Shown here one piece after another: positions 1-64,000 of a stretch of DNA of 64,000 bases. The notes under the pieces are model-generated. The model was not told where the DNA came from. It searched no databases and saw only the letters and a program-made list of their open reading frames with translations. The stretch comes from Thauera sp. K11 (GTDB taxonomy: Bacteria; Pseudomonadota; Gammaproteobacteria; Burkholderiales; Rhodocyclaceae): contig NZ_CP023439.1 of NCBI RefSeq assembly GCF_002354895.1, positions 2,356,001-2,420,000 of the forward strand, read 5' to 3'. A program made the translations under genes and the position numbers. The first letter of the stretch is position 1. The number at the start of each line of letters is the position of its first letter.

Positions 1-61
1 TCCAGACGGCCGGCCAGGACGGGCCGAAGAGTTCGGCAACCGGTTGCAGCAATGCTTCCAT
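1..61 (-). CDS. nuoH: NADH-quinone oxidoreductase subunit H, N-terminal end only
   Basis: Only the first 20 codons lie in the window, reading leftward off the edge. They translate to [20 protein letters not shown], which resembles the start of NuoH, the membrane subunit of complex I next to the quinone site. The ATG shares one base with the nuoG stop codon (TGATG), so translation is probably coupled to nuoG. The call rests on this short match and on the conserved nuo gene order. Confidence 0.8.
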   Translation of the reverse strand, partial: MEALLQPVAELFGPSWPAVW

Positions 62-2390
62 CAGACACGCTCCACGCTGAGTAGGCCGCTCATCGGTCCG
101 AGCGCTGCCGTGGCGATGTGTGCCGCGGCGATCCGGACGCAGCCCGGCGCCACGCCCTCGTCGGCCACGGCGACGATCTCGATCTGCCCCGCACCCTTGA
201 CGCGAATCCTGTCGCCCGCCGACAGGCCGAGCCCGGCCAGCGTCGTGCCGGCCATGCGGGCCGACGGCGCTGCAGCGTCACGCGTCTTCTGCAAGGCCGG
301 CGCGCGACGCACCAGCGGATCGGCGAAGTAGATGGGCACGTCGGCAACCCGCTCCAACCCGTTGCCAGGTACGGCCGGTACCGAAGGCGAGGCCAGTTCC
401 AGGCCGTTGTCGAGCCTAGAAGCGAAATCGGAACCGAGCGCATCGGCTCGCACGGATTCCGAATCGGCGTACTCGAACCCTTCGGCCTGCAGCAGATTGC
501 CGAGCACGCGGAGCACTTTCCATCCAGGCCGGTTTTCCCCGAGCGGCCGTGCGACGGCATTGAAACTCTGAGCCCGACCCTCGCAATTCACGAAGGTGCC
601 GGACGTCTCCGTAAAGGGCGCGATCGGCAGCAGCACGTCGGCCACCTCGCGAAGCGAAGGCGACGCGAAAGCCGTCAAGGCGACGACCAACTGTGCCGAG
701 GACAGCGCGCTCATTGCCGCCGCGGGATTCGCGTGATCGAGGTCCGGCTCGAGACCCAGGAGAACGTAAGCCTTGCGAGGCTGTTCGATCATCGTCCGCG
801 CGTTCAGCCCGCCCGCCGTCGGCACGGCGCCGGCGAGATAACCGCCCATGCTGTTGGCAGCCTCGCCGATCGTACCGGCGCTGCCGCCGGCCAGGCGGGC
901 GATCTCCTGGGCGAGCAGTTCGAGCTGGGCCGCCTGCTCATGCTGCGAGGCGAGATTCCCCAGCCACACTGCAACCTTGCTGCCGCCGGCCAGGCTTCTC
1001 GCGATCTCGCGCGCATCGTCGGAAACCGTCTGCGGCAGCATCGCACGCACGGATTCGGCAGGCTCCGCGCCCTTTTCCGCAGCCAGCGCCACGACGACCT
1101 GCGCCAGCACCGGCACCATCTGCGACGGCGCGACGAGCGAGCGGTGGCGCACGGGAATCAGCCACTCTTCGGCGTTCGGGCCGATCGCGCTCACATGCAG
1201 GCCGCGCTTGGCCGCCTGACGCACACGTTGCGCCAACAGCGGCGCATCCTTGCGCAGGAAGCTGCCGACGACCAGGAGACGGTTCAGTTCTCCCACCGAC
1301 GCAACCGGCATGCCCAGCCACGGCGCACCCTTGCGGCCGCCGTCGGCGCTGAAGTCCGACTGCCGCAGACGGAAATCCACGTTGTCCGAGCCCAGGGCGC
1401 GGACGAACTTCTGCAGCAGATGAAGCTCTTCGACGGTCGAGTGCGGCGACGCGAGGGCGCCGATCGAGGACGGTCCGAAATCGCGGGCGACGTCACGCAG
1501 ACCGGTCGCCACGAATTCGAGCGCACGCTGCCAGTCGGTCGGCTTCCATTCCCCGCCCTGCTTGATCATCGGCGTCGTCAGGCGATCCTCGCCGTTCAGC
1601 GCGTCATAGGAAAAACGGTCCTTGTCCGACAGCCAGCACTCGTTGATCTCCTCGTTGTCGAGGGGCAGCACGCGCTTCACCACGTCATGCTTGGTCTGGA
1701 CGATCAGGTTGGAGCCGAGCGAATCGTGCGGGCTCACCGACTTGCGGCGCGACAGCTCCCACGTCCGCGCCGCGAAGCGGAAGGGCTTCGAAGTCAGGGC
1801 GCCGACCGGGCACAGGTCGATGATGTTTCCTGAAAGCTCCGAATCGACGGTCTTCTCGATGAAGGGCATGATCTCCGCGTGCTCGCCGCGGAAAGCCTGT
1901 CCGAGTTCCATCTCCCCGGCAATCTCGGCGGTGAAGCGAACGCAGCGGGTGCAATTGATGCACCGCGTCATGTCCGTCGCCACCAGGGAGCCGAGATTCT
2001 TGTTGAAGACGACGCGCTTTTCTTCCTCGTAGCGGGAGGCGCTCGCCCCGTAGCCCACGGCAAGGTCCTGCAACTGGCACTCGCCGCCCTGATCGCAGAT
2101 CGGGCAATCGAGCGGGTGGTTGATCAGGAGGAACTCCATCACGCCCTTCTGCGCCTTGACCGCCTGCTCGGAATGCGTCCACACCTTCATTCCGTTGGTG
2201 ACCGGCGTCGCACAGGCGGGAAGCGGCTTGGGCGCCTTCTCCACCTGCACCAGGCACATCCGGCAGTTTGCCGCGATGGAAAGTTTCTTGTGGTAGCAGA
2301 AGTGCGGAATGTACGCACCTGCAGCCGCCGCAGCATCCATGACGGTGCTGCCGTCCTGGACCTGGACCTGCTTGCCGTCGATTTCGATCT

Positions 2391-2397
<7 letters not shown>
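61..2397 (-). CDS. nuoG: NADH-quinone oxidoreductase subunit G
   Basis: Iron-sulfur subunit of the peripheral arm of respiratory complex I, passing electrons from the NADH module toward quinone. The 778-residue protein starts with a ferredoxin-like 2Fe-2S domain (cysteines 34, 45, 48 and 62 in the C-x10-C-x2-C-x13-C pattern). A His/Cys cluster follows ([14 protein letters not shown]), then a 4Fe-4S motif (CINCTRC with a later CPVGAL), and the C-terminal two thirds is a molybdopterin-oxidoreductase-like fold that in complex I binds no cofactor. Length is normal for the family. It overlaps the nuoF stop by a few bases and is followed by nuoH. Confidence 0.97.
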
Positions 2398-3706
<1,309 letters not shown>

Positions 3707-3710
<4 letters not shown>

Positions 3711-4186
3711 TTCTTGTCCAGCTCGGCGAGCAGTTGGTCGATCTTCTCGGTGGTCATCCAGCTGCACATGTGGTGGTTATTCACCAGCAGCACCGGTGCG
3801 TCGCCGCAGGCACCCATGCACTCGCCTTCCCTCAGCGTGAACTTTCCGTCCGGCGTCGTCTCGTTGAAGCCGATCCCGAGCTTCTTCCTGACGTAGTCGG
3901 CGGCGTGCACGCCGCCGGAGAGCGCACAGGGCAGATTCGTGCAGACCGTGATCTTGTGCCGCCCGACCGGCTCGAGATCGTACATGTTGTAGAAACTCGC
4001 GACCTCGTACGCCGCTATCGCAGGCATGCCGAGATAGCTGGCGACGAACTCGATGACTTCCTTTCGCAGCCACCCCTTCTCAACCTGGGCGATACGCAAG
4101 GCGGCCATCACGGCAGACTGCTTCTGGTCTGCCGGATACTTGGCGATCTCGCGATCAATCTGTTGCAGCGATTCCTGGCTCAGCAT
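3707..4186 (-). CDS. nuoE: NADH-quinone oxidoreductase subunit E
   Basis: The 24-kDa thioredoxin-fold 2Fe-2S subunit of complex I (cluster N1a), partner of NuoF. The protein is 159 aa, beginning [18 protein letters not shown]. The cluster ligands are seen in [11 protein letters not shown] and [11 protein letters not shown]. The frame stays open well upstream of 4186, but that part shadows nuoD, so the internal ATG is taken as the start. It is separated from nuoD by 53 bases, the largest gap in the operon, and its stop overlaps the nuoF start. Confidence 0.96.
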
Positions 4187-4239
4187 TTCGTTTTCGTCTT
4201 CCGGGTTGCCTGCTGAAACTGGCTGTCGTCCTGACGCGC

Positions 4240-5493
4240 CTATCGGTCGATTTCGCCGAACACGACATCCATCGTGCCGATGATCGCCACCACGTCGGCA
4301 ATCATGTGGCCGCGGGCGATGTCGTCCATTGCCGCAAGATGCGCGTAACCAGGCGCACGGAGCTTGAGTCGGTAAGGCTTGTTCGCACCGTCCGAAATCG
4401 CATAGACGCCGAACTCGCCCTTCGGGTGCTCGACCGCGGCATAGACTTCGCCCTTCGGAACATGCATTCCCTCGGTGAAGAGCTTGAAGTGATGGATCAG
4501 CTCTTCCATGTTCGACTTCATCAACTCGCGCGACGGCGGGGCGACCTTGTAATTGTCGGTGATCACCGGCCCCGGATTCTTGCGCAGCCAGTCGATGCAC
4601 TGCTTGATGATCCGGTTCGACTGCCGCATTTCTTCCATGCGGCAGAGATAACGGTCGTAGCAGTCGCCGTTCTTCCCGACCGGGATGTCGAAATCCAGGC
4701 GATCGTAGACTTCATAGGGCTGCTTCTTGCGCAAGTCCCAGGCCACCCCCGACCCGCGCAGCATCGCTCCGCTGAACCCCCACGCCAGCGCCTGCTCGGG
4801 CGAAACGACGCCGATGCCCACCGTACGCTGCTTCCAGATGCGGTTGTCTGTCAGCAGGGTTTCGTATTCGTCGCAATAGGTGGGGAAGCGGTTGGTGAAG
4901 TCCTCGAGGAAGTCGAGCAACGATCCTTCGCGTGCAGCATTCACCTCGGCGACGGTCTTGGCGTTGCGGAACTTGTTGACTTCGTATTTCGGCATGCGAT
5001 CGGGCAGATCGCGGTACACCCCGCCGGGGCGATAGTAGGCCGCATGCATCCGCGCCCCCGACACCGCCTCGTAGGCGTCCATCAGGTCTTCGCGCTCGCG
5101 GAAGGTGTAGAGCACCATCGTCATTGCGCCGATGTCCAGCGCGTGCGTGCCGATGTTCAGCAGGTGGTTGAGGACCCGGGTGACTTCATCGAACATCACG
5201 CGAATGTACTGCGCCCTGAGCGGCACCTCGACGCCGAGCAGGCGCTCGATCGCCATGCAGTACGCGTGCTCGTTGCACATCATCGACACGTAGTCGAGAC
5301 GGTCCATGTACGGCACCGACTGGACCCAGGTCCGCGTCTCCGCCAGTTTCTCTGTCCCGCGATGCAGCAGGCCGATGTGCGGGTCGGCGCGTTCCACGAC
5401 CTCGCCGTCGAGTTCCAGGACGAGCCGCAGCACGCCATGCGCGGACGGATGCTGGGGGCCGAAGTTGATCGTGTAATTGCGGATTTCAGCCAT
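4240..5493 (-). CDS. nuoD: NADH-quinone oxidoreductase subunit D
   Basis: The 49-kDa subunit of complex I, related to NiFe-hydrogenase large subunits and forming part of the quinone pocket. From the ATG at 5493 ([20 protein letters not shown]) the protein has 417 residues, the standard length. The family hallmark [13 protein letters not shown] is near the N-terminus, and the C-terminus ends with the conserved [11 protein letters not shown]. The start lies inside the end of nuoC (8-base overlap). A longer in-frame start exists upstream but would add non-homologous sequence. Confidence 0.97.
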
Positions 5494-6091
5494 GACCGAC
5501 ATCCCCGTAGCTTTCCTCACGCACGATGCGCGGCGTATTCTCTCGCGGCTCGATGGTAACGGGCTGATAAACGACCCTGCCCTGCTCCGGGTCGTAACGC
5601 ATTTCGACATAGCCCGAAATCGGAAAATCCTTGCGGAACGGATGCCCCACGAAACCGTAGTCGGTCAGGATGCGCCGCAGATCGGGATGGCCGGAATACA
5701 TGATTCCATACAGGTCGAACGACTCGCGCTCGTACCAGTTCGCACTCGGCCAGATATCGACGACCGAATCCAGAACGGGGAATTCGTCACTTTCCGCAAA
5801 GACACGCAGACGAACGCGCCAATTGTGGCGAACCGACAGCAGATGCGCACAGGAAGCGAAACGCCGCCCGCTCCATGCACCGTTTCCGTAGGTCGAGAAA
5901 TCGACCCCCGAGATATCCATCAACTGCTCGAAATGCAGATCGGCGTGATCACGCAGCGTGCGTGCAACTCGCAGATAATCCGCAGCAGCGACTTCGATTG
6001 TAATTTCACCCCGATCTGCAGTCAGTGATTGCAGCGATTCACCGAATACATCTTTCAGAGCCTGGATCAGGCGTTCAAGCTTTGGACTCAT
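5486..6091 (-). CDS. nuoC: NADH-quinone oxidoreductase subunit C
   Basis: The 30-kDa peripheral subunit of complex I, 201 aa, stand-alone (not fused to NuoD as in Escherichia coli), which is usual in betaproteobacteria. The signature around [20 protein letters not shown] followed by the [14 protein letters not shown] segment is present. The ATG at 6091 is preceded by TTTGAGGAGAT-like sequence that can act as a ribosome binding site for the next gene region. It sits 15 bases after nuoB and overlaps nuoD. Confidence 0.96.
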
Positions 6092-6106
6092 TTGAGGAGA
6101 TACCTG

Positions 6107-6583
6107 TCAGCGCGCAATGGTACTGGTGCGCTTGATCTTGTTCTGCAACTGGATGATGCCGTACACCAGCGCCTCGGCAGTCGGGGGACAGCCTGGAACA
6201 TAAACATCGACAGGCACGATCCGGTCGCAACCTCGAACCACCGAATACGAATAGTGATAGTAACCACCACCGTTGGCACAGGACCCCATCGAGATCACCC
6301 ACCGCGGCTCGGACATCTGGTCGTAGACCTTGCGCAGTGCCGGCGCCATCTTGTTGCACAGGGTACCCGCGACGATCATCAGGTCGGACTGGCGCGGACT
6401 CGGGCGAAACACCACGCCGAACCGGTCGAGGTCATACCGCGCACAGCCCGCGTGGATCATCTCCACCGCACAGCACGCAAGACCGAACGTCATCGGCCAC
6501 AGCGAACCCGTACGCGTCCAGTTGATGACCGCATCCAGGGAAGTCGTGACAAACCCCTCGCGAAATACGCCCTCAATGCTCAT
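6107..6583 (-). CDS. nuoB: NADH-quinone oxidoreductase subunit B
   Basis: Subunit carrying cluster N2, the last iron-sulfur centre before quinone. The 158-aa protein shows the tandem cysteines in [10 protein letters not shown] and the other ligands in GSCANGGG and [10 protein letters not shown]. The start ATG at 6583 gives [17 protein letters not shown], typical for the family. It follows nuoA by 3 bases and precedes nuoC. Confidence 0.97.
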
Positions 6584-6586
6584 GCG

Positions 6587-6961
6587 TTACTCCCAGTCGA
6601 GTGCGCCGTTTTTCCACTCGACGATGTAGCCGATAACCAGAATGGCGAGAAAGACCATTACCGAACCGAAGACGAACATAGCATTCTGCCCGGCTGCGAT
6701 GAATTCCTGAAAAACCGTCGCCCAAGGAAAGAGGAACGCGATCTCAAGATCGAAAAGAATGAAGAGGATTGCAACCAGGTAATAGCGGACGTCGAATTTC
6801 ATGCGGGCGTCCTCGAATGCCTCGAAGCCGCATTCGTACGGGGAATTCTTTTCGCTATCAGGCCGGTACGGCGCCAGGAGGCGCCCAAGAAGGACCGGAA
6901 CAACGCCGATGCCGAGACCAACGAGAATGAACATCAAAACAGGAAAATAGTTTTCCAGCAT
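6587..6961 (-). CDS. nuoA: NADH-quinone oxidoreductase subunit A
   Basis: Small membrane subunit of complex I and first gene of the operon. The 124 residues contain three hydrophobic segments (about 5-28, 62-84 and 92-114) and the conserved [14 protein letters not shown] loop with [20 protein letters not shown] split across the second helix. Length and order match betaproteobacterial nuoA. The operon promoter must lie in the roughly 100 bases between tRNA-Leu and this gene, or upstream of it through read-through from secG and the tRNA. Confidence 0.96.
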
Positions 6962-6982
6962 GGCTCATTGACCCCCAATTAA

Positions 6983-6996
6983 GGCGGCTTTCCGCC
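6983..6996 (-). promoter_or_regulatory. hairpin in the nuoA leader
   Basis: A perfect inverted repeat (GGCGG, 4-base loop, CCGCC) lies 22 bases upstream of nuoA. On the plus strand it is followed by ATTATTTTTTT, so in that direction it looks like a rho-independent terminator, but no plus-strand gene ends here. On the nuo strand the U-tract would come before the stem, so it should not stop nuo transcription. It could shape the nuo mRNA 5' end or block antisense reading; both are guesses. Confidence 0.45.
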
Positions 6997-7028
6997 GCAT
7001 TATTTTTTTGTTCCGCGCTGCATGGAAA

Positions 7029-7046
7029 CGCCCGCTTTCGCGGGCG
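7029..7046 (-). terminator. hairpin after tRNA-Leu
   Basis: A 7-bp GC stem (CGCCCGC / GCGGGCG, 4-base loop) lies 12 bases beyond the CCA end of tRNA-Leu on the minus strand. It is followed by only three T residues, so it may act as a processing or pausing signal between the tRNA and nuoA rather than a strong terminator. Confidence 0.4.
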
Positions 7047-7058
7047 CCATCCATGATC

Positions 7059-7143
7059 TGGTGCCGACGGTGAGACTCGAACTCACACGGCTTTCGCCAC
7101 TACCCCCTCAAGATAGCGTGTCTACCAATTTCACCACGTCGGC
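7059..7143 (-). tRNA. tRNA-Leu (anticodon GAG)
   Basis: An 85-nt leucine tRNA with long variable arm, read on the minus strand. The acceptor arms GCCGACG and CGTCGGC pair and the CCA end is encoded. The D-loop holds TTGGTAGA, the T-loop GTTCGAGTC. The anticodon stem CTATC/GGTAG encloses the loop TTGAGGG, giving anticodon GAG, which reads CUC and CUU. It sits between secG and nuoA, an arrangement I know from other betaproteobacteria. Confidence 0.96.
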
Positions 7144-7212
7144 TTCAACGTTCATTTAAGCGTGTGGATTATACGACGATTTGCGCGGTGCGCAAAGACT
7201 TCGACCGGCCGC

Positions 7213-7572
7213 TCACTTGGGGATTGCCTGGGCCTTCGAGTCGTCCGCGGGCGCCGCGGGCGGAGCCGGCACTGCATCCTGGGCGGGCTGGGACTGCACG
7301 CCATGCATGACGCTGGCAGGAGCCGTCGACCTGTTGCTCGCCAGATAGCTCAGGCCGAGACTGGTCAGGAAGAAGACCGTGGCAAGCACGGCCGTGGTAC
7401 GGCTCAGGAAGTTGGCAGACCCCGACGAACCGAACAGGCTGCCGGAAGCGCCGCTGCCGAAGGCCGCCCCCATGTCGGCCCCCTTGCCGTGCTGGATGAG
7501 AACCAAACCGATGACGCCGAGGCCGACGAGCACGTGAACCGTGAGGACGAAAGGGAAAAGAAAATTTGTCAT
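7213..7572 (-). CDS. secG: protein translocase subunit SecG
   Basis: Small membrane partner of SecY/SecE that assists preprotein export. From the ATG at 7572 (MTNFLFPFVLTVHVLVG) the protein is 119 aa with two hydrophobic helices (about 3-25 and 50-74). The conserved loop between them reads LIQHGKGADMGAAFGSGASG. The C-terminal tail is Ala/Pro/Gln-rich and low-complexity. A TTG two codons earlier is possible but less likely. It follows tpiA directly and precedes tRNA-Leu, the common tpiA-secG-tRNA-nuo order. Confidence 0.94.
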   Translation of the reverse strand: MTNFLFPFVLTVHVLVGLGVIGLVLIQHGKGADMGAAFGSGASGSLFGSSGSANFLSRTTAVLATVFFLTSLGLSYLASNRSTAPASVMHGVQSQPAQDAVPAPPAAPADDSKAQAIPK

Positions 7573-7605
7573 TGCCAACCTTCAGAAGAAAATATGTGTT
7601 CCGTT

Positions 7606-8340
7606 TCAAGCGTTTGCAGCGGCGCGGCAGATGGCCACGAAGTCTTCCGCAACCAGCGATGCCCCCCCGATGAGCCCGCCGTCGACATCTGCCGTCGCGA
7701 ACAGTTCGGCCGCGTTCTGCGGCTTCACGCTACCGCCGTAGAGGATGGGCACGGCTCGACCATCGACGCCATGGCGCTGCAGCCATGCACGGATCGCGCC
7801 GTGCGCGTCGCCCGCCTGCTCGGCCGTGGCCGAACGGCCCGTCCCGATGGCCCAGACCGGCTCGTAGGCCAGCACGATCCGCCCCATCGCCTCCGGTCCG
7901 AGCGCGTCGAGCACCGCGGCGAGCTGGGCGCCGATGACATCCATGACGCGGCCGGCATCGCGCTCGGCAAGCGTCTCGCCCACACAGACGATGGGGGTCA
8001 CTCCGGCCGCCAGCGCAGCCGATGCCTTTCGCCCCACCATGGAGTCATCCTCCCCGAACAGGGCCCGCCGTTCCGAATGCCCGACGATGGCGTACGAGCA
8101 GCCGAACTCGCGCAACATCGCCGCGCTGACTTCCCCCGTATAGGCGCCCGCGGCATACTCGCAGACGTCCTGTGCGCCCAGGGCGATTGCCGGGTCCCGT
8201 TGCTGTGCCTGCGCAAGATAGGGGTAGGGGACGCAGACCAGCACGTTCACTCCGGAAACGGGCCCGAGCGCATCCAGGAGCGCGCGGTTCGACGCAAGCC
8301 CGCCGTTCATCTTCCAGTTTCCGGCAACGAGTTTCTTCAC
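7606..8340 (-). CDS. tpiA: triosephosphate isomerase
   Basis: Interconverts dihydroxyacetone phosphate and glyceraldehyde 3-phosphate in glycolysis and gluconeogenesis. Catalytic residues are seen in order: Lys in AGNWKMNGG, His in IVGHSERR and Glu in YEPVWAIGTG, with the phosphate-binding YGGSVKPQN near the end. I place the start at the GTG at 8340 (VKKLVAGNWKMNGG, 244 aa), since the family begins at this point; an in-frame ATG 21 codons upstream would add sequence unlike other TpiA. Next gene is secG. Confidence 0.95.
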   Translation of the reverse strand: MKKLVAGNWKMNGGLASNRALLDALGPVSGVNVLVCVPYPYLAQAQQRDPAIALGAQDVCEYAAGAYTGEVSAAMLREFGCSYAIVGHSERRALFGEDDSMVGRKASAALAAGVTPIVCVGETLAERDAGRVMDVIGAQLAAVLDALGPEAMGRIVLAYEPVWAIGTGRSATAEQAGDAHGAIRAWLQRHGVDGRAVPILYGGSVKPQNAAELFATADVDGGLIGGASLVAEDFVAICRAAANA

Positions 8341-8613
8341 GACGGCTTCCGTGCCCTGAGCGTTAAACCGGACGATTATAGGGCGGCCCCGCAACACCCG
8401 CAAATCTCGGCCCGAGGCATCGACCGCATCGGACGAGCAGCGTCACCGGCACGCGACGCACGGGTTCATCGCCACACTCTTCCGCCTAATCCGCGCCATC
8501 GCACGACATGCCGACCGCACTCACGCGACGACACTCCACGCTTTATCGGCAACCGAGGGCGAAGCAACTTGCAGCGCAGCCTGCATCCGCAACACCTATT
8601 TCGCGGCGAACCA
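8341..8613. other. intergenic region, no gene seen
   Basis: Between tpiA and the rpsT terminator I see no supported coding sequence or RNA. It should hold the tpiA promoter on the minus strand, but no convincing -35/-10 pair stood out. Confidence 0.5.
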
Positions 8614-8645
8614 GACAAAAAAAGCGACCCGCAGGTCGCTTTTCC
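8614..8645 (-). terminator. rho-independent terminator of rpsT
   Basis: On the minus strand, 38 bases after the rpsT stop, an AAGCGACC/GGTCGCTT stem with a small loop is followed by a run of seven T residues. This is a classic intrinsic terminator. Confidence 0.85.
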
Positions 8646-8683
8646 TCTTGCAGGCATGGCCTGCGGCGAGCGGCGCCGATCGA

Positions 8684-8950
8684 TCAGACAGCCATCGCCT
8701 TGACGGCGGCCGACAGGCGGCTCTTGTGGCGAGCGGCCTTGTTCTTGTGGATGATCTTCTTGTCAGCGATGCTGTCGATGGTGCTCATCGAGGTGCGAAA
8801 GACCGACTGAGCCGCCGCCTTGTCGCCACCCGCGATAGCCTTGCGAACGGCTTTGATCGCGGTGCGCAGGCGCGAACGAAGACTGGCGTTGTGAGCGCGA
8901 GCCTTGGTTGCCTGGCGGGCGCGCTTGCGGGCTTGAGCCGAGTTGGCCAT
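8684..8950 (-). CDS. rpsT: 30S ribosomal protein S20
   Basis: Binds 16S rRNA in the small ribosomal subunit. The 88-aa protein begins [20 protein letters not shown], is Arg/Lys/Ala-rich, and has the expected length and C-terminus ([19 protein letters not shown]). The open frame extends further upstream, but the internal ATG at 8950 is the family start. It appears to be a single-gene transcript, since a strong terminator follows it. Confidence 0.97.
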
Positions 8951-9086
8951 AACGTGATTCCTGAATTGGTGGGTTTTCGAAAACGCGTAAGTATATCCGC
9001 CGGCAAATGGCCGTGCAAGCGCGATTTTGCTCCCCCGTGGAGAGCCCATGGACTTTCCGGACCCGCGGCAGGTGATCCGCCTGAAA

Positions 9087-10085
9087 TCAGGAGCGCAGAT
9101 GCACCGCCCGCGCCAGTTCCACCACCGACAGCGGCGCACAGCCTTCCGACTTGTTGCTGAGCGTGACGAAGGCATTCCGGCCCGCACCCACGGTGCCGGC
9201 AATCACGCGCGCCAGCTCGGCGCGCGTTTCCAGGTCCGGGTCCACCAGCCGGTCATACGGCGCGTACTGCCGACGCGCCTTTTCGTAACCGAAAGCGCCG
9301 TGCAGCGGGTTGAGGTTCCAGCGGCACACCAGCGGCCCGGGCCACAGCGCGCGCAAGACGGGAAGCTGTTCGGCGATGCGCGGCATCTTGGCGTGCAGGC
9401 TCATGCAGTAGGTCGCGCCGCTGTCGCGCAGTGCCTGGGTGAAGGCCGGCATCAGCCACTGGGGATCGCGCACTTCCACAGCCACCACGCCGTCGGGCGC
9501 CGCAGCGCGCAGATCGGAGATGGCAGACAACATGACGTGCAGCCTGGCGATCAGTTCGGGCATCCGCCCCAGCCAGACGGGCGGAAGCGGACTGATCTGG
9601 AACACCAGCGCACCAAGCTTCTCCCGCAGTCCGGCCAGCGCGGGCTCGACGAAGTCGCGCATGGCCGGACCGGGCGCCAGGAAATCCGCATTTGGCTGCC
9701 GGCCGCGGCCGGATTCGTCGCGCAGCAGCGCATCCGTCACCTTGTTCGGCGCCTTGACCACGAAGCGGAAATCCGCCGGCACCTGCGCAGCGTAGGCCGC
9801 GAACTGGGCCGCACTCAGCGGCCGGTAGAAGCTGCGGTCGAGGCCGACGGTGCGGAACAGCGGGTATTGCGCATACGCCGCCAGTCCGTGGCGGGACAGC
9901 GCGGCATCCGGGTAATCGCGCTTCCACACGATGCCGGCCCAGCCGGGGTAGTTCCAGGACGAGGTGCCGAAACGCAGCCTCGCCGGCAAGGCGGCGGCGA
10001 GGTCGCACAGCGCCGGGTCGGGCGGGGCTGCTTCGACCACGGGCGGTGGAGCCTCCGCGGCATCGGGAAATAGCGAGTTCTGCAT
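9087..10085 (-). CDS. DUF72 (YecE-like) TIM-barrel protein
   Basis: Member of the DUF72 family, a TIM-barrel fold with no established biochemical activity that I can name. From the ATG at 10085 ([15 protein letters not shown]) the protein is 332 aa. The family hallmarks are the N-terminal [12 protein letters not shown], the [12 protein letters not shown] segment, [13 protein letters not shown], and the C-terminal [20 protein letters not shown]. The frame stays open upstream, but that part has no similarity and runs over the divergent helicase gene's promoter. It is divergent from that gene. Confidence 0.85.
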
Positions 10086-10170
10086 GATTGATGGGGAACC
10101 GACAGGCACCTCACAGCCTCCGGACGAGCCTCTCTCACGCAAGGGGAAAGGAAGCTCCCGGGATGGCAGC

Positions 10171-10204
10171 TTGGGGCAACTCGGCGAACCGGTCCCTATA
10201 TAAT
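10171..10204 (+). promoter_or_regulatory. possible promoter of the EndoQ-UvrD fusion gene
   Basis: A TATAAT hexamer at 10199-10204 lies 36 bases before the ATG of the plus-strand gene. The best upstream match TTGGGG at 10171 gives a 22-base spacer, too long for a standard sigma-70 promoter, so only the -10 box is convincing. Confidence 0.35.
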
Positions 10205-10239
10205 TCCGGCAATTGTATAGAGGCAAGGCCAGACCCGTC

Positions 10240-13200
10240 ATGGCGTTCCACGCCGATCTGCACGTGCATTCCCACCATTCCCGCGCCACCAGCCGCGACC
10301 TGGACCTGGAACACCTCGCCTGGTGGGCGGCACGCAAGGGCATCGCGGTGGTCGCTACCGGCGATTGCGTGCATCCGGCATGGCTGGCCGAAATGAAGGA
10401 CAAGCTCGTGCCGACCGGCAACGGATTGTTCGCCTTGCGGCCGGACATCGAAGCCGAGGTCTGGAGAACCCTGCCGTCGGCCTGCCGGGCGCCGGTGCGC
10501 TTCATGCTGTCCACCGAGATCTCGACCATCTACAAGAAAGGCGAGCGCACACGCAAGGTCCATCACGTGGTCTACGCCCCCGACTTCGCCACCGTCGACC
10601 GGCTGGCAGCCAGCCTGGGGCGGATCGGCAACATCGCCTCCGACGGCCGGCCCATCCTCGGCCTGGATTCGCGCGATCTGCTGGAAGTGGTGCTGGAATC
10701 CGGGCCCCATGCCTATCTCGTACCGGCGCACATCTGGACGCCGTGGTTCTCCGCGCTCGGCTCGCAGTCCGGTTTCGACTCGATCCAGGAGTGCTACGGC
10801 GACCTCGCCGGCCACATCTTCGCGGTGGAAACCGGCCTGTCGTCCGACCCGGAAATGAACTGGCGGGTATCCTCGCTCGACCGCTACCGCCTGGTCTCGA
10901 ACTCCGACGCCCATTCCCCGGCCAAGCTCGGCCGCGAGGCGACGCGCTTCACCGGCGCGCCAGATTTCCTCGCCATGCGCCACGCGCTGGAAACCGGCGA
11001 CGGCTACGTTGGCACCGTCGAATTCTTCCCGGAAGAAGGCAAGTACCACATGGACGGCCACCGCGCCTGCGGCGTGCGCTTCGACCCGGTGGAAACCATC
11101 GCCCACGGCGGGCGCTGCCCGGTATGCGGCAAGCCGCTGACCGTCGGCGTCGCGCACCGGGTCGAGACCCTGGCCGACCGCAGGACCGGCGTTCCACCGC
11201 CGACAGCCGGCACGGTGACAAGCCTCGTGCCGCTGCCCGAGATGCTGGCCGAGATCCTCGGCAGCGGCGTCGCCTCACAGGGTGTGGGGCGCGCCTACGA
11301 CCGCGTCTCGGCCGAACTCGGGCCGGATTTCACCATCCTGGGCGAGGCGCCCGTCGAAGACATCCGCCGGGCAAACCCGCTGCTCGGCGAAGCGATCGAA
11401 CGGCTGCGCGCAGGCCGCGTGATCCGGCAGGCCGGCTACGACGGCGAATACGGCGTGATCCGCCTGTTCGAGGACGGCGAACTCGACCGCCTGACCCGCG
11501 GCGACCTGCTGTTCGATGCGCCGCTGCCGCAGCGTCCGCAAGCCGCAACCCCGCCTTTGCCCCGAGCAGAGGAACCCCCGCCAGAGCCGCTTTCTCCACG
11601 GCCGACACCCGCGCCCTCCGGCCATGCGGGCCTGCTCGCCGGACTCGACGCCGACCAGGCTCACGCCGCAGCAAAGGTGGACGGCCCGCTGATCGTCGCC
11701 GCAGGCCCCGGCTCCGGCAAGACGCGGATGCTGACCCATCGCCTCGCACACCTGATCCTCGAATGCGGCGAGCCGGCGGAAGCCTGCCTCGCCATCACCT
11801 TCACCCGCCGCACCGCCGAAGAGCTGCGCGAACGGCTGGCCACGCTGATTCCGGCCGGCGCGGGCGAATGCGCGATCCACACCTTCCATTCCCTCGGGCT
11901 GGCCTTCCTCCACGCCGAAGGCCCGGCAGCCGGCCTGACGGCGGATTTCCGCATCGCCGACGAGCGGGAACGCGCCACCGCACTCGCCGCCGACCTCGAT
12001 GTCAGCCACGCCAGGGCGATGCGCCTGCTGAAGACCGTTTCGCTGCTCAAGCGCACCGGCGCGCCGCCGGCCGACGAGGAAAGCGCCGCAGCGCTGGCCG
12101 CCAGCCGCCGGCTCGGCCAGGCCGGCAAGTGGGTGGATTTCGACGATCTGGTCGTCCTGCCGGTGGAGATCCTGGAAAGCGCCCCGGCCGTCGCGGCGCG
12201 CTGGCGTCAGCGTTTCCGCCACATCTGCATAGACGAGTTCCAGGACGTGGACGCGCGCCAGTACCGGCTGCTGCAACTGCTCTCGCCCTCCGCCGCCAGC
12301 ATCTGCGCGATCGGCGACCCGAACCAGGCGATCTACGGTTTTCGCGGTGCCGACGCTGCCTGTTTCGCCCGCTTCGGCCAGGATTTTCCCGGCGCCCGCA
12401 CGCTGCGACTCGGGCGCAACTACCGCTCCACCGGCTGCATCGTCAGCGCCGCTGCACAGGTGATCGGCGACGGCACGCCGGACGACATCACCCGGCCGAT
12501 GCGGGAGCCGCTGACCCTGCACGCCGCGGCGGACGAACGGGCGGAGGCCGAATTCGTCGCCACCACGATCGAAAGCCTGCTCGGCGGCCACGACATGCTC
12601 GCCGCCGGCCGCAAAGGCGCCGCCCACGATGGCGACAGGCCGCTCGGCTTTGCCGACTTCGCGGTGCTCTACCGCACCGACGCGCAGGCCGCCGCGCTGC
12701 GCGATGCCCTCGACCGCGCCGGCATCCCATACAAGAAAAGCTCGCCCGCGCCCATCGCCGGCCAGCCGCTGGTGGCAGCGCTGCTCGATGCCCTGGCCCG
12801 GCAGAGCGCCGAACGACGGGCCACCGCCCTGCCCGCCCGCATCGTTGCCGCAGCCGAGCAGTTGCGCCCGGAACAGAATGCCGCCGGCCAGGCGACGCTT
12901 GCCGAGGCCCGCAACTGGCTCGGCGCACTCGCCACCGGCACGGCGGATGAAACGCAATTGCGCGAACAGGTCGCCCTGTCCACCGAGGCCGATTTCTGGG
13001 ACGCCCGCGCCGACCGCGTCTCGCTGCTCACCATGCACGCCGCCAAGGGGCTGGAGTTCCCGGTGGTGTTCGTGGTCGGCGTGGAAGACGGGCTGACACC
13101 CTTCTCGTGGGGAACCGCAGACGCGGCCCCCGCCGACGAAGGCGCGGCGGGCGAGGAACGCCGCCTGTTCTACGTCGCCCTGACCCGCGCCAGGGACCGG

Positions 13201-13359
13201 CTGTTCCTCACCCGCGCCCGCGAGCGCGCCTGGCGCGGCCAACGCCGCGCGCTGCCGCCCTCGCCTTTCCTGCGCGACATCGCACCGGAACTGCTGCGTG
13301 TGCAGGACGCGCCGCCGCGCAAGGCACGCGCGGAACAGCAGCAGTACAGCCTGTTCTGA
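10240..13359 (+). CDS. endonuclease Q-like PHP domain fused to UvrD-type helicase
   Basis: A 1039-aa two-part protein. Residues 1 to about 430 resemble endonuclease Q: a PHP metal site (DLHVHSHHSR, GDCVHPAW, SNSDAHSP) and the zinc-knuckle segment GRCPVCGKPLTVGVAHRV. EndoQ in archaea and Bacillus nicks 5' of deaminated bases. After a Pro-rich linker, residues about 470-1030 form a superfamily 1A helicase: Walker A AAGPGSGKTRM (near residue 488), FTRRTAEEL, DEFQDVDARQ, GDPNQAIYGFRGAD, LGRNYRST and VALTRARDRLF. The likely role is nicking at deaminated DNA coupled to unwinding, which is inference. The ATG at 10240 is chosen; a TTG nine codons earlier is possible. Confidence 0.88.
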   Translation: MAFHADLHVHSHHSRATSRDLDLEHLAWWAARKGIAVVATGDCVHPAWLAEMKDKLVPTGNGLFALRPDIEAEVWRTLPSACRAPVRFMLSTEISTIYKKGERTRKVHHVVYAPDFATVDRLAASLGRIGNIASDGRPILGLDSRDLLEVVLESGPHAYLVPAHIWTPWFSALGSQSGFDSIQECYGDLAGHIFAVETGLSSDPEMNWRVSSLDRYRLVSNSDAHSPAKLGREATRFTGAPDFLAMRHALETGDGYVGTVEFFPEEGKYHMDGHRACGVRFDPVETIAHGGRCPVCGKPLTVGVAHRVETLADRRTGVPPPTAGTVTSLVPLPEMLAEILGSGVASQGVGRAYDRVSAELGPDFTILGEAPVEDIRRANPLLGEAIERLRAGRVIRQAGYDGEYGVIRLFEDGELDRLTRGDLLFDAPLPQRPQAATPPLPRAEEPPPEPLSPRPTPAPSGHAGLLAGLDADQAHAAAKVDGPLIVAAGPGSGKTRMLTHRLAHLILECGEPAEACLAITFTRRTAEELRERLATLIPAGAGECAIHTFHSLGLAFLHAEGPAAGLTADFRIADERERATALAADLDVSHARAMRLLKTVSLLKRTGAPPADEESAAALAASRRLGQAGKWVDFDDLVVLPVEILESAPAVAARWRQRFRHICIDEFQDVDARQYRLLQLLSPSAASICAIGDPNQAIYGFRGADAACFARFGQDFPGARTLRLGRNYRSTGCIVSAAAQVIGDGTPDDITRPMREPLTLHAAADERAEAEFVATTIESLLGGHDMLAAGRKGAAHDGDRPLGFADFAVLYRTDAQAAALRDALDRAGIPYKKSSPAPIAGQPLVAALLDALARQSAERRATALPARIVAAAEQLRPEQNAAGQATLAEARNWLGALATGTADETQLREQVALSTEADFWDARADRVSLLTMHAAKGLEFPVVFVVGVEDGLTPFSWGTADAAPADEGAAGEERRLFYVALTRARDRLFLTRARERAWRGQRRALPPSPFLRDIAPELLRVQDAPPRKARAEQQQYSLF

Positions 13360-13748
13360 AGCGCGCCCTATCGGATCGTGCCGCCGGCTTTACCGCCAGC
13401 CTGCTCCACGGACCACGCCCGCGCCTGCACCTGATCCGCTTCCACGGCGTGCTCGCCCCTCACGCCAAACTGCGCGCTGCGATCGTGCCCGATCCAGGGC
13501 ACAAGACAAGCGAACCCGCAGAAGAGCGCGCGTGCGGCAAATCGGCGCGCATGAATTGGGCGCGCTTACTGAAACGCGTATTCGACGTCGACATCGAGCA
13601 GTGCCCAGACTGTGGCGGGCGACTCAAGATCATCGCTGCCCTCCAAGAGCCCGCCGTGATCGCGAAAATCCTCACACACCCGGGCCTGCCCGCGCGAGCA
13701 CCACGCGCTCTCCGGCGCGCGCGGCGCACCCGAGCGCCGGCTGCCTAG
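13360..13748 (+). pseudogene. C-terminal remnant of an IS91-like transposase
   Basis: A frame open into the preceding gene carries recognisable IS91/ISCR-type transposase C-terminal sequence: PRPRLHLIRFHGVLAPHAKL, then MNWARLLKRVFDVDIEQCP and the zinc-knuckle CPDCGGRLKIIAAL. The similarity begins at LKRALSD, right at the stop codon of the helicase, and there is no start or N-terminal catalytic domain, so this is debris. Its stop overlaps the pstB stop tail to tail. The matching middle part of such a transposase lies at 18780-18995 on the other strand. Confidence 0.75.
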
Positions 13749-14599
13749 CCGTAACGGCCCGTAACGTAGTCTTCGGTCCGCTTCTGTTTCGGCAGCATGA
13801 AGATCTGCTCGGTCGTGCCCATCTCGATCAGGTCGCCGAGATGGAAGAACGCGATCCGGTCCGACACGCGCGCCGCCTGCTGCATGTTGTGCGTGACGAT
13901 GACGATCGTGTAGTCCTGCTTCAGCCTGGTGATCAGATCCTCGATGATGCCGGTGGCGATCGGATCGAGCGCCGAGCACGGCTCGTCCATCAGGATCACG
14001 TCGGGGCTCACCGCGATCGCACGGGCGATGCACAGCCGCTGCTGCTGGCCGCCCGACAGCGCGGTGCCGGGCACGTCGAGCCGGTCCTTGACCTCGTCCC
14101 ACAGGCCGGCGTGGCGCAGGCTCTGCTCGACGATCTGCTCCAGCGCGGCCTTGTTCGGCGCCAGCCCGTGCAGGCGCGGGCCATAGGCGACGTTCTCGAA
14201 GATCGACTTGGGAAACGGATTCGGCTTCTGGAACACCATGCCGACCTTGGCACGCAGCAGCACGACGTCCATCTTCGAGTCGTAGATGTCGTTGCCGTCG
14301 ATGGTGATCGTGCCGGTGACGCGTGCTCCGGCCACCGTATCGTTCATACGGTTGAAGCAGCGCAGGAAGGTCGTCTTGCCGCAGCCGGAAGGGCCGATGA
14401 AGGCGACCACCTCGTTGCACATGATGTCCATCGTCACGCCGTGCAGCGCCTCGGCGGCGCCGTAGAACACGCGTACTTCACGCGCGCTCAGCTTGACCTT
14501 GTCCGCGGCGGCCACTGCGCTGCGCTTCGCGGCCACTGCCCCTGCCATCGTGGTCAGCGCTGCGGGCGCCACCTTGCTGATTGCCGGATCGTGTGACAT
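13745..14599 (-). CDS. pstB: phosphate ABC transporter ATP-binding protein
   Basis: ATPase of the high-affinity phosphate importer PstSCAB. Walker [20 protein letters not shown], signature [14 protein letters not shown] and Walker [14 protein letters not shown] are all present; the C-terminus ends in [12 protein letters not shown] as in other PstB. The start is the ATG at 14599 (MSHDPAIS), which overlaps the pstA stop; an ATG two codons upstream is equally possible. There is an Ala-rich N-terminal extension of about 30 residues before the ABC core. No phoU follows; an IS91-like remnant abuts the 3' end. Confidence 0.96.
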
Positions 14600-15957
14600 C
14601 ACCATCTCGTTTCGAAACGTTTGCGCAACCAGATCGCCAGCGCGTTCAGGGTCAGCATCAACGCCAGCAGCACGATGATCGCCGCCGACGTCCGGCCCTC
14701 GAAGAAGTTGCGCAGTTCGTTGGCCTGCCACAGGTAGATCTGCACCGGCAGCGCGGTGGACTGGTCGAACGGCGTCGACGGCACGCTGGCGACGAAGGCG
14801 CTCATCCCGATCAGCAGCAGCGGCGCCGTTTCGCCCAGCGCCTGCGCTACGCCGATGATCGTCGCCGTCAGTATGCCGGGCAGCGCCAGTGGCAGCACGT
14901 GGTCGGTGATCGCCTGCACCTTGGAGGCACCGACGCCGAGGGCCGCCTCGCGGATCGACGGCGGAATTGCCTTCAGCGTCGCCCGGGTGGCGATGATCAC
15001 GGTGGGCAGGGTCATCAACGTCAGCACCAGCCCGCCGACGATCGGCGCCGACAGCGGCAGCTTGAACCAGATGATGAACACGGCCGCGCCGAGCAGGCCG
15101 AAGACGATCGACGGCACGGCGGCCAAGTTGTTGATGTTGACCTCGATGAGATCGGTCCAGCGGTTCTGCGGCGCGAACTCCTCCAGGTAGATTGCCGAAG
15201 CGACGCCGATCGGCACCGCCAGCAGGATCACGATGATCATCATCATCAGCGAGCCCATGAACGCCCCGGCCAGGCCTGCCGAGGCGAGCGAGCTGCGCGA
15301 GTCGGTGTTCGTGAACAGCGAGGTGCTGAAGCGGTTCTTGATCACGCCCATCTCGTGGAGCTTGTCGGCCCATTCGCGGGTCTTGGCAGGCAGTTGCTGG
15401 CGGTCGTCGGGCAGGCTGCGATCGATGTTGCCCTTCAGCCAGACATCGACGTTGGCATCGGCCAGCAGCTTCACCCTAGCCGTCCTGCCGACGAGACTCG
15501 GGTCGTCGGCCAGCAGGTCGCGCAGCGCGAACCGCTCGCCGCTGGTGACGAGCCGCAGCGCGTCGCGCGGCCGGTCGGCCGTCTCCGGCAGCGCCTTGGC
15601 CAGCGCGTCGAGGATCAACTGGTTGAAGTCGACGAAACCGAGTTCGGTCTGCCATGCCGTCATGCGGTCCTGGAACTGCGCCGGCGTCTCGCTCGGCTCG
15701 CGCACCGGCCGCGGCCCGACCTGGACCACCTCCGGGTCGAAGTACACCTCCATCTCGAACGTCGCCTGCCAGAAGGCGGGAATCCCCTTCGACATGATCG
15801 ACACGAACAGGATCGCCACCAGCGACAGCGAGGCCGCCACCGCTGCAATACCGAGCGCGCGGAAGCGCAGTTCCTCGCGTCGGCGCCGCTTCAGCGACGC
15901 GACCACCTGCGTCTCGACCGCCGCGTAGCCCCGCTTGCCGTTGTCGTCGTAATCCAT
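14599..15957 (-). CDS. pstA: phosphate ABC transporter permease PstA, with large extracytoplasmic insert
   Basis: Inner-membrane permease of the phosphate importer, 452 aa, longer than the roughly 280-300 aa of classic PstA. After the first transmembrane helix (about 35-57) there is a periplasmic region of some 190 residues of the DUF3333 type, then five further helices with the permease loop around [18 protein letters not shown]. The extended form is common in proteobacteria that also have a long PstC. It overlaps pstB and is 3 bases downstream of pstC. Confidence 0.94.
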
Positions 15958-15960
15958 CGG

Positions 15961-17337
15961 CTACTCGTACTGTTCGCGATACTTGCGCACGACGACCAGC
16001 GCGATGACGTTGAGCACCAGCGTCATCGCGAACAGCGTCAGCCCGAGCGCGAAGGCGACCAGCGACTGCGGGCTGGCGAAGTCGGCGTCACCGGTGAGCT
16101 GGTTGACAATCGATACCGTGACCGTCGACACCGCCTCGAAGGGATTGGCGGTCAGCACCGGCGCGTTGCCGGCGGCAAGCACGACGATCATCGTTTCGCC
16201 GATGGCGCGGCTGACGGCGAGCAGGAAAGCGCCGACGATGCCCGGCAGCGCCGCCGGCAGCACGACGCGGATCACCGTTTCCGAGCGCGTGCCGCCGAGT
16301 GCCAGCGAGCCGTCGCGCATCGCCTTCGGCACCTGGGTGATGATGTCGTCGGACAGCGACGAGATGAAGGGGATGATCATGATCCCCATCACGAGGCCGG
16401 CGGTGAGCGCCGAGGTGGCGCGGATGGTCAGGCCGACCGACGCGCCGAGCGCCGACAGGAACGGGCCGACGGTGACCAGCGCGAAGAAGCCGTAGACGAT
16501 GGTCGGGATGCCGGCCAGCACCTCGATCACCGGCTTGGCCACCGCGCGCACCTGGTGCGCCGCGTACTCCGACAGGTAGATGGCCGTCATCAGCCCGAGC
16601 GGAACGGCGACGAGCATGGCGATGACCGAAATCAGCAGCGTGCCTGCCATCAGCGGCAGCATGCCGAAGCCGGTCTGCCCCTCCGTGCCGACATGCACGA
16701 AGCGCGGATTCCAGGTCGTGCCGAAGAAAAAATCGAGCGGGTTGACGAGATGGAAGAAGCGGAACGCCTCGCCGAGCATCGACAGCACGATGCCGACCGT
16801 GGTGAAGATGGCCACCGCCGAGCAGGCGATCAGGCCGATCTGCAGCGCCTTCTCGACCTTGTTGCGGGCGCGCGTCTGCACCGTCGTGTGCCGCCATGAC
16901 CAAAACACGCCGAAGGCGGCGACGGTCGCCATCAGGGCGGCGACGAACGCCTGTCCGGTCACCGCCAGCCGACGCATGTGCGCCGCGGCCGCCTGCTCGA
17001 ACGGCTTGGCCTCGCCGAGCAGGCCGAAGCCACTGGCCAGGTTGCCGATCCGCTGCAACAGCGCGCGCTGCTGCAGCGGATCGGCGGGAACGTTCTCCGC
17101 CGGTATGGCGCCGAGCACCAGCGATTCGATCGCGTGCTGGCCGAAGATCCGCCACAGCAAGTAGACGCCCAGCGCCGGGAACGCCGCGCGCAGCACCGCC
17201 AGCAGGCCGTGATAGCTCGGCCGCGAGTGCATGCGCTCGACGGTGCCGGTGGCTACCTGCCGGCTGCGCATCAGGCCGACTTGATAGGCGAAGCCGGCCA
17301 GGATCAGCAACGCGGCGGCAACCGTCAGGTTGTTCAT
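15961..17337 (-). CDS. pstC: phosphate ABC transporter permease PstC (long form)
   Basis: Second permease of the phosphate importer, 458 aa from the ATG at 17337 (MNNLTVAAALLILAGFAY). Two extra N-terminal helices come before the core. The core holds the segments IPTIVYGFFALVTVGP and AVSRAIGETMIVVLAAG, typical of PstC. The extended N-terminus matches the extended PstA next door. It follows pstS after a 66-base gap with a GC hairpin and is followed 3 bases later by pstA. Confidence 0.95.
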   Translation of the reverse strand: MNNLTVAAALLILAGFAYQVGLMRSRQVATGTVERMHSRPSYHGLLAVLRAAFPALGVYLLWRIFGQHAIESLVLGAIPAENVPADPLQQRALLQRIGNLASGFGLLGEAKPFEQAAAAHMRRLAVTGQAFVAALMATVAAFGVFWSWRHTTVQTRARNKVEKALQIGLIACSAVAIFTTVGIVLSMLGEAFRFFHLVNPLDFFFGTTWNPRFVHVGTEGQTGFGMLPLMAGTLLISVIAMLVAVPLGLMTAIYLSEYAAHQVRAVAKPVIEVLAGIPTIVYGFFALVTVGPFLSALGASVGLTIRATSALTAGLVMGIMIIPFISSLSDDIITQVPKAMRDGSLALGGTRSETVIRVVLPAALPGIVGAFLLAVSRAIGETMIVVLAAGNAPVLTANPFEAVSTVTVSIVNQLTGDADFASPQSLVAFALGLTLFAMTLVLNVIALVVVRKYREQYE

Positions 17338-17365
17338 CGACCGATATCTCTTCCGCAAACGGCGA

Positions 17366-17390
17366 GGGTGGGGCCGGAGGACCCCGCCCC
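17366..17390 (-). promoter_or_regulatory. GC-rich hairpin between pstS and pstC
   Basis: An imperfect GC stem (GGGGCGGGG against CCCCACCC around a short loop) lies in the pstS-pstC gap. There is no U-tract. Such hairpins after a binding-protein gene often protect its mRNA and keep its level above that of the permease genes; that role is inferred here. Confidence 0.4.
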
Positions 17391-17403
17391 TGTCATCGCC
17401 CGA

Positions 17404-18435
17404 TCAGTTCACGCTCTTGCGCGCCTTGATGTCACCGAGGACCTGGGCTCGCTCCTTGCCGTTGAGCGGAATCAGACCGGCCTTCTCCAGCGGGCTGCCC
17501 GTGCCGGAAACCCCCGGCGACAGGAAGAATTGCGCGTACTCCAGCAATCCAGGAACCACGCCGACATGCGCATCCTTGATGTAGAAGTACAGCGGGCGCG
17601 ACACAGGATACTTGCCCGATTCGATCGTCTCCTGCGTGGGCATCACGCCGGCGACCGTCGCCACCTGCAACCGGTCGCGGTTCTGGTCGTAGAAGCTCAG
17701 GCCGAACACGCCGACCGCCGTCTTCTGCGCATCCAGCCGGGCCAGCGTTTCCGTGTAGTCGCCGGCGACCTCGATCACGCGGCCATCGCCACGCGTCGCC
17801 TTGCACACCGAATCGGCCGCCTTCTTGTCGGCGATCTGCTTGACTTCGGCGAACGAACGGCAGCCGGGCAGCACCGTCTTCTCTTCGTAGACCTCGCGCG
17901 TGCCGTGATTCGAACCCGGGATCACGAGGACGATCTCCTGGTCCGGCAGCGACTTGTCGATCTGCGACCAGCGCGTGTACGGGTTGGCGACCAGCTTGCC
18001 GTCCTGCGGCACTTCCTTGGCAGTCGCCAGGAAGATGTGGTGCGGCTCGAGGGCGAACTTGCCGCCGTCGCGGCGCGACGCGAAGACGATGCCGTCATAG
18101 CCGATCTGCACCTCGATGATCTTGGTCACGCCATTCTTGGCGCAGTTCTCGATCTCGGCCGGCGTGATCGGGCGCGAGGCGTTGGCGACGTCAATGGTGT
18201 TCTCGCCGACGCCCTGGCAGAACTGGCGCAGGCCGCCGCCCGTGCCGCCCGAACCGACCACGGGCGTCTTGAACTGCTTGAAGGTCTTGCCGAACTCCTC
18301 AGCGACGATCGAGGAAAACGGCAGCACCGTCGACGAACCGGCGATCTGGATCGTGTCACGTGCCGCCGCCGGCACGCTGAACACGACCGCCGCCGAGGCC
18401 GCAAGCGTCAGGATCGAAGGCCGAATGGATATCAT
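17404..18435 (-). CDS. pstS: phosphate-binding protein PstS
   Basis: Periplasmic phosphate receptor of the Pst importer, first gene of pstSCAB. From the ATG at 18435 (MISIRPSILTLAASAAVVF) the protein is 343 aa with a signal peptide cleaved after about residue 24 (VPAAARD). The mature N-terminus IQIAGSSTVLPFSS and the GSGGTGGGLRQF phosphate loop are typical of the PstS family of substrate-binding proteins. The upstream in-frame extension lacks support. A Pho box candidate lies 128 bases upstream. Confidence 0.95.
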   Translation of the reverse strand: MISIRPSILTLAASAAVVFSVPAAARDTIQIAGSSTVLPFSSIVAEEFGKTFKQFKTPVVGSGGTGGGLRQFCQGVGENTIDVANASRPITPAEIENCAKNGVTKIIEVQIGYDGIVFASRRDGGKFALEPHHIFLATAKEVPQDGKLVANPYTRWSQIDKSLPDQEIVLVIPGSNHGTREVYEEKTVLPGCRSFAEVKQIADKKAADSVCKATRGDGRVIEVAGDYTETLARLDAQKTAVGVFGLSFYDQNRDRLQVATVAGVMPTQETIESGKYPVSRPLYFYIKDAHVGVVPGLLEYAQFFLSPGVSGTGSPLEKAGLIPLNGKERAQVLGDIKARKSVN

Positions 18436-18562
18436 GAATGCACCTCGCTGAAGTGAAGGAATGGGAACGGGCGAGGAAAGCGCCCGGCGGCCGACGATCT
18501 GGAACCAGGCAGGGCCGGCCTTGGTTGCAAGCTTCACACGAGATCGATTTTCGCGGCCACAG

Positions 18563-18580
18563 ATGACATTCCCGTGACCT
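18563..18580 (-). promoter_or_regulatory. candidate Pho box upstream of pstS
   Basis: On the minus strand the sequence AGGTCACGGGAATGTCAT holds two 7-base repeats similar to CTGTCAT, 11 bases apart, the layout bound by PhoB. It lies 128 bases before pstS, so pstS would have a long leader. The first repeat matches the consensus poorly, and I could not assign a clear -10 box. Confidence 0.45.
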
Positions 18581-18779
18581 TTCATGCAAACCAGCGCCGG
18601 CGCGATCGGCGATCAGGCTGCGGCCGGGATCCAGCCGGCGATTCTCCTGACCGATGACTGCAGACAGCGCGAGGGCAGATCCTTCGCTTCGCCTTCGATA
18701 GATAGACGGCGATAGGCAGCGAGAAGGTTATTTCTTCAGAACAGCTAGTTAGAGTGAGTCTCAGATAGTCCCCGCAAGG

Positions 18780-18995
18780 ATGCAGGGTGACGCGGCCCAT
18801 GCCTTCGTCGTAACTCACGCGCTCGTTGGCCAGCACCGGGCGGGCGACATAGCGCACAAGGCGTTCATCGCCCACATCGGGAAGTTCGCTCAGATACGGC
18901 GTGCCTTCGTTCTCGACCAGCAGGCCCCGGCGCACCAGCAGGCGGCGCACGATGGTGTGCAGGGTGCGTGCGATCGCTTCTAGGTTCAGCGCCAC
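18780..18995 (-). pseudogene. middle fragment of an IS91-like transposase
   Basis: About 72 codons resemble the middle of IS91/ISCR-type transposases: the run TLHTIVRRLLVRRGLL followed by ERLVRYVARPVLANERV and a Gly-Arg-Val-x-Leu stretch. Similarity stops after RVTLH at 18780; the remaining open frame to 18582 reads as unrelated sequence. The missing next part of such a protein begins LKRALSD, which is exactly where the plus-strand fragment at 13360 starts. Confidence 0.6.
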
Positions 18996-19059
18996 GGCGG
19001 GGCTACCGTCACCCTCGCCTCAAACTACACACCCGCTTGAAGCCCGCATGAAATCTCGC

Positions 19060-19610
19060 GCTCCGCCAGATTTTTTACCGTCACACGCCAAGAACAGGCT
19101 GACGGCAAAGAAAGTAGTGCATCAGGAGTCTTTCTGGTTACCGTCAGACTTACCGCCATCTCGATCCGTTTCCCAGCGATTGATGGCGATAGCCTTGGAT
19201 TGTTTTTTTAAATTTCAATAAACCATCAAATATTTTCGATAGACGGCGATAGACCACGAAGGCACAGGAATTATTCCCACTCAATCATCAACGGCTTCGG
19301 TAAGTCGTTGATCGGCTTGATGCAGAAGCCGCAACGCCTTCACGCTTACCGTCAGAACTACCGTCATTCTGAGTGGGATCCCCTCGCGCAGCTTTCACCA
19401 TCGATCGACATCTATCGAGAACCGTCGGCGCTTCCACAATACCCAGCTGTCGAGGTCTATCGAGATCTATCGCGTCTTCGCACGCGATTCCTCTGGCGTG
19501 ACGCGACTCCTCGCACGGCATGAGGTGATCGAGGGAACGCCAGCATCAAAGGCCTTAAGTTGTTGTCGCATCGAGTCTTTGGGACGATTTTTTTACCGTC
19601 ACGACGCTCC
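19060..19610 (+). repeat. att-like direct repeat, left copy
   Basis: A gene-free, lower-GC stretch of about 550 bases that recurs, diverged, at 32283-32836 in the same orientation. It holds an 18-bp core TCCCACTCAATCATCAAC (19275-19292) identical in both copies. TTACCGTCA-type 9-mers lie at 19075, 19138, 19150 (one mismatch), 19346, 19358 (one mismatch) and 19593; the spacing agrees with the right copy within 4 bases. Around the core, TCGATAG motifs lie on the left and the inverse CTATCGA motifs on the right. I read this as a recombinase attachment region (core plus arm sites) marking an ICE end. Confidence 0.7.
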
Positions 19611-19627
19611 CGCTCGAAAGCGGAAAG

Positions 19628-19948
19628 TCAGTGCGCATCCGCCGTCTGCTCCGCGGCTTCCTTCCATGGTCTGATCTTCGCGAGCGTCTTCGCAAGGCTC
19701 GCCTTCGCGACCTCCGTGTCGTAGTCCGCCTGCAGGCGCAGCCACCAGCCATCGGAGAGGCCGAAGAAGCGGCATAGCCGCAGATCGGTGTCGGCGGTGA
19801 TGGCGCGCTTGCCTGCGACGATCTCGCCGATGCGCTGCGCGGGCACGCCGATCTCCTTTGCCAGACGGTAGTTGCTCATGCCCAAGGGCTTGAGAAACTC
19901 CTCGGCGAGCATCTCGCCGGGCGACACCGGCTTGAGTTTCCTGGTCAT
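19628..19948 (-). CDS. higA: HigA-type antitoxin
   Basis: HTH antitoxin of a HigBA toxin-antitoxin module. From the ATG at 19948 (MTRKLKPVSPGEMLAEEFLK) it has 106 residues: the family opening PGEMLAEEFLKPLGMSNYRL, the helix-turn-helix core AKEIGVPAQRIGEIVAGKRA and the WLRLQADYDTEVA segment. It should neutralise HigB and repress the pair. It follows higB after 10 bases, the usual toxin-first order, and lies right at the inner edge of the att-like repeat. Confidence 0.9.
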   Translation of the reverse strand: MTRKLKPVSPGEMLAEEFLKPLGMSNYRLAKEIGVPAQRIGEIVAGKRAITADTDLRLCRFFGLSDGWWLRLQADYDTEVAKASLAKTLAKIRPWKEAAEQTADAH

Positions 19949-19958
19949 CTCGTCTGCC

Positions 19959-20240
19959 TCAGTGATAGTCCACGATCTCGACGTCTTCGGCATCGCTGCC
20001 CGTCCAGCGAAAGCAGATGCGGAACTGGTCGTTCACCCGCAGGCTCCACTGACCCGCGCGATCGCCCTTCAACTGCTCGAGCCGGTTCGCCGGCGGCGCG
20101 CGCAGGTCTTCGATGCGTCGCGCGAGGTCGAGCTGCTTCAACTTACGCAGCGCCGGGCGCTCGATGTTGGCGAAGCGCGGCACCCGACGCAAGTGAAACA
20201 GCGCTTCGGTGTCGGCACACTTGAACGTCCTGATCGCCAC
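19959..20240 (-). CDS. higB: HigB/RelE-family toxin
   Basis: Ribosome-dependent mRNA interferase of the HigB family. Features are the N-terminal IRTFKCADTEALF, the RRIEDLRAPPANRLEQLKGD segment and the C-terminal RVNDQFRICFRW, in which the Arg and Phe residues are typical of the active face. The GTG at 20240 gives 93 residues, the usual length; an ATG at 20276 would add 12 residues. It is co-transcribed with higA downstream. Confidence 0.9.
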   Translation of the reverse strand: MAIRTFKCADTEALFHLRRVPRFANIERPALRKLKQLDLARRIEDLRAPPANRLEQLKGDRAGQWSLRVNDQFRICFRWTGSDAEDVEIVDYH

Positions 20241-20340
20241 TGGCAGAATAGTATTGCGTTGCGTGATTAACGTCAAGCGTGATTATCGATGACCCGACCC
20301 GTCGCGCACAAGTGGGCCTTCGCGCCGCGATTTCGCCGCC

Positions 20341-21519
20341 ATGCCTTCGGCTGGCCCGTGGCGCTCGCAGCCCGCCGTGCAGCGCGTGCGGGAAGCTGTG
20401 GCCGAGATCCAGAAGGTCGCGAAGAAGGCCCCGGCGCTGGGCGCGGTCGGTGCGGTCCAGTTCCTCGAGAAGGTGTCGCCAGCGCTCGAGCAGGTCGACA
20501 GTTCCTCCGGCGCCATCGGCACCGCGGTCAATCACGCGATCGAGACCTGCGCGACGATCATCGCCGCCGCAGCGGCCGATGACCGAACGCGCGATCAGTG
20601 GCTCGAGCGGCTCTGGGAGGCGCATCAGAACGACGAGATTCCCTACATCGAGCGTCTGGCCAGCCACTGGGGCGAACTGTGCGCGTCCCGAGAACGTGCG
20701 TCTGCGTGGGCGGATCGCCTGATCGGCACGGTCGAGGCAGCATGGAGTTTGAACCGTAAGCCCGGCGGTTACTTCCACGGCACGATCGCCAGCCTCAGCG
20801 CACTCCTCCACGCCGGGCGCTACGAGGAACTGCTCGCCCTCCTCGACAAGGCGCCCACCTCGCTGTGGCATTACCGCGAGTGGGGCGTCAGGGCACTGGC
20901 GGCCATGGGCCGAAAGGCGGAGGCGATCCGCTACGCCGAAGCCAGCCGCGGGCTGAACGACAACCCGATCGCGATCGCACGCGCCTGCGAGGAGATCCTG
21001 CTTTCGTCGGGACTCGCCGAAGAGGCGTACACGAGATACGCGATCGCGGCCAACCAGGGAACGACGTTCCTCGCAACCTTCCGCGCGATCGCGAAGAAGT
21101 ACCCGACCCAGGCGCCCGCGAAGGTCCTCGACGATCTGGTCGCCAGCACGCCGGGTCAGGAAGGCAAGTGGTTCGCCGCGGCTAAGGATGCCGGGCTGTA
21201 CGACGAGGCGATCGCCCTCGCCCAGCGAACGCCGTGCGACCCGCGCACGCTGACTCGGGCCGCTCGCGACTTCGCCGCCACGAAACCCCGGTTCGCCGTC
21301 GAGGCGGGTCTGGCCGCCCTACGCTGGATCGCCGCCGGCTACGGCTACGAGATCACGGGCATGGACGTGCTCGCTGCCTGCTCGAGCACCCTTGATGCCG
21401 CCAGGAACGGCGGATGCGTCGATGAAACCGAGGGGCGAATCCGCGCGCTGGTCGCCGGTCCCCGATCGACCGCCAAGGACCTCATCGCCGCGTCGCTGGG
21501 GACACGAACGATCTCGTGA
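20341..21519 (+). CDS. alpha-helical repeat protein of unknown function
   Basis: I do not recognise this 392-aa protein. It is almost entirely helical in composition, with repeated Ala/Leu-rich segments of about 35 residues (for example around LSALLHAGRYEELLALLDKA and ALAAMGRKAEAIRYAEASRG) that suggest a TPR- or HEAT-like solenoid. There are no catalytic motifs, signal peptide or membrane spans. The first ATG is weakly supported, and the N-terminus may be truncated by the higBA junction, since the frame is open upstream. It is divergent from higBA and convergent with the PIN gene, so it may be the C-terminal remainder of a larger protein. Confidence 0.6.
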   Translation: MPSAGPWRSQPAVQRVREAVAEIQKVAKKAPALGAVGAVQFLEKVSPALEQVDSSSGAIGTAVNHAIETCATIIAAAAADDRTRDQWLERLWEAHQNDEIPYIERLASHWGELCASRERASAWADRLIGTVEAAWSLNRKPGGYFHGTIASLSALLHAGRYEELLALLDKAPTSLWHYREWGVRALAAMGRKAEAIRYAEASRGLNDNPIAIARACEEILLSSGLAEEAYTRYAIAANQGTTFLATFRAIAKKYPTQAPAKVLDDLVASTPGQEGKWFAAAKDAGLYDEAIALAQRTPCDPRTLTRAARDFAATKPRFAVEAGLAALRWIAAGYGYEITGMDVLAACSSTLDAARNGGCVDETEGRIRALVAGPRSTAKDLIAASLGTRTIS

Positions 21520-21764
21520 TCTTGAATCCCATACCTGCGATGGCCGCGGCACCACGCGTGACCGCCGCAGCCATCCGCCTCGCCAATAACGCGCTGCCCG
21601 CACGACAACATCGCTGCTGTTAGCGTGCCAACGCAACGTTCATTGCCCGGCCTCGGGGCGGTGCTGCATCCGGTATTCGACGAGATGGCGATATTTGCTG
21701 TTCAGTGAAGATTGGGCGGCCACGCAGCTCCGATACCGATCGAGTCTCGGTGCCCGGCAAGCAG
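21520..21764. other. intergenic region, no gene seen
   Basis: A 245-base convergent gap between the solenoid-protein gene and the PIN-domain gene. No coding sequence or clear terminator hairpin was found. Confidence 0.4.
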
Positions 21765-22274
21765 CTACAGGAGCTCGGAAAAGCTGCCGAACGACATCGC
21801 GTAGCGGTTCGCAGCGAGCACTGCCTTGAAGCTATCGGCCTCGGCAACCGAGATGCGCCCTTGTCGAATTGCAGCCAGGAGAATGCCCTCCGTACGCACG
21901 ATGCGCTGCTCGCCGATCAGTTCCACGGCGCGCCGGCGAAACCGCTTCTTCTCGTCCGAAGCAATGTGACTCCCCATGGTCGCAGCGAGAGCGAGGCACG
22001 CTGCTTCGCCCTTGCCCATCACGTCGCGCAACTCGGCGAACAGTTGGAGCGACTCCATCGTGTCGACTACCGGCTGTTCGAGATAGCCCCCTGCCAGCGC
22101 TCCAGAGAGGGCTTCCCTCTGGTCCCGCTCGGTGATCTCGTTCACCACTTCCGCTGGCACGAGGAACCGATAGCCGTCGAGTTGGCCGAGAAGCGGCAAC
22201 TGACCGATCCGAATCAGATTGATGAGAACGTTCGCGTCGGTGACGACGACGATTGTCTCGGCCTTCGTAGCCAT
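21765..22274 (-). CDS. PIN-domain protein, probable toxin partner of XRE-ImmA protein
   Basis: A 169-aa PIN-fold protein of the DUF3368 type. The N-terminal VVVTDANVLINLIRI, the central GKGEAACLALA and the later HIASDEKK contain the acidic residues that bind Mg2+ or Mn2+ in PIN RNases. Such proteins with an upstream XRE/ImmA-IrrE partner form type II toxin-antitoxin pairs (the COG2856-PIN class, from general knowledge). It begins 24 bases after the stop of that partner, so the two are probably one transcript. Confidence 0.8.
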   Translation of the reverse strand: MATKAETIVVVTDANVLINLIRIGQLPLLGQLDGYRFLVPAEVVNEITERDQREALSGALAGGYLEQPVVDTMESLQLFAELRDVMGKGEAACLALAATMGSHIASDEKKRFRRRAVELIGEQRIVRTEGILLAAIRQGRISVAEADSFKAVLAANRYAMSFGSFSELL

Positions 22275-22298
22275 GGGATGCGCTCGTGCCGCGACGGA

Positions 22299-23528
22299 TC
22301 AATCCAGCTTCGCCGAGGCGAGCGCATCCGCAAGGTCGTTCCGACCGAGGTGGACCATGGCCGCGAGCTCCGTGAGCTTGCTGCGCGTGATCTCTTCACG
22401 CCGATAAGCCTCCAGGGCGAGGGCAAGGAAGCGCCGCCGGAAATCCTCGCGCGACGTGTCTTCCTGCGGCGCTTCCGGCGCCGCAAGGAAGTTCGCGAGC
22501 GCCTGACCTGCCCCACTGTCTTCGTCGCCCTTCAGGCGCTGGAACTCGCGCTCGTCGATCAGGCGCAGGTTCTTCATCCGATACAGCGCCGAGATTCGGC
22601 TCGCCCCGAAGTGGTGAGCGAGCAATGCGACGTCGTAGAGCTGAATGTCCTGAGATCCCGGCGCGGCGCGCTGCTCGACCTGCACCGCCTCGGCCTCGTC
22701 GAACACGGCGATCTGCGCGCGGCTTGCGCCGCCCTTGCCGAACGCGACCACGAACTGCTCCACACCCTCCGCCGGCATCAGGAACTCCGCGGCGAAGGCA
22801 TTTGCCCGGACCTCCAGTAGATCCGATCGGTTCTCTGCCCGGCTGATAGCGCCGGCCCGGCCTCGATCCAGCAGGACGTGGCCGTACTCGTGAGCCAGAG
22901 AGAAGCGTCGTCGAACGGCTGCGTGCTTCGCGTTGATGACCACGAAGACGCCGATCGTTCCGTCGACGAGCGTCAGCCCCGAGATGTTCTCGGGGAGTGC
23001 GACGGCGCCGGTGCGCACGCCCTGGGCCTCCAGCAGATCGCTCAGGTCACCGATCGGCGCCACGCCGAGCCCCAGCCGCTGCCGCTCCTCGGTGGCCACC
23101 TTTTGTCCCTGCTGGATGGCGTCCCAGCGCGATTTCGGGGCGGGGAGTTCGTACGACGCGGTGAGCAGCTGAACCCGATCGATGCCGAGCAGGCGCTCGA
23201 GGTTGGTCAACTCGTGGCCGAGCGCCAAGCTGTCCTGCAACGCCTTCAGCAGGTCAGCCTGCTCTGCGAGTTGGGCGTCGGAGCGAAACAGCGCTGCGAG
23301 GGCGTCGCGCTCGACGAAGGACTCGGCGAAGAACGACTTGATGTCGCGCCCTACGGCGTGAGCGATTCGGTCCAGCTCCAGGCTGGAAACGGACCGGGTT
23401 CCAGCCTCGATCTGGCCGACCGCAACCCGGTTCAGGTCAGCGAACTCGCCCAACTGCTCCTGCGTAAGGCCGCAGGTTTCCCTGGCGGACCGGATTCGCC
23501 GCCCCAGCTCCTCTCGGGTCAGTCCCAT
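22299..23528 (-). CDS. XRE regulator fused to ImmA/IrrE-family metallopeptidase
   Basis: A 409-aa protein with an N-terminal helix-turn-helix (residues about 4-60: GLTQEQLGEFADLNRVAVGQ then IEAGTRSVSSLEL) and a zinc-peptidase domain with HExxH in FSLAHEYGHVLLDR and a downstream Glu in NAFAAEFLMP. The family pattern is repressor plus protease in one chain. The start is the ATG at 23528 (MGLTREELG); another ATG at 23540 is possible. It is co-directional with the PIN gene and divergent from the CBASS operon, with which it shares an 82-base promoter region holding an inverted repeat. Confidence 0.88.
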   Translation of the reverse strand: MGLTREELGRRIRSARETCGLTQEQLGEFADLNRVAVGQIEAGTRSVSSLELDRIAHAVGRDIKSFFAESFVERDALAALFRSDAQLAEQADLLKALQDSLALGHELTNLERLLGIDRVQLLTASYELPAPKSRWDAIQQGQKVATEERQRLGLGVAPIGDLSDLLEAQGVRTGAVALPENISGLTLVDGTIGVFVVINAKHAAVRRRFSLAHEYGHVLLDRGRAGAISRAENRSDLLEVRANAFAAEFLMPAEGVEQFVVAFGKGGASRAQIAVFDEAEAVQVEQRAAPGSQDIQLYDVALLAHHFGASRISALYRMKNLRLIDEREFQRLKGDEDSGAGQALANFLAAPEAPQEDTSREDFRRRFLALALEAYRREEITRSKLTELAAMVHLGRNDLADALASAKLD

Positions 23529-23545
23529 GCGCACCCCCATGTGGC

Positions 23546-23585
23546 TTGAACTATGATGTCTTTTCTTGCTATACTTGTCAAGAAA
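23546..23585. promoter_or_regulatory. divergent promoter and inverted-repeat operator
   Basis: The gap between the XRE-ImmA gene and the CBASS operon holds a perfect inverted repeat, TTTCTTG (23562-23568) and CAAGAAA (23579-23585), with a 10-base centre. On the plus strand TTGAAC (23546) and TATACT (23570) are 18 bases apart, a good sigma-70 promoter for the CBASS side, and the operator covers its -10. On the minus strand TTGACA (23582-23577) is a perfect -35 for the XRE-ImmA side, with a weak -10 near CATCAT. A repressor bound here would block both directions. Confidence 0.7.
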
Positions 23586-23610
23586 CGGATGATCAGAAAG
23601 GAAATTTGAC

Positions 23611-23973
23611 ATGAACGCTGCCACCCACCAGTGGACCGCCGCCCTCGCCGTAGGGGCCGTCCTGCATTCCGGCGAGGTCGAGCGCGGCGAGGCCACCGCG
23701 TGGCCCCTGGCCGGTGGCGGACTCGCCGCCCTGCTGACGAAACTGCCCGATGTGCTCGAACCGGCGGTCCATCCGCATCACCGCCAGTTCTTTCACAGCG
23801 TCGCCTGCGCGGCCCTGGTGACGGCCGGCTGGAAGGCTCTTCACGAGTGGCAGCCGCAGTCCGAGGAAGGCCGCTTCTGGCGCAAGGTCGCGATGATCGG
23901 AGCCGGCGCCTACCTCTGCCACCTCGCCCTCGATGCGCTCACCGCGCGTTCGCTTCCGCTGGTCGGGCGGTAG
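23611..23973 (+). CDS. YdjM/DUF457-like membrane metal-hydrolase protein, head of CBASS operon
   Basis: A 120-aa protein resembling the YdjM (DUF457) family of small membrane-associated putative metal-dependent hydrolases. The His in AATHQW, the LPD motif, HHRQFFHS and the late YLCHLALDALTARSLPL are the family marks, with hydrophobic helices at about 35-45, 63-75 and 93-105. It has a good ribosome binding site (AAAGGAA, 8 bases before ATG) and lies 17 bases before the CD-NTase gene, so it is the first gene of the operon. Its job in CBASS is unknown to me; it may be an accessory effector or simply co-located. Confidence 0.7.
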   Translation: MNAATHQWTAALAVGAVLHSGEVERGEATAWPLAGGGLAALLTKLPDVLEPAVHPHHRQFFHSVACAALVTAGWKALHEWQPQSEEGRFWRKVAMIGAGAYLCHLALDALTARSLPLVGR

Positions 23974-23990
23974 CGCCTTGGAGCACGGAA

Positions 23991-25193
23991 ATGCACGCTG
24001 ACCCCAGGTTGATCGAATTCGCCACGCACAAGCGGCGCATGCTGGTCGGGATTCTCGACGCGCTGTTCGCGCAGATCGACCTGACCGACAGCCAGTACGA
24101 GACGGCGAAGGCTCGCTACGAAGCCGTCAGCGCCTGGCTCGCCGAAGGCGAATCACCGTTTCTACAGGACGCCGCGATCTACGCGCAGGGATCGATCGCG
24201 GTGGGCACCGCCAACAAGCCGATCGGCCGCGCCGAGTTCGACGTTGACCTCGTTTGCCACCTGCCCTCCGTCGGCGCCACCTCCAATCCCGCCGCGGTCA
24301 AGGCATTGATCGGCGATCGACTCAGGGCTCACGCCACCTACGCATCGATGCTCGAAGAGAAGCAGCGCTGCTGGCGGCTGTGCTATGCGAACGAGTTCCA
24401 CTTGGACATCACGCCCTCGATTCCCAATCCGGCATGCGGCAACGGCGGCGAGCTGGTGCCCGACAGGGCGCTGGCGGCGTGGAAGCCCACCAACCCAAAG
24501 GGATATGCGGCCCGTTTCGAGCAGTACGCAGCCCTGCGGCGTAGGTTGACCCTGCGCGAGGCCGCGATCGCTGCCAAGCGTGCAGACGTTGAAGATTTTC
24601 CCGAGCAGGAGATGCGCAAGCCTCCGTTGAAGCGGATCGTGCAACTTCTGAAGCGGCATAGAGATGTGTCGTTTGCCGCCCCTGGACGCAGCGAGCTCGC
24701 GCCGATCAGCGTCATCCTGACGACGCTCGCGGCGCGATCCTATGCAGACTGCATCACCCGCTTCGTCTACGCGGACACCTACGAGCTGATCCTCGATGTC
24801 GTGCGCCGCCTGCCGGAGTTCATCCAGGTCGGCGAGCGGAACGGAAGGCCGTTCTACTTCATCGAGAACGAGACCACGACCGGGGAGAACTTCGCAGACA
24901 AGTGGAATCTCGATCCGCGCCTCCCCCGAGCCTTCTACGGCTGGCACAGGGATGCGGTCGCCATGCTCGAAGGGCTGATCGCCCTCGAAGGCAAGGACCG
25001 ACTCGGCGAGGCGCTTCAGAAGTCCTTCGGCGCGAGCCAGGAGGCCGTTCGCGCTGCAATGGCGCCGCTTGCGACGACCGTCGGCAATGCCCGTGCGGCG
25101 GGCTCCCTGCTCGTCGCGCCCAGCTTGGGACTCGTCACCTCGCCCGCCGTCGGGCGTGTGACCGTTCCGCCGCACACCTTCTTCGGCCGGTAG
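23991..25193 (+). CDS. CBASS CD-NTase (cGAS/DncV-like nucleotidyltransferase)
   Basis: Synthesises a cyclic di- or trinucleotide alarm signal after phage infection. The nucleotidyltransferase core is visible: YAQGSIAVGT (GS motif), AEFDVDLVCH (paired Asp ligands) and the third acidic site in HLDITPSIPN. The C-terminal half is helical with the segment PPLKRIVQLLKRHRD, typical of the SMODS/CD-NTase family. The length of 400 aa and the ATG at 23991 with GGAG 8-11 bases upstream fit. It is followed by an E2-like gene and a patatin gene, making a short type II CBASS. I cannot assign the product nucleotide. Confidence 0.9.
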   Translation: MHADPRLIEFATHKRRMLVGILDALFAQIDLTDSQYETAKARYEAVSAWLAEGESPFLQDAAIYAQGSIAVGTANKPIGRAEFDVDLVCHLPSVGATSNPAAVKALIGDRLRAHATYASMLEEKQRCWRLCYANEFHLDITPSIPNPACGNGGELVPDRALAAWKPTNPKGYAARFEQYAALRRRLTLREAAIAAKRADVEDFPEQEMRKPPLKRIVQLLKRHRDVSFAAPGRSELAPISVILTTLAARSYADCITRFVYADTYELILDVVRRLPEFIQVGERNGRPFYFIENETTTGENFADKWNLDPRLPRAFYGWHRDAVAMLEGLIALEGKDRLGEALQKSFGASQEAVRAAMAPLATTVGNARAAGSLLVAPSLGLVTSPAVGRVTVPPHTFFGR

Positions 25194-25194
25194 C

Positions 25195-25629
25195 TTGCGG
25201 AAGGTCCGCGATCCTTGGCTCAGCCCGGAACAGCAGTGGTTGCGTCTTCGGGCCAGCTTGGTGAGCCGTGGCCACGGCGTCGTGAAGCGGGGTGAGTTGA
25301 TCTGGAATCTCGAAGTCAGACCTTCGCCCTTGGGCCGCCTGTACAAGGTCCGTATTCGCTACCGCCGTGCCGATACGCCGGAAGTTGTGGTCGTCTCACC
25401 CGACCTCAACGAGTTGGCGGACGGCCGCCCTCTGCCGCACGTGTACTCGACGAAACCAGTGCGGCTGTGTCTCTTCGATCCGCAGACCGCGGAATGGTCA
25501 CCCGGCGCCGCGATTGCCGACACGATCGTGCCGTGGACCTACGAGTGGTTGTTCTACTTCGAAGAGTGGCTCGTCAGCGACGAGTGGAAGGGCGGCGGGC
25601 GTCATCCGGAGGTACGCGATGCGTCCTAG
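25195..25629 (+). CDS. CBASS E2-like (Ubc-fold) protein
   Basis: A 144-aa protein resembling the stand-alone E2-like conjugation protein of short type II CBASS. Marks are VVSPDLNELADGRPLPHVY, the Cys in VRLCLFDP (expected catalytic cysteine, replacing the usual HxYxxGxLCL layout), and ADTIVPWTYEWLFYFEEWL with GEW-like DEWKGGGRHPE near the end. In this class E2 is thought to prime the CD-NTase by covalent modification. It starts with TTG one base after the cyclase stop, so translation is probably coupled; it overlaps the patatin gene by 11 bases. Confidence 0.85.
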   Translation: MRKVRDPWLSPEQQWLRLRASLVSRGHGVVKRGELIWNLEVRPSPLGRLYKVRIRYRRADTPEVVVVSPDLNELADGRPLPHVYSTKPVRLCLFDPQTAEWSPGAAIADTIVPWTYEWLFYFEEWLVSDEWKGGGRHPEVRDAS

Positions 25630-26635
25630 ACGACGAATCCTTGCTCTCGATGGCGGAGGGATCAAAGGCGTCCTCGAGGCGGCGTTCCTCGATGCTGTCG
25701 AGACCGCAACCGGAAAGCGGATCGCGGACCACTTCGACCTGATCGCCGGTACGTCAACCGGGGGCATCATCGCGCTGGGGCTTGGTCTCGGTCTATCCGC
25801 GCGCGACATCGTCGAGTTCTACGTTCGGGAAGGGCCGCGCATCTTCGATCAGGCCGAACCGATCGGCGCGAACGGCATTGCGCAGCGGTGTGCGGCCATG
25901 CTGCGCAAGTGGAGGCGCCGAGGCCAACAGCTCGCGTGGCCGAAGTACGAGCCAGACTACCTTCGTGTTGCGCTGACGGCGGCGTTCGGATCGAAGACGC
26001 TCGGCGAGAGCAGGCTCCGCCTCGTGATTCCCGCCTACCACGGCGACAAAGACGATCTCTACGTCTTCAAGACGCGTCACCATCCTCGATTGCAGGTGGA
26101 CTGGCGGGAACGAGCCGTCGATGTTGCTCTGGCGACGGCGGCTGCACCAACCTACTTCCGGGCGCATGTCATGCCGAGCGGTGCGCCGCTGATCGATGGT
26201 GGCATTTGGGCCAACAACCCAGCGGGCGTCGCCGCGGTTGAAGCGCGCAGCATCCTGGGCTGGAAGGACGACGACCTCTTCATACTCAGTCTGGGATGCA
26301 CCGAAGAATTCTTCGATGTCCCGATCTCGGCCGGATACAAGGGCTTGCTGCTGAAGTCGAGTGAGCTGTTCATGCGCGGACAGTCCCGGGCGGCGGCGGG
26401 AACGGCGAAGCTTCTCAGCGGCCATACCGAGGCGGCCCCGCGGTACTTCCGGCAACAGGTCGCTGTTCCGGCAGGCAAGTTCTCTCTGGACCGCGTCGAG
26501 ATGATCGACCGCCTGCGAGGCCTTGGAGCGAGCTGCGCACGGGACGCTCTGCCAACTCTGCAGGCGAACTTCCTGGACACGCCCGCCGAACCGTTCGTAC
26601 CGGCCGATGTGAACGACTCCGCCCCGCGTCGTTGA
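25619..26635 (+). CDS. capV: CBASS patatin-like phospholipase effector
   Basis: Cyclic-nucleotide-activated phospholipase that degrades the membrane of infected cells (CapV class). The 338-aa protein starts MRPRRRILALDGGGIKG with the oxyanion motif, then the nucleophile elbow GTSTGGI and the catalytic Asp in PLIDGGIWANNP. There is no signal peptide, as expected for a cytosolic effector. The ATG at 25619 has GGAGG 6 bases upstream and overlaps the E2 gene end. It is the last gene of the operon; an ICE gene follows in opposite orientation. Confidence 0.9.
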   Translation: MRPRRRILALDGGGIKGVLEAAFLDAVETATGKRIADHFDLIAGTSTGGIIALGLGLGLSARDIVEFYVREGPRIFDQAEPIGANGIAQRCAAMLRKWRRRGQQLAWPKYEPDYLRVALTAAFGSKTLGESRLRLVIPAYHGDKDDLYVFKTRHHPRLQVDWRERAVDVALATAAAPTYFRAHVMPSGAPLIDGGIWANNPAGVAAVEARSILGWKDDDLFILSLGCTEEFFDVPISAGYKGLLLKSSELFMRGQSRAAAGTAKLLSGHTEAAPRYFRQQVAVPAGKFSLDRVEMIDRLRGLGASCARDALPTLQANFLDTPAEPFVPADVNDSAPRR

Positions 26636-26719
26636 TCGCCTCCCGTGTCGGGCAGTCCTGACGCTGGACATTCGCGGGCAGCGACGACGCGTCGGCCAAA
26701 GCAGCGACGCACGACTGAC

Positions 26720-27433
26720 CTACATGTGCTTCTTGTAGTACGCCCACTGCACGCTGGCCAGCCCGCCCAAGAGGGCCGCGCCGAGCGGCACGCACAGCTC
26801 CCACCGCACCGGCCCGGGCCAAAGCAGTAGGCAGACGCCGCCCAGCCCCAGCACGGCCACCTGCAGGTACTTGGCCCGGTGGTACAGGCCGGCCGACTCG
26901 CGTCCGCCGCAGGCCCGGCGGATCGCCCGCTGGGTGAAGCCGTCGGCGGCGCCGACGGAGTAGAGAAGCAGAAGCAGCGGCGCGAACCTGGCCACGATCG
27001 CCGCGCGCACCCCTAGCAGTTGGGTGCCGACCATCGCTGCGTCGATGCTCTCCCGGTGCGACACGTAGCTGCGCCGTATGACCGTGTCGGGGATCGACAG
27101 CGCCGCCCCGTTGGCGAACTGCGTTCCCATGTCGTGGACGCCGGTGGCTTCGAACACGATCGAGTACAGCGCGTTGGCGGGCGCGGTAATGGCGCCGGCG
27201 CCGGCACCCTGGCGGGCGGCAAGGGCAACGCCCTGCTCGAGGTCGTGCGCGAGCAGTTCGCGCAGGCGCTCGATCCCCTGCGGCCAGACCTTGAACACGA
27301 ACGTCCAGTCGAGAATCCAGGCGCACAGCAGGAGCGCGGCCAACCCCAGCACCAGCGAGAAGGTCAGCTTCAGCGGGCTCAGCAGCACGCCCGCGAGCGC
27401 CCCGTCGTGGAAAGCGGCGTTCCTAGACGACAC
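26720..27433 (-). CDS. DUF4400 ICE membrane protein, first copy
   Basis: Integrating-conjugative-element membrane protein of the DUF4400 family (often annotated near TraD). The 237-aa product is nearly a twin of the protein at 40579-41292, sharing long identical runs such as GQ/GTQLLGVRAA and GGLASVQWAYYKKHM at the end. It has hydrophobic helices near residues 13-40 and in the C-terminal half. The start is a GTG overlapping the traD-fragment stop, as in the intact copy. Because the partner traD gene is cut, this copy may no longer function. It is the right border of the CBASS cargo. Confidence 0.85.
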   Translation of the reverse strand: MSSRNAAFHDGALAGVLLSPLKLTFSLVLGLAALLLCAWILDWTFVFKVWPQGIERLRELLAHDLEQGVALAARQGAGAGAITAPANALYSIVFEATGVHDMGTQFANGAALSIPDTVIRRSYVSHRESIDAAMVGTQLLGVRAAIVARFAPLLLLLYSVGAADGFTQRAIRRACGGRESAGLYHRAKYLQVAVLGLGGVCLLLWPGPVRWELCVPLGAALLGGLASVQWAYYKKHM

Positions 27434-27639
27434 GCCGGCCCTCCGCCTCGACGCCTTCGTCCAGCCGATTCCACGGCCCATCGAGTCGCTCTCTCAGCGT
27501 CTTCCCGATCGCTGCCAGGCTCGTAGGCATCAGCGGATCGCGCGCTGCCGACGGCAGCGGCATGCGGATCTTGTGCAGCTGGCCGCCGTGAATGAGTGCG
27601 AAGGCCTCGCCCTTGGGCAGCTGCACGAGATCGGTCGGG
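27423..27639 (-). pseudogene. traD: 3' end of a second traD, truncated
   Basis: The last 72 codons of a TraD coupling protein remain (PTDLVQLPKGEAFALIHGGQ to the end GRRVV), closely matching the end of the intact TraD at 41282. Similarity breaks at 27639, where an IS256-family element begins. This shows that a second ICE of the same family was present and has lost most of its transfer genes. Confidence 0.85.
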
Positions 27640-27696
27640 ATCGTGTCCCGGCGCGTGGTGTACGAGTCGTGAGTTCTGGTTCGGTCGGACTCGTGC

Positions 27697-28914
27697 TCAG
27701 TTGACGACGGCCGCCAGCCGAGCGGTTTGATTGTCGACGAGAGCGCGCAGCGGCTCAAGCGACATGTAGCGGCGCTGCAGCTGCCACTCGTCGTTCTGCT
27801 CTAGCAGCAGTGCGCCGACGAGGCGCACCACGGCGGCTTCGTTCGGGAAGATGCCGACGACGTCGGTGCGGCGCTTGATCTCGGCGTTGAGCCGCTCGAG
27901 CGGGTTGGTGCTGTGGATCTGGGCGCGGTGCGGCTTGGGGAAGCCCATGAACGCGAGCACGTCCGCCTCGGCGGTGTCCATCAACTCGGCGAGCTTGGGG
28001 AACTTGGCGCGCAGCTGGTCGGCGACGACGCGCCACTGCGCGCTCGCGGTCTCGAACGTCTCCTGGGCGAACGCGGTGTTGATCGCGGCGAGCACCATCT
28101 GCCGCTGACCCTTGCCGGCGTGCGCGAGCGCGTTCCGCAGGAAGTGCACGCGGCAGCGTTGCCAGGTCGAGCCGAGGACCTTGGCCGCAGCAGCCTTGAG
28201 CCCTTCATGTGCATCCGAGATCACGAGCTTCACGCCGCGCAGGCCGCGCCGGGTCAGCGAGCGCAGGAAGTCGGTCCAGAACGGCTCGGCTTCACTGGGA
28301 CCGACGGCCATGCCGAGCACTTCGCGCACGCCCTCGGTATTCACGGCCACGGCGATTATCACGGCCTTGGAGACGATCCGGCCGGCCTCCCGGCACTTCA
28401 CGTAGGTCGCATCGATCCACAGATACGGCCAGTCGCCTTCGAGCGGCCGATCGAGGAACGCATGCACGCGCTCGTCGATCTCGCTGCACAGCCGGCTGAC
28501 CTGGCTCTTCGAGATCCCGCTCATGCCCATCGCCTTGACCAGCTCGTCGACGGAGCGGGTCGAGACGCCCTGCACGTAGGCTTCCTGGATCACCGCGGCG
28601 AGTGCCTTCTCGGCGGTCCTGCGGGGCTCCAGGAACGGCGGGAAGTAGCTGCCCGAGCGCAGCTTCGGGATCTTCAGGTTCACGGCGCCGGCGCGCGTCG
28701 CCCAGAGCCGCTCGCGATAGCCGTTGCGGCTGTTGGCGCGCTCAGGCGTTCGCTCGCCGTAGGCGGCGTTGCAGAGGTTCTCGACGTCGAACTCCATCAC
28801 GCGCTCGACGACGTGCTGGATCATCTGCTTGAGGAGGTCGGCGTCGGCGCCCTTCTCGACGAGGTCGGCGAGTGCGATAGTCGGCTTGGTCATCGTGGTG
28901 CTTCCTTCAGTCAA
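27697..28914 (-). CDS. IS256-family transposase
   Basis: DDE-type transposase (mutator/IS256 family), 405 aa as written or 398 aa from the internal ATG at [11 protein letters not shown]. Recognisable segments are [18 protein letters not shown], the catalytic Asp region [28 protein letters not shown] and, near the end, [20 protein letters not shown] carrying the Glu. The gene looks intact, so the element may be active. It interrupts the traD remnant on its left. Confidence 0.95.
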
Positions 28915-28972
28915 GGCAAGGTGTGGTAACCCGACCTTAACCGAGAACCCACGATGGCCGCTGATCGCGCCC

Positions 28973-29011
28973 GCCGTGCCGGCCGGGGGCTACGCCCCCG
29001 GCCGGCACGGC
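28973..29011. repeat. perfect 18-bp stem hairpin inside the IS256 element
   Basis: GCCGTGCCGGCCGGGGGC and its exact complement are separated by TAC. It lies between the transposase gene start and the right IS end. In several IS families such strong stems upstream of the transposase limit impinging transcription; that role here is inference. Confidence 0.75.
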
Positions 29012-29051
29012 GAATCAGCCGGCTCCTGCTCGTACACCACTTCCCGGGACG

Positions 29052-29348
29052 TCAGCCGCCCCCCCCCCAGTCCGCTCGCGCGGGCACCAGAGCCGGCCAC
29101 ATCTCCTGAAACCCGGCGGCCGAGTAGGCCTGGAGATACGCGTCAGGCATTGGCGACGAAGCGCCTGCACTGCCGTAGCCGATCTTGCGAGACCGTAGCG
29201 GCATCAACCGAGCAGCCTCTGCTGCAACTTCTGCCGCGCGCTGCCCCAGCACCGCTGCGCCAACCGCGTCGTCACTACGCGGCGCCAGCCAGTAGTGACG
29301 ACGCGCACGCTGCCCCAGCGCACATGCGGTTTGTTGGGGCTGACGCAA
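29052..29348 (-). CDS. possible small protein of unknown function
   Basis: A 98-codon open frame that I do not recognise. It ends in Gly-rich sequence at the right end of the IS256 element, so its natural 3' end has probably been lost. The central part (RSRKIGYGSAGASSPMPDAY) does not look like a random shadow, but the frame also spans the inverted repeat at 29265-29305, which argues against a real gene. Confidence 0.3.
   Translation of the reverse strand: MRQPQQTACALGQRARRHYWLAPRSDDAVGAAVLGQRAAEVAAEAARLMPLRSRKIGYGSAGASSPMPDAYLQAYSAAGFQEMWPALVPARADWGGGG
29265..29305. repeat. perfect 14-bp inverted repeat near the integrase gene
   Basis: CGCGTCGTCACTAC and its exact complement are separated by 13 bases. 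Related GTGACG units follow at about 29350 and 29363. It lies 420 bases upstream of an integrase gene. It may be a recombination site, an origin of transfer or a binding site; the sequence alone does not decide. Confidence 0.6.
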
Positions 29349-29727
29349 GTGACGACCCCACGTGACGGCCTCCCTGGCGCGTCAAAGCCTCGGACCGTGC
29401 AACGCGGTCCGCACTCTGCCCGCTCCCCGCGGGCCACATCAGCCAGAGCGCCGCCCGGCGCACCCCGAGCCCTGGGGCAAGGGCTCGCCCGACGGATCGA
29501 CTTCCCGCAGGAAGCGCCATCGGTGCCAACGCCGCGTGCCGCGGCAGCAAGCAATGACTCGGCACGAAACGGGAGTGGTGTCCCGTGTCCCTCGCGGTTC
29601 CCGCAGCGCTTCGGCGCCCGGGACGGACAGAAACACTGACCAGACTGAACGAACACCAGCGACAACGAACGATGGCGATCGAGGGGCAACCGCCAGGACG
29701 AGGAACGATGCCGTCAGCAGCAACCGA

Positions 29728-30594
29728 ATGCGCAACCTGAACTACGAGCTGAAGCAGCTGTGCCGACGCAACCGCGACGGCAGCTTCGCGACGCAGCGCG
29801 ACCGCGAGCGCGTGCTCGACCTGGTGGCCAGTCAGCTGCACGACATGGGCTACCGGCACATGGCCGCGGAGAGCCTCAAGCCCAAGCACGTCGAGCGCCT
29901 GGTCGAGCGCTGGCAGGCGGAAGGCCTGGCCGTCGGCACGATCAAGAACCGGATGGCGGAGCTGCGATGGTGGGCCGAGAAGATCGGCAAGCAGAACGTG
30001 ATCGCGCGCGACAACGACCACTACGGCATCGGCAACCGGCAGTACGTCACCAACGTCAGCAAGGCGCGCGACCTGAACGGCGGCGAGCTGGCGAGGATCA
30101 CCGACCCCTATACGGCGATGTCCCTGCGGCTGCAGGCGGCCTTCGGGCTGCGGCGGGGCGAGTCGATCAAGATCCGGCCGGAGTGGGCCGATCGCGGCGA
30201 CAGACTGGCGCTCAAGGACACGTGGACCAAGGGCGGACGGGCGCGCGAGATCCCGATTCGCAACGCAGAGCAGCGCCAGGTGCTCGACGAGGCCAAGGCG
30301 CTCGCCGGCAGGGGCAGCCTCATCCCGGCGGAGCGCAGCTACGTCGAGCAGCTACGGCGCTTCGAGTATCAATGCGCGGCGGCCCGCGTGCACCGCATCC
30401 ACGGCCGCCGCCACCAGTACGCACAGACCCGCTACCGCGAGCTGACTGGGTGGCCGGCACCAGCAGCCGGCGGACCGCGGTCGCGAGACCTCACGCCCTC
30501 GCAGCGCGAGCTCGACCGCGAAGCCCGGCTCACCATCAGCGAAGAGCTGGGCCACGAGCGCGAGCAGATCACCGCGGTGTATCTCGGCCGGTAA
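29728..30594 (+). CDS. tyrosine recombinase (integrase)
   Basis: Site-specific DNA recombinase of 288 aa. The N-terminal part (MRNLNYELKQLCRRNRDGSF) is the core-binding type seen in ICE-borne 'integrase domain' proteins. Catalytic residues are Arg in FGLRRGES, the His-x-x-Arg region HGRRHQYAQTRY, His in EELGHEREQITAVY and the nucleophile Tyr in AVYLGR. The ATG at 29728 is chosen because the open frame upstream is low-complexity and not homologous. It lies 1.7 kb from the right att-like repeat, but whether it acts there is not known. Confidence 0.8.
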   Translation: MRNLNYELKQLCRRNRDGSFATQRDRERVLDLVASQLHDMGYRHMAAESLKPKHVERLVERWQAEGLAVGTIKNRMAELRWWAEKIGKQNVIARDNDHYGIGNRQYVTNVSKARDLNGGELARITDPYTAMSLRLQAAFGLRRGESIKIRPEWADRGDRLALKDTWTKGGRAREIPIRNAEQRQVLDEAKALAGRGSLIPAERSYVEQLRRFEYQCAAARVHRIHGRRHQYAQTRYRELTGWPAPAAGGPRSRDLTPSQRELDREARLTISEELGHEREQITAVYLGR

Positions 30595-30759
30595 GCCTTC
30601 CGCCGGCACGAAGCGGCCGATCAGTCGGGCCCAACCGTCAGCATTGCTGACAGAAAAGAAAGCGCCCGGGCAACCGTGAGGCTGCGCCGGGCGAAGGGGA
30701 GAGATCTCGATCAGGGGCTGGCGTCCCGAAGCGCTGCCGTCGGCAGCACTTCGGTCGGC
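30595..30759. other. intergenic region with GC hairpin
   Basis: Convergent gap between the integrase and the DUF932 remnant. A CGCCCGG / CCGGGCG stem at about 30664-30693 with a 15-base loop could terminate transcription, but no T-tract follows. Confidence 0.4.
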
Positions 30760-31405
30760 TCAGGCGGCGTGGGCCACCTCCTTCCAGTCGCCGGGGGCCA
30801 GCTCGATGAGCTTACCGCCGAGCGCCTCGAGCTCCGTGGCACGGTCGTAGTCGTCAACGTCTTGCGAGAAGTGCGTGACGGCGTTGACCAGGCCGTAGGC
30901 GCTCAAGTCGCCTTCGACGATGAGGTGCCGAAGCACGCCGGCACGCTCGGTGTCGTTGAGCGTGTAGCGGTCGGCCAGCACCTCGACGGACTTCACCGGA
31001 TCGCCGGTCAGACGGATGTCGCGCGTCTTCTGCAACTTCTGCGCGACCTGCCGGAACGTCGCTTCGGAGACTGCCGCCTCGACCACGTCGCGCGCCTTCA
31101 GAAAGAAGGCCCGATCGTCGGCGGCGAGGGTGTCGTCCCTGAACACCTGGGTCGACTCCGCTTCCGTCGTCAGCGCACGCCCGACGTGCGTCTTGCGCAG
31201 CGCGTGGTCCGACGCGATCAGACCGTTCCTGCACACCAGCCGGAAGATCAATGGCTGCACCGACAGCGTGCCGCAGCCGACCTCCGAGTTGGTGATGACG
31301 ATCCCGGCCTGCACGACGTCGCCGGGGGCGACATCGAACTCGACGCGGGGCGTCACGACCTTCAGGTACATCTTCGTCTCGGTCAGCTCGACCGATTCGA
31401 AGCGG
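30760..31405 (-). pseudogene. DUF932-family protein, 5' truncated
   Basis: The 3' part of a DUF932 gene (phage/plasmid-type protein of unknown activity, common on ICEs). The preserved 215 codons include VAPGDVVQAGIVITNSEVGCG, SVQPLIFRLVCRNGLI and the end IELAPGDWKEVAHAA. Similarity stops abruptly at SPRFESVELTETK, where an IS1380 transposase fragment reads in the opposite direction. No promoter or start is left, so it is probably not expressed. It is part of the remains of the first ICE. Confidence 0.75.
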
Positions 31406-31890
31406 GGACTGTCACCTGCCGCTGTACATCTTCTGCGGCGAGCATCTGCTGTGCGCAAAGCTGAGGCGCGCGAGCATCGACGCGAGTGCCGGGGCGCGAG
31501 AGGAGATCGAGCGGATCGTGACGGTGCTCCGTGCGCGCTGGCCGGAGGTTGCGATCGTGCTGCGTGCCGACTCGGGCTTTGCGCGCGACGAGCTGATGAC
31601 GTGGTGTGAGAAAAACGCGGTGGATTACGTGTTCGGACTGGCCCGCAACGCGCGTCTGCGGCGGGCGATTGGGCGGCAGTTGCGCGAGGCGAAGCAGGCC
31701 TCGCAGCGCAGTCACCGGCCGGCGCGGCGGTTCCGCGACCTGACGTACCGCACACGGCACAGCTGGAGCCGCCGGCGGCGGGTGGTGGCCAAGGCCGAGC
31801 ACACCGGCGACAAGGCCAACCCGCGCTTCGTCGTGACCTCGCTGTCGAAGGCGCAGTGGCCGGTGCGTGAACGGTACGACGACGTCGGCT
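31400..31890 (+). pseudogene. IS1380-family transposase fragment
   Basis: An internal piece of an IS1380 transposase. It opens with LPLYIFCGEHLLCAKLRR, continues through VLRADSGFARDELMTWCE and GLARNARLRRAIG, and ends after TSLSKAQWPVRERYDD. Both the N-terminal part and the C-terminal third are missing. It is joined directly to the broken DUF932 gene on its left. The frame stays open further right but no longer resembles the family. Confidence 0.85.
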
Positions 31891-32282
31891 CCACCGGTCG
31901 TTCGGAATGGCATGTCAGGAGCGCGCGAAAGGCCGGAGATGGCCGGGTCTTGCCCGCCATCTGGCTCGCCCGTGCGGCCGCTGTCAACGCAGTGCGGGCA
32001 TTCAATACGCAGTGGCCGACGGCGCCTTACGGCTCGGGAATGAGCGGTCGCCAGGGCCGGCGATCTCCGACGCTCTCGCCGGCTGGATCGAGGCCCGGAG
32101 AACTCGCCGTTGATGATGAGGTTCCACAAATCAACGACAGGCGAGTCGTCGCATCCCCTGCCCTTTCATTCCCTTGCTGGGGCCGAGCGACGCACGGTTG
32201 CACCTCATTGCCAGGGAGCGCGGAGATTTGCCGTCATCGCGTCAAATCCGTCCATCGCCCGGAAACACGCATCGATGCTGGA
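31891..32282. other. region without recognised gene
   Basis: Between the IS1380 fragment and the right att-like repeat I find only short unsupported frames. The composition falls from GC-rich to more balanced toward the repeat. Confidence 0.4.
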
Positions 32283-32836
32283 CTTCGCAATCAAGATTTA
32301 CCGTCAACTCGAAAGTCGACCTGACGGTAAATGTCTGCCGGGAACTCGACGTGATCTTTTTACCGTCAGATTTACCGTCAGGTTGCAGGGCATCCCAGCG
32401 ATAGATCTCGATAGACCTCGACAGACATTTACGCCTTGAATCAATGCATTGCGTCCCGTTTCCGATAGTTCTCGATAGACCCCGATCGATCGAGACCTAC
32501 TCCCACTCAATCATCAACAGCTTCGCTAAGTCGTTGTCTGGCTTGATGCTCAGCTCGTAGCGCCCGAGTTTTACCGTCATCCTTACCGTCATTTTGACTG
32601 GGATCCCCAAGCGCAGCATTCACCATCAATCGACATCTATCGAGGACAGTCGGCGCTTCCACGATGGCCAGCTTTCGAGATCTATCGAGGTCTATCGCGT
32701 CCTCGCATGCGTTCCCCGAAGGCGTGAGCAGACCCCTTGCTCCTCGTGAAGAGATCAAGACGGCGCCGGCATCAAACGCCTTAGGTTGTTGTCGCATCGA
32801 GCCTTTAGGGCAGATTTTTTACCGTCACTGCGTTTC
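32283..32836 (+). repeat. att-like direct repeat, right copy
   Basis: Second copy of the 19060-19610 repeat, clearly diverged, so not a recent duplication. The identical 18-bp core TCCCACTCAATCATCAAC is at 32501-32518. TTACCGTCA 9-mers lie at 32298, 32360, 32372, 32571, 32583 and 32819, two of them as pairs 12 bases apart, matching the left copy. TCGATAG motifs precede the core and CTATCGA motifs follow it. On the minus strand the core is the end of a short frame finishing IEWE-stop, like the end of GuaA. It marks the outer end of the second ICE. Confidence 0.7.
32497..32580 (-). other. possible 27-codon frame across the att core
   Basis: From the ATG at 32580 (itself part of a TTACCGTCA unit) a small frame reads MTVKLGRYELSIKPDNDL and ends LMIEWE-stop at 32497. 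In the left copy the equivalent end reads KPINDLPKPLMIEWE-stop at 19271, but its upstream part is frameshifted. The ending resembles the C-terminus of GMP synthetase (GuaA), a frequent ICE integration site. It may be a retained target-gene tail rather than a gene. Confidence 0.3.
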
Positions 32837-32948
32837 CGTACGAACGCAGCGCCACTGGCGATTGTCCTTCAGCTTCCCACGCATCAGCAGGCCAAGGCAA
32901 CTTCCGTCCGCGTTGAAGTGACAGCACGACTGCGTACTGCTCAAAGCA

Positions 32949-35246
32949 CTACTCGCGACTCGCAACATTCTGGGAATCCGCCAACTGCAGAGTGCGACCT
33001 CCACGCGTCGCGGTCCGCACATCCCACACAGCCTCCGTCTCAATGACCTCGGCGAAGCGTTCCGCGCTGAAGCCGTCGGGGTACAGACTCCAGCCGGACT
33101 CGCTTGCATCTGCTTCACGCGCCTCGTCGACTCCGTAGCTCCCGGAAAGCAGTCCTGCAGGATCGTTCAGCAGGTGACGATCGTCGCGAAGCGCGATAAG
33201 CAGCTCTTCGACGGAGACCTTCAGGAAGCCGCCGAACCGTTGGTGGTCGCATTCGATGCATGTGTCGGCGATCCACGCGTGTTGTCGGGTCGGAATCAGC
33301 CACTCGGACAACCCCAGCACCGCGCGAAACCCAGGATCCGAGGCGATGGCCACCGATACCGCTTCGACCTTGCGGCGAAGCTGCTGTCCGGCTTTGCGAA
33401 GCGTTGTGGTCGCATGCAACCACGCGTCCCGCTGAGATCGCCGCATGAACGTCGACTTCACCTCGATGACGAACAAATGCCCGCCGAGCACGGCGATCAG
33501 ATCCACCTCGCCGGCGTCATCCGGGCCGCGCGGCGGCACCCAATTGAGCAGCGTCCTGAACCCGCGCTTCTCGAGCAGCCTGGCGAGCCCGGCTTCGATC
33601 CGCTGCGCCTCGTCGCGAGCCTGCCCGCGGCGAGCGCCGAGCCGCCTCAGGTTGTTGATCGCCGCGGTGCTGTTGTTCTGCATCCCGACGACCCACGGCA
33701 GCTGCACCAGCGTCGCCCCGAACTTGAGGACGGGCCGCTCGAACAGGTGGGGCTGAAGGCCGGGCTCATTGCGCTGAAGCCGCTCTGCCGTCGCGACCAT
33801 GTCGTAGGTCCAGAAGTCCAGGATCGCGGATGCCATCCTTGGATTGCCCGCGGGCTCCGACTTCGTGACCGTCCAGCCGGTAATGTTGGACACCTTCGAG
33901 TCTCGGCTCGACCAGGTGAGTGGCATTCGGTTCTGGAGCCCTTCGCGCAGCCCGTCCATGGTCAGACGCTGCAGCGCTGCGACCCAGTCCCCCGATGCAT
34001 CAAAGCGCTCTGCAAAGGCTGCCAGGAAGTCCTGCTGGAAGAACACCGACATCAGGTTGAGCGACAGCAGCGCCCGGAAGAGATCGACCGTATCTCCGGA
34101 ATCGCACGTCACTTCGTCGGCGACACCGTATGCCTCACGCAGTCGAAGCTGCGCTTGCAGCGCCCGCAGCCATGCCAGCCGGTTTGCCTCAGCGCTTTCC
34201 GGTCGACCGATCTTCCATGTAGTGGGATCGGCGGCGACCTGCTCGACGTAAGTGTCAAGGGCACGGTGGAACCAATAGCCATGCAGGCGCTCGAGCTTCA
34301 GTCCGTCGCGTTGCCACGCGGCCCGCGCCGCCGGATCGACCTCGACGATCTCAAGCCGATTGCCCCGCCGCTCGAACCGAATGCCATCGTCGTAGCTGAA
34401 CGCGTCGGAGGACCTGGAGATGAACTCGTTCAACTCGATCTGCGCGTCCATGAGCGCGTGAAAGGCGCGCAGGTTCCGAAGGGCTTCGCCCGCGCTCGCC
34501 GTGCCGGATTCGAAGAGGATCGGTCGAAGATGCCGCGCGAGCGACCTCCCGATGTTGTCGTCCGTCAGCTTTAGGGATGAGGTGCCGGCCTCTGCGAGCT
34601 TCCACGCGAGCAGATCGCCGAGTGCATCCCAGGTGACCTGGACATCAGCCCCAGAGGACGGTGCGGGCGCCTTTACGTTGAAGTCCTTTGGAACGAGCAC
34701 TTCGAAGGCGTAGAGGCTGGCGTATAGCAAGAGCTCGAAGACCGACAACGCCGCGAGCTGCGCCTTCTGTGCTTCCAGCGCCGCGACCCGTTCGCGGTGC
34801 GCCCCGGTAAACACGTCGAGCACACCGCACAACTCGGCCACCGCTTCGCATTCGGACGCCGCCTCGTCCACCTCGGATCGTCGTGGAGAGTGCGGGTTCA
34901 GAACGAGCCCGGAATGCCTGACCGCGCGTATCAACGCCTCGGGCGCCTCGCGCGCGACCCGCGTCACCAATCGATCGGCAGTGACAGGCTCCTGCCCGAG
35001 GTACCGCGCCAGGGCGAGCGACATCGCTTCGGCGCCCCACGCGTCGGGAGGGCAGCCTTTCACAACGTCGCTAGACCAGAAGAGGCTGTCGCGCTCCTTC
35101 TTTGTGAGCTTCCTCTTGCCAACGGGTAACGGCTTTCCGTCGAGGTAGGCGGTCCCGACTCGCTCGACGGCGATCCGCTGCGAAACACCGTCGCCGATCA
35201 AGCGAACGAACAGGTCGTCGTAGTAATTCGTCGCGCGCTGAACCAT
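32949..35246 (-). CDS. large protein with C-terminal PD-(D/E)XK nuclease-like domain
   Basis: A 765-aa protein that I cannot name. Residues about 575-600 read GEVDLIAVLGGHLFVIEVKS, the Asp...Glu-x-Lys core of the restriction-endonuclease fold, followed by helices with RKAGQQLRRKV. The first 550 residues are helical, without recognised motifs or membrane spans. It is the last gene of a minus-strand series starting with an XRE regulator and ietAS, 38 bases after the preceding gene, so probably part of that operon. A nuclease effector role is inference. Its 3' end lies 112 bases inside the att-like repeat. Confidence 0.75.
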   Translation of the reverse strand: MVQRATNYYDDLFVRLIGDGVSQRIAVERVGTAYLDGKPLPVGKRKLTKKERDSLFWSSDVVKGCPPDAWGAEAMSLALARYLGQEPVTADRLVTRVAREAPEALIRAVRHSGLVLNPHSPRRSEVDEAASECEAVAELCGVLDVFTGAHRERVAALEAQKAQLAALSVFELLLYASLYAFEVLVPKDFNVKAPAPSSGADVQVTWDALGDLLAWKLAEAGTSSLKLTDDNIGRSLARHLRPILFESGTASAGEALRNLRAFHALMDAQIELNEFISRSSDAFSYDDGIRFERRGNRLEIVEVDPAARAAWQRDGLKLERLHGYWFHRALDTYVEQVAADPTTWKIGRPESAEANRLAWLRALQAQLRLREAYGVADEVTCDSGDTVDLFRALLSLNLMSVFFQQDFLAAFAERFDASGDWVAALQRLTMDGLREGLQNRMPLTWSSRDSKVSNITGWTVTKSEPAGNPRMASAILDFWTYDMVATAERLQRNEPGLQPHLFERPVLKFGATLVQLPWVVGMQNNSTAAINNLRRLGARRGQARDEAQRIEAGLARLLEKRGFRTLLNWVPPRGPDDAGEVDLIAVLGGHLFVIEVKSTFMRRSQRDAWLHATTTLRKAGQQLRRKVEAVSVAIASDPGFRAVLGLSEWLIPTRQHAWIADTCIECDHQRFGGFLKVSVEELLIALRDDRHLLNDPAGLLSGSYGVDEAREADASESGWSLYPDGFSAERFAEVIETEAVWDVRTATRGGRTLQLADSQNVASRE

Positions 35247-35284
35247 GATCGGATAACCGGCATCGGCGATTCAGTGAGAGACGA

Positions 35285-36583
35285 TCATGGGGTCGTCGCT
35301 TCTTCTTTGCCGGGCTTCTCGAAGTTGGCGGGCACGCGCTGGAAGTACTTCTTCAGTGCCCAGCCAGTGCGATGCTCCTGGTAGAGCCAGTGGTAGTACT
35401 CGAACTCGATCCACTTGCCGCGTTCCGAGATCGGCCGGACCACCTCTCGTGGCAGCAACTTGCCCTGAACAGCCGACCCGTGCTCCGGCTTGGACCGAAC
35501 TAGGGCCACGCGATCCAAAACGACGAATCGCTCCTCCTGCCGTTTGGCTTCTTGCACCAAGGCCCTCTCCACCAACTTCGTGAGGGCATCGATCGTCTTT
35601 CGCTGCGCCTCCAGATTGGTGCCAAGCGCCTCGATCCTCTCGGTCTGCCCTGCGAGTGTTCTATCGGTCGCTGCCTGCCAGCGTGAAGAGCTGAGCTCTT
35701 GGTAGAGCGGGATCAGTACTGCCAGGATGAAACCCAATAGTGCCATCAACTCCAAGGTCTTGCGGCTGAGACCGAGCCCGTCTTCTTGCTGAACGAACTG
35801 GACGATGACTGAGCCATCGGCGTTGATGCCCATGGCGGCGAGCTGCGCCTTGATGCCCTCCGGCCCCAGCACCTTGGCAAGCGTGGCAGCAGACGCTGCA
35901 TCGATGACAGGCAACGACAGCCTGCCCAATCGCTCCTGCAGCGCCTGCAACGCGCCAATCGAGTCGAGCAGGGGTTGAGGAACGATCCAGCGCTTGTTGG
36001 CCTCCTCGAAGCTCTTCATGAGCTGCCCGATGCCACTACTGACCGAGGCATCCGCAAGGATCTTCCGGGTGCTCTCGATCGAGCCCTCGATGTCCGCGTG
36101 CATGGCCTTCAGCACGGCACTGGATCCTGTGGCCTGCTCGATTAGCTTGGCAAACTGCTCCGAGGCGGCAAGCGGCTTTGCGAGGTCCTCCAGCATCCGC
36201 TGGATCGCACTGTCCTTCAGAAGCGAACTGCGAATGTCCTGAAGGGGTTCGAGCATTCTTCTGATGCTCTCTTGTTCGGTCCTCTGGACTTCCTGCCATC
36301 GCTTTGCCATCTGGACAGCCAGCGAATTCTCAGGAATGAGCAGCTTCATCTGTTCTGGCAAGGAGTAGGCCTGCAGCTCCTTTGCCTGCTTACTCATCTG
36401 GGCCGCAAGAGACGTGTCTCCCACCAGCTTCTTCATCTGCTCTGCGAGGCTGTGGCTTTGGGCCATGGCCGCCATCCAAGAGGCGCGCTCCAGTTCCATT
36501 CTGCGGAGTTCACTGGACACACTGCCGCCCAACAAGCTACCTATCTTGTCGAGTTCCAAGGTCTTCAGGGCGTCGCTCGGCAC
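35285..36583 (-). CDS. membrane-anchored coiled-coil protein with SH3-like C-terminus, ietAS-linked
   Basis: Unknown protein, 432 aa from a GTG at 36583, four bases after the ietS stop. An ATG-initiated longer frame exists but overlaps ietS extensively. The N-terminal 250 residues are helical with heptad-like Leu/Gln/Ala repeats (SLAEQMKKLV, SLAAQMSKQ, SLPEQMKLL, SLAVQMAKR repeat a similar unit). One transmembrane segment follows (MALLGFILAVLIPLY), a second coiled coil, and a C-terminal SH3-like segment ending HRTGWALKKYFQRV. The tight spacing suggests joint expression with ietAS, perhaps as a membrane partner. Confidence 0.75.
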   Translation of the reverse strand: MPSDALKTLELDKIGSLLGGSVSSELRRMELERASWMAAMAQSHSLAEQMKKLVGDTSLAAQMSKQAKELQAYSLPEQMKLLIPENSLAVQMAKRWQEVQRTEQESIRRMLEPLQDIRSSLLKDSAIQRMLEDLAKPLAASEQFAKLIEQATGSSAVLKAMHADIEGSIESTRKILADASVSSGIGQLMKSFEEANKRWIVPQPLLDSIGALQALQERLGRLSLPVIDAASAATLAKVLGPEGIKAQLAAMGINADGSVIVQFVQQEDGLGLSRKTLELMALLGFILAVLIPLYQELSSSRWQAATDRTLAGQTERIEALGTNLEAQRKTIDALTKLVERALVQEAKRQEERFVVLDRVALVRSKPEHGSAVQGKLLPREVVRPISERGKWIEFEYYHWLYQEHRTGWALKKYFQRVPANFEKPGKEEATTP

Positions 36584-36587
36584 AATT

Positions 36588-39077
36588 TCAGACCACGATG
36601 GCAACCTTGTTGGCAATGACGGCGTACAGGTCCACTTCGGTCTGCTCGGTGTGGATCGACACGACGAGGCTGTATCTCGCAGGAAGGGCGTACCGCTCGA
36701 GCGCAGGTCGCGAACGCCACCAGCCAGCCGATGGATACACCGCGATGAATCCCCTGCTGGCCAAGTCCGCCGCGGTGCCTTGCCAGACATCGCGATGAAG
36801 CGACCCACGGTGACGCTGCCGCTCCCCCAGGTACCAATCCGTGTCCTTCGGGTTCACCGCATCGCCTTCGTCTTCGCGCTGGGCGGCGGCGTTCACTCGT
36901 GCGATGAAATCCTCCGTTGAAGCATCGAGCGGCCGCTGGACGTCGAACCGGAGGCGGTGCGACGGATAGTGAAACTTCGACGACACGCCTCTCGCCGAAG
37001 GGTTGGGCTCGATGAAGTACGACAGCGTGACGTGCAACTGCACCTCGGCATCGCCGAGGGCCTCCAACTCTTCCTTCGGCCAAGGAAGTGCATGCAAATT
37101 CATGTCGCGACTGACGACACCCCGCTTGTCATCCTTGCCATAGGGATGAACCAGGTCTTCGACCACCAACGTCAGCGAGTTGCCCGCGCTCCAGAGTGCC
37201 CGGTCGAGATCTGGCATCCCCCAGCCGCAGTGCCGGATGAGATTGACATAGTCCTTCTTGGTCGGCTTGGCATTGGCGGGCAGATACATCTGCCGCATTG
37301 CCGGTGTCCACCTGGCGGAGTGAACGATCAGTGCACGAACTGTCTCGGCGCGTAGCTGCGGATAGGCAGCCATGATCTGTGCAGCCATGCGCGCACACTG
37401 CGCCGAGGCGGCGCTGGTGGCGTTGGTCGTCGTGAACAGCCGTTCGTTGGGTCGGTGGTTTGTCGTGAGCAGGTTCAGGCTCGACATCCCCGTCGCCCCT
37501 TGCTGGTCCTTGGCGACGTTCCCGCCTTCAAATACAACGTCGGGCTTAAGCGGCCACGCGGGATCCCAGGTCATGGACGTGGTGGTGTAAGGGCTCAAGC
37601 CGCCATCGGGAGCGATTGCTACGAGCGAATCATGTTCAGTGTCGATCTTGTTCGTGCAGGCGCCCACGGTTATCGCATTCCATGCCTGCCCCGGGTCGTG
37701 AACGAGGTTGGTCGAGAGGCTGTCTGGATACGTCATCCAGGCCCCGTGATCCCGCGTGTTCCCGGCCGCGAGTACGAACAGCCGGGGATACTGGCCGGCG
37801 TCGTCGACGTCTGCTGCCATCCGATCGACCATGGAAGACCATGACGACGGGCGACCGCGGTCGCGGTAGTCAGAGGCGGTGACGGCGGATGCGAACACCC
37901 GTCGTCGATCTGCAGCAGTGACCTCCGGTCGGCTGACAGCCTCGGCGAACAGATAGGCGTGGTGTTTGCTGTCGCCTTCGTTCGACCCCTCGTCTGGCGT
38001 CAGCTTGACCGATTCGAGCCGGTGCGCGACCTGCACCACACCGGTCTCGCCCAAGACGTGCGTCAGGTCTCCATAGGCGGCAAGACCCGCCAAGCCAGTG
38101 CCATGGTTCGCCGTGTCGTCGACTCCCCACGCGGGATTAACCGAGTGCAGATCTGGCTCGGCTAGCAAGGGCTCAAGTAGCGGGTGGCCTCGATTGACGC
38201 CCGTATCGAGGAAGCAGACATGCGGCGCGTCCGTCCCCGCTGGGGCAAACTGCGCTTTTGCCAGCATGTCGTTCATCCACAGTCCCTGCTCTTCGACACC
38301 CATCGCATCGAAGAACTCGGCGGTGTCCTTGGCGCGGCGCAGTTCGGCAACACAGTTCAGCAGCATCACAGACTGTGTGAATTGACCCTGCGACCCGTAC
38401 ATCAGCAGGACGGTCCGTTCGGGGAACTCGGCTTGGTGTTCGCTAACGACACAGCCCGCACGCTCGGCGAGTTTTCTGAAATCTGAGACCACGGCCTGCC
38501 GCGCTGATCGCACCGGCAACCAGACCTCCCACCAGAACGCCTCATCTGGATTCTCCGGCAGTAGACCTGGATCGTCGGTCCAGAGAGCACGCAGCTCAGC
38601 GACGCGGATCGACGCGATCGTGTTCAGCAGGGCCTTGTGATCCAGCGCCTGCCCCTTCTTGCCCTTCTTTTCCTCCAGGTAGTCCGCGACGTAGCGCTCG
38701 AAATGATCGAGCCCTCCATCCGGCACGAAGACGTTGGCGTAGGTGACGTCACCCTCTCTCCGCACGCTCAGCAGTTCGATCTTCTTCCGATCGTCAGCGA
38801 GGCTCTGGAAAGCCAATTCCACGTCGGGCTGACCGACAAACTCAATCTGTAGGCCGAGTCCGCTCTCGAGCGCAAGCTCACGCTGAGACGCAGCCGCGGT
38901 TTCCGCTGCCGCTTCCAGCTCTTGCAGCTGCCCCCGCAGGGCCTGCCCGTGCGCCTGGCGATCGCGCTCAGGCAGCTTCTTCTTTCCGCCGCCCGGACTG
39001 TGCGCAGTGAAGGCGTGCGGTTGCGACGTGCCGTGAAGGAGAAGGTGCGCGCGCTTATCGGCTGCTGGATCCGGCAT
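36588..39077 (-). CDS. ietS: IetS-type subtilisin-like serine protease
   Basis: Protease half of the IetAS anti-phage system. The 829-aa protein has an N-terminal helical region (to about 280), then the S8 peptidase domain: Asp in HVCFLDTGVNRGH, His in DDTANHGTGLAGL, the oxyanion Asn in VLAAGNTRDHG and Ser in TNATSAASAQCARMAAQ. No signal peptide is present, so it acts in the cytoplasm, unlike most subtilases. The start overlaps the end of ietA by 23 bases. Pairing with a AAA ATPase is the defining feature of IetAS. Confidence 0.88.
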   Translation of the reverse strand: MPDPAADKRAHLLLHGTSQPHAFTAHSPGGGKKKLPERDRQAHGQALRGQLQELEAAAETAAASQRELALESGLGLQIEFVGQPDVELAFQSLADDRKKIELLSVRREGDVTYANVFVPDGGLDHFERYVADYLEEKKGKKGQALDHKALLNTIASIRVAELRALWTDDPGLLPENPDEAFWWEVWLPVRSARQAVVSDFRKLAERAGCVVSEHQAEFPERTVLLMYGSQGQFTQSVMLLNCVAELRRAKDTAEFFDAMGVEEQGLWMNDMLAKAQFAPAGTDAPHVCFLDTGVNRGHPLLEPLLAEPDLHSVNPAWGVDDTANHGTGLAGLAAYGDLTHVLGETGVVQVAHRLESVKLTPDEGSNEGDSKHHAYLFAEAVSRPEVTAADRRRVFASAVTASDYRDRGRPSSWSSMVDRMAADVDDAGQYPRLFVLAAGNTRDHGAWMTYPDSLSTNLVHDPGQAWNAITVGACTNKIDTEHDSLVAIAPDGGLSPYTTTSMTWDPAWPLKPDVVFEGGNVAKDQQGATGMSSLNLLTTNHRPNERLFTTTNATSAASAQCARMAAQIMAAYPQLRAETVRALIVHSARWTPAMRQMYLPANAKPTKKDYVNLIRHCGWGMPDLDRALWSAGNSLTLVVEDLVHPYGKDDKRGVVSRDMNLHALPWPKEELEALGDAEVQLHVTLSYFIEPNPSARGVSSKFHYPSHRLRFDVQRPLDASTEDFIARVNAAAQREDEGDAVNPKDTDWYLGERQRHRGSLHRDVWQGTAADLASRGFIAVYPSAGWWRSRPALERYALPARYSLVVSIHTEQTEVDLYAVIANKVAIVV

Positions 39078-40083
39078 GGTTCACTGGCTTGTTGTTCTTC
39101 TCCAGCTTCTCACTCAACCTGCGACGCTCCAGGAGCGCCCGGCCAAGAGCATCCGCATCCACTCGCCCTCCTTCATGCATGACGACCTCCTTGATGGACT
39201 CGTCGACAGCACGGCGGATCTCAGCAAAGCTCAGACCAACGGTCTTCGCCGCCAATGCTTTGGCCGGCAATGGCTTGGGCGCGTAGGTGCCGAGACGAGA
39301 CCGGATGAGAGCCATGGCCTGCTCTGGCGTCGGCAGGTGGTACTCGATGACATCGTCGAAACGACGGAACAACGCGTAGTCGAGGATCTCTGGGTGATTC
39401 GTAGCCGCCAGGATCAGGCTGGTCGACTGGTCGCGCTCGATCATCTGCAGAAAACTGTTGAGCACGCGCCGAATCTCTCCAACGTCGTTGGCCAAGCCGC
39501 GTTGTGACCCGATGGCATCGAACTCATCGAAGAAATAGACCCCGCGCACGTCCGTGACGGCATCGAAGACCTGTCGCAGCTTCGCGGCTGTCTCGCCCAT
39601 GAACTTGGTGATCAATGAATCCAAACGCACAAGGAACAGCGGAACGCCGAGTTCGCCGGCAAGTACGGCTGCAGTCATCGTCTTGCCTGTGCCAGGTGGA
39701 CCCACGAGCAGAAGTTTGCGTCGAGGCGACAAGCCGTGCTCGCGAATGCGGGCATGGAGGCGCTGTTCCTTCATGATTCGCTGCAACTGCTCGAGGACGA
39801 CCGGATCGAGCACCATGTCGGCCAAGCGATTCTTGGGATAACTGACGTCAAGCAGGTTGGCCAGTTCGCCGCGCGGCCGCGCCAGGGGGACGAGCTTTCC
39901 GGGCTCGCCTGAGACGCTGCGCGTCTTGGCGGCATCAATCATGTCGCGCAACTCTTCGGCGAGCTTGCCGTGTCCGGCCTTCGCCTCATGCGCAGCGACC
40001 TGCATGGCGACGGAATAGAACTGGTTGTCGTCCCGACTGATGTGGGACTTGACCAGTGCCTTCAGTTGATCCGCGCTAGCCAT
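39055..40083 (-). CDS. ietA: IetA-type AAA ATPase
   Basis: ATPase half of IetAS, 342 aa. Walker A is VGPPGTGKTMTAAVLAGEL (near residue 125), Walker B YFFDEFDAIGS, the sensor region LILAATNHPEILD and the arginine finger FRRFDDVIEY, all typical of classic AAA proteins. The N-terminal 90 residues are a helical adaptor-like region. It probably recognises an infection signal and delivers substrates or activates IetS; that is inferred from family knowledge. It lies 42 bases downstream of an XRE regulator and overlaps ietS. Confidence 0.9.
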   Translation of the reverse strand: MASADQLKALVKSHISRDDNQFYSVAMQVAAHEAKAGHGKLAEELRDMIDAAKTRSVSGEPGKLVPLARPRGELANLLDVSYPKNRLADMVLDPVVLEQLQRIMKEQRLHARIREHGLSPRRKLLLVGPPGTGKTMTAAVLAGELGVPLFLVRLDSLITKFMGETAAKLRQVFDAVTDVRGVYFFDEFDAIGSQRGLANDVGEIRRVLNSFLQMIERDQSTSLILAATNHPEILDYALFRRFDDVIEYHLPTPEQAMALIRSRLGTYAPKPLPAKALAAKTVGLSFAEIRRAVDESIKEVVMHEGGRVDADALGRALLERRRLSEKLEKNNKPVNHAGSSSR

Positions 40084-40125
40084 CTCTATCCTCCGCTCCC
40101 GCGATACCGATGGCCGAAAGACCCC

Positions 40126-40431
40126 TCAGCCACGGACCGCCCCCGCGTCGTTCGCCGACAGAATCGATGACATGGCCGCGCGCTGCAGTCTCCCGGCCAG
40201 CCGACTATCGATGTTCCCCAGCTCCTTCTCTTCGGATGCCATCACGAAGAGCGCTCCAACAGGCACATGAAGCGCCTCGGCGATCTTCGTGATCATCGAC
40301 AACGTCGGGTCGCGCTTGTTGTTCTCCAGCATCGACAGGTACGACACCGAGCAATCGGCACGCATCGCGACATCGGTCTGAGACACGCCGCGCCGCTTCC
40401 GACAGAGGCGAATAGCATTTCCCACGTCCAT
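40126..40431 (-). CDS. XRE-family transcriptional regulator
   Basis: A 101-aa helix-turn-helix protein (MDVGNAIRLCRKRRGVSQTD, then SVSYLSMLENNKRDPTLSMI), first gene of the ietAS operon. The fold occupies residues about 5-65; the tail is helical. It probably controls this defence operon by binding its own upstream region. It could also be a general ICE regulator, but the 42-base distance to ietA favours the first reading. Confidence 0.88.
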   Translation of the reverse strand: MDVGNAIRLCRKRRGVSQTDVAMRADCSVSYLSMLENNKRDPTLSMITKIAEALHVPVGALFVMASEEKELGNIDSRLAGRLQRAAMSSILSANDAGAVRG

Positions 40432-40578
40432 TGCGCACTACCCCCCGCTGAATCGCCCAGGAAACGGTGCTCCAACAGCCCGCCTTAGCCTTCCGAAATT
40501 TTACCAGCAGTGAAATCGCCGAGGAAGCTCTGTTTGCTGAGAAGCGCCGTCGACGAAAGCGCGAGGAGCCGGACCACA

Positions 40579-41292
40579 CTACATGTGCTTCTTGTAGTAC
40601 GCCCACTGCACACTCGCCAAGCCGCCGGTCAGCAGCGCGCCCAGCACCACGCACAGCTCCCACTGCACCGGCCCTGGCCACATCAAGAGGGCAACCCCGC
40701 CCAGCCCCAGCACCGCCAACTGCAGGTACTTCGCCCGGTGGTACAGGCTAGCCGACTCGCGTCCGCCGCACGCCCGGCGAATCGCACGCTGGGTGAACCC
40801 ATCGGCGGCGCCGATCGCATACAGAAGCAGGAGCAGCGGCGCGAAGCGCGCCAGGATCGCCGCGCGCACGCCGAGCAGCTGGGTGCCGACCATCGCCGCC
40901 TCGATGCCCTCCCGGTGCGATACGTAGCTGCGCCGCATGATCGTGTCCGGGATCGACAGCGCGGACCCGTTGGCGAACTGTGTGCCCATGTCGTGGATGC
41001 CGGTGGCCTCGAACACGATCGAGTAGAGGGCATTCGCCGGCGCGGTGATGACGCCGGCGCCGGTGCGCTGCTGCGCGGCGAGCGCGATGCCTCGTGCGAG
41101 ATCGTGAGCCAGGAGTTCGCGCAGTCGCTCGACCCCCTGTGGCCAGACCTTGAACACGAACACCCAGTCGACGATCCAGGCGCACAGCAGGAGCGCGACC
41201 AGACCCAAGGCCAGCGAGAAGGCCAGCTTCAGCGGGCTCAACAGCACCCCGGCCAGGGCGCCGTCGTGGAAGGCCGCACTCCTAGACGACAC
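40579..41292 (-). CDS. DUF4400 ICE membrane protein, intact copy
   Basis: Membrane protein conserved next to TraD in this ICE family. From the GTG at 41292, which overlaps the traD end by 11 bases, it has 237 aa. Hydrophobic segments lie near residues 15-40, 138-158 and 187-225. The second copy at 26720 has the same length and high similarity. Its function in transfer is not established. It marks the border between transfer genes and the defence cargo on its left. An alternative upstream ATG at 41352 would put it inside traD. Confidence 0.87.
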   Translation of the reverse strand: MSSRSAAFHDGALAGVLLSPLKLAFSLALGLVALLLCAWIVDWVFVFKVWPQGVERLRELLAHDLARGIALAAQQRTGAGVITAPANALYSIVFEATGIHDMGTQFANGSALSIPDTIMRRSYVSHREGIEAAMVGTQLLGVRAAILARFAPLLLLLYAIGAADGFTQRAIRRACGGRESASLYHRAKYLQLAVLGLGGVALLMWPGPVQWELCVVLGALLTGGLASVQWAYYKKHM

Positions 41293-43282
41293 GCCGACCC
41301 TCCGGTTCGGAGGTGTCCTCCGGCTGATTCCAGGGCCCGTCGAGGCGGGCATGCAGTGTTTCGCCGATCGCGGCGAGGCTCGTCGGCATCAGCGGATCAC
41401 TCGACGCCGAAGGCAGCGGCATCCGGATCTTGTACAGCTGGCCGCCGTGAATGAGCGCGAAGGCCTCGCCCTTGGGCAGTTGAACGAGATCGGTCGGCTC
41501 GAGCATCCGGACGGCTTCCGGAGCGATGCGGTCTTCGTTGCGGCTGGCGAAGTCCGCGAAGTCGACCGGATCGTTGGTGTCGGAGACCGACGACGACACG
41601 ACGGTCGAGACCACGTGCACTTCGGGCAGCTGGCTGGTCAACAGCTCGGCGGTCGCGAGCTCCTTGACCCGCAGCATGATCAGAGTGTTGAAGTTGCCGG
41701 CGATCTGTCCGGCCTTCGCGGGCGAGCCGATACGCGCTTCCACGTCCGACCAGGTCTGCGTGTAGGCCGTCACCTGAAAGCCCGCACCGCCCGCCTTGTT
41801 CAGCAGCGGAATGAACTCGTCGCCGATCAGCTCGTTGAACTCGTCGGCGTGGATCGCGATCCGCCGGGGCGTCACCTCGCCCGGCAGTCCGCGACCGGCG
41901 CCGAACTTGTAGAGGCTGCCGGCCACGCTCGTGAGGTCCGCGAACATGGAGTTCCCCACCGCCGCGGCCACCTCGTAGTCGGAGAGCGCATCCAGCCCGA
42001 CGTAGACGATGCCGCCCAGGTGGATCACCGAGGTCCAGTCGAAGACCGGACGCCAGTCGCTCGAATCGTCGAGCTCCGGCGACAACAGCGACGCGGTGCG
42101 ACCGGTGGTGAGCTTCTCCATCAAGGGCAGCAGCGACGCCACCAGCTTGTCGAAGTGGCTCTTCTCGTAGTTGAGCGTCGATGCGAGCGCGTGGGCGATC
42201 GGGTCGTAGAGCTTCTTGCGCCGCGCGTATTCCACGAGGCTGACCGCACGCGCGCCGCGCGACTGCAGGCCCTTGTCGAGATTCCTCTTGTCGATGGCCA
42301 GCGATCGCAGCTCCTCACGCCAGCCCGCGGCGGCGGGCTCCCGGTCGAGCCAGTACTCGAAGTAGTCGATCAGCAGCGGCTCGACATCGGACGCGTAGCG
42401 GTTGATCTCCTGGTAATCGGGCTTGCGACCGAGCGCCACGAGCGCGCGGGCCATCACGTTCACGAATCGCCAGACGAACTCCTTGAAGGCGGCCGACTGG
42501 CCCTCCGACGGCAACTGGCCCGCAATGCGGGTGGCGACCTCGGTGATGCGCGAGAAGCTGCCCACCGGGTTGTAGCGCGCAGAGATGTCCGGATGCCCGA
42601 GGTGGAACATGAAGAACTCGCCGCCCCGCCCCGCCCGTTCGGCTTCCGCGAAGACACGGCGCAGCAGATCGACGTCGCCCTTCGGGTCGAAGACGATCAC
42701 CACCTCGCCGCGACGGATGTCCTGGGCGATCAGCAACTCCGCCAGGCGCGTCTTGCCGACGCGTGTGGTGCCCAGCACCAGCGTGTGCCCGACTCGATCC
42801 TCCAGGTCCATCCAGATCTCGGTCTCGGCGGGCTCGACACCGTGGATCGCGGGGTCCCCGCCGACGCTACCGGTGCCTTCCTCTGCGGGCACGAACGCCG
42901 CCAACGCGGCTGCGAAGCCTCGGCCGTGCAGCAGTGGCTGGTTCGCTGGAAGGCGCGCCTCGAACAAGCGCTGGGTGTGACGCTGGTCCCACCGAAACCC
43001 GCGCCCCAGAAAGAGCCGATCCGCCGACCAGGGAATGTCGGCGGAGTGCAATTCGTAGCGCCGCCGGCGGCGCAGGTTGGCGCTATAGCGCAGCGTGCTC
43101 AGTCCGGCCGCGCCGCGCCACGCCGCGTGGCCCAGCAGCAGGCCGGCAAGCGCCAGGTGCCAGGGAGGAGAGACCAGAAAGAGCCCCGGGCTGCTCAGTA
43201 CCAGGGCCGCGCCCAGTGCCGACACCGAGGCCGCGCCGAGTTCGTGCGCCGGCCGCAGCCGGCCTTCGAGCGGATAGGCCAT
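41282..43282 (-). CDS. traD: conjugative coupling protein TraD
   Basis: Type IV coupling protein that links the relaxosome to the transfer channel, an ATPase of 666 aa from the ATG at 43282 (MAYPLEGRLRPAHELGAAS). Two membrane helices lie near residues 20-55. Walker A is LGTTRVGKTRLAE (near 170) and Walker B IAIHADEFNELIGD (near 477). The C-terminus is PTDLVQLPKGEAFALIHGGQ to the GRRVV end. It belongs to the SXT/PFL-type TraD group. The start overlaps the traI stop as TGATG, and its stop overlaps DUF4400. Confidence 0.93.
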   Translation of the reverse strand: MAYPLEGRLRPAHELGAASVSALGAALVLSSPGLFLVSPPWHLALAGLLLGHAAWRGAAGLSTLRYSANLRRRRRYELHSADIPWSADRLFLGRGFRWDQRHTQRLFEARLPANQPLLHGRGFAAALAAFVPAEEGTGSVGGDPAIHGVEPAETEIWMDLEDRVGHTLVLGTTRVGKTRLAELLIAQDIRRGEVVIVFDPKGDVDLLRRVFAEAERAGRGGEFFMFHLGHPDISARYNPVGSFSRITEVATRIAGQLPSEGQSAAFKEFVWRFVNVMARALVALGRKPDYQEINRYASDVEPLLIDYFEYWLDREPAAAGWREELRSLAIDKRNLDKGLQSRGARAVSLVEYARRKKLYDPIAHALASTLNYEKSHFDKLVASLLPLMEKLTTGRTASLLSPELDDSSDWRPVFDWTSVIHLGGIVYVGLDALSDYEVAAAVGNSMFADLTSVAGSLYKFGAGRGLPGEVTPRRIAIHADEFNELIGDEFIPLLNKAGGAGFQVTAYTQTWSDVEARIGSPAKAGQIAGNFNTLIMLRVKELATAELLTSQLPEVHVVSTVVSSSVSDTNDPVDFADFASRNEDRIAPEAVRMLEPTDLVQLPKGEAFALIHGGQLYKIRMPLPSASSDPLMPTSLAAIGETLHARLDGPWNQPEDTSEPEGRRVV

Positions 43283-44406
43283 CACTCCGCGGCCGGCGCG
43301 GAGCCACCGACGCGCACGAGCGCCGGGTTGATCGGCGGTACCGGATCGAAGAATCGGCCCGGCGCAAGGATCACGACGCCGTGGATGCGAGCGGCCGCGC
43401 GCCCGTCCTGCTTCCACGCATAGCCATGCAGGTTCACGCCGCCATCGGCCCGCAGGTGCCACCCGGCTCGCAGGACCTCGCGCTGCAGCCGCTTGGCGGC
43501 GTCGCCGGGCTCAGCCGGGCCGACGCCATCGCTCCGGACGAACGCCCGGAAGATGCCCGGTGAGGCGAGCAACAAGCCGTCCTCGACCCCGTGCACGAGC
43601 GCGCCGCGCACGTTCACCGGCAAGGTTCCGTCGGCGATCCCCTGCCGCACCCACTCCATGAAGCGTCGCGGTCGCGCGGCACCCGCCGCGTCGACGCCGT
43701 CGAGGAATTCGGGTCCGTCAGCCTCGGGCGCGATTGGCGCCGTCTCAACGCTCGCCTTCACCGCGCCGGCGATCGACGTCGTCTGCGCAGGAGGCAGGGT
43801 CGCCTCGACGCCCGAGCGCGTGCCGGTCACGGCGCGCTCCACCAGTTCGGCAATCGCGCTGGATGCCTCCGCGCTGCCCGCCAGCACGGCGCGCAGTTCC
43901 TCCATCAGCGGAGGATGTTCGGCCAACCAAGCCTGGACGATCGGCGGTACCCAGCGCTCGAACATTCGCACCGAATCGTCCGACTGAGCTCTGCCGGCAT
44001 CGCGCAGCAGCGCTGCCGCGAACACCGCATAGGTCCATCGATGCGTGAGCGCGCCCAAGATCTCGGGTGGCGCATTGCGCGGCAGGATCTGGCCGCGCCG
44101 GTGATCGAGCGCGCGCAGAGCGGTCACGAGCCCGCGCTGGAGTTGTCCGCCCGGACCACGATATCGACTGGAGCCCGGTATCGGCCGCAGCTGCACGAAC
44201 TCCGCATAGCCGTCGATCAGTGGCCGCGCCGCCAGCGCGAAGCTCTCCGCCGGAAACCCCATCCTGACGCGAAGCAGGACGATCAGGTTCGCCGCCCCGC
44301 TGCGATCGACGATCGCCTGCGCGGAGAGCGCCGGCCACTCGGACTCGATTGGCGACCCGATTGCTCGCGGCGACCCAGACCCGGAGGGCGTGTCGTTGAA
44401 GGTCAT
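43282..44406 (-). CDS. traI: MobH-type relaxase TraI
   Basis: DNA-nicking relaxase of the TraI_2 (MobH) family, 374 aa from the ATG at 44406 (MTFNDTPSGSG). The N-terminal domain has HD-like histidines and acids (ALDHRRGQILPRNAPP and THRWTYAVFAAALLRDAG) that bind metal in this family, and the C-terminal DUF1528-type domain includes LRAGWHLRADGGVNLHGYAW. The protein is shorter than SXT TraI (about 700 aa). It is coupled to traD and divergent from the transfer operon. Confidence 0.85.
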   Translation of the reverse strand: MTFNDTPSGSGSPRAIGSPIESEWPALSAQAIVDRSGAANLIVLLRVRMGFPAESFALAARPLIDGYAEFVQLRPIPGSSRYRGPGGQLQRGLVTALRALDHRRGQILPRNAPPEILGALTHRWTYAVFAAALLRDAGRAQSDDSVRMFERWVPPIVQAWLAEHPPLMEELRAVLAGSAEASSAIAELVERAVTGTRSGVEATLPPAQTTSIAGAVKASVETAPIAPEADGPEFLDGVDAAGAARPRRFMEWVRQGIADGTLPVNVRGALVHGVEDGLLLASPGIFRAFVRSDGVGPAEPGDAAKRLQREVLRAGWHLRADGGVNLHGYAWKQDGRAAARIHGVVILAPGRFFDPVPPINPALVRVGGSAPAAE

Positions 44407-44707
44407 TCGACCAGTATTCCGGGCGGCTTGACGGCCATCAGCTTCGATCGAAGCCTCGACCAGGACCCGATGTCCTCTTGACGAGTTCGACCGAGCTTCG
44501 TCGTGAGCCACGCCGCAGCGTCGGCTCCTCGCATCGGCCGCTCGTCGCACATCGGCGGCAGAGATTCCGCGCCGATGCAAGCCGGATTTGGGGCTTCATC
44601 GAAGTCCCGATGGAGCCTGATTCACACGTGCTCGCTACCTAGGATGGCAACGCAATGCGGCTCGCTCGATGCGCCGCACTTCCGCGCCAACGTGAAGGGG
44701 GTTCCGA
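44407..44707. other. divergent intergenic region between traI and the transfer operon
   Basis: About 300 bases that should hold promoters for traI-traD on the left and the mating-pair genes on the right. I do not see a convincing sigma-70 pair or a clear oriT inverted repeat. A GAAGGGGG ribosome binding site lies at the right edge. Confidence 0.45.
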
Positions 44708-45232
44708 TTGCGCAAGACAGCGAGCTGGGCACCGACGGCAGCACTGATCACCGCGATCGTCACGCTCGCGGCCCTGCCCGCCCACGCTTGCTGGGACGAG
44801 GCGGCCGCGCGCTACCGCGTCAGCAGCGAGCTGCTCTACGCGATCGCGCGCACCGAATCGGCACTCGACCCGCAGGCCGTTGGACGCAACCGCAACGGCA
44901 CGCGTGACATCGGGCTCATGCAAATCAACTCGGCGTGGCTGCCCACGCTGGCCGCCCACGGCATCGGCGAGCGAGATCTCTTCGACCCCTGCACCAGCAT
45001 CCACGTCGGCGCCTGGATCCTCGCCGGCAACGTCCAGCGCCTGGGCTACACGTGGGATGCGGTCGGTGCCTACAACGCCGCCAATCCCGCCTTGCGCCGC
45101 GCCTACGTCGACAAAGTTCGCCGCCACCTGCCCAGCGCCGACGACGGCGCACATCGCGCTCGCCACGGCGCCACCCGTACCGCCATCACCCGAGGCGACC
45201 ACCGAGCACCGGTGGTCGCAACCCTGCCCTGA
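44708..45232 (+). CDS. lytic transglycosylase of the conjugation system
   Basis: Periplasmic murein-cutting enzyme that opens space for the transfer apparatus (VirB1-like). It has 174 aa with a signal peptide cleaved after about residue 27 (LPAHAC). The SLT domain is clear: LLYAIARTESALDP holds the catalytic Glu, followed by GTRDIGLMQINSAW and VGAYNAANPALRRAYVDKV. The start is TTG at 44708 with GGGGG 8 bases upstream. It is the first gene of the plus-strand transfer block. Confidence 0.92.
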   Translation: MRKTASWAPTAALITAIVTLAALPAHACWDEAAARYRVSSELLYAIARTESALDPQAVGRNRNGTRDIGLMQINSAWLPTLAAHGIGERDLFDPCTSIHVGAWILAGNVQRLGYTWDAVGAYNAANPALRRAYVDKVRRHLPSADDGAHRARHGATRTAITRGDHRAPVVATLP

Positions 45233-45280
45233 CCGCTCGCCCGAGCACTTCCCCGTCACCCAACCACGAGACACCACACC

Positions 45281-45577
45281 ATGACTCTGATCCGCCGCAG
45301 CAGCACCGCCGTTCCCCTCGCCATCGTCCTGACGCTCGCCGCCGGCTCGGCCCTGGCCGGGACCACCGGTACCGAGTTCCAGACGATGTACACGACCCTG
45401 CTCAACTGGGCGACCGGCTTCCTGGGCAAGTCGATCGCGATCGCCGCCTTCATCCTCGGTGCGGGAATCGGCATCGCGCGCTCCTCGCCGATCCCGGCGC
45501 TCGCCGGCGTCGTCTTCGCGCTCTTCATGGTCTACGTGCCGACCATCATCGACTCGATCATGACCGCCGTGATCTGA
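45281..45577 (+). CDS. traA: conjugative pilin TraA-like
   Basis: Small pilin precursor for F-type conjugative pili, 98 aa. It has a signal peptide to about residue 26 (GSALAG), then a mature peptide with two hydrophobic helices (residues about 48-66 and 71-92). Position directly before traL matches the F-type order. The sequence itself is poorly conserved in this family, so context carries most of the call. Alternative: an uncharacterised ICE membrane protein in the same slot. Confidence 0.7.
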   Translation: MTLIRRSSTAVPLAIVLTLAAGSALAGTTGTEFQTMYTTLLNWATGFLGKSIAIAAFILGAGIGIARSSPIPALAGVVFALFMVYVPTIIDSIMTAVI

Positions 45578-45589
45578 CGGGGCGATGCC

Positions 45590-45880
45590 GTGATCGATGC
45601 GTCCCTCGACATCCCCCGTCGCCTCAATGACCCGCCGCGCATGTTCTGGTGGGACATCGACGTGGCCCTGCTGGTGCTGGGGGCCGCGCTGGCGAGCATG
45701 GTCGCGGGCTTCTTCGTGAGCGGCTGCGCCGTCGGCCTGCTGCTCGCCTCGGCCTACGGTCGCGCGAAGGCTGGCAAGCACCCGGCCTTCGCGCTGCACC
45801 TGCTGTACTGGCACCTGCCGGCTTTCATGACGGGCCTGAAGCGCACCCCGCCTTCCTACCTGCGCGAGCTGGCCGGATGA
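45590..45880 (+). CDS. traL: conjugal transfer protein TraL
   Basis: Inner-membrane protein of the F-type transfer channel (VirB3-like), 96 aa from a GTG at 45590. It starts MIDASLDIPRRLNDPPRMFW and has two hydrophobic segments near residues 24-55. The typical Arg-Leu-Asn-Asp-Pro region of TraL is present. Its stop overlaps the traE start (ATGA). Confidence 0.85.
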   Translation: MIDASLDIPRRLNDPPRMFWWDIDVALLVLGAALASMVAGFFVSGCAVGLLLASAYGRAKAGKHPAFALHLLYWHLPAFMTGLKRTPPSYLRELAG

Positions 45881-46500
45881 AGCTCGACTGGCTGCGCGCC
45901 GACATCGCCAGCGCGCGCCGCGCGAGCGCCCTGCTCGTGCTGCTGCTCGCCTGCTCGATGCTCGCCAACGTGACGCTGGCCGCCTTCGCGATGCACATGG
46001 CCGGCCGCGAGCGTGTTGTGGTGGTGCCGCCCAGCATCAACAAGACCTTCTGGGTCGAGTCCGAGCGCGTGAGCGCCGAGTACCTCGAACAGATGGCCTA
46101 TTTCCTCCTTCAGCTCACGCTCAACGTCACGCCGCAGAGCATCGACCACCAGTCCCGGGTGCTGCTCCAGTACGCCGCGCCGGCCTCCTACGGGGAGCTG
46201 CGCAGCGTGCTGGCCACCGCTGCCGAGCGCGTCAAGCGCGACGGCGCCTCCACCGTGTTCAGCGCGCAGGACCTCGCCGTCGACGAACGCACCCAGCGTG
46301 TGGGCGTGCGCGGCCTGCTCACCACATTCATCAGCGACCGCCGCGTGTCCGAGGTCTCGAAGGGCTACGCCATCGAGCTGCAGTACGCCGGCGGCCGGAT
46401 CTTTCTGAAGGCGTTCCGGGAGACCAGTCCCAATGACCCGCTCGAAATCCAAGCTCAGTCCCAGCTCCGCCTGGCTCCTGCTGCTGGCACTGGCCGCTAG
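45877..46500 (+). CDS. traE: conjugal transfer protein TraE
   Basis: Inner-membrane-anchored core protein of the F-type T4SS (VirB8 analogue), 207 aa from the ATG at 45877. One N-terminal helix (residues about 18-40) is followed by a periplasmic domain with FWVESERVSAEYLEQMAYFL, typical of TraE. It overlaps traL by 4 bases and traK by 68 bases. Confidence 0.88.
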   Translation: MKLDWLRADIASARRASALLVLLLACSMLANVTLAAFAMHMAGRERVVVVPPSINKTFWVESERVSAEYLEQMAYFLLQLTLNVTPQSIDHQSRVLLQYAAPASYGELRSVLATAAERVKRDGASTVFSAQDLAVDERTQRVGVRGLLTTFISDRRVSEVSKGYAIELQYAGGRIFLKAFRETSPNDPLEIQAQSQLRLAPAAGTGR

Positions 46501-47170
46501 CCTCGCTACCCAGCCCGCCCTGGCGCTGCAGGTCGTCGACGCGCGCGACGGCGAGACCGTGCTCGCCAAGGTCTCTCGCAAGGAGGTGACGCGCATCTCC
46601 GTCGAGCGGGACCGCATCCGCAAGGTGACGGGCAACGCCGGCGAATTCGTGCTGGAGAAGGACGACGAGAAGGGCCAGGTCTTCATTCGGCCGGTCTCGC
46701 CGGACAGCACCAAGCCCATCAACCTCTTCGTCAGCACGGAGCGCTCGACCATCGGGCTGCTGCTGCAGCCGGTGGACACCCCGAGCGACGCCATCGTGAT
46801 CCGCGAGGCCCGCGACGCCGTGACCGGACCCGCACGCATCGAGCGCAGCGGCCGTCACGTGCGCACGATGAAGAACCTCCTGCTCGCGATGGCCGAAGAC
46901 GCGCTGCCCGACGACATGGAGGTGCGCGAGCCCGGGCGCGACCTGACCCTCTGGCCCGGCGCAAGGCTCACGTTGCAGCGCCAGTGGCTGGGCAGCGGCG
47001 TGGTCGGCGAGAAGTACCAGCTCGTGAACACCGGCGCGTCCGCGCTCGAACTCGCCGAGCGCGATCTCTTCAAGCGCGGCGTGATGGCCGTGAGCGTCGA
47101 GCAGGCGGCCCTGCGCCCGGGCGAGACCACGCAGCTCTTCGTGATCCGGGAGCGCCGCGCCGATGACTGA
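46433..47170 (+). CDS. traK: conjugal transfer protein TraK
   Basis: Secreted component of the outer-membrane core complex of the F-type T4SS (VirB9-like), 245 aa. A signal peptide of about 31 residues (MTRSKSKLSPSSAWLLLLAL then ALA) leads to a beta-rich mature part: ISVERDRIRKVTGNAGEF and QWLGSGVVGEKYQLVN are TraK-like. It overlaps traE upstream and traB downstream, showing a compact operon. Confidence 0.88.
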   Translation: MTRSKSKLSPSSAWLLLLALAASLATQPALALQVVDARDGETVLAKVSRKEVTRISVERDRIRKVTGNAGEFVLEKDDEKGQVFIRPVSPDSTKPINLFVSTERSTIGLLLQPVDTPSDAIVIREARDAVTGPARIERSGRHVRTMKNLLLAMAEDALPDDMEVREPGRDLTLWPGARLTLQRQWLGSGVVGEKYQLVNTGASALELAERDLFKRGVMAVSVEQAALRPGETTQLFVIRERRADD

Positions 47171-48563
47171 TCCAGTCCTGCCGCCCGGCATGTCGCCGAC
47201 CGGCACGTCTCACCCGTCGGGGCAAGGGTCCCCGTCGGCCCCGGCGGAGCCGACGGCCGCTGCCATCAAGCGCCGCCAGGTCCTGTTGCTCGCGGGCATC
47301 GCCGGCACGATCGTGGCCGGCACGCTGCTGTCGGTCTCTCTGACCGGTACGAAAGGCAACGACGCGCCGCCCGCGAAGCCGCAGTCGACGAACATCCTCG
47401 CGCCCGGTGCGCAGGTCGATCCCCGCGACGCGTGGCGCGGCCAAGCCGATGCGCAGCTGAAGGCGATCGAGCAGCGCTCGCGCGACCTCGCGCAGCGCAA
47501 TGCCGAGCTCGAAGGCCAGGGCAAGGAAATGCTCGAGCGGCTGAAGAAGCTCGAAGGCAACGGACTCACGCCGCTGCCGCCTCCGCCCGTCACCGCCCCG
47601 GCGGCACGGCCGAGTTTCGGGCCGGATCGCCCGGGGAGCGCGCTGCCGGACGCCGGTCCGCAGCGCTTCCCGCCGCCGCCACCCTTGCCGCAGGGCGCCG
47701 TGCAAGGCGCCGGTCTGCCACCGCCGCCCGGCGCCGTTCCGAGCGCGCCGACGCCCACGGGCATCGTCAGCATCGTGCTGGGGGACGTCGCAGCGGGCAA
47801 GGGTGCCAAGCCGGCTGCAGACGCGGCGGCCGCCGCACCAGCCAGTCGAGACACGCGCCGCTACCTGCCCAGCGGCGCCTTCACCCGGGCGGTCCTCCTC
47901 GGCGGCCTGGATGCGCCCACCGGCGGCCAAGCCCAGCGCAATCCCCAACCGGTCCTGCTGCGCCTCGCGGACAACGCGATCCTGCCCAACCAGTTCCGCG
48001 CGCGCGTGAAGGAGTGCTTCATCGTCGGCGCCGGCTATGGCGACGTGAGTTCCGAGCGCGCCTACATCCGCACGGAGTCGCTGTCATGCGTCACCCGCGA
48101 CGGCACGGCCATCGACGTGCCAGTGAAGGGCTACGTGGCGGGAGAGGACGGCAAGGCCGGCATGCGCGGACGCCTGGTGTCCAAGCAGGGGCAGATCCTC
48201 GCCAACGCGCTGCTAGCCGGCGTGGCCAGCGGCATCGGTCACGCCTTCACGCAGAGCTCAACAACGCTGTCGGTCTCGCCGCTGGGCACCACCAGCACCG
48301 TCGACCCCGGCAAGCAGCTCGAAGCCGGTCTGGGCACAGGCGTGGGCAAGGCGCTCGACCGGCTCGCCCAGTACTACATCAGCCTCGCCGAGAAGGTCTT
48401 CCCGGTGATCGAAGTCGACGCGGGCCGCAGCGTCGACGTGGTCCTCACGCAGGGCGTGGCCCTGCCCGGGACGCTGGACGCCGCCGGCACCGATCCCGAC
48501 AACCTCGCGCAACTCGCCGAGCGCGCCCGCACCCTCCGGAGGAACGACGATGAAGACGACTGA
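47163..48563 (+). CDS. traB: conjugal transfer protein TraB
   Basis: VirB10-like scaffold spanning both membranes, 466 aa. One N-terminal helix (residues about 38-58) is followed by a coiled coil (QRSRDLAQRNAELEGQ), a Pro-rich stretch (about 138-210), and the TrbI/VirB10 beta-barrel domain with RYLPSGAFTRAVLLGGLDAP, LPNQFRARVKECFIVG and the C-terminal SVDVVLTQGVALPG. Ends overlap with traK and the dsbC-like gene. Confidence 0.92.
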   Translation: MTDPVLPPGMSPTGTSHPSGQGSPSAPAEPTAAAIKRRQVLLLAGIAGTIVAGTLLSVSLTGTKGNDAPPAKPQSTNILAPGAQVDPRDAWRGQADAQLKAIEQRSRDLAQRNAELEGQGKEMLERLKKLEGNGLTPLPPPPVTAPAARPSFGPDRPGSALPDAGPQRFPPPPPLPQGAVQGAGLPPPPGAVPSAPTPTGIVSIVLGDVAAGKGAKPAADAAAAAPASRDTRRYLPSGAFTRAVLLGGLDAPTGGQAQRNPQPVLLRLADNAILPNQFRARVKECFIVGAGYGDVSSERAYIRTESLSCVTRDGTAIDVPVKGYVAGEDGKAGMRGRLVSKQGQILANALLAGVASGIGHAFTQSSTTLSVSPLGTTSTVDPGKQLEAGLGTGVGKALDRLAQYYISLAEKVFPVIEVDAGRSVDVVLTQGVALPGTLDAAGTDPDNLAQLAERARTLRRNDDEDD

Positions 48564-49380
48564 CGCGCGCCTCGCGCTGCGCGCTCTCGCTGCCAAGGCC
48601 ACATTGGCCGCGGCGCTGACCACCTGCCTGAGCGTCACGGCACTTGCGCAGCCCAGCCAACCGCCAACCACGCCCGAGCTGACCAGCCTCATCGGGCGCC
48701 TGCAGGCGCTCTACCCCTCGACCCGCTTCGGCGAGATCCGTCCGACGCCGTGGCCGGGTGTCTTCGAAGTGGCGATGGGCGCCAACCTCGCCTACGTGGA
48801 CGCGAGCGGCCAGTACTTCCTGTTCGGCCACCTGTACGACATGAAGGCACAGCGCGACCTCACCGCCGAGCGCAAGGACACGCTGGCGCGCATCGACTTC
48901 AACGCGCTGCCGCTGGCCGACGCGATCAAGGACGTGCGCGGCCGCGGTTCCCGTGCGCTCGCGATCTTCAGCGATCCGGACTGCCCGCACTGCCGCCGGC
49001 TGGAAGCCGAGTTGAAGGGCCTGTCCGACGTGACGATCCACACCTTCCTGATGCCGATCGCCTCCCTGCACCCGCAGGCGCGCGCGAAGGCCATCGCCGT
49101 GTGGTGCGCGAAGGATCGCCTCGGCGCCTGGCAGGCGCTGATGACCCGCGACCAGGTGCCACCCAGCGCGGACTGCGCACACCCGGTCGATCGCAACGTC
49201 GCACTGGCCGAGCGCCTCGGCGTGACCGGCACCCCGACGCTGATCGCCGCCGACGGTCGCGTGCTGCCCGGCGCCGCGAGCGCCGAGCAGATCAACGCCT
49301 GGCTGTCGCGCTCGACCACGAGCGCCGAAGGCCCCGCGCTGGGCAACCCCGCGGCCCAAGCGACGGGCAAGGCGCCATGA
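48550..49380 (+). CDS. DsbC-like thiol:disulfide isomerase of the transfer system
   Basis: Periplasmic disulfide isomerase for cysteine-rich transfer proteins such as TraN and TraU. The 276 aa include a signal peptide (to about residue 33), an N-terminal dimerisation-like domain, and a thioredoxin fold with the active site FSDPDCPHCRRLEAEL (CPHC near residue 145) and the cis-Pro region GVTGTPTLIAADG. Position between traB and traV is usual for ICEs of this family. Confidence 0.9.
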   Translation: MKTTDARLALRALAAKATLAAALTTCLSVTALAQPSQPPTTPELTSLIGRLQALYPSTRFGEIRPTPWPGVFEVAMGANLAYVDASGQYFLFGHLYDMKAQRDLTAERKDTLARIDFNALPLADAIKDVRGRGSRALAIFSDPDCPHCRRLEAELKGLSDVTIHTFLMPIASLHPQARAKAIAVWCAKDRLGAWQALMTRDQVPPSADCAHPVDRNVALAERLGVTGTPTLIAADGRVLPGAASAEQINAWLSRSTTSAEGPALGNPAAQATGKAP

Positions 49381-49967
49381 CGGACATGCGCCGCACCGTA
49401 ACCCTCCTCGTCGGCGCGACCGCCACGCTGTTGGGCGGCTGCGCGTCGACGATGAGCGGCCTCGGCGGCGAGGGCGGCTACGCCTGCAAGGCCCCGGTCG
49501 GTTCGCAGTGCACCTCGGTCTCGGGCGTGTACGCGAACTCGATCCACGGCCAGCCGCCCGTCTCCGACTTGCCAAAGCCCGCCAAGGGCCCCGAGAGCGC
49601 GGCAGCCGCCGCGACGACCGCCCCGGCATCCATAGCCGCTCCGGGGCGTGGCACGCCGCCATCGGCACTCCGCTCCCAGCCGCGCGTGCTGCGCCTGTGG
49701 ATCGCGCCTTGGGAGGACGCCGACGGCGATCTGCACGAGGCCTCGGTGGTGCACGTGCTGGTCGACACCGGCCGCTGGCTGATCGAGCGCGTCACTCCGG
49801 CGAATCGACAGCGCGTCGATGCCGTGCGGCCTCCGATCCCGTCCGCTGCCCCCGCCTCCGGCCCGGCATCGGCGAGCGAGCCCGCGTCGTCCACAGAGAC
49901 AACGCCCGATCGCTTTCCCCCGCGCACGGGACTGCTGCCCGGTGGTGGCGCGACCCAGGAGCCCTGA
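49377..49967 (+). CDS. traV: conjugal transfer lipoprotein TraV
   Basis: Outer-membrane lipoprotein of the T4SS core complex (VirB7-like), 196 aa. The lipobox is in TLLGGCASTMSG, followed by the paired cysteines of TraV (GGYACKAPVGSQCTSVSGVY). The rest is Pro/Ala-rich with one central segment RVLRLWIAPWEDADGDLHE. The ATG at 49377 overlaps the previous stop; another ATG at 49386 is possible. Confidence 0.9.
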   Translation: MTDMRRTVTLLVGATATLLGGCASTMSGLGGEGGYACKAPVGSQCTSVSGVYANSIHGQPPVSDLPKPAKGPESAAAAATTAPASIAAPGRGTPPSALRSQPRVLRLWIAPWEDADGDLHEASVVHVLVDTGRWLIERVTPANRQRVDAVRPPIPSAAPASGPASASEPASSTETTPDRFPPRTGLLPGGGATQEP

Positions 49968-49970
49968 GCG

Positions 49971-52538
49971 ATGTGGCGCAGCCTGCTGACCGATCTGGAG
50001 TCCGTGCTGAAGGGCGCGAGGCCCGCGGACCTGATCCGCGTGCCCAAGGCCGGCCCCGCGTCGCGCGGCGAGGATGCCGCCGCGTTCTCCGAGTGGCTGC
50101 CGTACCGCGCCTGGATCGCGGACCGCCAGGTCTTCGTCAATCTCGATGCGCTGGGCTTCTGCCTGGAAGTGCGACCGCAATCCGGCGCCGACGAGGAGAT
50201 CGCGCGCGTGCTGACCGCGCTCTACGCGGCCTCTCCGCCCGGCACGGGCATCCAGTTCCACCTATACGCGAGCCCCGCGATTCGCGCGCCGCTGGCGCGC
50301 TACGCGAACCTGCGCGTCGCCGATGACGTCGTGCCGGAGCTCGACGCCCTCGGCCGCGCCGGCCGGCACACCAACATCCACCGCACCATGGCCCGGCGTC
50401 GTGCCGGGCACTACCTGCAGGGCAGCCGGACGTCGTTGCTGTCGGCGCAGAGCTACCTCTTCCGCGACTACCGGCTGGTGGTCAGCGTGTCGCTTCCCGG
50501 CAGCCCGGAGAATCTCTCGCGCCTGGAGGAGTTGCTGCTGCTGCGCGACGGGATCCGGGCCACGCTGCACGCCGCCGGCTTTCCGTCCCGTTCGTGGACG
50601 GCGGAGGACCTGATCAACTGGGTCTCAAGGCTGCTCGACCCGCACCGGCAAACCGGCGACGCCATCCCGCTCACCTACGACGATGGGCGCGAGCTGCGCG
50701 ACCAGGTGATCGACCGCGCCACGCGCCTGCGCATCGACCGCCAGGGCATCGGCCTGGCCAACCCCGCCGCCGAAGTGCAAACCGAGCTTCGCCTGATGTC
50801 GGTGCGCGCCTTCCCGCCGCGCTTCGCGCTGTGGAACGCCGGCAGCCTGATCGGCGACCTCTACCAGGGCACGCTGCAGTACCCCTGCCCGTTCCTGCTC
50901 ACGCTGGGCGTGCACGTGCTCGACGCCGAGGCCACCCGCAACTGGGCCTTCCTCAAGGCCGCCCGCGCCACCACGAACGCCACCAGCTACATGGCGCGCT
51001 TCCTGCCCGACCTGCAGGAGCGCAAGGCCGACTGGGACATCGTGCTCAAGGCGATGGACGACGGTCAACAGCTCGTCGATCTCAACCTGCAGCTCGCGCT
51101 CTTCGCCGAGCCGCATGCGGTGACCCGTGCCGAACAGGCGGCGCGCGCCATCTTCCGTGCGAGGGGCTTCGAACTCTCCAGCGACACGATGATGATGACG
51201 CAGGCCCTCATCGGCTCGCTGCCGATGACGCTCTCGGCGCCGTTCCACGCCGATCTGCAGCGCATGAAGCGCGTCACCACCAAGACGTCGGCGAACGCGG
51301 TGCACCTGGCGCCGCTCGTCGCCGAGTGGCAGGGCACGGGCACGCCGGTGCTTCTGTTCGGCGGGCGGCGCGGCCAGATCATGCAGATCGACGTGTACGA
51401 CAACCCGGCGGGCAACTACAACGTGGCGATCGCCGGCACGTCGGGCTCGGGCAAGTCGCTGCTGTTGAACGAGATCGCCGCCGCGTACCTCGGCACCGGT
51501 GCGCGCGTCTGGATCATCGACGTCGGCCGCTCCTACGAGAAGGCGTGCCGCAACTTCGGCGGCAGCTTCATCGAGTTCACCGAGGACGCCGCACTCTCGC
51601 TCAACCCGTTCCCCCTGGTCGAGGACATCGACGAGGACATGGAGCTCCTGCAGCCCCTGCTCGCGCAAATGGTGTCCCCGCGCGAGTCGCTCGACGGCTT
51701 TCAGTACTCGACGCTGGGTGCGGCGATCAAGAAGGTCTGGAAGGTCAAGGGCCGCGCCATGACCGTCACCGACATTCACGACCTGCTCGCGACCGGGCGC
51801 CTCGACGACGATGGCGCTTCCTCCGCCGGCGAAGGCGACCGCCGGCTGAAGGACCTCGCCGCGATGCTGCATCCCTACACGCGCGACGGCGCCTACGGGA
51901 AGTACTTCGATTCCGAGGCCAGCATCGACTTCGGCGCCGACCTCATCGTGCTGGAGCTCGAGGAGCTCAAGTCCAAGAAGGATCTGCAGACCGTGGTGCT
52001 GCTGATCGTCATGTACCGCATCACGCGCGAGATGTACTTCTCTCGCGACCGCAAGAAGATCGTGATCATCGACGAGGCCTGGGATCTGCTCTCGGGCGGC
52101 GCCACCGCCGAGTTCATCGAAGCCGGCTACCGCCGCGCGCGCAAGTACAAGGGCGCCTTCATGTCGGCCACCCAGGGCGTGGACGACTACTACCGCAACC
52201 CGGCGGCAAAGGCGGCGCTGGACAACTCCGACTGGATGTTCCTGCTGCGCCAGAAGCCCGAGTCGATCGAGATGATGGACAAGCTCGGTCAACTCACGAT
52301 GGACGATGCGATGAAGCGGCTGCTGCTGTCGCTGCGCACCGAGCACGGGGCCTACTCCGAGGTCTTCATCCACTCGCCTGCCGGCAACGGCATCGGCCGG
52401 CTGATCGTCGATCCGTACAGCCTGCTGCTCTTCAGCAGCCGGGCCGAGGACTTCAACGCCATCAACGCCAAGCGCGCGGCGGGCCTGGACGTCTCCGCCG
52501 CCATCGACGCGGTCTTGCGCGAACGGGGGCTCGCGTGA
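49971..52538 (+). CDS. traC: conjugal transfer ATPase TraC
   Basis: VirB4-type ATPase that powers pilus assembly, 855 aa. The Walker A motif IAGTSGSGKSLLLNE is near residue 490 and Walker B KIVIIDEAWDLLSGG near 697; the late DNSDWMFLLRQKPESIEMM is also family-typical. No membrane span is seen, in line with a peripheral inner-membrane ATPase. It starts 3 bases after traV and its stop overlaps the trbI start. Confidence 0.95.
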   Translation: MWRSLLTDLESVLKGARPADLIRVPKAGPASRGEDAAAFSEWLPYRAWIADRQVFVNLDALGFCLEVRPQSGADEEIARVLTALYAASPPGTGIQFHLYASPAIRAPLARYANLRVADDVVPELDALGRAGRHTNIHRTMARRRAGHYLQGSRTSLLSAQSYLFRDYRLVVSVSLPGSPENLSRLEELLLLRDGIRATLHAAGFPSRSWTAEDLINWVSRLLDPHRQTGDAIPLTYDDGRELRDQVIDRATRLRIDRQGIGLANPAAEVQTELRLMSVRAFPPRFALWNAGSLIGDLYQGTLQYPCPFLLTLGVHVLDAEATRNWAFLKAARATTNATSYMARFLPDLQERKADWDIVLKAMDDGQQLVDLNLQLALFAEPHAVTRAEQAARAIFRARGFELSSDTMMMTQALIGSLPMTLSAPFHADLQRMKRVTTKTSANAVHLAPLVAEWQGTGTPVLLFGGRRGQIMQIDVYDNPAGNYNVAIAGTSGSGKSLLLNEIAAAYLGTGARVWIIDVGRSYEKACRNFGGSFIEFTEDAALSLNPFPLVEDIDEDMELLQPLLAQMVSPRESLDGFQYSTLGAAIKKVWKVKGRAMTVTDIHDLLATGRLDDDGASSAGEGDRRLKDLAAMLHPYTRDGAYGKYFDSEASIDFGADLIVLELEELKSKKDLQTVVLLIVMYRITREMYFSRDRKKIVIIDEAWDLLSGGATAEFIEAGYRRARKYKGAFMSATQGVDDYYRNPAAKAALDNSDWMFLLRQKPESIEMMDKLGQLTMDDAMKRLLLSLRTEHGAYSEVFIHSPAGNGIGRLIVDPYSLLLFSSRAEDFNAINAKRAAGLDVSAAIDAVLRERGLA

Positions 52539-52900
52539 ACGCACGGGCCGCCGCGCTGCTTGTGGGCGTCAACGCTCTGGTGAGCGCCGCGCTGATCGCA
52601 TTCGTTCACCTGTGGCTCGTGCCCGAGCGCCTGCCGGCGCTGGCCGTGCTCGACGTAGCGGAGCTCTATCGCCTGAAGGAGTTGCAGGTGGCCGCGGTGC
52701 TGGTCAAGCGCGACGCCAGCGACGAAGAGCGCGCCGGCGCACTGCGTCGCGCCGCGGGCTTCGGCACGGAGGTGAGCACGCTGCTCCAGGCGCTGCCGAG
52801 CGAGTGCCGCTGCATCGTGCTGGCGCGTGGCGCCGTGATGGGCTCCGAACCCCTGCTGCGAGACCTGACGCCGGACGTGCGGCGCCGGCTCGGCCTGTAA
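52535..52900 (+). CDS. trbI: TrbI-like inner-membrane transfer protein
   Basis: A 121-aa protein with an N-terminal membrane helix (residues about 5-28) and a short periplasmic part, in the position of F-type TrbI. It starts with GTG overlapping the traC stop by 3 bases. A pair of cysteines lies in SECRCIVLARG. The call depends mainly on gene order and size. Confidence 0.65.
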   Translation: MNARAAALLVGVNALVSAALIAFVHLWLVPERLPALAVLDVAELYRLKELQVAAVLVKRDASDEERAGALRRAAGFGTEVSTLLQALPSECRCIVLARGAVMGSEPLLRDLTPDVRRRLGL

Positions 52901-52917
52901 CCGCACCGGGAGGCCGC

Positions 52918-53472
52918 ATGCGCACCCTATTCGTGCATCGAGGTTGGCGCGGCCGTTTCGCATCGAGCGGACGATTCCGGCTGCGCACGTTCGCCGAGCG
53001 CTCGGTCGAACACCTGAAGCACTGGGCCGTCGTCTACGTCGCGGTCGCCGCTATCGCGTTCTGGTTTCACGCCCACTATGGCTTCGGGCTGAACGCCTCG
53101 CCCAGCCTGCCGCACCGGCTCTTCCTCATCCACAAGGGCGAGATGCCGAGCCGAGGCGACTTCGTCGCCTTCCGCTGGGCCGGCGGCGGACCGTACCCGG
53201 CGGGCGTCACCTTCATCAAGGTGCTCGCCGGCATGCCCGGCGACGAGGTCACGCGCGATTCGCAGGGCTTCCACCTCAACGGCATTCCGGTGGGCGTGCC
53301 CAAACCGGTGAGTCGAAGAGGTCAGCCGCTCGAACCCGGTCCCACCGGCCGCATTCCGGAGGGCCGCTACTACGTTCAAGCTGGACACCCGGACAGCCTC
53401 GACTCCCGCTACCAGTTGACCGGCTGGATCCACGCGTCCCAGATCATCGGGCGGGCCGATGCGCTCTTCTGA
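52918..53472 (+). CDS. traF: S26 signal peptidase TraF of the transfer system
   Basis: Serine peptidase that processes conjugative pilin, 184 aa from the ATG at 52918. One N-terminal helix (about 40-56) is followed by the peptidase domain: Ser in LNASPSLPHRLFLI, Lys in VTFIKVLAGMPGDEV, and the closing SLDSRYQLTGWI segment. TraA upstream is its likely substrate. It overlaps traW by 14 bases. Confidence 0.88.
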   Translation: MRTLFVHRGWRGRFASSGRFRLRTFAERSVEHLKHWAVVYVAVAAIAFWFHAHYGFGLNASPSLPHRLFLIHKGEMPSRGDFVAFRWAGGGPYPAGVTFIKVLAGMPGDEVTRDSQGFHLNGIPVGVPKPVSRRGQPLEPGPTGRIPEGRYYVQAGHPDSLDSRYQLTGWIHASQIIGRADALF

Positions 53473-54124
53473 CCGCGCGATCGCAAGCGGCACGGCCTGC
53501 GGGAGGCCGCTGCGCCTCGCAGCGGTGGTCTTCGCCGTCATGTTCACGACGGTGCCCGCCCACGCCCAGGATCTCGGCGTGATCGGCCCGGTCTACCCGA
53601 TCGCCGAGCCGAACCTGCTGGAGGCGATCCTCGGAAAACTTCGCGCGGCCGGCGAAGACGGCACGCTCGCCCGACTGCAACGCGAGTCGCTGGAAAGGGT
53701 CAGGCGAGGCGTCGAAGACCCGGCGCCGGTGGCGGGGCTCTCGCGCACCCGTCAACCGCGGCACTTCCACCACGACCCGAGCATCGTCGTGCAGGAGGCC
53801 ATCCGCGACGCCGACGGCCGGGTCATCGTGCTGCCCGGCACGGTGGTCAATCCGCTCGACACCGTGACCTTGAGCCAGGCGCTGCTCTTCATCGACGCGC
53901 GCGATCGCGAGCAGGTCGCGCGTGCACGCAAGCTCATCGACGAGCGCCAGGGCAAGGTGAAGGTGATCCTCACCGGCGGGTCCTACCTGGACCTGATGCG
54001 CCGCTGGCAACGGCCGGTGTTCTACGACCAGCAGGGCAACCTCACGACGAAGCTCGGCATCCGCCAGGTGCCCGCGCTCGTCACCCAGGACGGCAGAAGG
54101 CTGCGCATCGATGAGCTCCTGTAG
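53459..54124 (+). CDS. traW: conjugal transfer protein TraW
   Basis: Periplasmic protein required for F-type pilus assembly, 221 aa. A signal peptide (ends near VPAHAQ, residue 36) is followed by LGVIGPVYPIAEPNLLEAIL, typical of TraW, and the C-terminal thioredoxin-like TrbC_Ftype region (VILTGGSYLDLMRRWQRPVF). It overlaps the peptidase gene before and traU after. Confidence 0.9.
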   Translation: MRSSDRAIASGTACGRPLRLAAVVFAVMFTTVPAHAQDLGVIGPVYPIAEPNLLEAILGKLRAAGEDGTLARLQRESLERVRRGVEDPAPVAGLSRTRQPRHFHHDPSIVVQEAIRDADGRVIVLPGTVVNPLDTVTLSQALLFIDARDREQVARARKLIDERQGKVKVILTGGSYLDLMRRWQRPVFYDQQGNLTTKLGIRQVPALVTQDGRRLRIDELL

Positions 54125-55154
54125 CCCCGTCCACCGGCAGCTAGGTCGCCCACGCGCGGCGCTGTGGCTCGCGCTCGCCCTGTGGCTGCTCGCGCTGCTG
54201 CCCGGACCCGCCGCGGCCGGCCCCACCTGCCACGGCCGCTTCATGAACCCGATCACCGACATCTGCTGGAGCTGCCTGTTCCCGCTGACCATCGGCTCGG
54301 CATCGATCCTCTCCGACGGTCAGCCCGACATCGGCAATCCGTCGTCGCCCGTCTGCTACTGCAGCAACCCGCCCCGCATCGGAGTGTCGATCGGATTCTG
54401 GGAGCCGGTGCGCATGGTGGACGTCACGCGTACGCCCTTCTGCATGGTCGGCCTGGGCGGCATTTCGCTCGACCCCGGACTCGACGTGCCGCGCGGCGCC
54501 CACGTCGGACACGACAGCCAGACCCGCAACAGCTTCTATCACGCGCACTGGTACGCCAACCCGATCCTCACCTGGCTCGAGGTGCTGCTCGACTTCCCCT
54601 GCCTGGAGAAGGGCTCGCTCGACCTGGCCTATCTCACCGAGGTCGATCCGCTGTGGGCCGACGACGAGCTCACCGCCATCCTGAACCCGGAAGCGGTGCT
54701 GTTCGCCAACGCACCCGCGAAAGCCGCGTGCGCCGCCGACTGCGTGGCCGCAACCGCCGGCATGCCGATCGCAAGCCTGTTCTGGTGCGCCGGCTGCCAG
54801 GGCTCGATCTACCCGATGGGTGGCCATGTCGCCACCCACATCGGCGGCGTGCAGGCCTCGACGCTGATCACCCAGCGCATGACCGCGAAGATGCACCGGC
54901 AGCTGGTGACCTTCACCGGCGCCGGGTCGGCGGGGCTCTGCGGCTACTACCCGCTGCCGATCATGGACAAGACCCACTACAAGCTGCAGATGGTCTACCC
55001 GGTGCCGGCCACCGCGAAGGAAGCCGGGCAGTGCTGCCAGCCCTACGGCCGCACGACGATGATCTGGGGCGCGGGCAAGTCCTACCCGGTCTCGGGCGAG
55101 GACTTCGCGTACCAGATCTTCCGCAAGAGGAACTGCTGTGCCGGCGCGTACTGA
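54111..55154 (+). CDS. traU: conjugal transfer protein TraU
   Basis: Cysteine-rich periplasmic protein needed for DNA transfer, 347 aa. After a signal peptide (to about residue 38) come the TraU marks CHGRFMNPITDICWSCLFPL and many cysteines (for example AACAADCVAATAG and FWCAGCQGSIYPMGGH). The abundance of cysteines explains the DsbC-like and thioredoxin-like genes in the operon. It overlaps traW and trbC. Confidence 0.93.
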   Translation: MSSCSPVHRQLGRPRAALWLALALWLLALLPGPAAAGPTCHGRFMNPITDICWSCLFPLTIGSASILSDGQPDIGNPSSPVCYCSNPPRIGVSIGFWEPVRMVDVTRTPFCMVGLGGISLDPGLDVPRGAHVGHDSQTRNSFYHAHWYANPILTWLEVLLDFPCLEKGSLDLAYLTEVDPLWADDELTAILNPEAVLFANAPAKAACAADCVAATAGMPIASLFWCAGCQGSIYPMGGHVATHIGGVQASTLITQRMTAKMHRQLVTFTGAGSAGLCGYYPLPIMDKTHYKLQMVYPVPATAKEAGQCCQPYGRTTMIWGAGKSYPVSGEDFAYQIFRKRNCCAGAY

Positions 55155-55836
55155 GATCCGCGCCGTCGCCGCGTGCGTCTGCGCGCTCGGCTTGCTCGCC
55201 GCAGGTATCGCGCTCGCCCAGGCGCCGCGCTGGCCTGATGCCAGCGACATCGGGCGGGCACAGAAGGCCCACCCCTTCCCGCAAGCCGATCGTCTCGGTG
55301 CGCAACCGGTGCCCGCGCCGCCGCGCGTGAACCTGCCTCCCGCTGCGGCACCCACCGACATCGAAGCGCTTGCCAGGTCTGGCGCGCGCCTTGGCAGCCC
55401 ATCCACGCAGACCACGGTTACGAGCCCGCTTCGCATCTTCATCACCCTGGAGATGCCACGCGCGAGCCTGCAGCTGCTGACCGATCAGGCCGCGCGCAGC
55501 GGCGCGGTCCTCGTGCTGCGGGGCCTGAAGGCGAACTCGATGCGCGAGACCCTCGCAGCCGTCTCCAGCCTGATCGGCGAGCGTCAGGTGGCGTGGGTGA
55601 TCGACCCCGAAGCCTTCGCACGCCATCGCATCGAACGCGCGCCGACCTTCGTTCTGAGTCTCGACGATCGCGCCGACACGGCGACGAGCTGCGGCACGGA
55701 CTGCCGCACGCCGCCGGCCTTCGTCAGCGTGTCGGGAGACGTGAGCCTCGACCACGCGCTGGACACGCTGGCCAGGCAGCGCCCCGAAGCTCGACCGCTG
55801 GTGGCGCCGCTGCTCGCGCGGCTGAAAGGCTCCTGA
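55138..55836 (+). CDS. trbC: TrbC-type pilus assembly protein
   Basis: Periplasmic F-type protein of 232 aa from a GTG at 55138. A signal peptide (to about residue 28) precedes a Pro-rich linker and a TrbC_Ftype thioredoxin-like domain (FITLEMPRASLQLLTDQA, ARSGAVLVLRGLKANS, SSLIGERQVAWVIDPEAF). Together with TraW it supports pilus assembly. It overlaps traU by 17 bases and is followed by traN. Confidence 0.9.
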   Translation: MPARTEIRAVAACVCALGLLAAGIALAQAPRWPDASDIGRAQKAHPFPQADRLGAQPVPAPPRVNLPPAAAPTDIEALARSGARLGSPSTQTTVTSPLRIFITLEMPRASLQLLTDQAARSGAVLVLRGLKANSMRETLAAVSSLIGERQVAWVIDPEAFARHRIERAPTFVLSLDDRADTATSCGTDCRTPPAFVSVSGDVSLDHALDTLARQRPEARPLVAPLLARLKGS

Positions 55837-55838
55837 GC

Positions 55839-56828
55839 ATGCGGCCCGCAAGTCGACTCACCGGCCAGCTCGTCGCGTTCGCGGCCACGCTGTTCGCAGC
55901 GCTGCCGTCCCTCTACGCGCAGTCGCCGCCAACGCAGGGTGAGGCCTTCGAGCAGGGCAAGGCACTCGGCCGGACTGGCAATGCCGCGGCCCGCGGCACC
56001 ATCAGCGGCAGCACGGCGCAGTCCACCGTTCCGAGCTACACCACCAATCCCCCGGAGGCGAGCTACTTCGGCAGCCCGGGGCTCGGCACCCAGGCCGCGG
56101 CACGAGCCGGTGCCTGCGCGAGCGGCCCCGCCGCCGATCCGTCCTGCACCGCCGTGCAGTTCTCGCAGACCAATCCGAGCCAACGGCCAAGCTTCAGCAT
56201 CGCGCCGACCGATCCCCTGCTCACCCGCGGTCGCGCGATCACCGCCGACCCGCAGGCCATCGCCGGAAACATCGCCGGCACCTACAGCGGCTGCGCCGTC
56301 CAGACCGTCACCACGCCCGACCGTTTCGAGACGGCGATCTGCCACCAGTACCGCACGCTGGAGACCCTCACCTGCGACAAGGTGCTGATCGTCACGCCGA
56401 TCCAGACGCCAGGCTGCTCCGCGGGCCAGTTCCTCACCCGCGTCACCGCCGACCCCTGCCCCGCCTGCATCGACTACCTGGCCTTCGACTTCAGCTGCGG
56501 GACCAACAGCTACACGATGCACGTCTTCACCATCGACAAGGGCAGTGGCCAAGTCTACATGGACCTCGGTTCGCAAGACGTCCCCGGCAGCCTGAACACG
56601 CAGATCCCGCAGACGCCGGGCCCGTCGCGGATCGACGGCTTCTTCTGCTACCAGACCTACTACAGCCAGAGCTGCGCCGGCCCCAACTGCACCATCGGCG
56701 CGTGGTTCTACAACCCCTGCCAGGGCACGAGCTACTACGGCGCCAACACCTTTGCGATGCCGACCACGGTCAGCTTCAGCGACACCTGGGACAACCAGTG
56801 CGCGACGCTGGAGGCGCGCTCGCAATGA
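55839..56828 (+). CDS. traN: TraN-like mating-pair stabilisation protein, N-terminal part
   Basis: Outer-membrane, cysteine-rich protein that stabilises mating pairs. This 329-aa product has a signal peptide (to about residue 27) and paired cysteines (CHQYRTLETLTCDK, DPCPACIDYLAFDFSC). Usual TraN of this family is one chain of 700-900 aa; here the part ends at 56828 and the next gene starts at once with its own signal peptide. Both open frames look clean, so the split seems natural rather than a sequencing frameshift. Confidence 0.8.
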   Translation: MRPASRLTGQLVAFAATLFAALPSLYAQSPPTQGEAFEQGKALGRTGNAAARGTISGSTAQSTVPSYTTNPPEASYFGSPGLGTQAAARAGACASGPAADPSCTAVQFSQTNPSQRPSFSIAPTDPLLTRGRAITADPQAIAGNIAGTYSGCAVQTVTTPDRFETAICHQYRTLETLTCDKVLIVTPIQTPGCSAGQFLTRVTADPCPACIDYLAFDFSCGTNSYTMHVFTIDKGSGQVYMDLGSQDVPGSLNTQIPQTPGPSRIDGFFCYQTYYSQSCAGPNCTIGAWFYNPCQGTSYYGANTFAMPTTVSFSDTWDNQCATLEARSQ

Positions 56829-58036
56829 GAGCCGCCCGGCGCTTCGAATGGATCGCCGGCGGCGCGCTGGCGCTCTGCCTGTTCGCGTCCGCACCCGCGA
56901 TAGCCGCCGACTGCTACCAGACCGCGGAGACCTGTGTCGAAGGCCCCGAGACCCGCACCATCGGCGGCTACCCGGTGCAACGGGACTGCTGGCGCTACCG
57001 CGCGTCCTACACCTGTGTCTCGCAGAACAGCACGGACGACTGCCAGCCCTTGCGCGACCGTGGCTGCAGCCAGGTCGACTCGCGCTGCATGGACACGAAC
57101 CCCCAGGGCGCCTGCATGCTCTACGAGCAGACCTGGCAGTGCCGCGTCGCCACGGGCACCACCTCGACGGTGACCAACTGCGGCGGGCAGCAGTTCTGCC
57201 TGGACGGGCGCTGCTTCGACACCGGGTACGCGCCGGACGCGGACTTCGCGCGTGCCGTTGCCGGACTGGAAGCGCAGCGCGAAGCCGGTCGCTACCTGGA
57301 CCCGAACACGCTGGAAGTGTTCAAGGGCTACGACAACCGCTGCCGCAAGAAGCTCTTCGGTCTGGTGAACTGCTGCAAGGGCGGCGGCACCGACGGTTCG
57401 CTCTTCTCCACCTTCAGCCTGATCACCGGCGCCGGCGGCCAGGCCATCGGCGCCATCGGTTCGAGCTACACCTACGACGCCCTCTTCACGGCCGATGCGC
57501 CCGACCTCGTGATCGCCGGCTTCGAGGCGCTGTTCGGTGCCGGCGGCGGCTCCTCCGCTCTCGCCGGGCTGATCGCCGGCGACCTGTCGGTGGGCTCCTT
57601 CGTGACCTCGCTGGTGCCGGGCCCGTGGACGATCGCGATGCTCGCGATCCAGCTCTCGGGACTGCTGTCCTGCGAGGATGCCGAGCAGGTCCTCGCGATG
57701 AAGCGCGACAACCGCCTGTGCCACGGCGTCGGCAGCTACTGCTCGGCACGACTGCCGATCATCCGCACCTGCATCGAGACCACCGAGACCTACTGCTGCT
57801 TCAACTCGCGCCTGTCGCGCATCATCAACGAACAGGGTCGCGCGCAACTCGGCCGCGGCTGGGGCGGCGCCCAGGGCCCCGACTGCAGCGGCTTCGCACT
57901 CGCGCAGCTCCAGGCGCTGGACTTCTCGCGCATGGACCTCAGCGAGTTCTACGCGGAGATCGCGCCCACGCTGCCCAACCTCGGCGACCTGCAGCAGCGT
58001 GCCCAGCAGAAGGTCAACAGCTACTTCGGCCCATGA
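56825..58036 (+). CDS. traN: TraN-like mating-pair stabilisation protein, C-terminal part
   Basis: A 403-aa cysteine-rich protein with its own signal peptide (ends near APAIAADC, residue 28). The CWRYRASYTC, DRGCSQVDSRCM and ETTETYCCFNSRLSRIINEQ segments are typical of the C-terminal half of TraN, and the Gly/Ala-rich hydrophobic middle (about 195-280) may contact the membrane. The ATG overlaps the previous stop. The two parts may form a heterodimer in place of one TraN chain. Confidence 0.8.
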   Translation: MRAARRFEWIAGGALALCLFASAPAIAADCYQTAETCVEGPETRTIGGYPVQRDCWRYRASYTCVSQNSTDDCQPLRDRGCSQVDSRCMDTNPQGACMLYEQTWQCRVATGTTSTVTNCGGQQFCLDGRCFDTGYAPDADFARAVAGLEAQREAGRYLDPNTLEVFKGYDNRCRKKLFGLVNCCKGGGTDGSLFSTFSLITGAGGQAIGAIGSSYTYDALFTADAPDLVIAGFEALFGAGGGSSALAGLIAGDLSVGSFVTSLVPGPWTIAMLAIQLSGLLSCEDAEQVLAMKRDNRLCHGVGSYCSARLPIIRTCIETTETYCCFNSRLSRIINEQGRAQLGRGWGGAQGPDCSGFALAQLQALDFSRMDLSEFYAEIAPTLPNLGDLQQRAQQKVNSYFGP

Positions 58037-58431
58037 CCTTCATCACTGCGATCCCGACCATCCCGTCGCGTCTACCCGCGCTCGCAGCGGTCCTGTTCGG
58101 CGCGCTGCTCGCCGTGCCGAGCCAGGCACAGACGACACAGCGCATTCCTGTCTCGGAGATCAAGCCGCTGCTGGCGCTCGCCGCCGAGCGCGGCGCCGCG
58201 CATGGGGTGCTCATAGGCCCCAGCGCCGAGTACATGCGTCGCCGCTTCGATGCCACCGCGCCCATCGAGATCGACGTGGCGACCTTGCACGCCCTGCCCC
58301 AGCCCGGCTGCGCGAGGCTCGAAGTCACCACGCGCCAGCGCGACGTGCTGGAGCAAGGCAAGCGCTCCGATCAGGAACTGCGCTGGCAGGTGAGCTTCTG
58401 CCGGGACGGCAGTTTTCCGGAGAAGCGGTAG
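58033..58431 (+). CDS. small secreted protein of the transfer operon, unknown function
   Basis: I do not recognise this 132-aa product. It has a signal peptide (to about residue 33, ending PSQAQ) and a short mature domain with two cysteines (PQPGCARLEV and VSFCRDGSF) that could form a disulfide. It overlaps traN by 4 bases and abuts traF, so it belongs to the operon. It may be a chaperone or assembly factor for TraN; that is a guess. Confidence 0.75.
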   Translation: MTFITAIPTIPSRLPALAAVLFGALLAVPSQAQTTQRIPVSEIKPLLALAAERGAAHGVLIGPSAEYMRRRFDATAPIEIDVATLHALPQPGCARLEVTTRQRDVLEQGKRSDQELRWQVSFCRDGSFPEKR

Positions 58432-59280
58432 ATGCGTGCGAAGCCTCCGACGACCTGCAGGACCGCGCGAATCGCCGCCGCGCTGCTGGTCATGGCCACG
58501 GCGCTTCCCTCCCCCACGTCGTGGGCGCAAGGCGCGAACGATGCCACGAAGGCGGTCGCCGCCGACCCACAAGACGCCGCGTACTGGCTGCGCAACCGCG
58601 AAGGCTGGTTCTGGTACCGCGACCCGCCCGCCGCAGTCCGGCGGCCGGCACCGCCGGCACCGAAGCCGCCGCGCGAGCTGGCCGACTTCGAAGCGATGCA
58701 GAGGCGGCTGGAGGACCTGAAGCGCGTTGCCGTCATGAACCCCACCGACGCCAACCTGACGGCCTACATGCGCTACCAGCGCATGGTCATGAACAAGTCC
58801 GAGCACTTCGCCGAGCGCTGGCAGCGCCTGGTGTGGACCGTGCCTGATCTCGACTACGGCCTGAGCGGACGGCCCACCAACGGAATGGCGATCAACGTCT
58901 TCGATGAGCAGCAGCGCGAGCGGCAGGCGCAGACCATCAAGAGCCTGGCCGCCACGCACGGGCTCATCTTCGTGTTCCGCGGCGACTGTCCGCATTGCCA
59001 CCGCTTTGCGCCGATCCTGAAGCGCTTCGAGGAGGAGTTCGGGTTCACCGTGCTCGCGATCAGCATGGACGGCCGCGCCATCCCCGAGTACCCGACCGCC
59101 CGGCCCGACAACGGCATGGCCGCGCGCCTGAATGCGACGGCGGTGCCGGCGCTCTACCTCACCGCGCCCGCCACCCGCGAGATCCGCCCGGTGGGCTTCG
59201 GCGTGATGTCGATGACCGACCTGGTCGAGCGCATCGCCGCACTCGCGCAAGACGCTCCCGCCGGCGCCCGCCAGCCCTGA
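58432..59280 (+). CDS. traF: conjugal transfer protein TraF, thioredoxin-like
   Basis: Periplasmic pilus assembly protein of the F-type TraF family, 282 aa. After a signal peptide (to about residue 32) comes a helical region and a thioredoxin fold with a CPHC active site (FRGDCPHCHRFAPILK) and a cis-Pro loop near TAVPALYLTA. F-plasmid TraF lacks the CxxC, so this copy may keep redox activity. It is followed 10 bases later by traH. Confidence 0.9.
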   Translation: MRAKPPTTCRTARIAAALLVMATALPSPTSWAQGANDATKAVAADPQDAAYWLRNREGWFWYRDPPAAVRRPAPPAPKPPRELADFEAMQRRLEDLKRVAVMNPTDANLTAYMRYQRMVMNKSEHFAERWQRLVWTVPDLDYGLSGRPTNGMAINVFDEQQRERQAQTIKSLAATHGLIFVFRGDCPHCHRFAPILKRFEEEFGFTVLAISMDGRAIPEYPTARPDNGMAARLNATAVPALYLTAPATREIRPVGFGVMSMTDLVERIAALAQDAPAGARQP

Positions 59281-59290
59281 GGACCCGACC

Positions 59291-60763
59291 ATGGCACGCC
59301 AACCGAACGATCGCCCGGCCCGACCCCTCGGCAGACGCCTGATCGCCAGCCTGCTCGCCGTGACGTTGGCCACCACACCGCTGGTGAGTCACCCCGCCGA
59401 CCTGAACGCCGAGATGCAGGCGATGTTCAACGACCTGGGCGCGCTGGGCAACGTCACCACGCCGGGCGCATTCCGCGGCCAGGCGATGAACCTCTACACC
59501 GGCGGCAGCCTGATGATGCGCGCCCCGGGCCGCAACTATCCGCTGGCCACCGTGCAACTGCCCAGCCTGCGGGCCGGCTGCGGCGGTATCGACATCTACG
59601 GCGGTGCGTTCTCCTTCATCAACAAGCAGCAGTTCATCGCCCTGCTGCAGAACATTGGTGCCAACGCCGTCGGCTACGCCTTCAAGCTCGCGCTGCAGTC
59701 GATCTCGCCCGACATCGACAAGCTGCTGACCGAGCTGCAGGACCAGATCAACAAGATCAACGCGATGAACATCAACTCCTGCGAAGCCGCGCAGGCGCTG
59801 GTGAACGGCGTGGTGGGCGAGTACGACAACTCGGTGATGAGCGGCTGCGCCAACATCTCCCAGTACCTCGGCAGCGTTTCCGACCGGGCTGAGGCCCGGC
59901 TCACCTGCGCCAGCAACGCGCCCGCTGTCGTGAAGACCGCCGCCAACAGCGCCGACCCAAACGTGCGCAATGCCACCTTCGTCAAGGGCAATGTCACCTG
60001 GCTCGCGCTCAACCAGGTGGGCGGCAGCATCAGCCAGCAGGAGAAGGAGCTGATCATGAGCGTGATCGGCACCGTGATCCTGTACCCGCCCGCCGACGAC
60101 GGCAGCGGCGCGACGCCGCGCTACGCCGAGCCCACCATCGTGGGCCTGCGCGACCTGCTGCTCGGCCGCGGCGTCTCGGCCACGGAGGGAAACGTCGACA
60201 TCGAGGTGTACGTCTGCGACGAGCCCGCGGAGTGCCTGAACCCGACGCGCGCCACCGTCTCGGCCAAGCCCTTCACACGCCTGGTGTCGGAGCGGCTGCG
60301 CCGCATGTCGGACAACATCGCCACGCGCAGCCCGCAGGCGCCGGCCGACATCGGCTTCGTCAACAACACCACCGAGCCGGTCTACAAGATGCTGTCTGTG
60401 GCCAACGCCGTGCCGGGATCGAGCACCGCCGAGACGCTGATCGAGACCTACAAGGACGTGATCGCGCTCGACTACGCGGAGACTTTCCTCAATCGCGCCA
60501 TCCGTCAGGCCATGCGTGCCCTGTCGCAGGCGCTCAAGCGCACCGGCGTCGAGCAGCAGTACATCGACGCGATCCGAGCAAACGCCCAGGAGGCCCAGCG
60601 CCAGCTCCTGGCCGAGAAGCAGGCCGCCTATGCCAAGGTGCGCTCGGTCTCCTCGATGACCCAGGATCTGCAGACGCTGGAGCGCCAGCTCTGGAGCTCG
60701 ATGCCCTCGTCGGTGAAGTCGATGCTCGACTTCAGCGCCAGCAGCGGCGCCCGCGGCTCCTGA
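59291..60763 (+). CDS. traH: conjugal transfer protein TraH
   Basis: Periplasmic F-type pilus assembly protein, 490 aa. A signal peptide (to about residue 37) is followed by MFNDLGALGNVTTPGAFRGQ, the characteristic TraH start, then LPSLRAGCGGIDIYGGAFSF and coiled-coil segments at the C-terminus (AQRQLLAEKQAAYAKVR). Good length match. It lies between traF and traG. Confidence 0.93.
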   Translation: MARQPNDRPARPLGRRLIASLLAVTLATTPLVSHPADLNAEMQAMFNDLGALGNVTTPGAFRGQAMNLYTGGSLMMRAPGRNYPLATVQLPSLRAGCGGIDIYGGAFSFINKQQFIALLQNIGANAVGYAFKLALQSISPDIDKLLTELQDQINKINAMNINSCEAAQALVNGVVGEYDNSVMSGCANISQYLGSVSDRAEARLTCASNAPAVVKTAANSADPNVRNATFVKGNVTWLALNQVGGSISQQEKELIMSVIGTVILYPPADDGSGATPRYAEPTIVGLRDLLLGRGVSATEGNVDIEVYVCDEPAECLNPTRATVSAKPFTRLVSERLRRMSDNIATRSPQAPADIGFVNNTTEPVYKMLSVANAVPGSSTAETLIETYKDVIALDYAETFLNRAIRQAMRALSQALKRTGVEQQYIDAIRANAQEAQRQLLAEKQAAYAKVRSVSSMTQDLQTLERQLWSSMPSSVKSMLDFSASSGARGS

Positions 60764-60790
60764 GTCCGGGCACGAGCCGCTCGCGCCCGC

Positions 60791-63733
60791 ATGTTCGAGA
60801 TCTACGCCTACGGCAACGTCGACACCCTGACGGGCGTCTTCAACGCGATCGCCGCCATCATGGGCGGGGCCGACTACTTCGGCCTCATCAAGGCGATCGC
60901 CATCACCGGCGTGCTGGTGGCAGCCTTCGCCGGACTCTTCACGCCGGGCAAGTTCCACGGCTGGGGCTGGCTGATGGGCTTCCTGCTCGTCTACTACGCG
61001 CTCTTCCTGCCCAAGTCGACCGTGGTGATCGTCGACAAGCTCGGCAGCCAGCCGCCGGTGGCCGTGGGCAACGTGCCAATCGGCGTCGCCTTCTTCGGGC
61101 ACGCCACCAGCAAGGTCGGCGACGTGATGACGCGGTTCTTCGAGACCGCCTTCCAGGTCATCCCGGCCACCAATGCGCAGCTACCGGGCGAGCTCGCGTA
61201 CCAGAAGAACGGCGTGATGTTCGGCAACCGCCTGATCCAGGCCTCCCGCGCAGCGAACGTTGCCGACCCGCAGTTGCGCACCGACCTCATCGCGTTCGTT
61301 CACAACTGCACCGTCTACGACCTGCAGGACGGCACGATCGACCCGGCCGCCTTCGCGCGCAGCACCGACATTTGGTCGCTGATGGGCACGCCCAACCCGG
61401 CGCGCTTCACCACCTACGGCAACCCGGTGCAGGTCGACACCTGTCCGAACGCCTACACCTACCTCGCCGCCCGCCTGCCGGCCGAAGTGGCGCACGCAAG
61501 ATCGATCCTCGCCTTCCAGCTGAACCCCACGCTGGAGCCGGCCGCCGCCCTCACGGCCATCGACGCGCAGATCGAGCAGGCCTACTACAAGACGAAGATC
61601 GCCACCGCGGCCCAGGGCGCCGCGGACCTGCTGCGCCAGAACATCATGATCAACCTGGTGCAGGACAGCCGCAGCCTCGCCGGCCAGAAGCTCAACGACC
61701 CGGCCGCGCTGATGATCGCCACCGCGCGCGCCAACGCCACCGCGTCGGTGAACTCCGCGTTCCTCACCATGGGCAAGATCGCTGAACAGGCGCTGCCGCT
61801 GGTCAGGAACGTGATCGAAGCCGTCATCTACGCGGTGTTCCCGTTCGTGTTCCTGTTGTTCCTGCTGGCACAGGGCCGCGGCCTCGCGATGGCCATCAAG
61901 AGCTTTGCGATGAGCCTGGTGTGGATCCAGCTCTGGCCTCCGCTCTACGCGATCCTCAACTACGTGGCCACGCTGGCCAGCGCGCGCAACCTCGAAGCCG
62001 CGGCGAAGATGGGAACGGCCGCCCAGGGCTTGGCGCTCGAAACCGCCGCCAGCATCTACAGCGGCGCGGTCTCCGACCAGGCCATCGCCGGCTACATGGT
62101 GATCTCGATCCCCATCATCGCCACCGCCATCATCAAGGGCGGCGAAGTCGCGTTCCAGGCGGTGACCGGCGTCGGCGCTGTCCAGTCGGCGGCATCCAGC
62201 GAAGCCGCAGCCACTTCGAAGGGCAGCATCACCCAGAACGCGGTCTCGATGGATCAGCAACAGCTGGCTCCCACACGATCGTCCGCCTTCATGTCGACCA
62301 CCAGCGATGCCTACGGCACCACTATCCAGGGCAGCGGCCCGGATGCCGGCGTGTTCCGCTACCAGGCCAGTCTGAGCCGGCTGGCCAGCACGTTCACCTT
62401 TAGCGAACGGCAGGCGAACGCCTTGGGCGAGAGCGCGCGCGAAGCCGAGACGCTGGCGCGCACCGAGCGCGAGGCCATGCAGCGCAGCCAGGCCACGGCG
62501 CTGAGCCGAGCACTCGGCATCCAGGAAAGTTACGAGCGCTCGCAGCAGAGATCGGGCGCCACGAGCACGTCCGACGGCGGCTCGACCAGCACGCAGTTCC
62601 AGACTCTCAACTCGGTGGCCCGCGACGTGAATCGCCGGCTGGGCCTGAGCGACGACTCCACCGTCGGCAAGACCGTCACGGCCGCGGCTTCGATCGGCGC
62701 GAAGATTCCCTTGACGGAAATTGGTGCCGACGCCAGGGCCGAAGGCCGAGCTGTCGATCAGCAGATGCTTCAGAGCGCCTACGACTTCGCACGCAGAGCG
62801 GTCGAGAACGCGCAGCTCACGGAGGCGAGCGCGCTGATCAAGGACTTCCGCGCCTCGGAGGCCTATCAATGGGCCCGCGGGAATCGCACGACGTCCACCG
62901 CCGACTACGACTCGTCCTTCCGTGAAGCCAGCGAGCGGCAGACTTCCAGCGATAGCGCCTATGGTCGTGCGCGCGAACTTGCCCGCACCGCGCAGTTCAT
63001 GCGCGAATGGAGCAGCGGCACGCAGACCGACTTCACCAACTACGCGGCGCGGCGTCTCGCCGAGCGCGGGTTGTTGCGCGAGGAAGACCCGATCAAGTTG
63101 CAGCGCGCGGTAACCGAGATCGCCTACTCCTACGCCCGCGGCGGAAGCTCGGCAACGGGCTACGTGCCCAGCGACAGTCCGCTCGGTCCGTCGCGGCCGC
63201 TACCGGAAGCCATGGGCTGGCCCGATTCAACGCTCAGGGAGCAGTACGACGACAGTGCGCGCACGGCGGACGGCAGCACGCTCCGCCAACAGAGCGCGAC
63301 CAACGAAGCCGAGATCCGCGCGCGCCAGACTCGACAGCGTGCCGTTCCCGGCCAACCCGTGGCCAATGACGTGTCCGGCCGCGCCAGCGTCGGCGAGGCC
63401 GAAGCAAGAAACAGGATCGTCAAGGGTCGCACCCAGCTCGCGCAGGACGCCGGAACACTCAGCGAGGACTACAAGGCCTCGGTGCGAGCGGGCAAGATCA
63501 GCCGCAACCACGGCGGGAACCGAGCGGTCTGGGATACGGTCGGCGCCAACGCGAGTCAGCCCAACCTCGGCACACCGCCCAAGGTCGAGCCGATCGGCGA
63601 ATGGCACTTCGGCAAAGATGGCGTGCCCGTGATGGGCCCGCCGCCGAACCCCGAGACCCCAGCGAAGCCGGCCACGGCAGAAACCGACGGTCGCCCACGA
63701 ACCGACCAGGGCGGCAAGCCCGGCAAGCGCTGA
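60791..63733 (+). CDS. traG: conjugal transfer protein TraG
   Basis: Large inner-membrane protein for pilus assembly and mating-pair stabilisation, 980 aa. Starting MFEIYAYGNVDTLTGVFNAI, the N-terminal half has several hydrophobic segments (about 35-80, 345-365, 375-395, 425-455). The C-terminal half is a long, soluble, Ser/Gln/Ala-rich region with coiled-coil potential (FSERQANALGESAREAETLA), as in TraG of ICEs; this region can enter the recipient in F-type systems. It ends the transfer block. Confidence 0.93.
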   Translation: MFEIYAYGNVDTLTGVFNAIAAIMGGADYFGLIKAIAITGVLVAAFAGLFTPGKFHGWGWLMGFLLVYYALFLPKSTVVIVDKLGSQPPVAVGNVPIGVAFFGHATSKVGDVMTRFFETAFQVIPATNAQLPGELAYQKNGVMFGNRLIQASRAANVADPQLRTDLIAFVHNCTVYDLQDGTIDPAAFARSTDIWSLMGTPNPARFTTYGNPVQVDTCPNAYTYLAARLPAEVAHARSILAFQLNPTLEPAAALTAIDAQIEQAYYKTKIATAAQGAADLLRQNIMINLVQDSRSLAGQKLNDPAALMIATARANATASVNSAFLTMGKIAEQALPLVRNVIEAVIYAVFPFVFLLFLLAQGRGLAMAIKSFAMSLVWIQLWPPLYAILNYVATLASARNLEAAAKMGTAAQGLALETAASIYSGAVSDQAIAGYMVISIPIIATAIIKGGEVAFQAVTGVGAVQSAASSEAAATSKGSITQNAVSMDQQQLAPTRSSAFMSTTSDAYGTTIQGSGPDAGVFRYQASLSRLASTFTFSERQANALGESAREAETLARTEREAMQRSQATALSRALGIQESYERSQQRSGATSTSDGGSTSTQFQTLNSVARDVNRRLGLSDDSTVGKTVTAAASIGAKIPLTEIGADARAEGRAVDQQMLQSAYDFARRAVENAQLTEASALIKDFRASEAYQWARGNRTTSTADYDSSFREASERQTSSDSAYGRARELARTAQFMREWSSGTQTDFTNYAARRLAERGLLREEDPIKLQRAVTEIAYSYARGGSSATGYVPSDSPLGPSRPLPEAMGWPDSTLREQYDDSARTADGSTLRQQSATNEAEIRARQTRQRAVPGQPVANDVSGRASVGEAEARNRIVKGRTQLAQDAGTLSEDYKASVRAGKISRNHGGNRAVWDTVGANASQPNLGTPPKVEPIGEWHFGKDGVPVMGPPPNPETPAKPATAETDGRPRTDQGGKPGKR

Positions 63734-63734
63734 G

Positions 63735-63998
63735 CTAATCGCCGGTTCGATCCCTGAACGCGCCGACCTCGAGGCTCCCGAGGCCGTTGCGCGTCATGTA
63801 GCCCGGCGCGTCATTCCTCAATCGACCCGCCGAATCGCGGGCGGCCGATCGCGCCGGCCCCAGTTCGTCGTCGCCTTCCTGACCCGCGCCCGATTCAACG
63901 GGCGCGCGCGCGTCGTCTGCGGGCAGCCCGACGGCAAAGGCTGCGCTGATCTGCGTGCGCAGGCTGCCGAAGAAGTCGGACCACCGGTTTCGGAGCGA
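63735..63998 (-). CDS. 3' end of an unrecognised minus-strand gene
   Basis: A frame open for 87 codons runs from the right window edge and stops at 63735, one base after the traG stop (tail to tail). The visible part starts SLRNRWSDFFGSLRTQISAA and is acidic and Gly/Ala-rich toward the end. Similar ICEs place a small hypothetical gene in this position, but I cannot name it. The start lies outside the window. Confidence 0.5.
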   Translation of the reverse strand, partial: SLRNRWSDFFGSLRTQISAAFAVGLPADDARAPVESGAGQEGDDELGPARSAARDSAGRLRNDAPGYMTRNGLGSLEVGAFRDRTGD

Positions 63999-64000
63999 TC

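Follow-up and report, generated by a model that had tools for sequence, protein, structure and literature searches.

In excerpts of two papers, relatives of IetAS are described as two-gene toxin-antitoxin pairs; the Agrobacterium IetAS is cited there for plasmid stability, and the homologue on SGI1 is cited as functional (PMC8562856, PMC5006074). IetAS is also listed as anti-phage in PADLOC and NCBIfam. Added genes within a defense operon or at its end, including between hsdR and hsdS, have a precedent in embedded defense genes ("guilt by embedding," cited in an excerpt of PMC12988326), and TgvAB lies inside a type I restriction-modification (RM) operon of V. cholerae (PMC11411939).

In this study, a 64,000-nucleotide stretch of the genome of Thauera sp. 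K11 (NZ_CP023439.1, positions 2,356,001 to 2,420,000; hereafter the window) was analyzed. An earlier note had proposed that IetAS is extended in the window to a larger dedicated system. We favor, with some reserve, a nested defense operon in a cargo slot of an integrative and conjugative element (ICE), in which two largely autonomous genes (riders) follow the IetAS pair. The cassette comprises the following genes:

40126..40431, minus strand: XRE/HTH_3 regulator that heads the cassette (HTH_3, 3e-15)
39055..40083, minus strand: ietA, AAA+ ATPase (PADLOC IetA, PDLC02196, 4e-76)
36588..39077, minus strand: ietS, subtilase, S8 (PADLOC IetS, PDLC02198, 2e-41)
35285..36583, minus strand: first rider gene (SH3), 432 aa, GTG start (SH3_3, 2e-4)
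32949..35246, minus strand: second rider gene (NERD), 765 aa (PADLOC NERD, 7e-16)

The IetAS core and its two proposed riders

All coordinates and the spacing claimed for five same-strand genes were reproduced: the reading frames of ietA and ietS overlap by 23 bp, and gaps of 4 bp (IetS-SH3) and 38 bp (SH3-NERD) follow. The operon of five genes is thus genuine; it is conserved among related copies, and its genes are presumably co-transcribed. A weak scan of positions 32300-40700 found no sigma-70-like promoter and no excess of terminator-like sites over shuffles.

IetA matched Pfam AAA (8e-30) and, in a sequence search of the PDB, Cdc48/p97-type AAA ATPases; IetS matched Peptidase_S8 (1e-52), with no PDB match at 1e-4. 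The strings GPPGTGKT (residue 128) and DEFD (186) of IetA are taken here to be Walker A and Walker B, and DTGV, HGTG, and TSAAS of IetS, beginning at residues 291, 325, and 554, to be the Asp, His, and Ser catalytic motifs. The overlapping frames, the AAA+ and subtilase motifs, and the PADLOC matches are shared with IetAS of pTiC58, SGI1, and mycoplasma (TA132/3). However, both proteins fall short of the NCBIfam equivalog cut-offs (IteA, 210 vs. 510 bits; IteS, 83 vs. 900 bits), and the pair is trailed by two more genes. Judged by sequence, the IetA and IetS of the window are a divergent branch, other than the type pair. The AAA+ ATPase would restrain the subtilase toxin, with the regulator on top. 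The same xre-ietA-ietS order, with XRE at the head, was also found on plasmids of Burkholderia savannae and Cupriavidus sp. USMAA2-4. According to the earlier note, described IetAS is not known to extend beyond the ATPase and protease, and PADLOC v2.0.0 lists neither extra gene among the parts of IetAS.

The 432-aa protein had been described in the note as a membrane protein with a putative coiled coil and an SH3 domain. One transmembrane helix (residues 276-294) is predicted from hydropathy, the C-terminal SH3_3-like match (2e-4) is weak and lies under the Pfam cut-off, and the N-terminal 270 aa are of no recognized kind; a PDB sequence search returned nothing useful. The protein may act at the membrane.

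A predicted nuclease domain in the 765-aa protein, claimed in the same note, was confirmed at its C-terminus: the PADLOC NERD match is accompanied by the D...ExK core of PD-(D/E)XK nucleases (D582, E595, K597), and these residues and E551 are invariant across 29 aligned sequences. The Pfam NERD match (0.002) is below the gathering score (19.1 vs. 22.1 bits), PDB sequence matches are weak and Hjc-like (E 0.07-0.27), and the N-terminal 540 aa have no Pfam match. This nuclease would attack DNA once infection or foreign DNA is sensed. In the excerpted account of BREX, auxiliary PD-(D/E)XK nucleases and the NERD domain of PglW likewise serve as backup effectors beside the BREX cores (PMC12839542); the window's protein differs from those as a stand-alone protein with a long N-terminus of no recognized kind, and its family is common to IetAS and Wadjet operons.

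Related copies within one lineage

A Piscinibacter MAG (L002) carries all five genes, and a 3.1-kb contig (L001) carries IetS-SH3-NERD; both keep the gene order and the gaps of 4 and 38 bp. The Piscinibacter copy is colinear with the window's element over 12.5 kb at 92%; since it belongs to the same mobile element, it was rejected as independent support. The Planctomycetota origin of the short contig was not accepted at face value (a MAG contig with 87% identity that may be misbinned). The IetAS-linked SH3 copies form a single clade with strong support (100/100, 11 rows), and the NERD of the window clusters with its counterpart in the Piscinibacter copy, which indicates that the five genes stayed together in this lineage. 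Within it they could by now be interdependent, a point against autonomous riders.

Pairwise dN/dS against the Piscinibacter copy is low, from 0.04 to 0.21 across the five genes, which together with the recurring order and gaps speaks for more than a chance arrangement; the low values of both riders also agree with the nested operon. The riders evolve faster (0.17 and 0.21) than IetA and IetS (0.04 and 0.07). The faster riders and the preserved order and gaps would suit a mechanism in which disturbance of IetA frees IetS, which then cleaves NERD and/or SH3 to yield a suicidal nuclease or membrane effector; nevertheless, we regard this mechanism as unlikely. Several defense systems do recruit nuclease-protease pairs with a pro-nuclease, and those of Hachiman, AVAST, Lamassu, and DRT resemble the cassette in that nuclease and protease stand side by side and the genes are common to unrelated defense systems (PMC12799240, in excerpt). 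However, the pairs in that excerpt combine an MBL nuclease with a trypsin-like or caspase protease (PMC12799240), rather than NERD/PD-(D/E)XK with a subtilase, and the window's nuclease family is also found with no IetS match nearby. The two-gene toxin-antitoxin action of described IetAS relatives, as given in the excerpts, also argues against it (PMC8562856, PMC5006074). It is similarly doubtful that this ICE lineage independently invented protease-gated nuclease logic by coupling a toxin-antitoxin protease to a NERD pro-nuclease and to an SH3 protein at the membrane, both from general-purpose rider families that also occur in Wadjet, BREX, and type I restriction operons.

Distribution of the rider families

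Among 8000 scored candidates for each family, at least 336 SH3 and at least 538 NERD homologues were found at E <= 0.001; identity to many of the rider relatives is low (23-49%), and their function may therefore differ. Co-occurrence with IetAS had been named as the check on the larger dedicated system, and the result fits that system poorly. IetS adjoins SH3 in two of nine SH3 loci and NERD in two of 13 NERD loci, leaving 7/9 and 11/13 without an IetS match, in a small sample where one SH3 contig (L003) ends 12 bases upstream of its match and one NERD record (L005) reaches just 1 kb upstream; in this sample the two genes thus occur mostly apart from ietAS, an outcome that the earlier note had named as refuting its proposal. 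Because most sampled loci of both families have no visible IetS, a fixed five-gene IetAS system was rejected.

Both families recur in or at the edge of different defense operons. In two genomes (L056, L087) an SH3 relative is placed between HsdS and HsdR of a type I RM operon; other SH3 relatives precede a PglX-like gene (L003) or an Abi_C gene (L057), or follow kinase-like and SNase genes (L086). NERD relatives precede WYL-BrxA-BrxB-BrxC-PglX in a BREX operon (L007), follow PD-Lambda-1 (L006), and lie near PDC-S06 (L009) and PDC-M63B (L088); at 5/13 NERD loci (L005, L008, L010, L011, L071) no recognized defense neighbor was present, which weighs against the rider reading. Another NERD relative (L055) is the fifth gene after jetABCD (Wadjet), with a 4-bp overlap; a literature search found no paper joining Wadjet with a NERD domain. 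The window's genome carries one NERD member in the IetAS operon and another, frameshifted, in this Wadjet operon.

As these relatives adjoin several unrelated defense systems, the riders look like reusable add-ons and not fixed parts. They would borrow the regulation of the host operon and contribute an effector or sensor step of their own. The presence of NERD and SH3 relatives in Wadjet, BREX, and type I RM operons with no IetS match (among proteases, IetS was the one sought there) speaks against protease activation as an obligate step, and because of these operons IetS cleavage is probably unnecessary for either rider.

The SH3 and NERD genes might instead have moved in behind IetAS as a two-gene module of their own, which appears quite improbable. 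A genome of another family of the class (G342) has the last 35 aa of SH3 adjoining NERD, without IetAS, but its SH3 gene is a remnant; six SH3 loci (L003, L004, L056, L057, L086, L087) are without a NERD match, and 10/13 NERD loci without an SH3 match. A single SH3-NERD module was set aside, as each occurs without the other. The orders of G342 (4 genomes) and G169 (8 genomes) were searched as well, with nothing useful found.

Autonomous riders in a nested operon resemble the embedded genes described previously; however, SH3 has no PADLOC v2.0.0 model (two family members scanned), and NERD members match either no model at all or just "Viperin-associated NERD." Two families so placed beside mechanistically unrelated defense systems would, if they act alone, be portable effectors overlooked by annotation pipelines. 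If their action depends on the host system, they could be used to study how a single effector family is triggered by IetAS, Wadjet, BREX, or restriction complexes.

The ICE cargo slot and other mobile settings

The ICE has two cargo slots that are homologous to each other, and the cassette occupies one of them; flanks and sister slot are as follows:

40579..41352, minus strand: left flank, gene for an ICE membrane protein resembling TIGR03747 (score under the cut-off), with an 84.6% copy at 26720-27485
32498..32828, no strand assigned: right flank, element of ~330 bp, with an 80.7% copy at 19272-19602
19603..26719, no strand assigned: sister slot with homologous flanks and other cargo
23631-25193, plus strand: SMODS/CBASS-type cyclase ORF, sister slot
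22299-23696, minus strand: HTH-IrrE protein, sister slot

The right-flank element also has two 79% copies in G342 (L059). The repeated flanks, and a CBASS-type cyclase as cargo of the sister slot, agree with the nested-operon reading.

This position, and the NERD relative in a Wadjet operon, Wadjet being an anti-plasmid system, would fit an operon that serves mainly ICE maintenance and exclusion (addiction or incompatibility), with riders that target rival plasmids or ICEs and not phages. The plasmid-stability role cited for Agrobacterium IetAS and the functional SGI1 homologue agree with such a role, as far as the excerpts go (PMC8562856, PMC5006074). We nonetheless consider it very unlikely: the cyclase in the sister slot is of an anti-phage kind, and IetAS is listed as anti-phage too. 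In viral contigs SH3 had no match and NERD one; neither matched any of 50,697 phage records.

The wider distribution of IetAS agrees with a nested operon with separable riders. IetS matched 485 plasmid records, vs. none for SH3. Of the five closest plasmid relatives of IetS, three were examined (63-75% identity; one from Burkholderia savannae, two from Cupriavidus), and all three lack both riders. Near DNA matches were not found in E. coli genomes. IetS was matched in 24/369 genomes of the class, with SH3 or NERD beside it only in the window's own genome. At other loci IetAS itself sits inside a type I RM operon, between HsdM and HsdS (L062), or adjoins a type III Mod gene (L061, L065).

Genes of the cassette and their domains

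Coordinate checks placed the five genes of the cassette (XRE regulator, ietA, ietS and two appended rider genes) on the minus strand at 32949-40431, with the 23-base ietA-ietS overlap and the gaps of 4 and 38 bases described in the earlier note. Its identification of IetA and IetS was supported by PADLOC matches (4e-76 and 2e-41, respectively), and motif strings of AAA+ and subtilase were found in the two proteins. Because both score under the NCBIfam equivalog cut-offs, they represent a divergent branch.

The first rider (SH3, 432 aa, 35285-36583) had been described as a membrane protein with an SH3 domain; indeed, one TM helix is predicted (residues 276-294, hydropathy 2.14), followed by a C-terminal SH3_3-like domain. 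A 19-residue stretch with hydropathy of at least 1.6 is present in 58 of 59 aligned sequences of the family. Four homologues (P0040, P0056, P0085, and P0094) have an additional C-terminal tail of about 45 residues, which we take to resemble antitoxin tails; Pfam gave no match for the tails of P0040 and P0094. The nuclease domain proposed for the second rider (NERD, 765 aa, 32949-35246) was recovered as a C-terminal NERD domain. Since D582, E595, and K597 are invariant across 29 aligned sequences (identity as low as 24%), the protein is likely an active nuclease. No Pfam match at E <= 1 was obtained for its N-terminal 540 residues.

Genomic neighbours of the riders and of IetAS

It had been suggested that the 432-aa and 765-aa proteins extend the IetAS system; co-occurrence in the loci sampled did not bear this out. 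IetS was seen adjoining SH3 in two of nine loci outside the window (a remnant in genome G342 included) and NERD in two of 13, the two being L001 (a 3.1-kb contig) and L002 (a Piscinibacter MAG) in each case. A 43-residue scrap (L089), domain-level matches (L078, L079), and record H7 were excluded from the counts.

Elsewhere, SH3 sits between HsdS and HsdR of type I RM operons (L087 and L056, the latter with an 8-bp overlap with hsdS). In L003, a PglX-like gene, whose product also matches a type IIG model, lies 84 bp downstream of SH3; the upstream neighbour is unseen because the contig begins 12 bases before the match. Kinase-like and SNase genes precede SH3 in L086, a weak relative (26%) precedes an Abi_C gene in L057, and resolvase and SIR2-like genes lie nearby in L004, with 100 N just upstream.

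NERD is found beside several other defence systems. In the window's own genome (L055 8164-17528, G000:C1 near 4421578), a copy 48-56% identical to the window's follows jetA-jetB-jetC-jetD directly, with a 4-bp overlap, as fifth gene of a complete Wadjet operon; it is frameshifted, through either assembly error or decay. In Pseudomonas veronii (L007), NERD lies 150 bp upstream of WYL-BrxA-BrxB-BrxC-PglX; in Vibrio harveyi (L006), PD-Lambda-1 precedes it by about 0.2 kb. Arcobacter (L009) has it as the third gene after PDC-S06, and L088 as the second gene upstream of PDC-M63B. In G342 (L058 and L059, counted as one locus), AbiEii begins 1.3 kb past the end of NERD. No defence neighbour was recognised among the neighbours that were scanned in L005 (upstream view 1 kb), L008, L010, L011 (with L092), and L071. 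L008 and L010 are closely related plasmid regions of Aeromonas; an IS21-type element splits the gene in L010 (9611-14181), on a plasmid that also carries a beta-lactamase gene, and the L008 copy is unbroken at that point.

The IetAS-linked SH3 copies form one 11-row clade (support 100/100; neighbours known for 3 of 11 rows); the PglX-linked copy falls outside it, and the two HsdS-HsdR copies are a deep separate pair. In the NERD tree, built by a quick method and with long branches, the window's copy groups with that of L002, and the Wadjet, BREX, PD-Lambda-1, and PDC-S06 copies fall outside a 66-row group containing both. This is consistent with the riders having joined IetAS once in the sampled data.

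Among 369 genomes of the window's class, IetS was matched in 24 (some weakly), SH3 in four and NERD in two, and the riders occurred together with IetS only in the window's own genome; G169 has a distant IetS on one contig and an SH3 relative on another. In searches for the riders, SH3 was found in three and NERD in two of 235 genomes of the order, and NERD in four of 398 genomes of the phylum, two of these four being domain-level only. Plasmid records matched IetS 485 times (376 covering at least 80% of it), NERD eight times and SH3 never. None of seven of the eight NERD records and four IetS records examined held both within the stretch fetched. The closest plasmid relatives of IetS are five records at 63-75%, of which three were examined. 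Two of these, one from Burkholderia savannae and one from Cupriavidus sp. USMAA2-4, carry xre-ietA-ietS; the third, from C. necator, carries ietA-ietS. In none of the three is there a same-strand gene close behind ietS.

In L062 (2934-11987), a type I RM operon holds IetA and IetS between its HsdM and HsdS genes (gaps of 45, 6, and -4 bp). A type III Mod gene follows IetS by 2 bp in L061 (998-9559; Res further along) and by 8 bp in L065 (4554-9769). These three IetS proteins are distant (24-26% to the window's), with full PADLOC matches for IetA and IetS; the arrangements of L087, L061, and L065 were confirmed on re-check. In L047 (4899-10490; IetS 55%), a UvrD-like gene follows IetAS by 3 bp. 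Some IetAS pairs thus tend to be nested as well. Close to its N-terminus, the UvrD-like helicase (690 aa) gives a weak RelE/HigB-like match.

Possible roles of the riders

In described IetAS relatives, IetS is the toxin and IetA the antitoxin (PMC8562856, PMC5006074). On the simplest reading, the riders would be transcribed together with the XRE-IetA-IetS core and function largely independently of it, the NERD nuclease on DNA and the SH3 protein at the membrane. A nuclease gated by a protease is known from other systems (PMC12799240), and such gating may also apply in the cassette, with lower probability; gating by IetS cannot be general for the NERD family, since NERD occurs where an IetS match is absent. 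Embedding of defence genes is itself already known (PMC11411939, PMC12988326, and PMC12839542); the two rider families merit testing. No paper on Wadjet with a 'NERD domain' was found in a literature search beyond which most subscription papers and bioRxiv preprints lay.

Conservation and mobile setting

All five genes are present in the same order in L002, with IetS-SH3 and SH3-NERD gaps of 4 and 38 bp. The window and L002 carry the same element, because they are colinear over 12.5 kb at 92%, ICE genes included. In this single pairwise comparison dS was 0.10-0.36 across the five genes and dN/dS was 0.06 (XRE), 0.04 (IetA), 0.07 (IetS), 0.17 (SH3), and 0.21 (NERD); all five look constrained, SH3 and NERD least. 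L001 has IetS-SH3-NERD with the same 4- and 38-bp gaps. This contig, with 87% identity in DNA, is labelled Planctomycetota, and is either misbinned or a recent transfer.

The cassette fills one of two homologous cargo slots of the ICE:

Cargo slots and their flanks
40579-41352, cassette flank, ICE gene (TIGR03747-like)
32498-32828, cassette flank, element of roughly 330 bp
19603-26719, sister slot, flanked like the cassette
23631-25193, plus strand, SMODS/CBASS-type cyclase ORF in the sister slot (PDLC00780, 5e-111)
22299-23696, minus strand, HTH-IrrE protein in the sister slot

The flanks recur around this other cargo at 26720-27485 (TIGR03747-like, 84.6%) and 19272-19602 (~330 bp, 80.7%); no CBASS effector was identified in the sister slot. 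L002 has the TIGR03747-like left flank, without the window's right flank. In G342, from another family of the class, the right flank is present twice, around AbiEii and PrimPol/helicase genes. From the repeated flanks we infer that cargo may be exchanged by recombination between them. What G342 retains of SH3 is its final 35 aa, at the end of a contig and ahead of NERD; upstream are efflux genes, without IetAS. The locus is split over two contigs: L058 (1-330) holds the SH3 tail and the NERD start beside the efflux genes, and L059 (1-9601) the NERD end, the repeated ICE flank, and the AbiEii and PrimPol/helicase genes.
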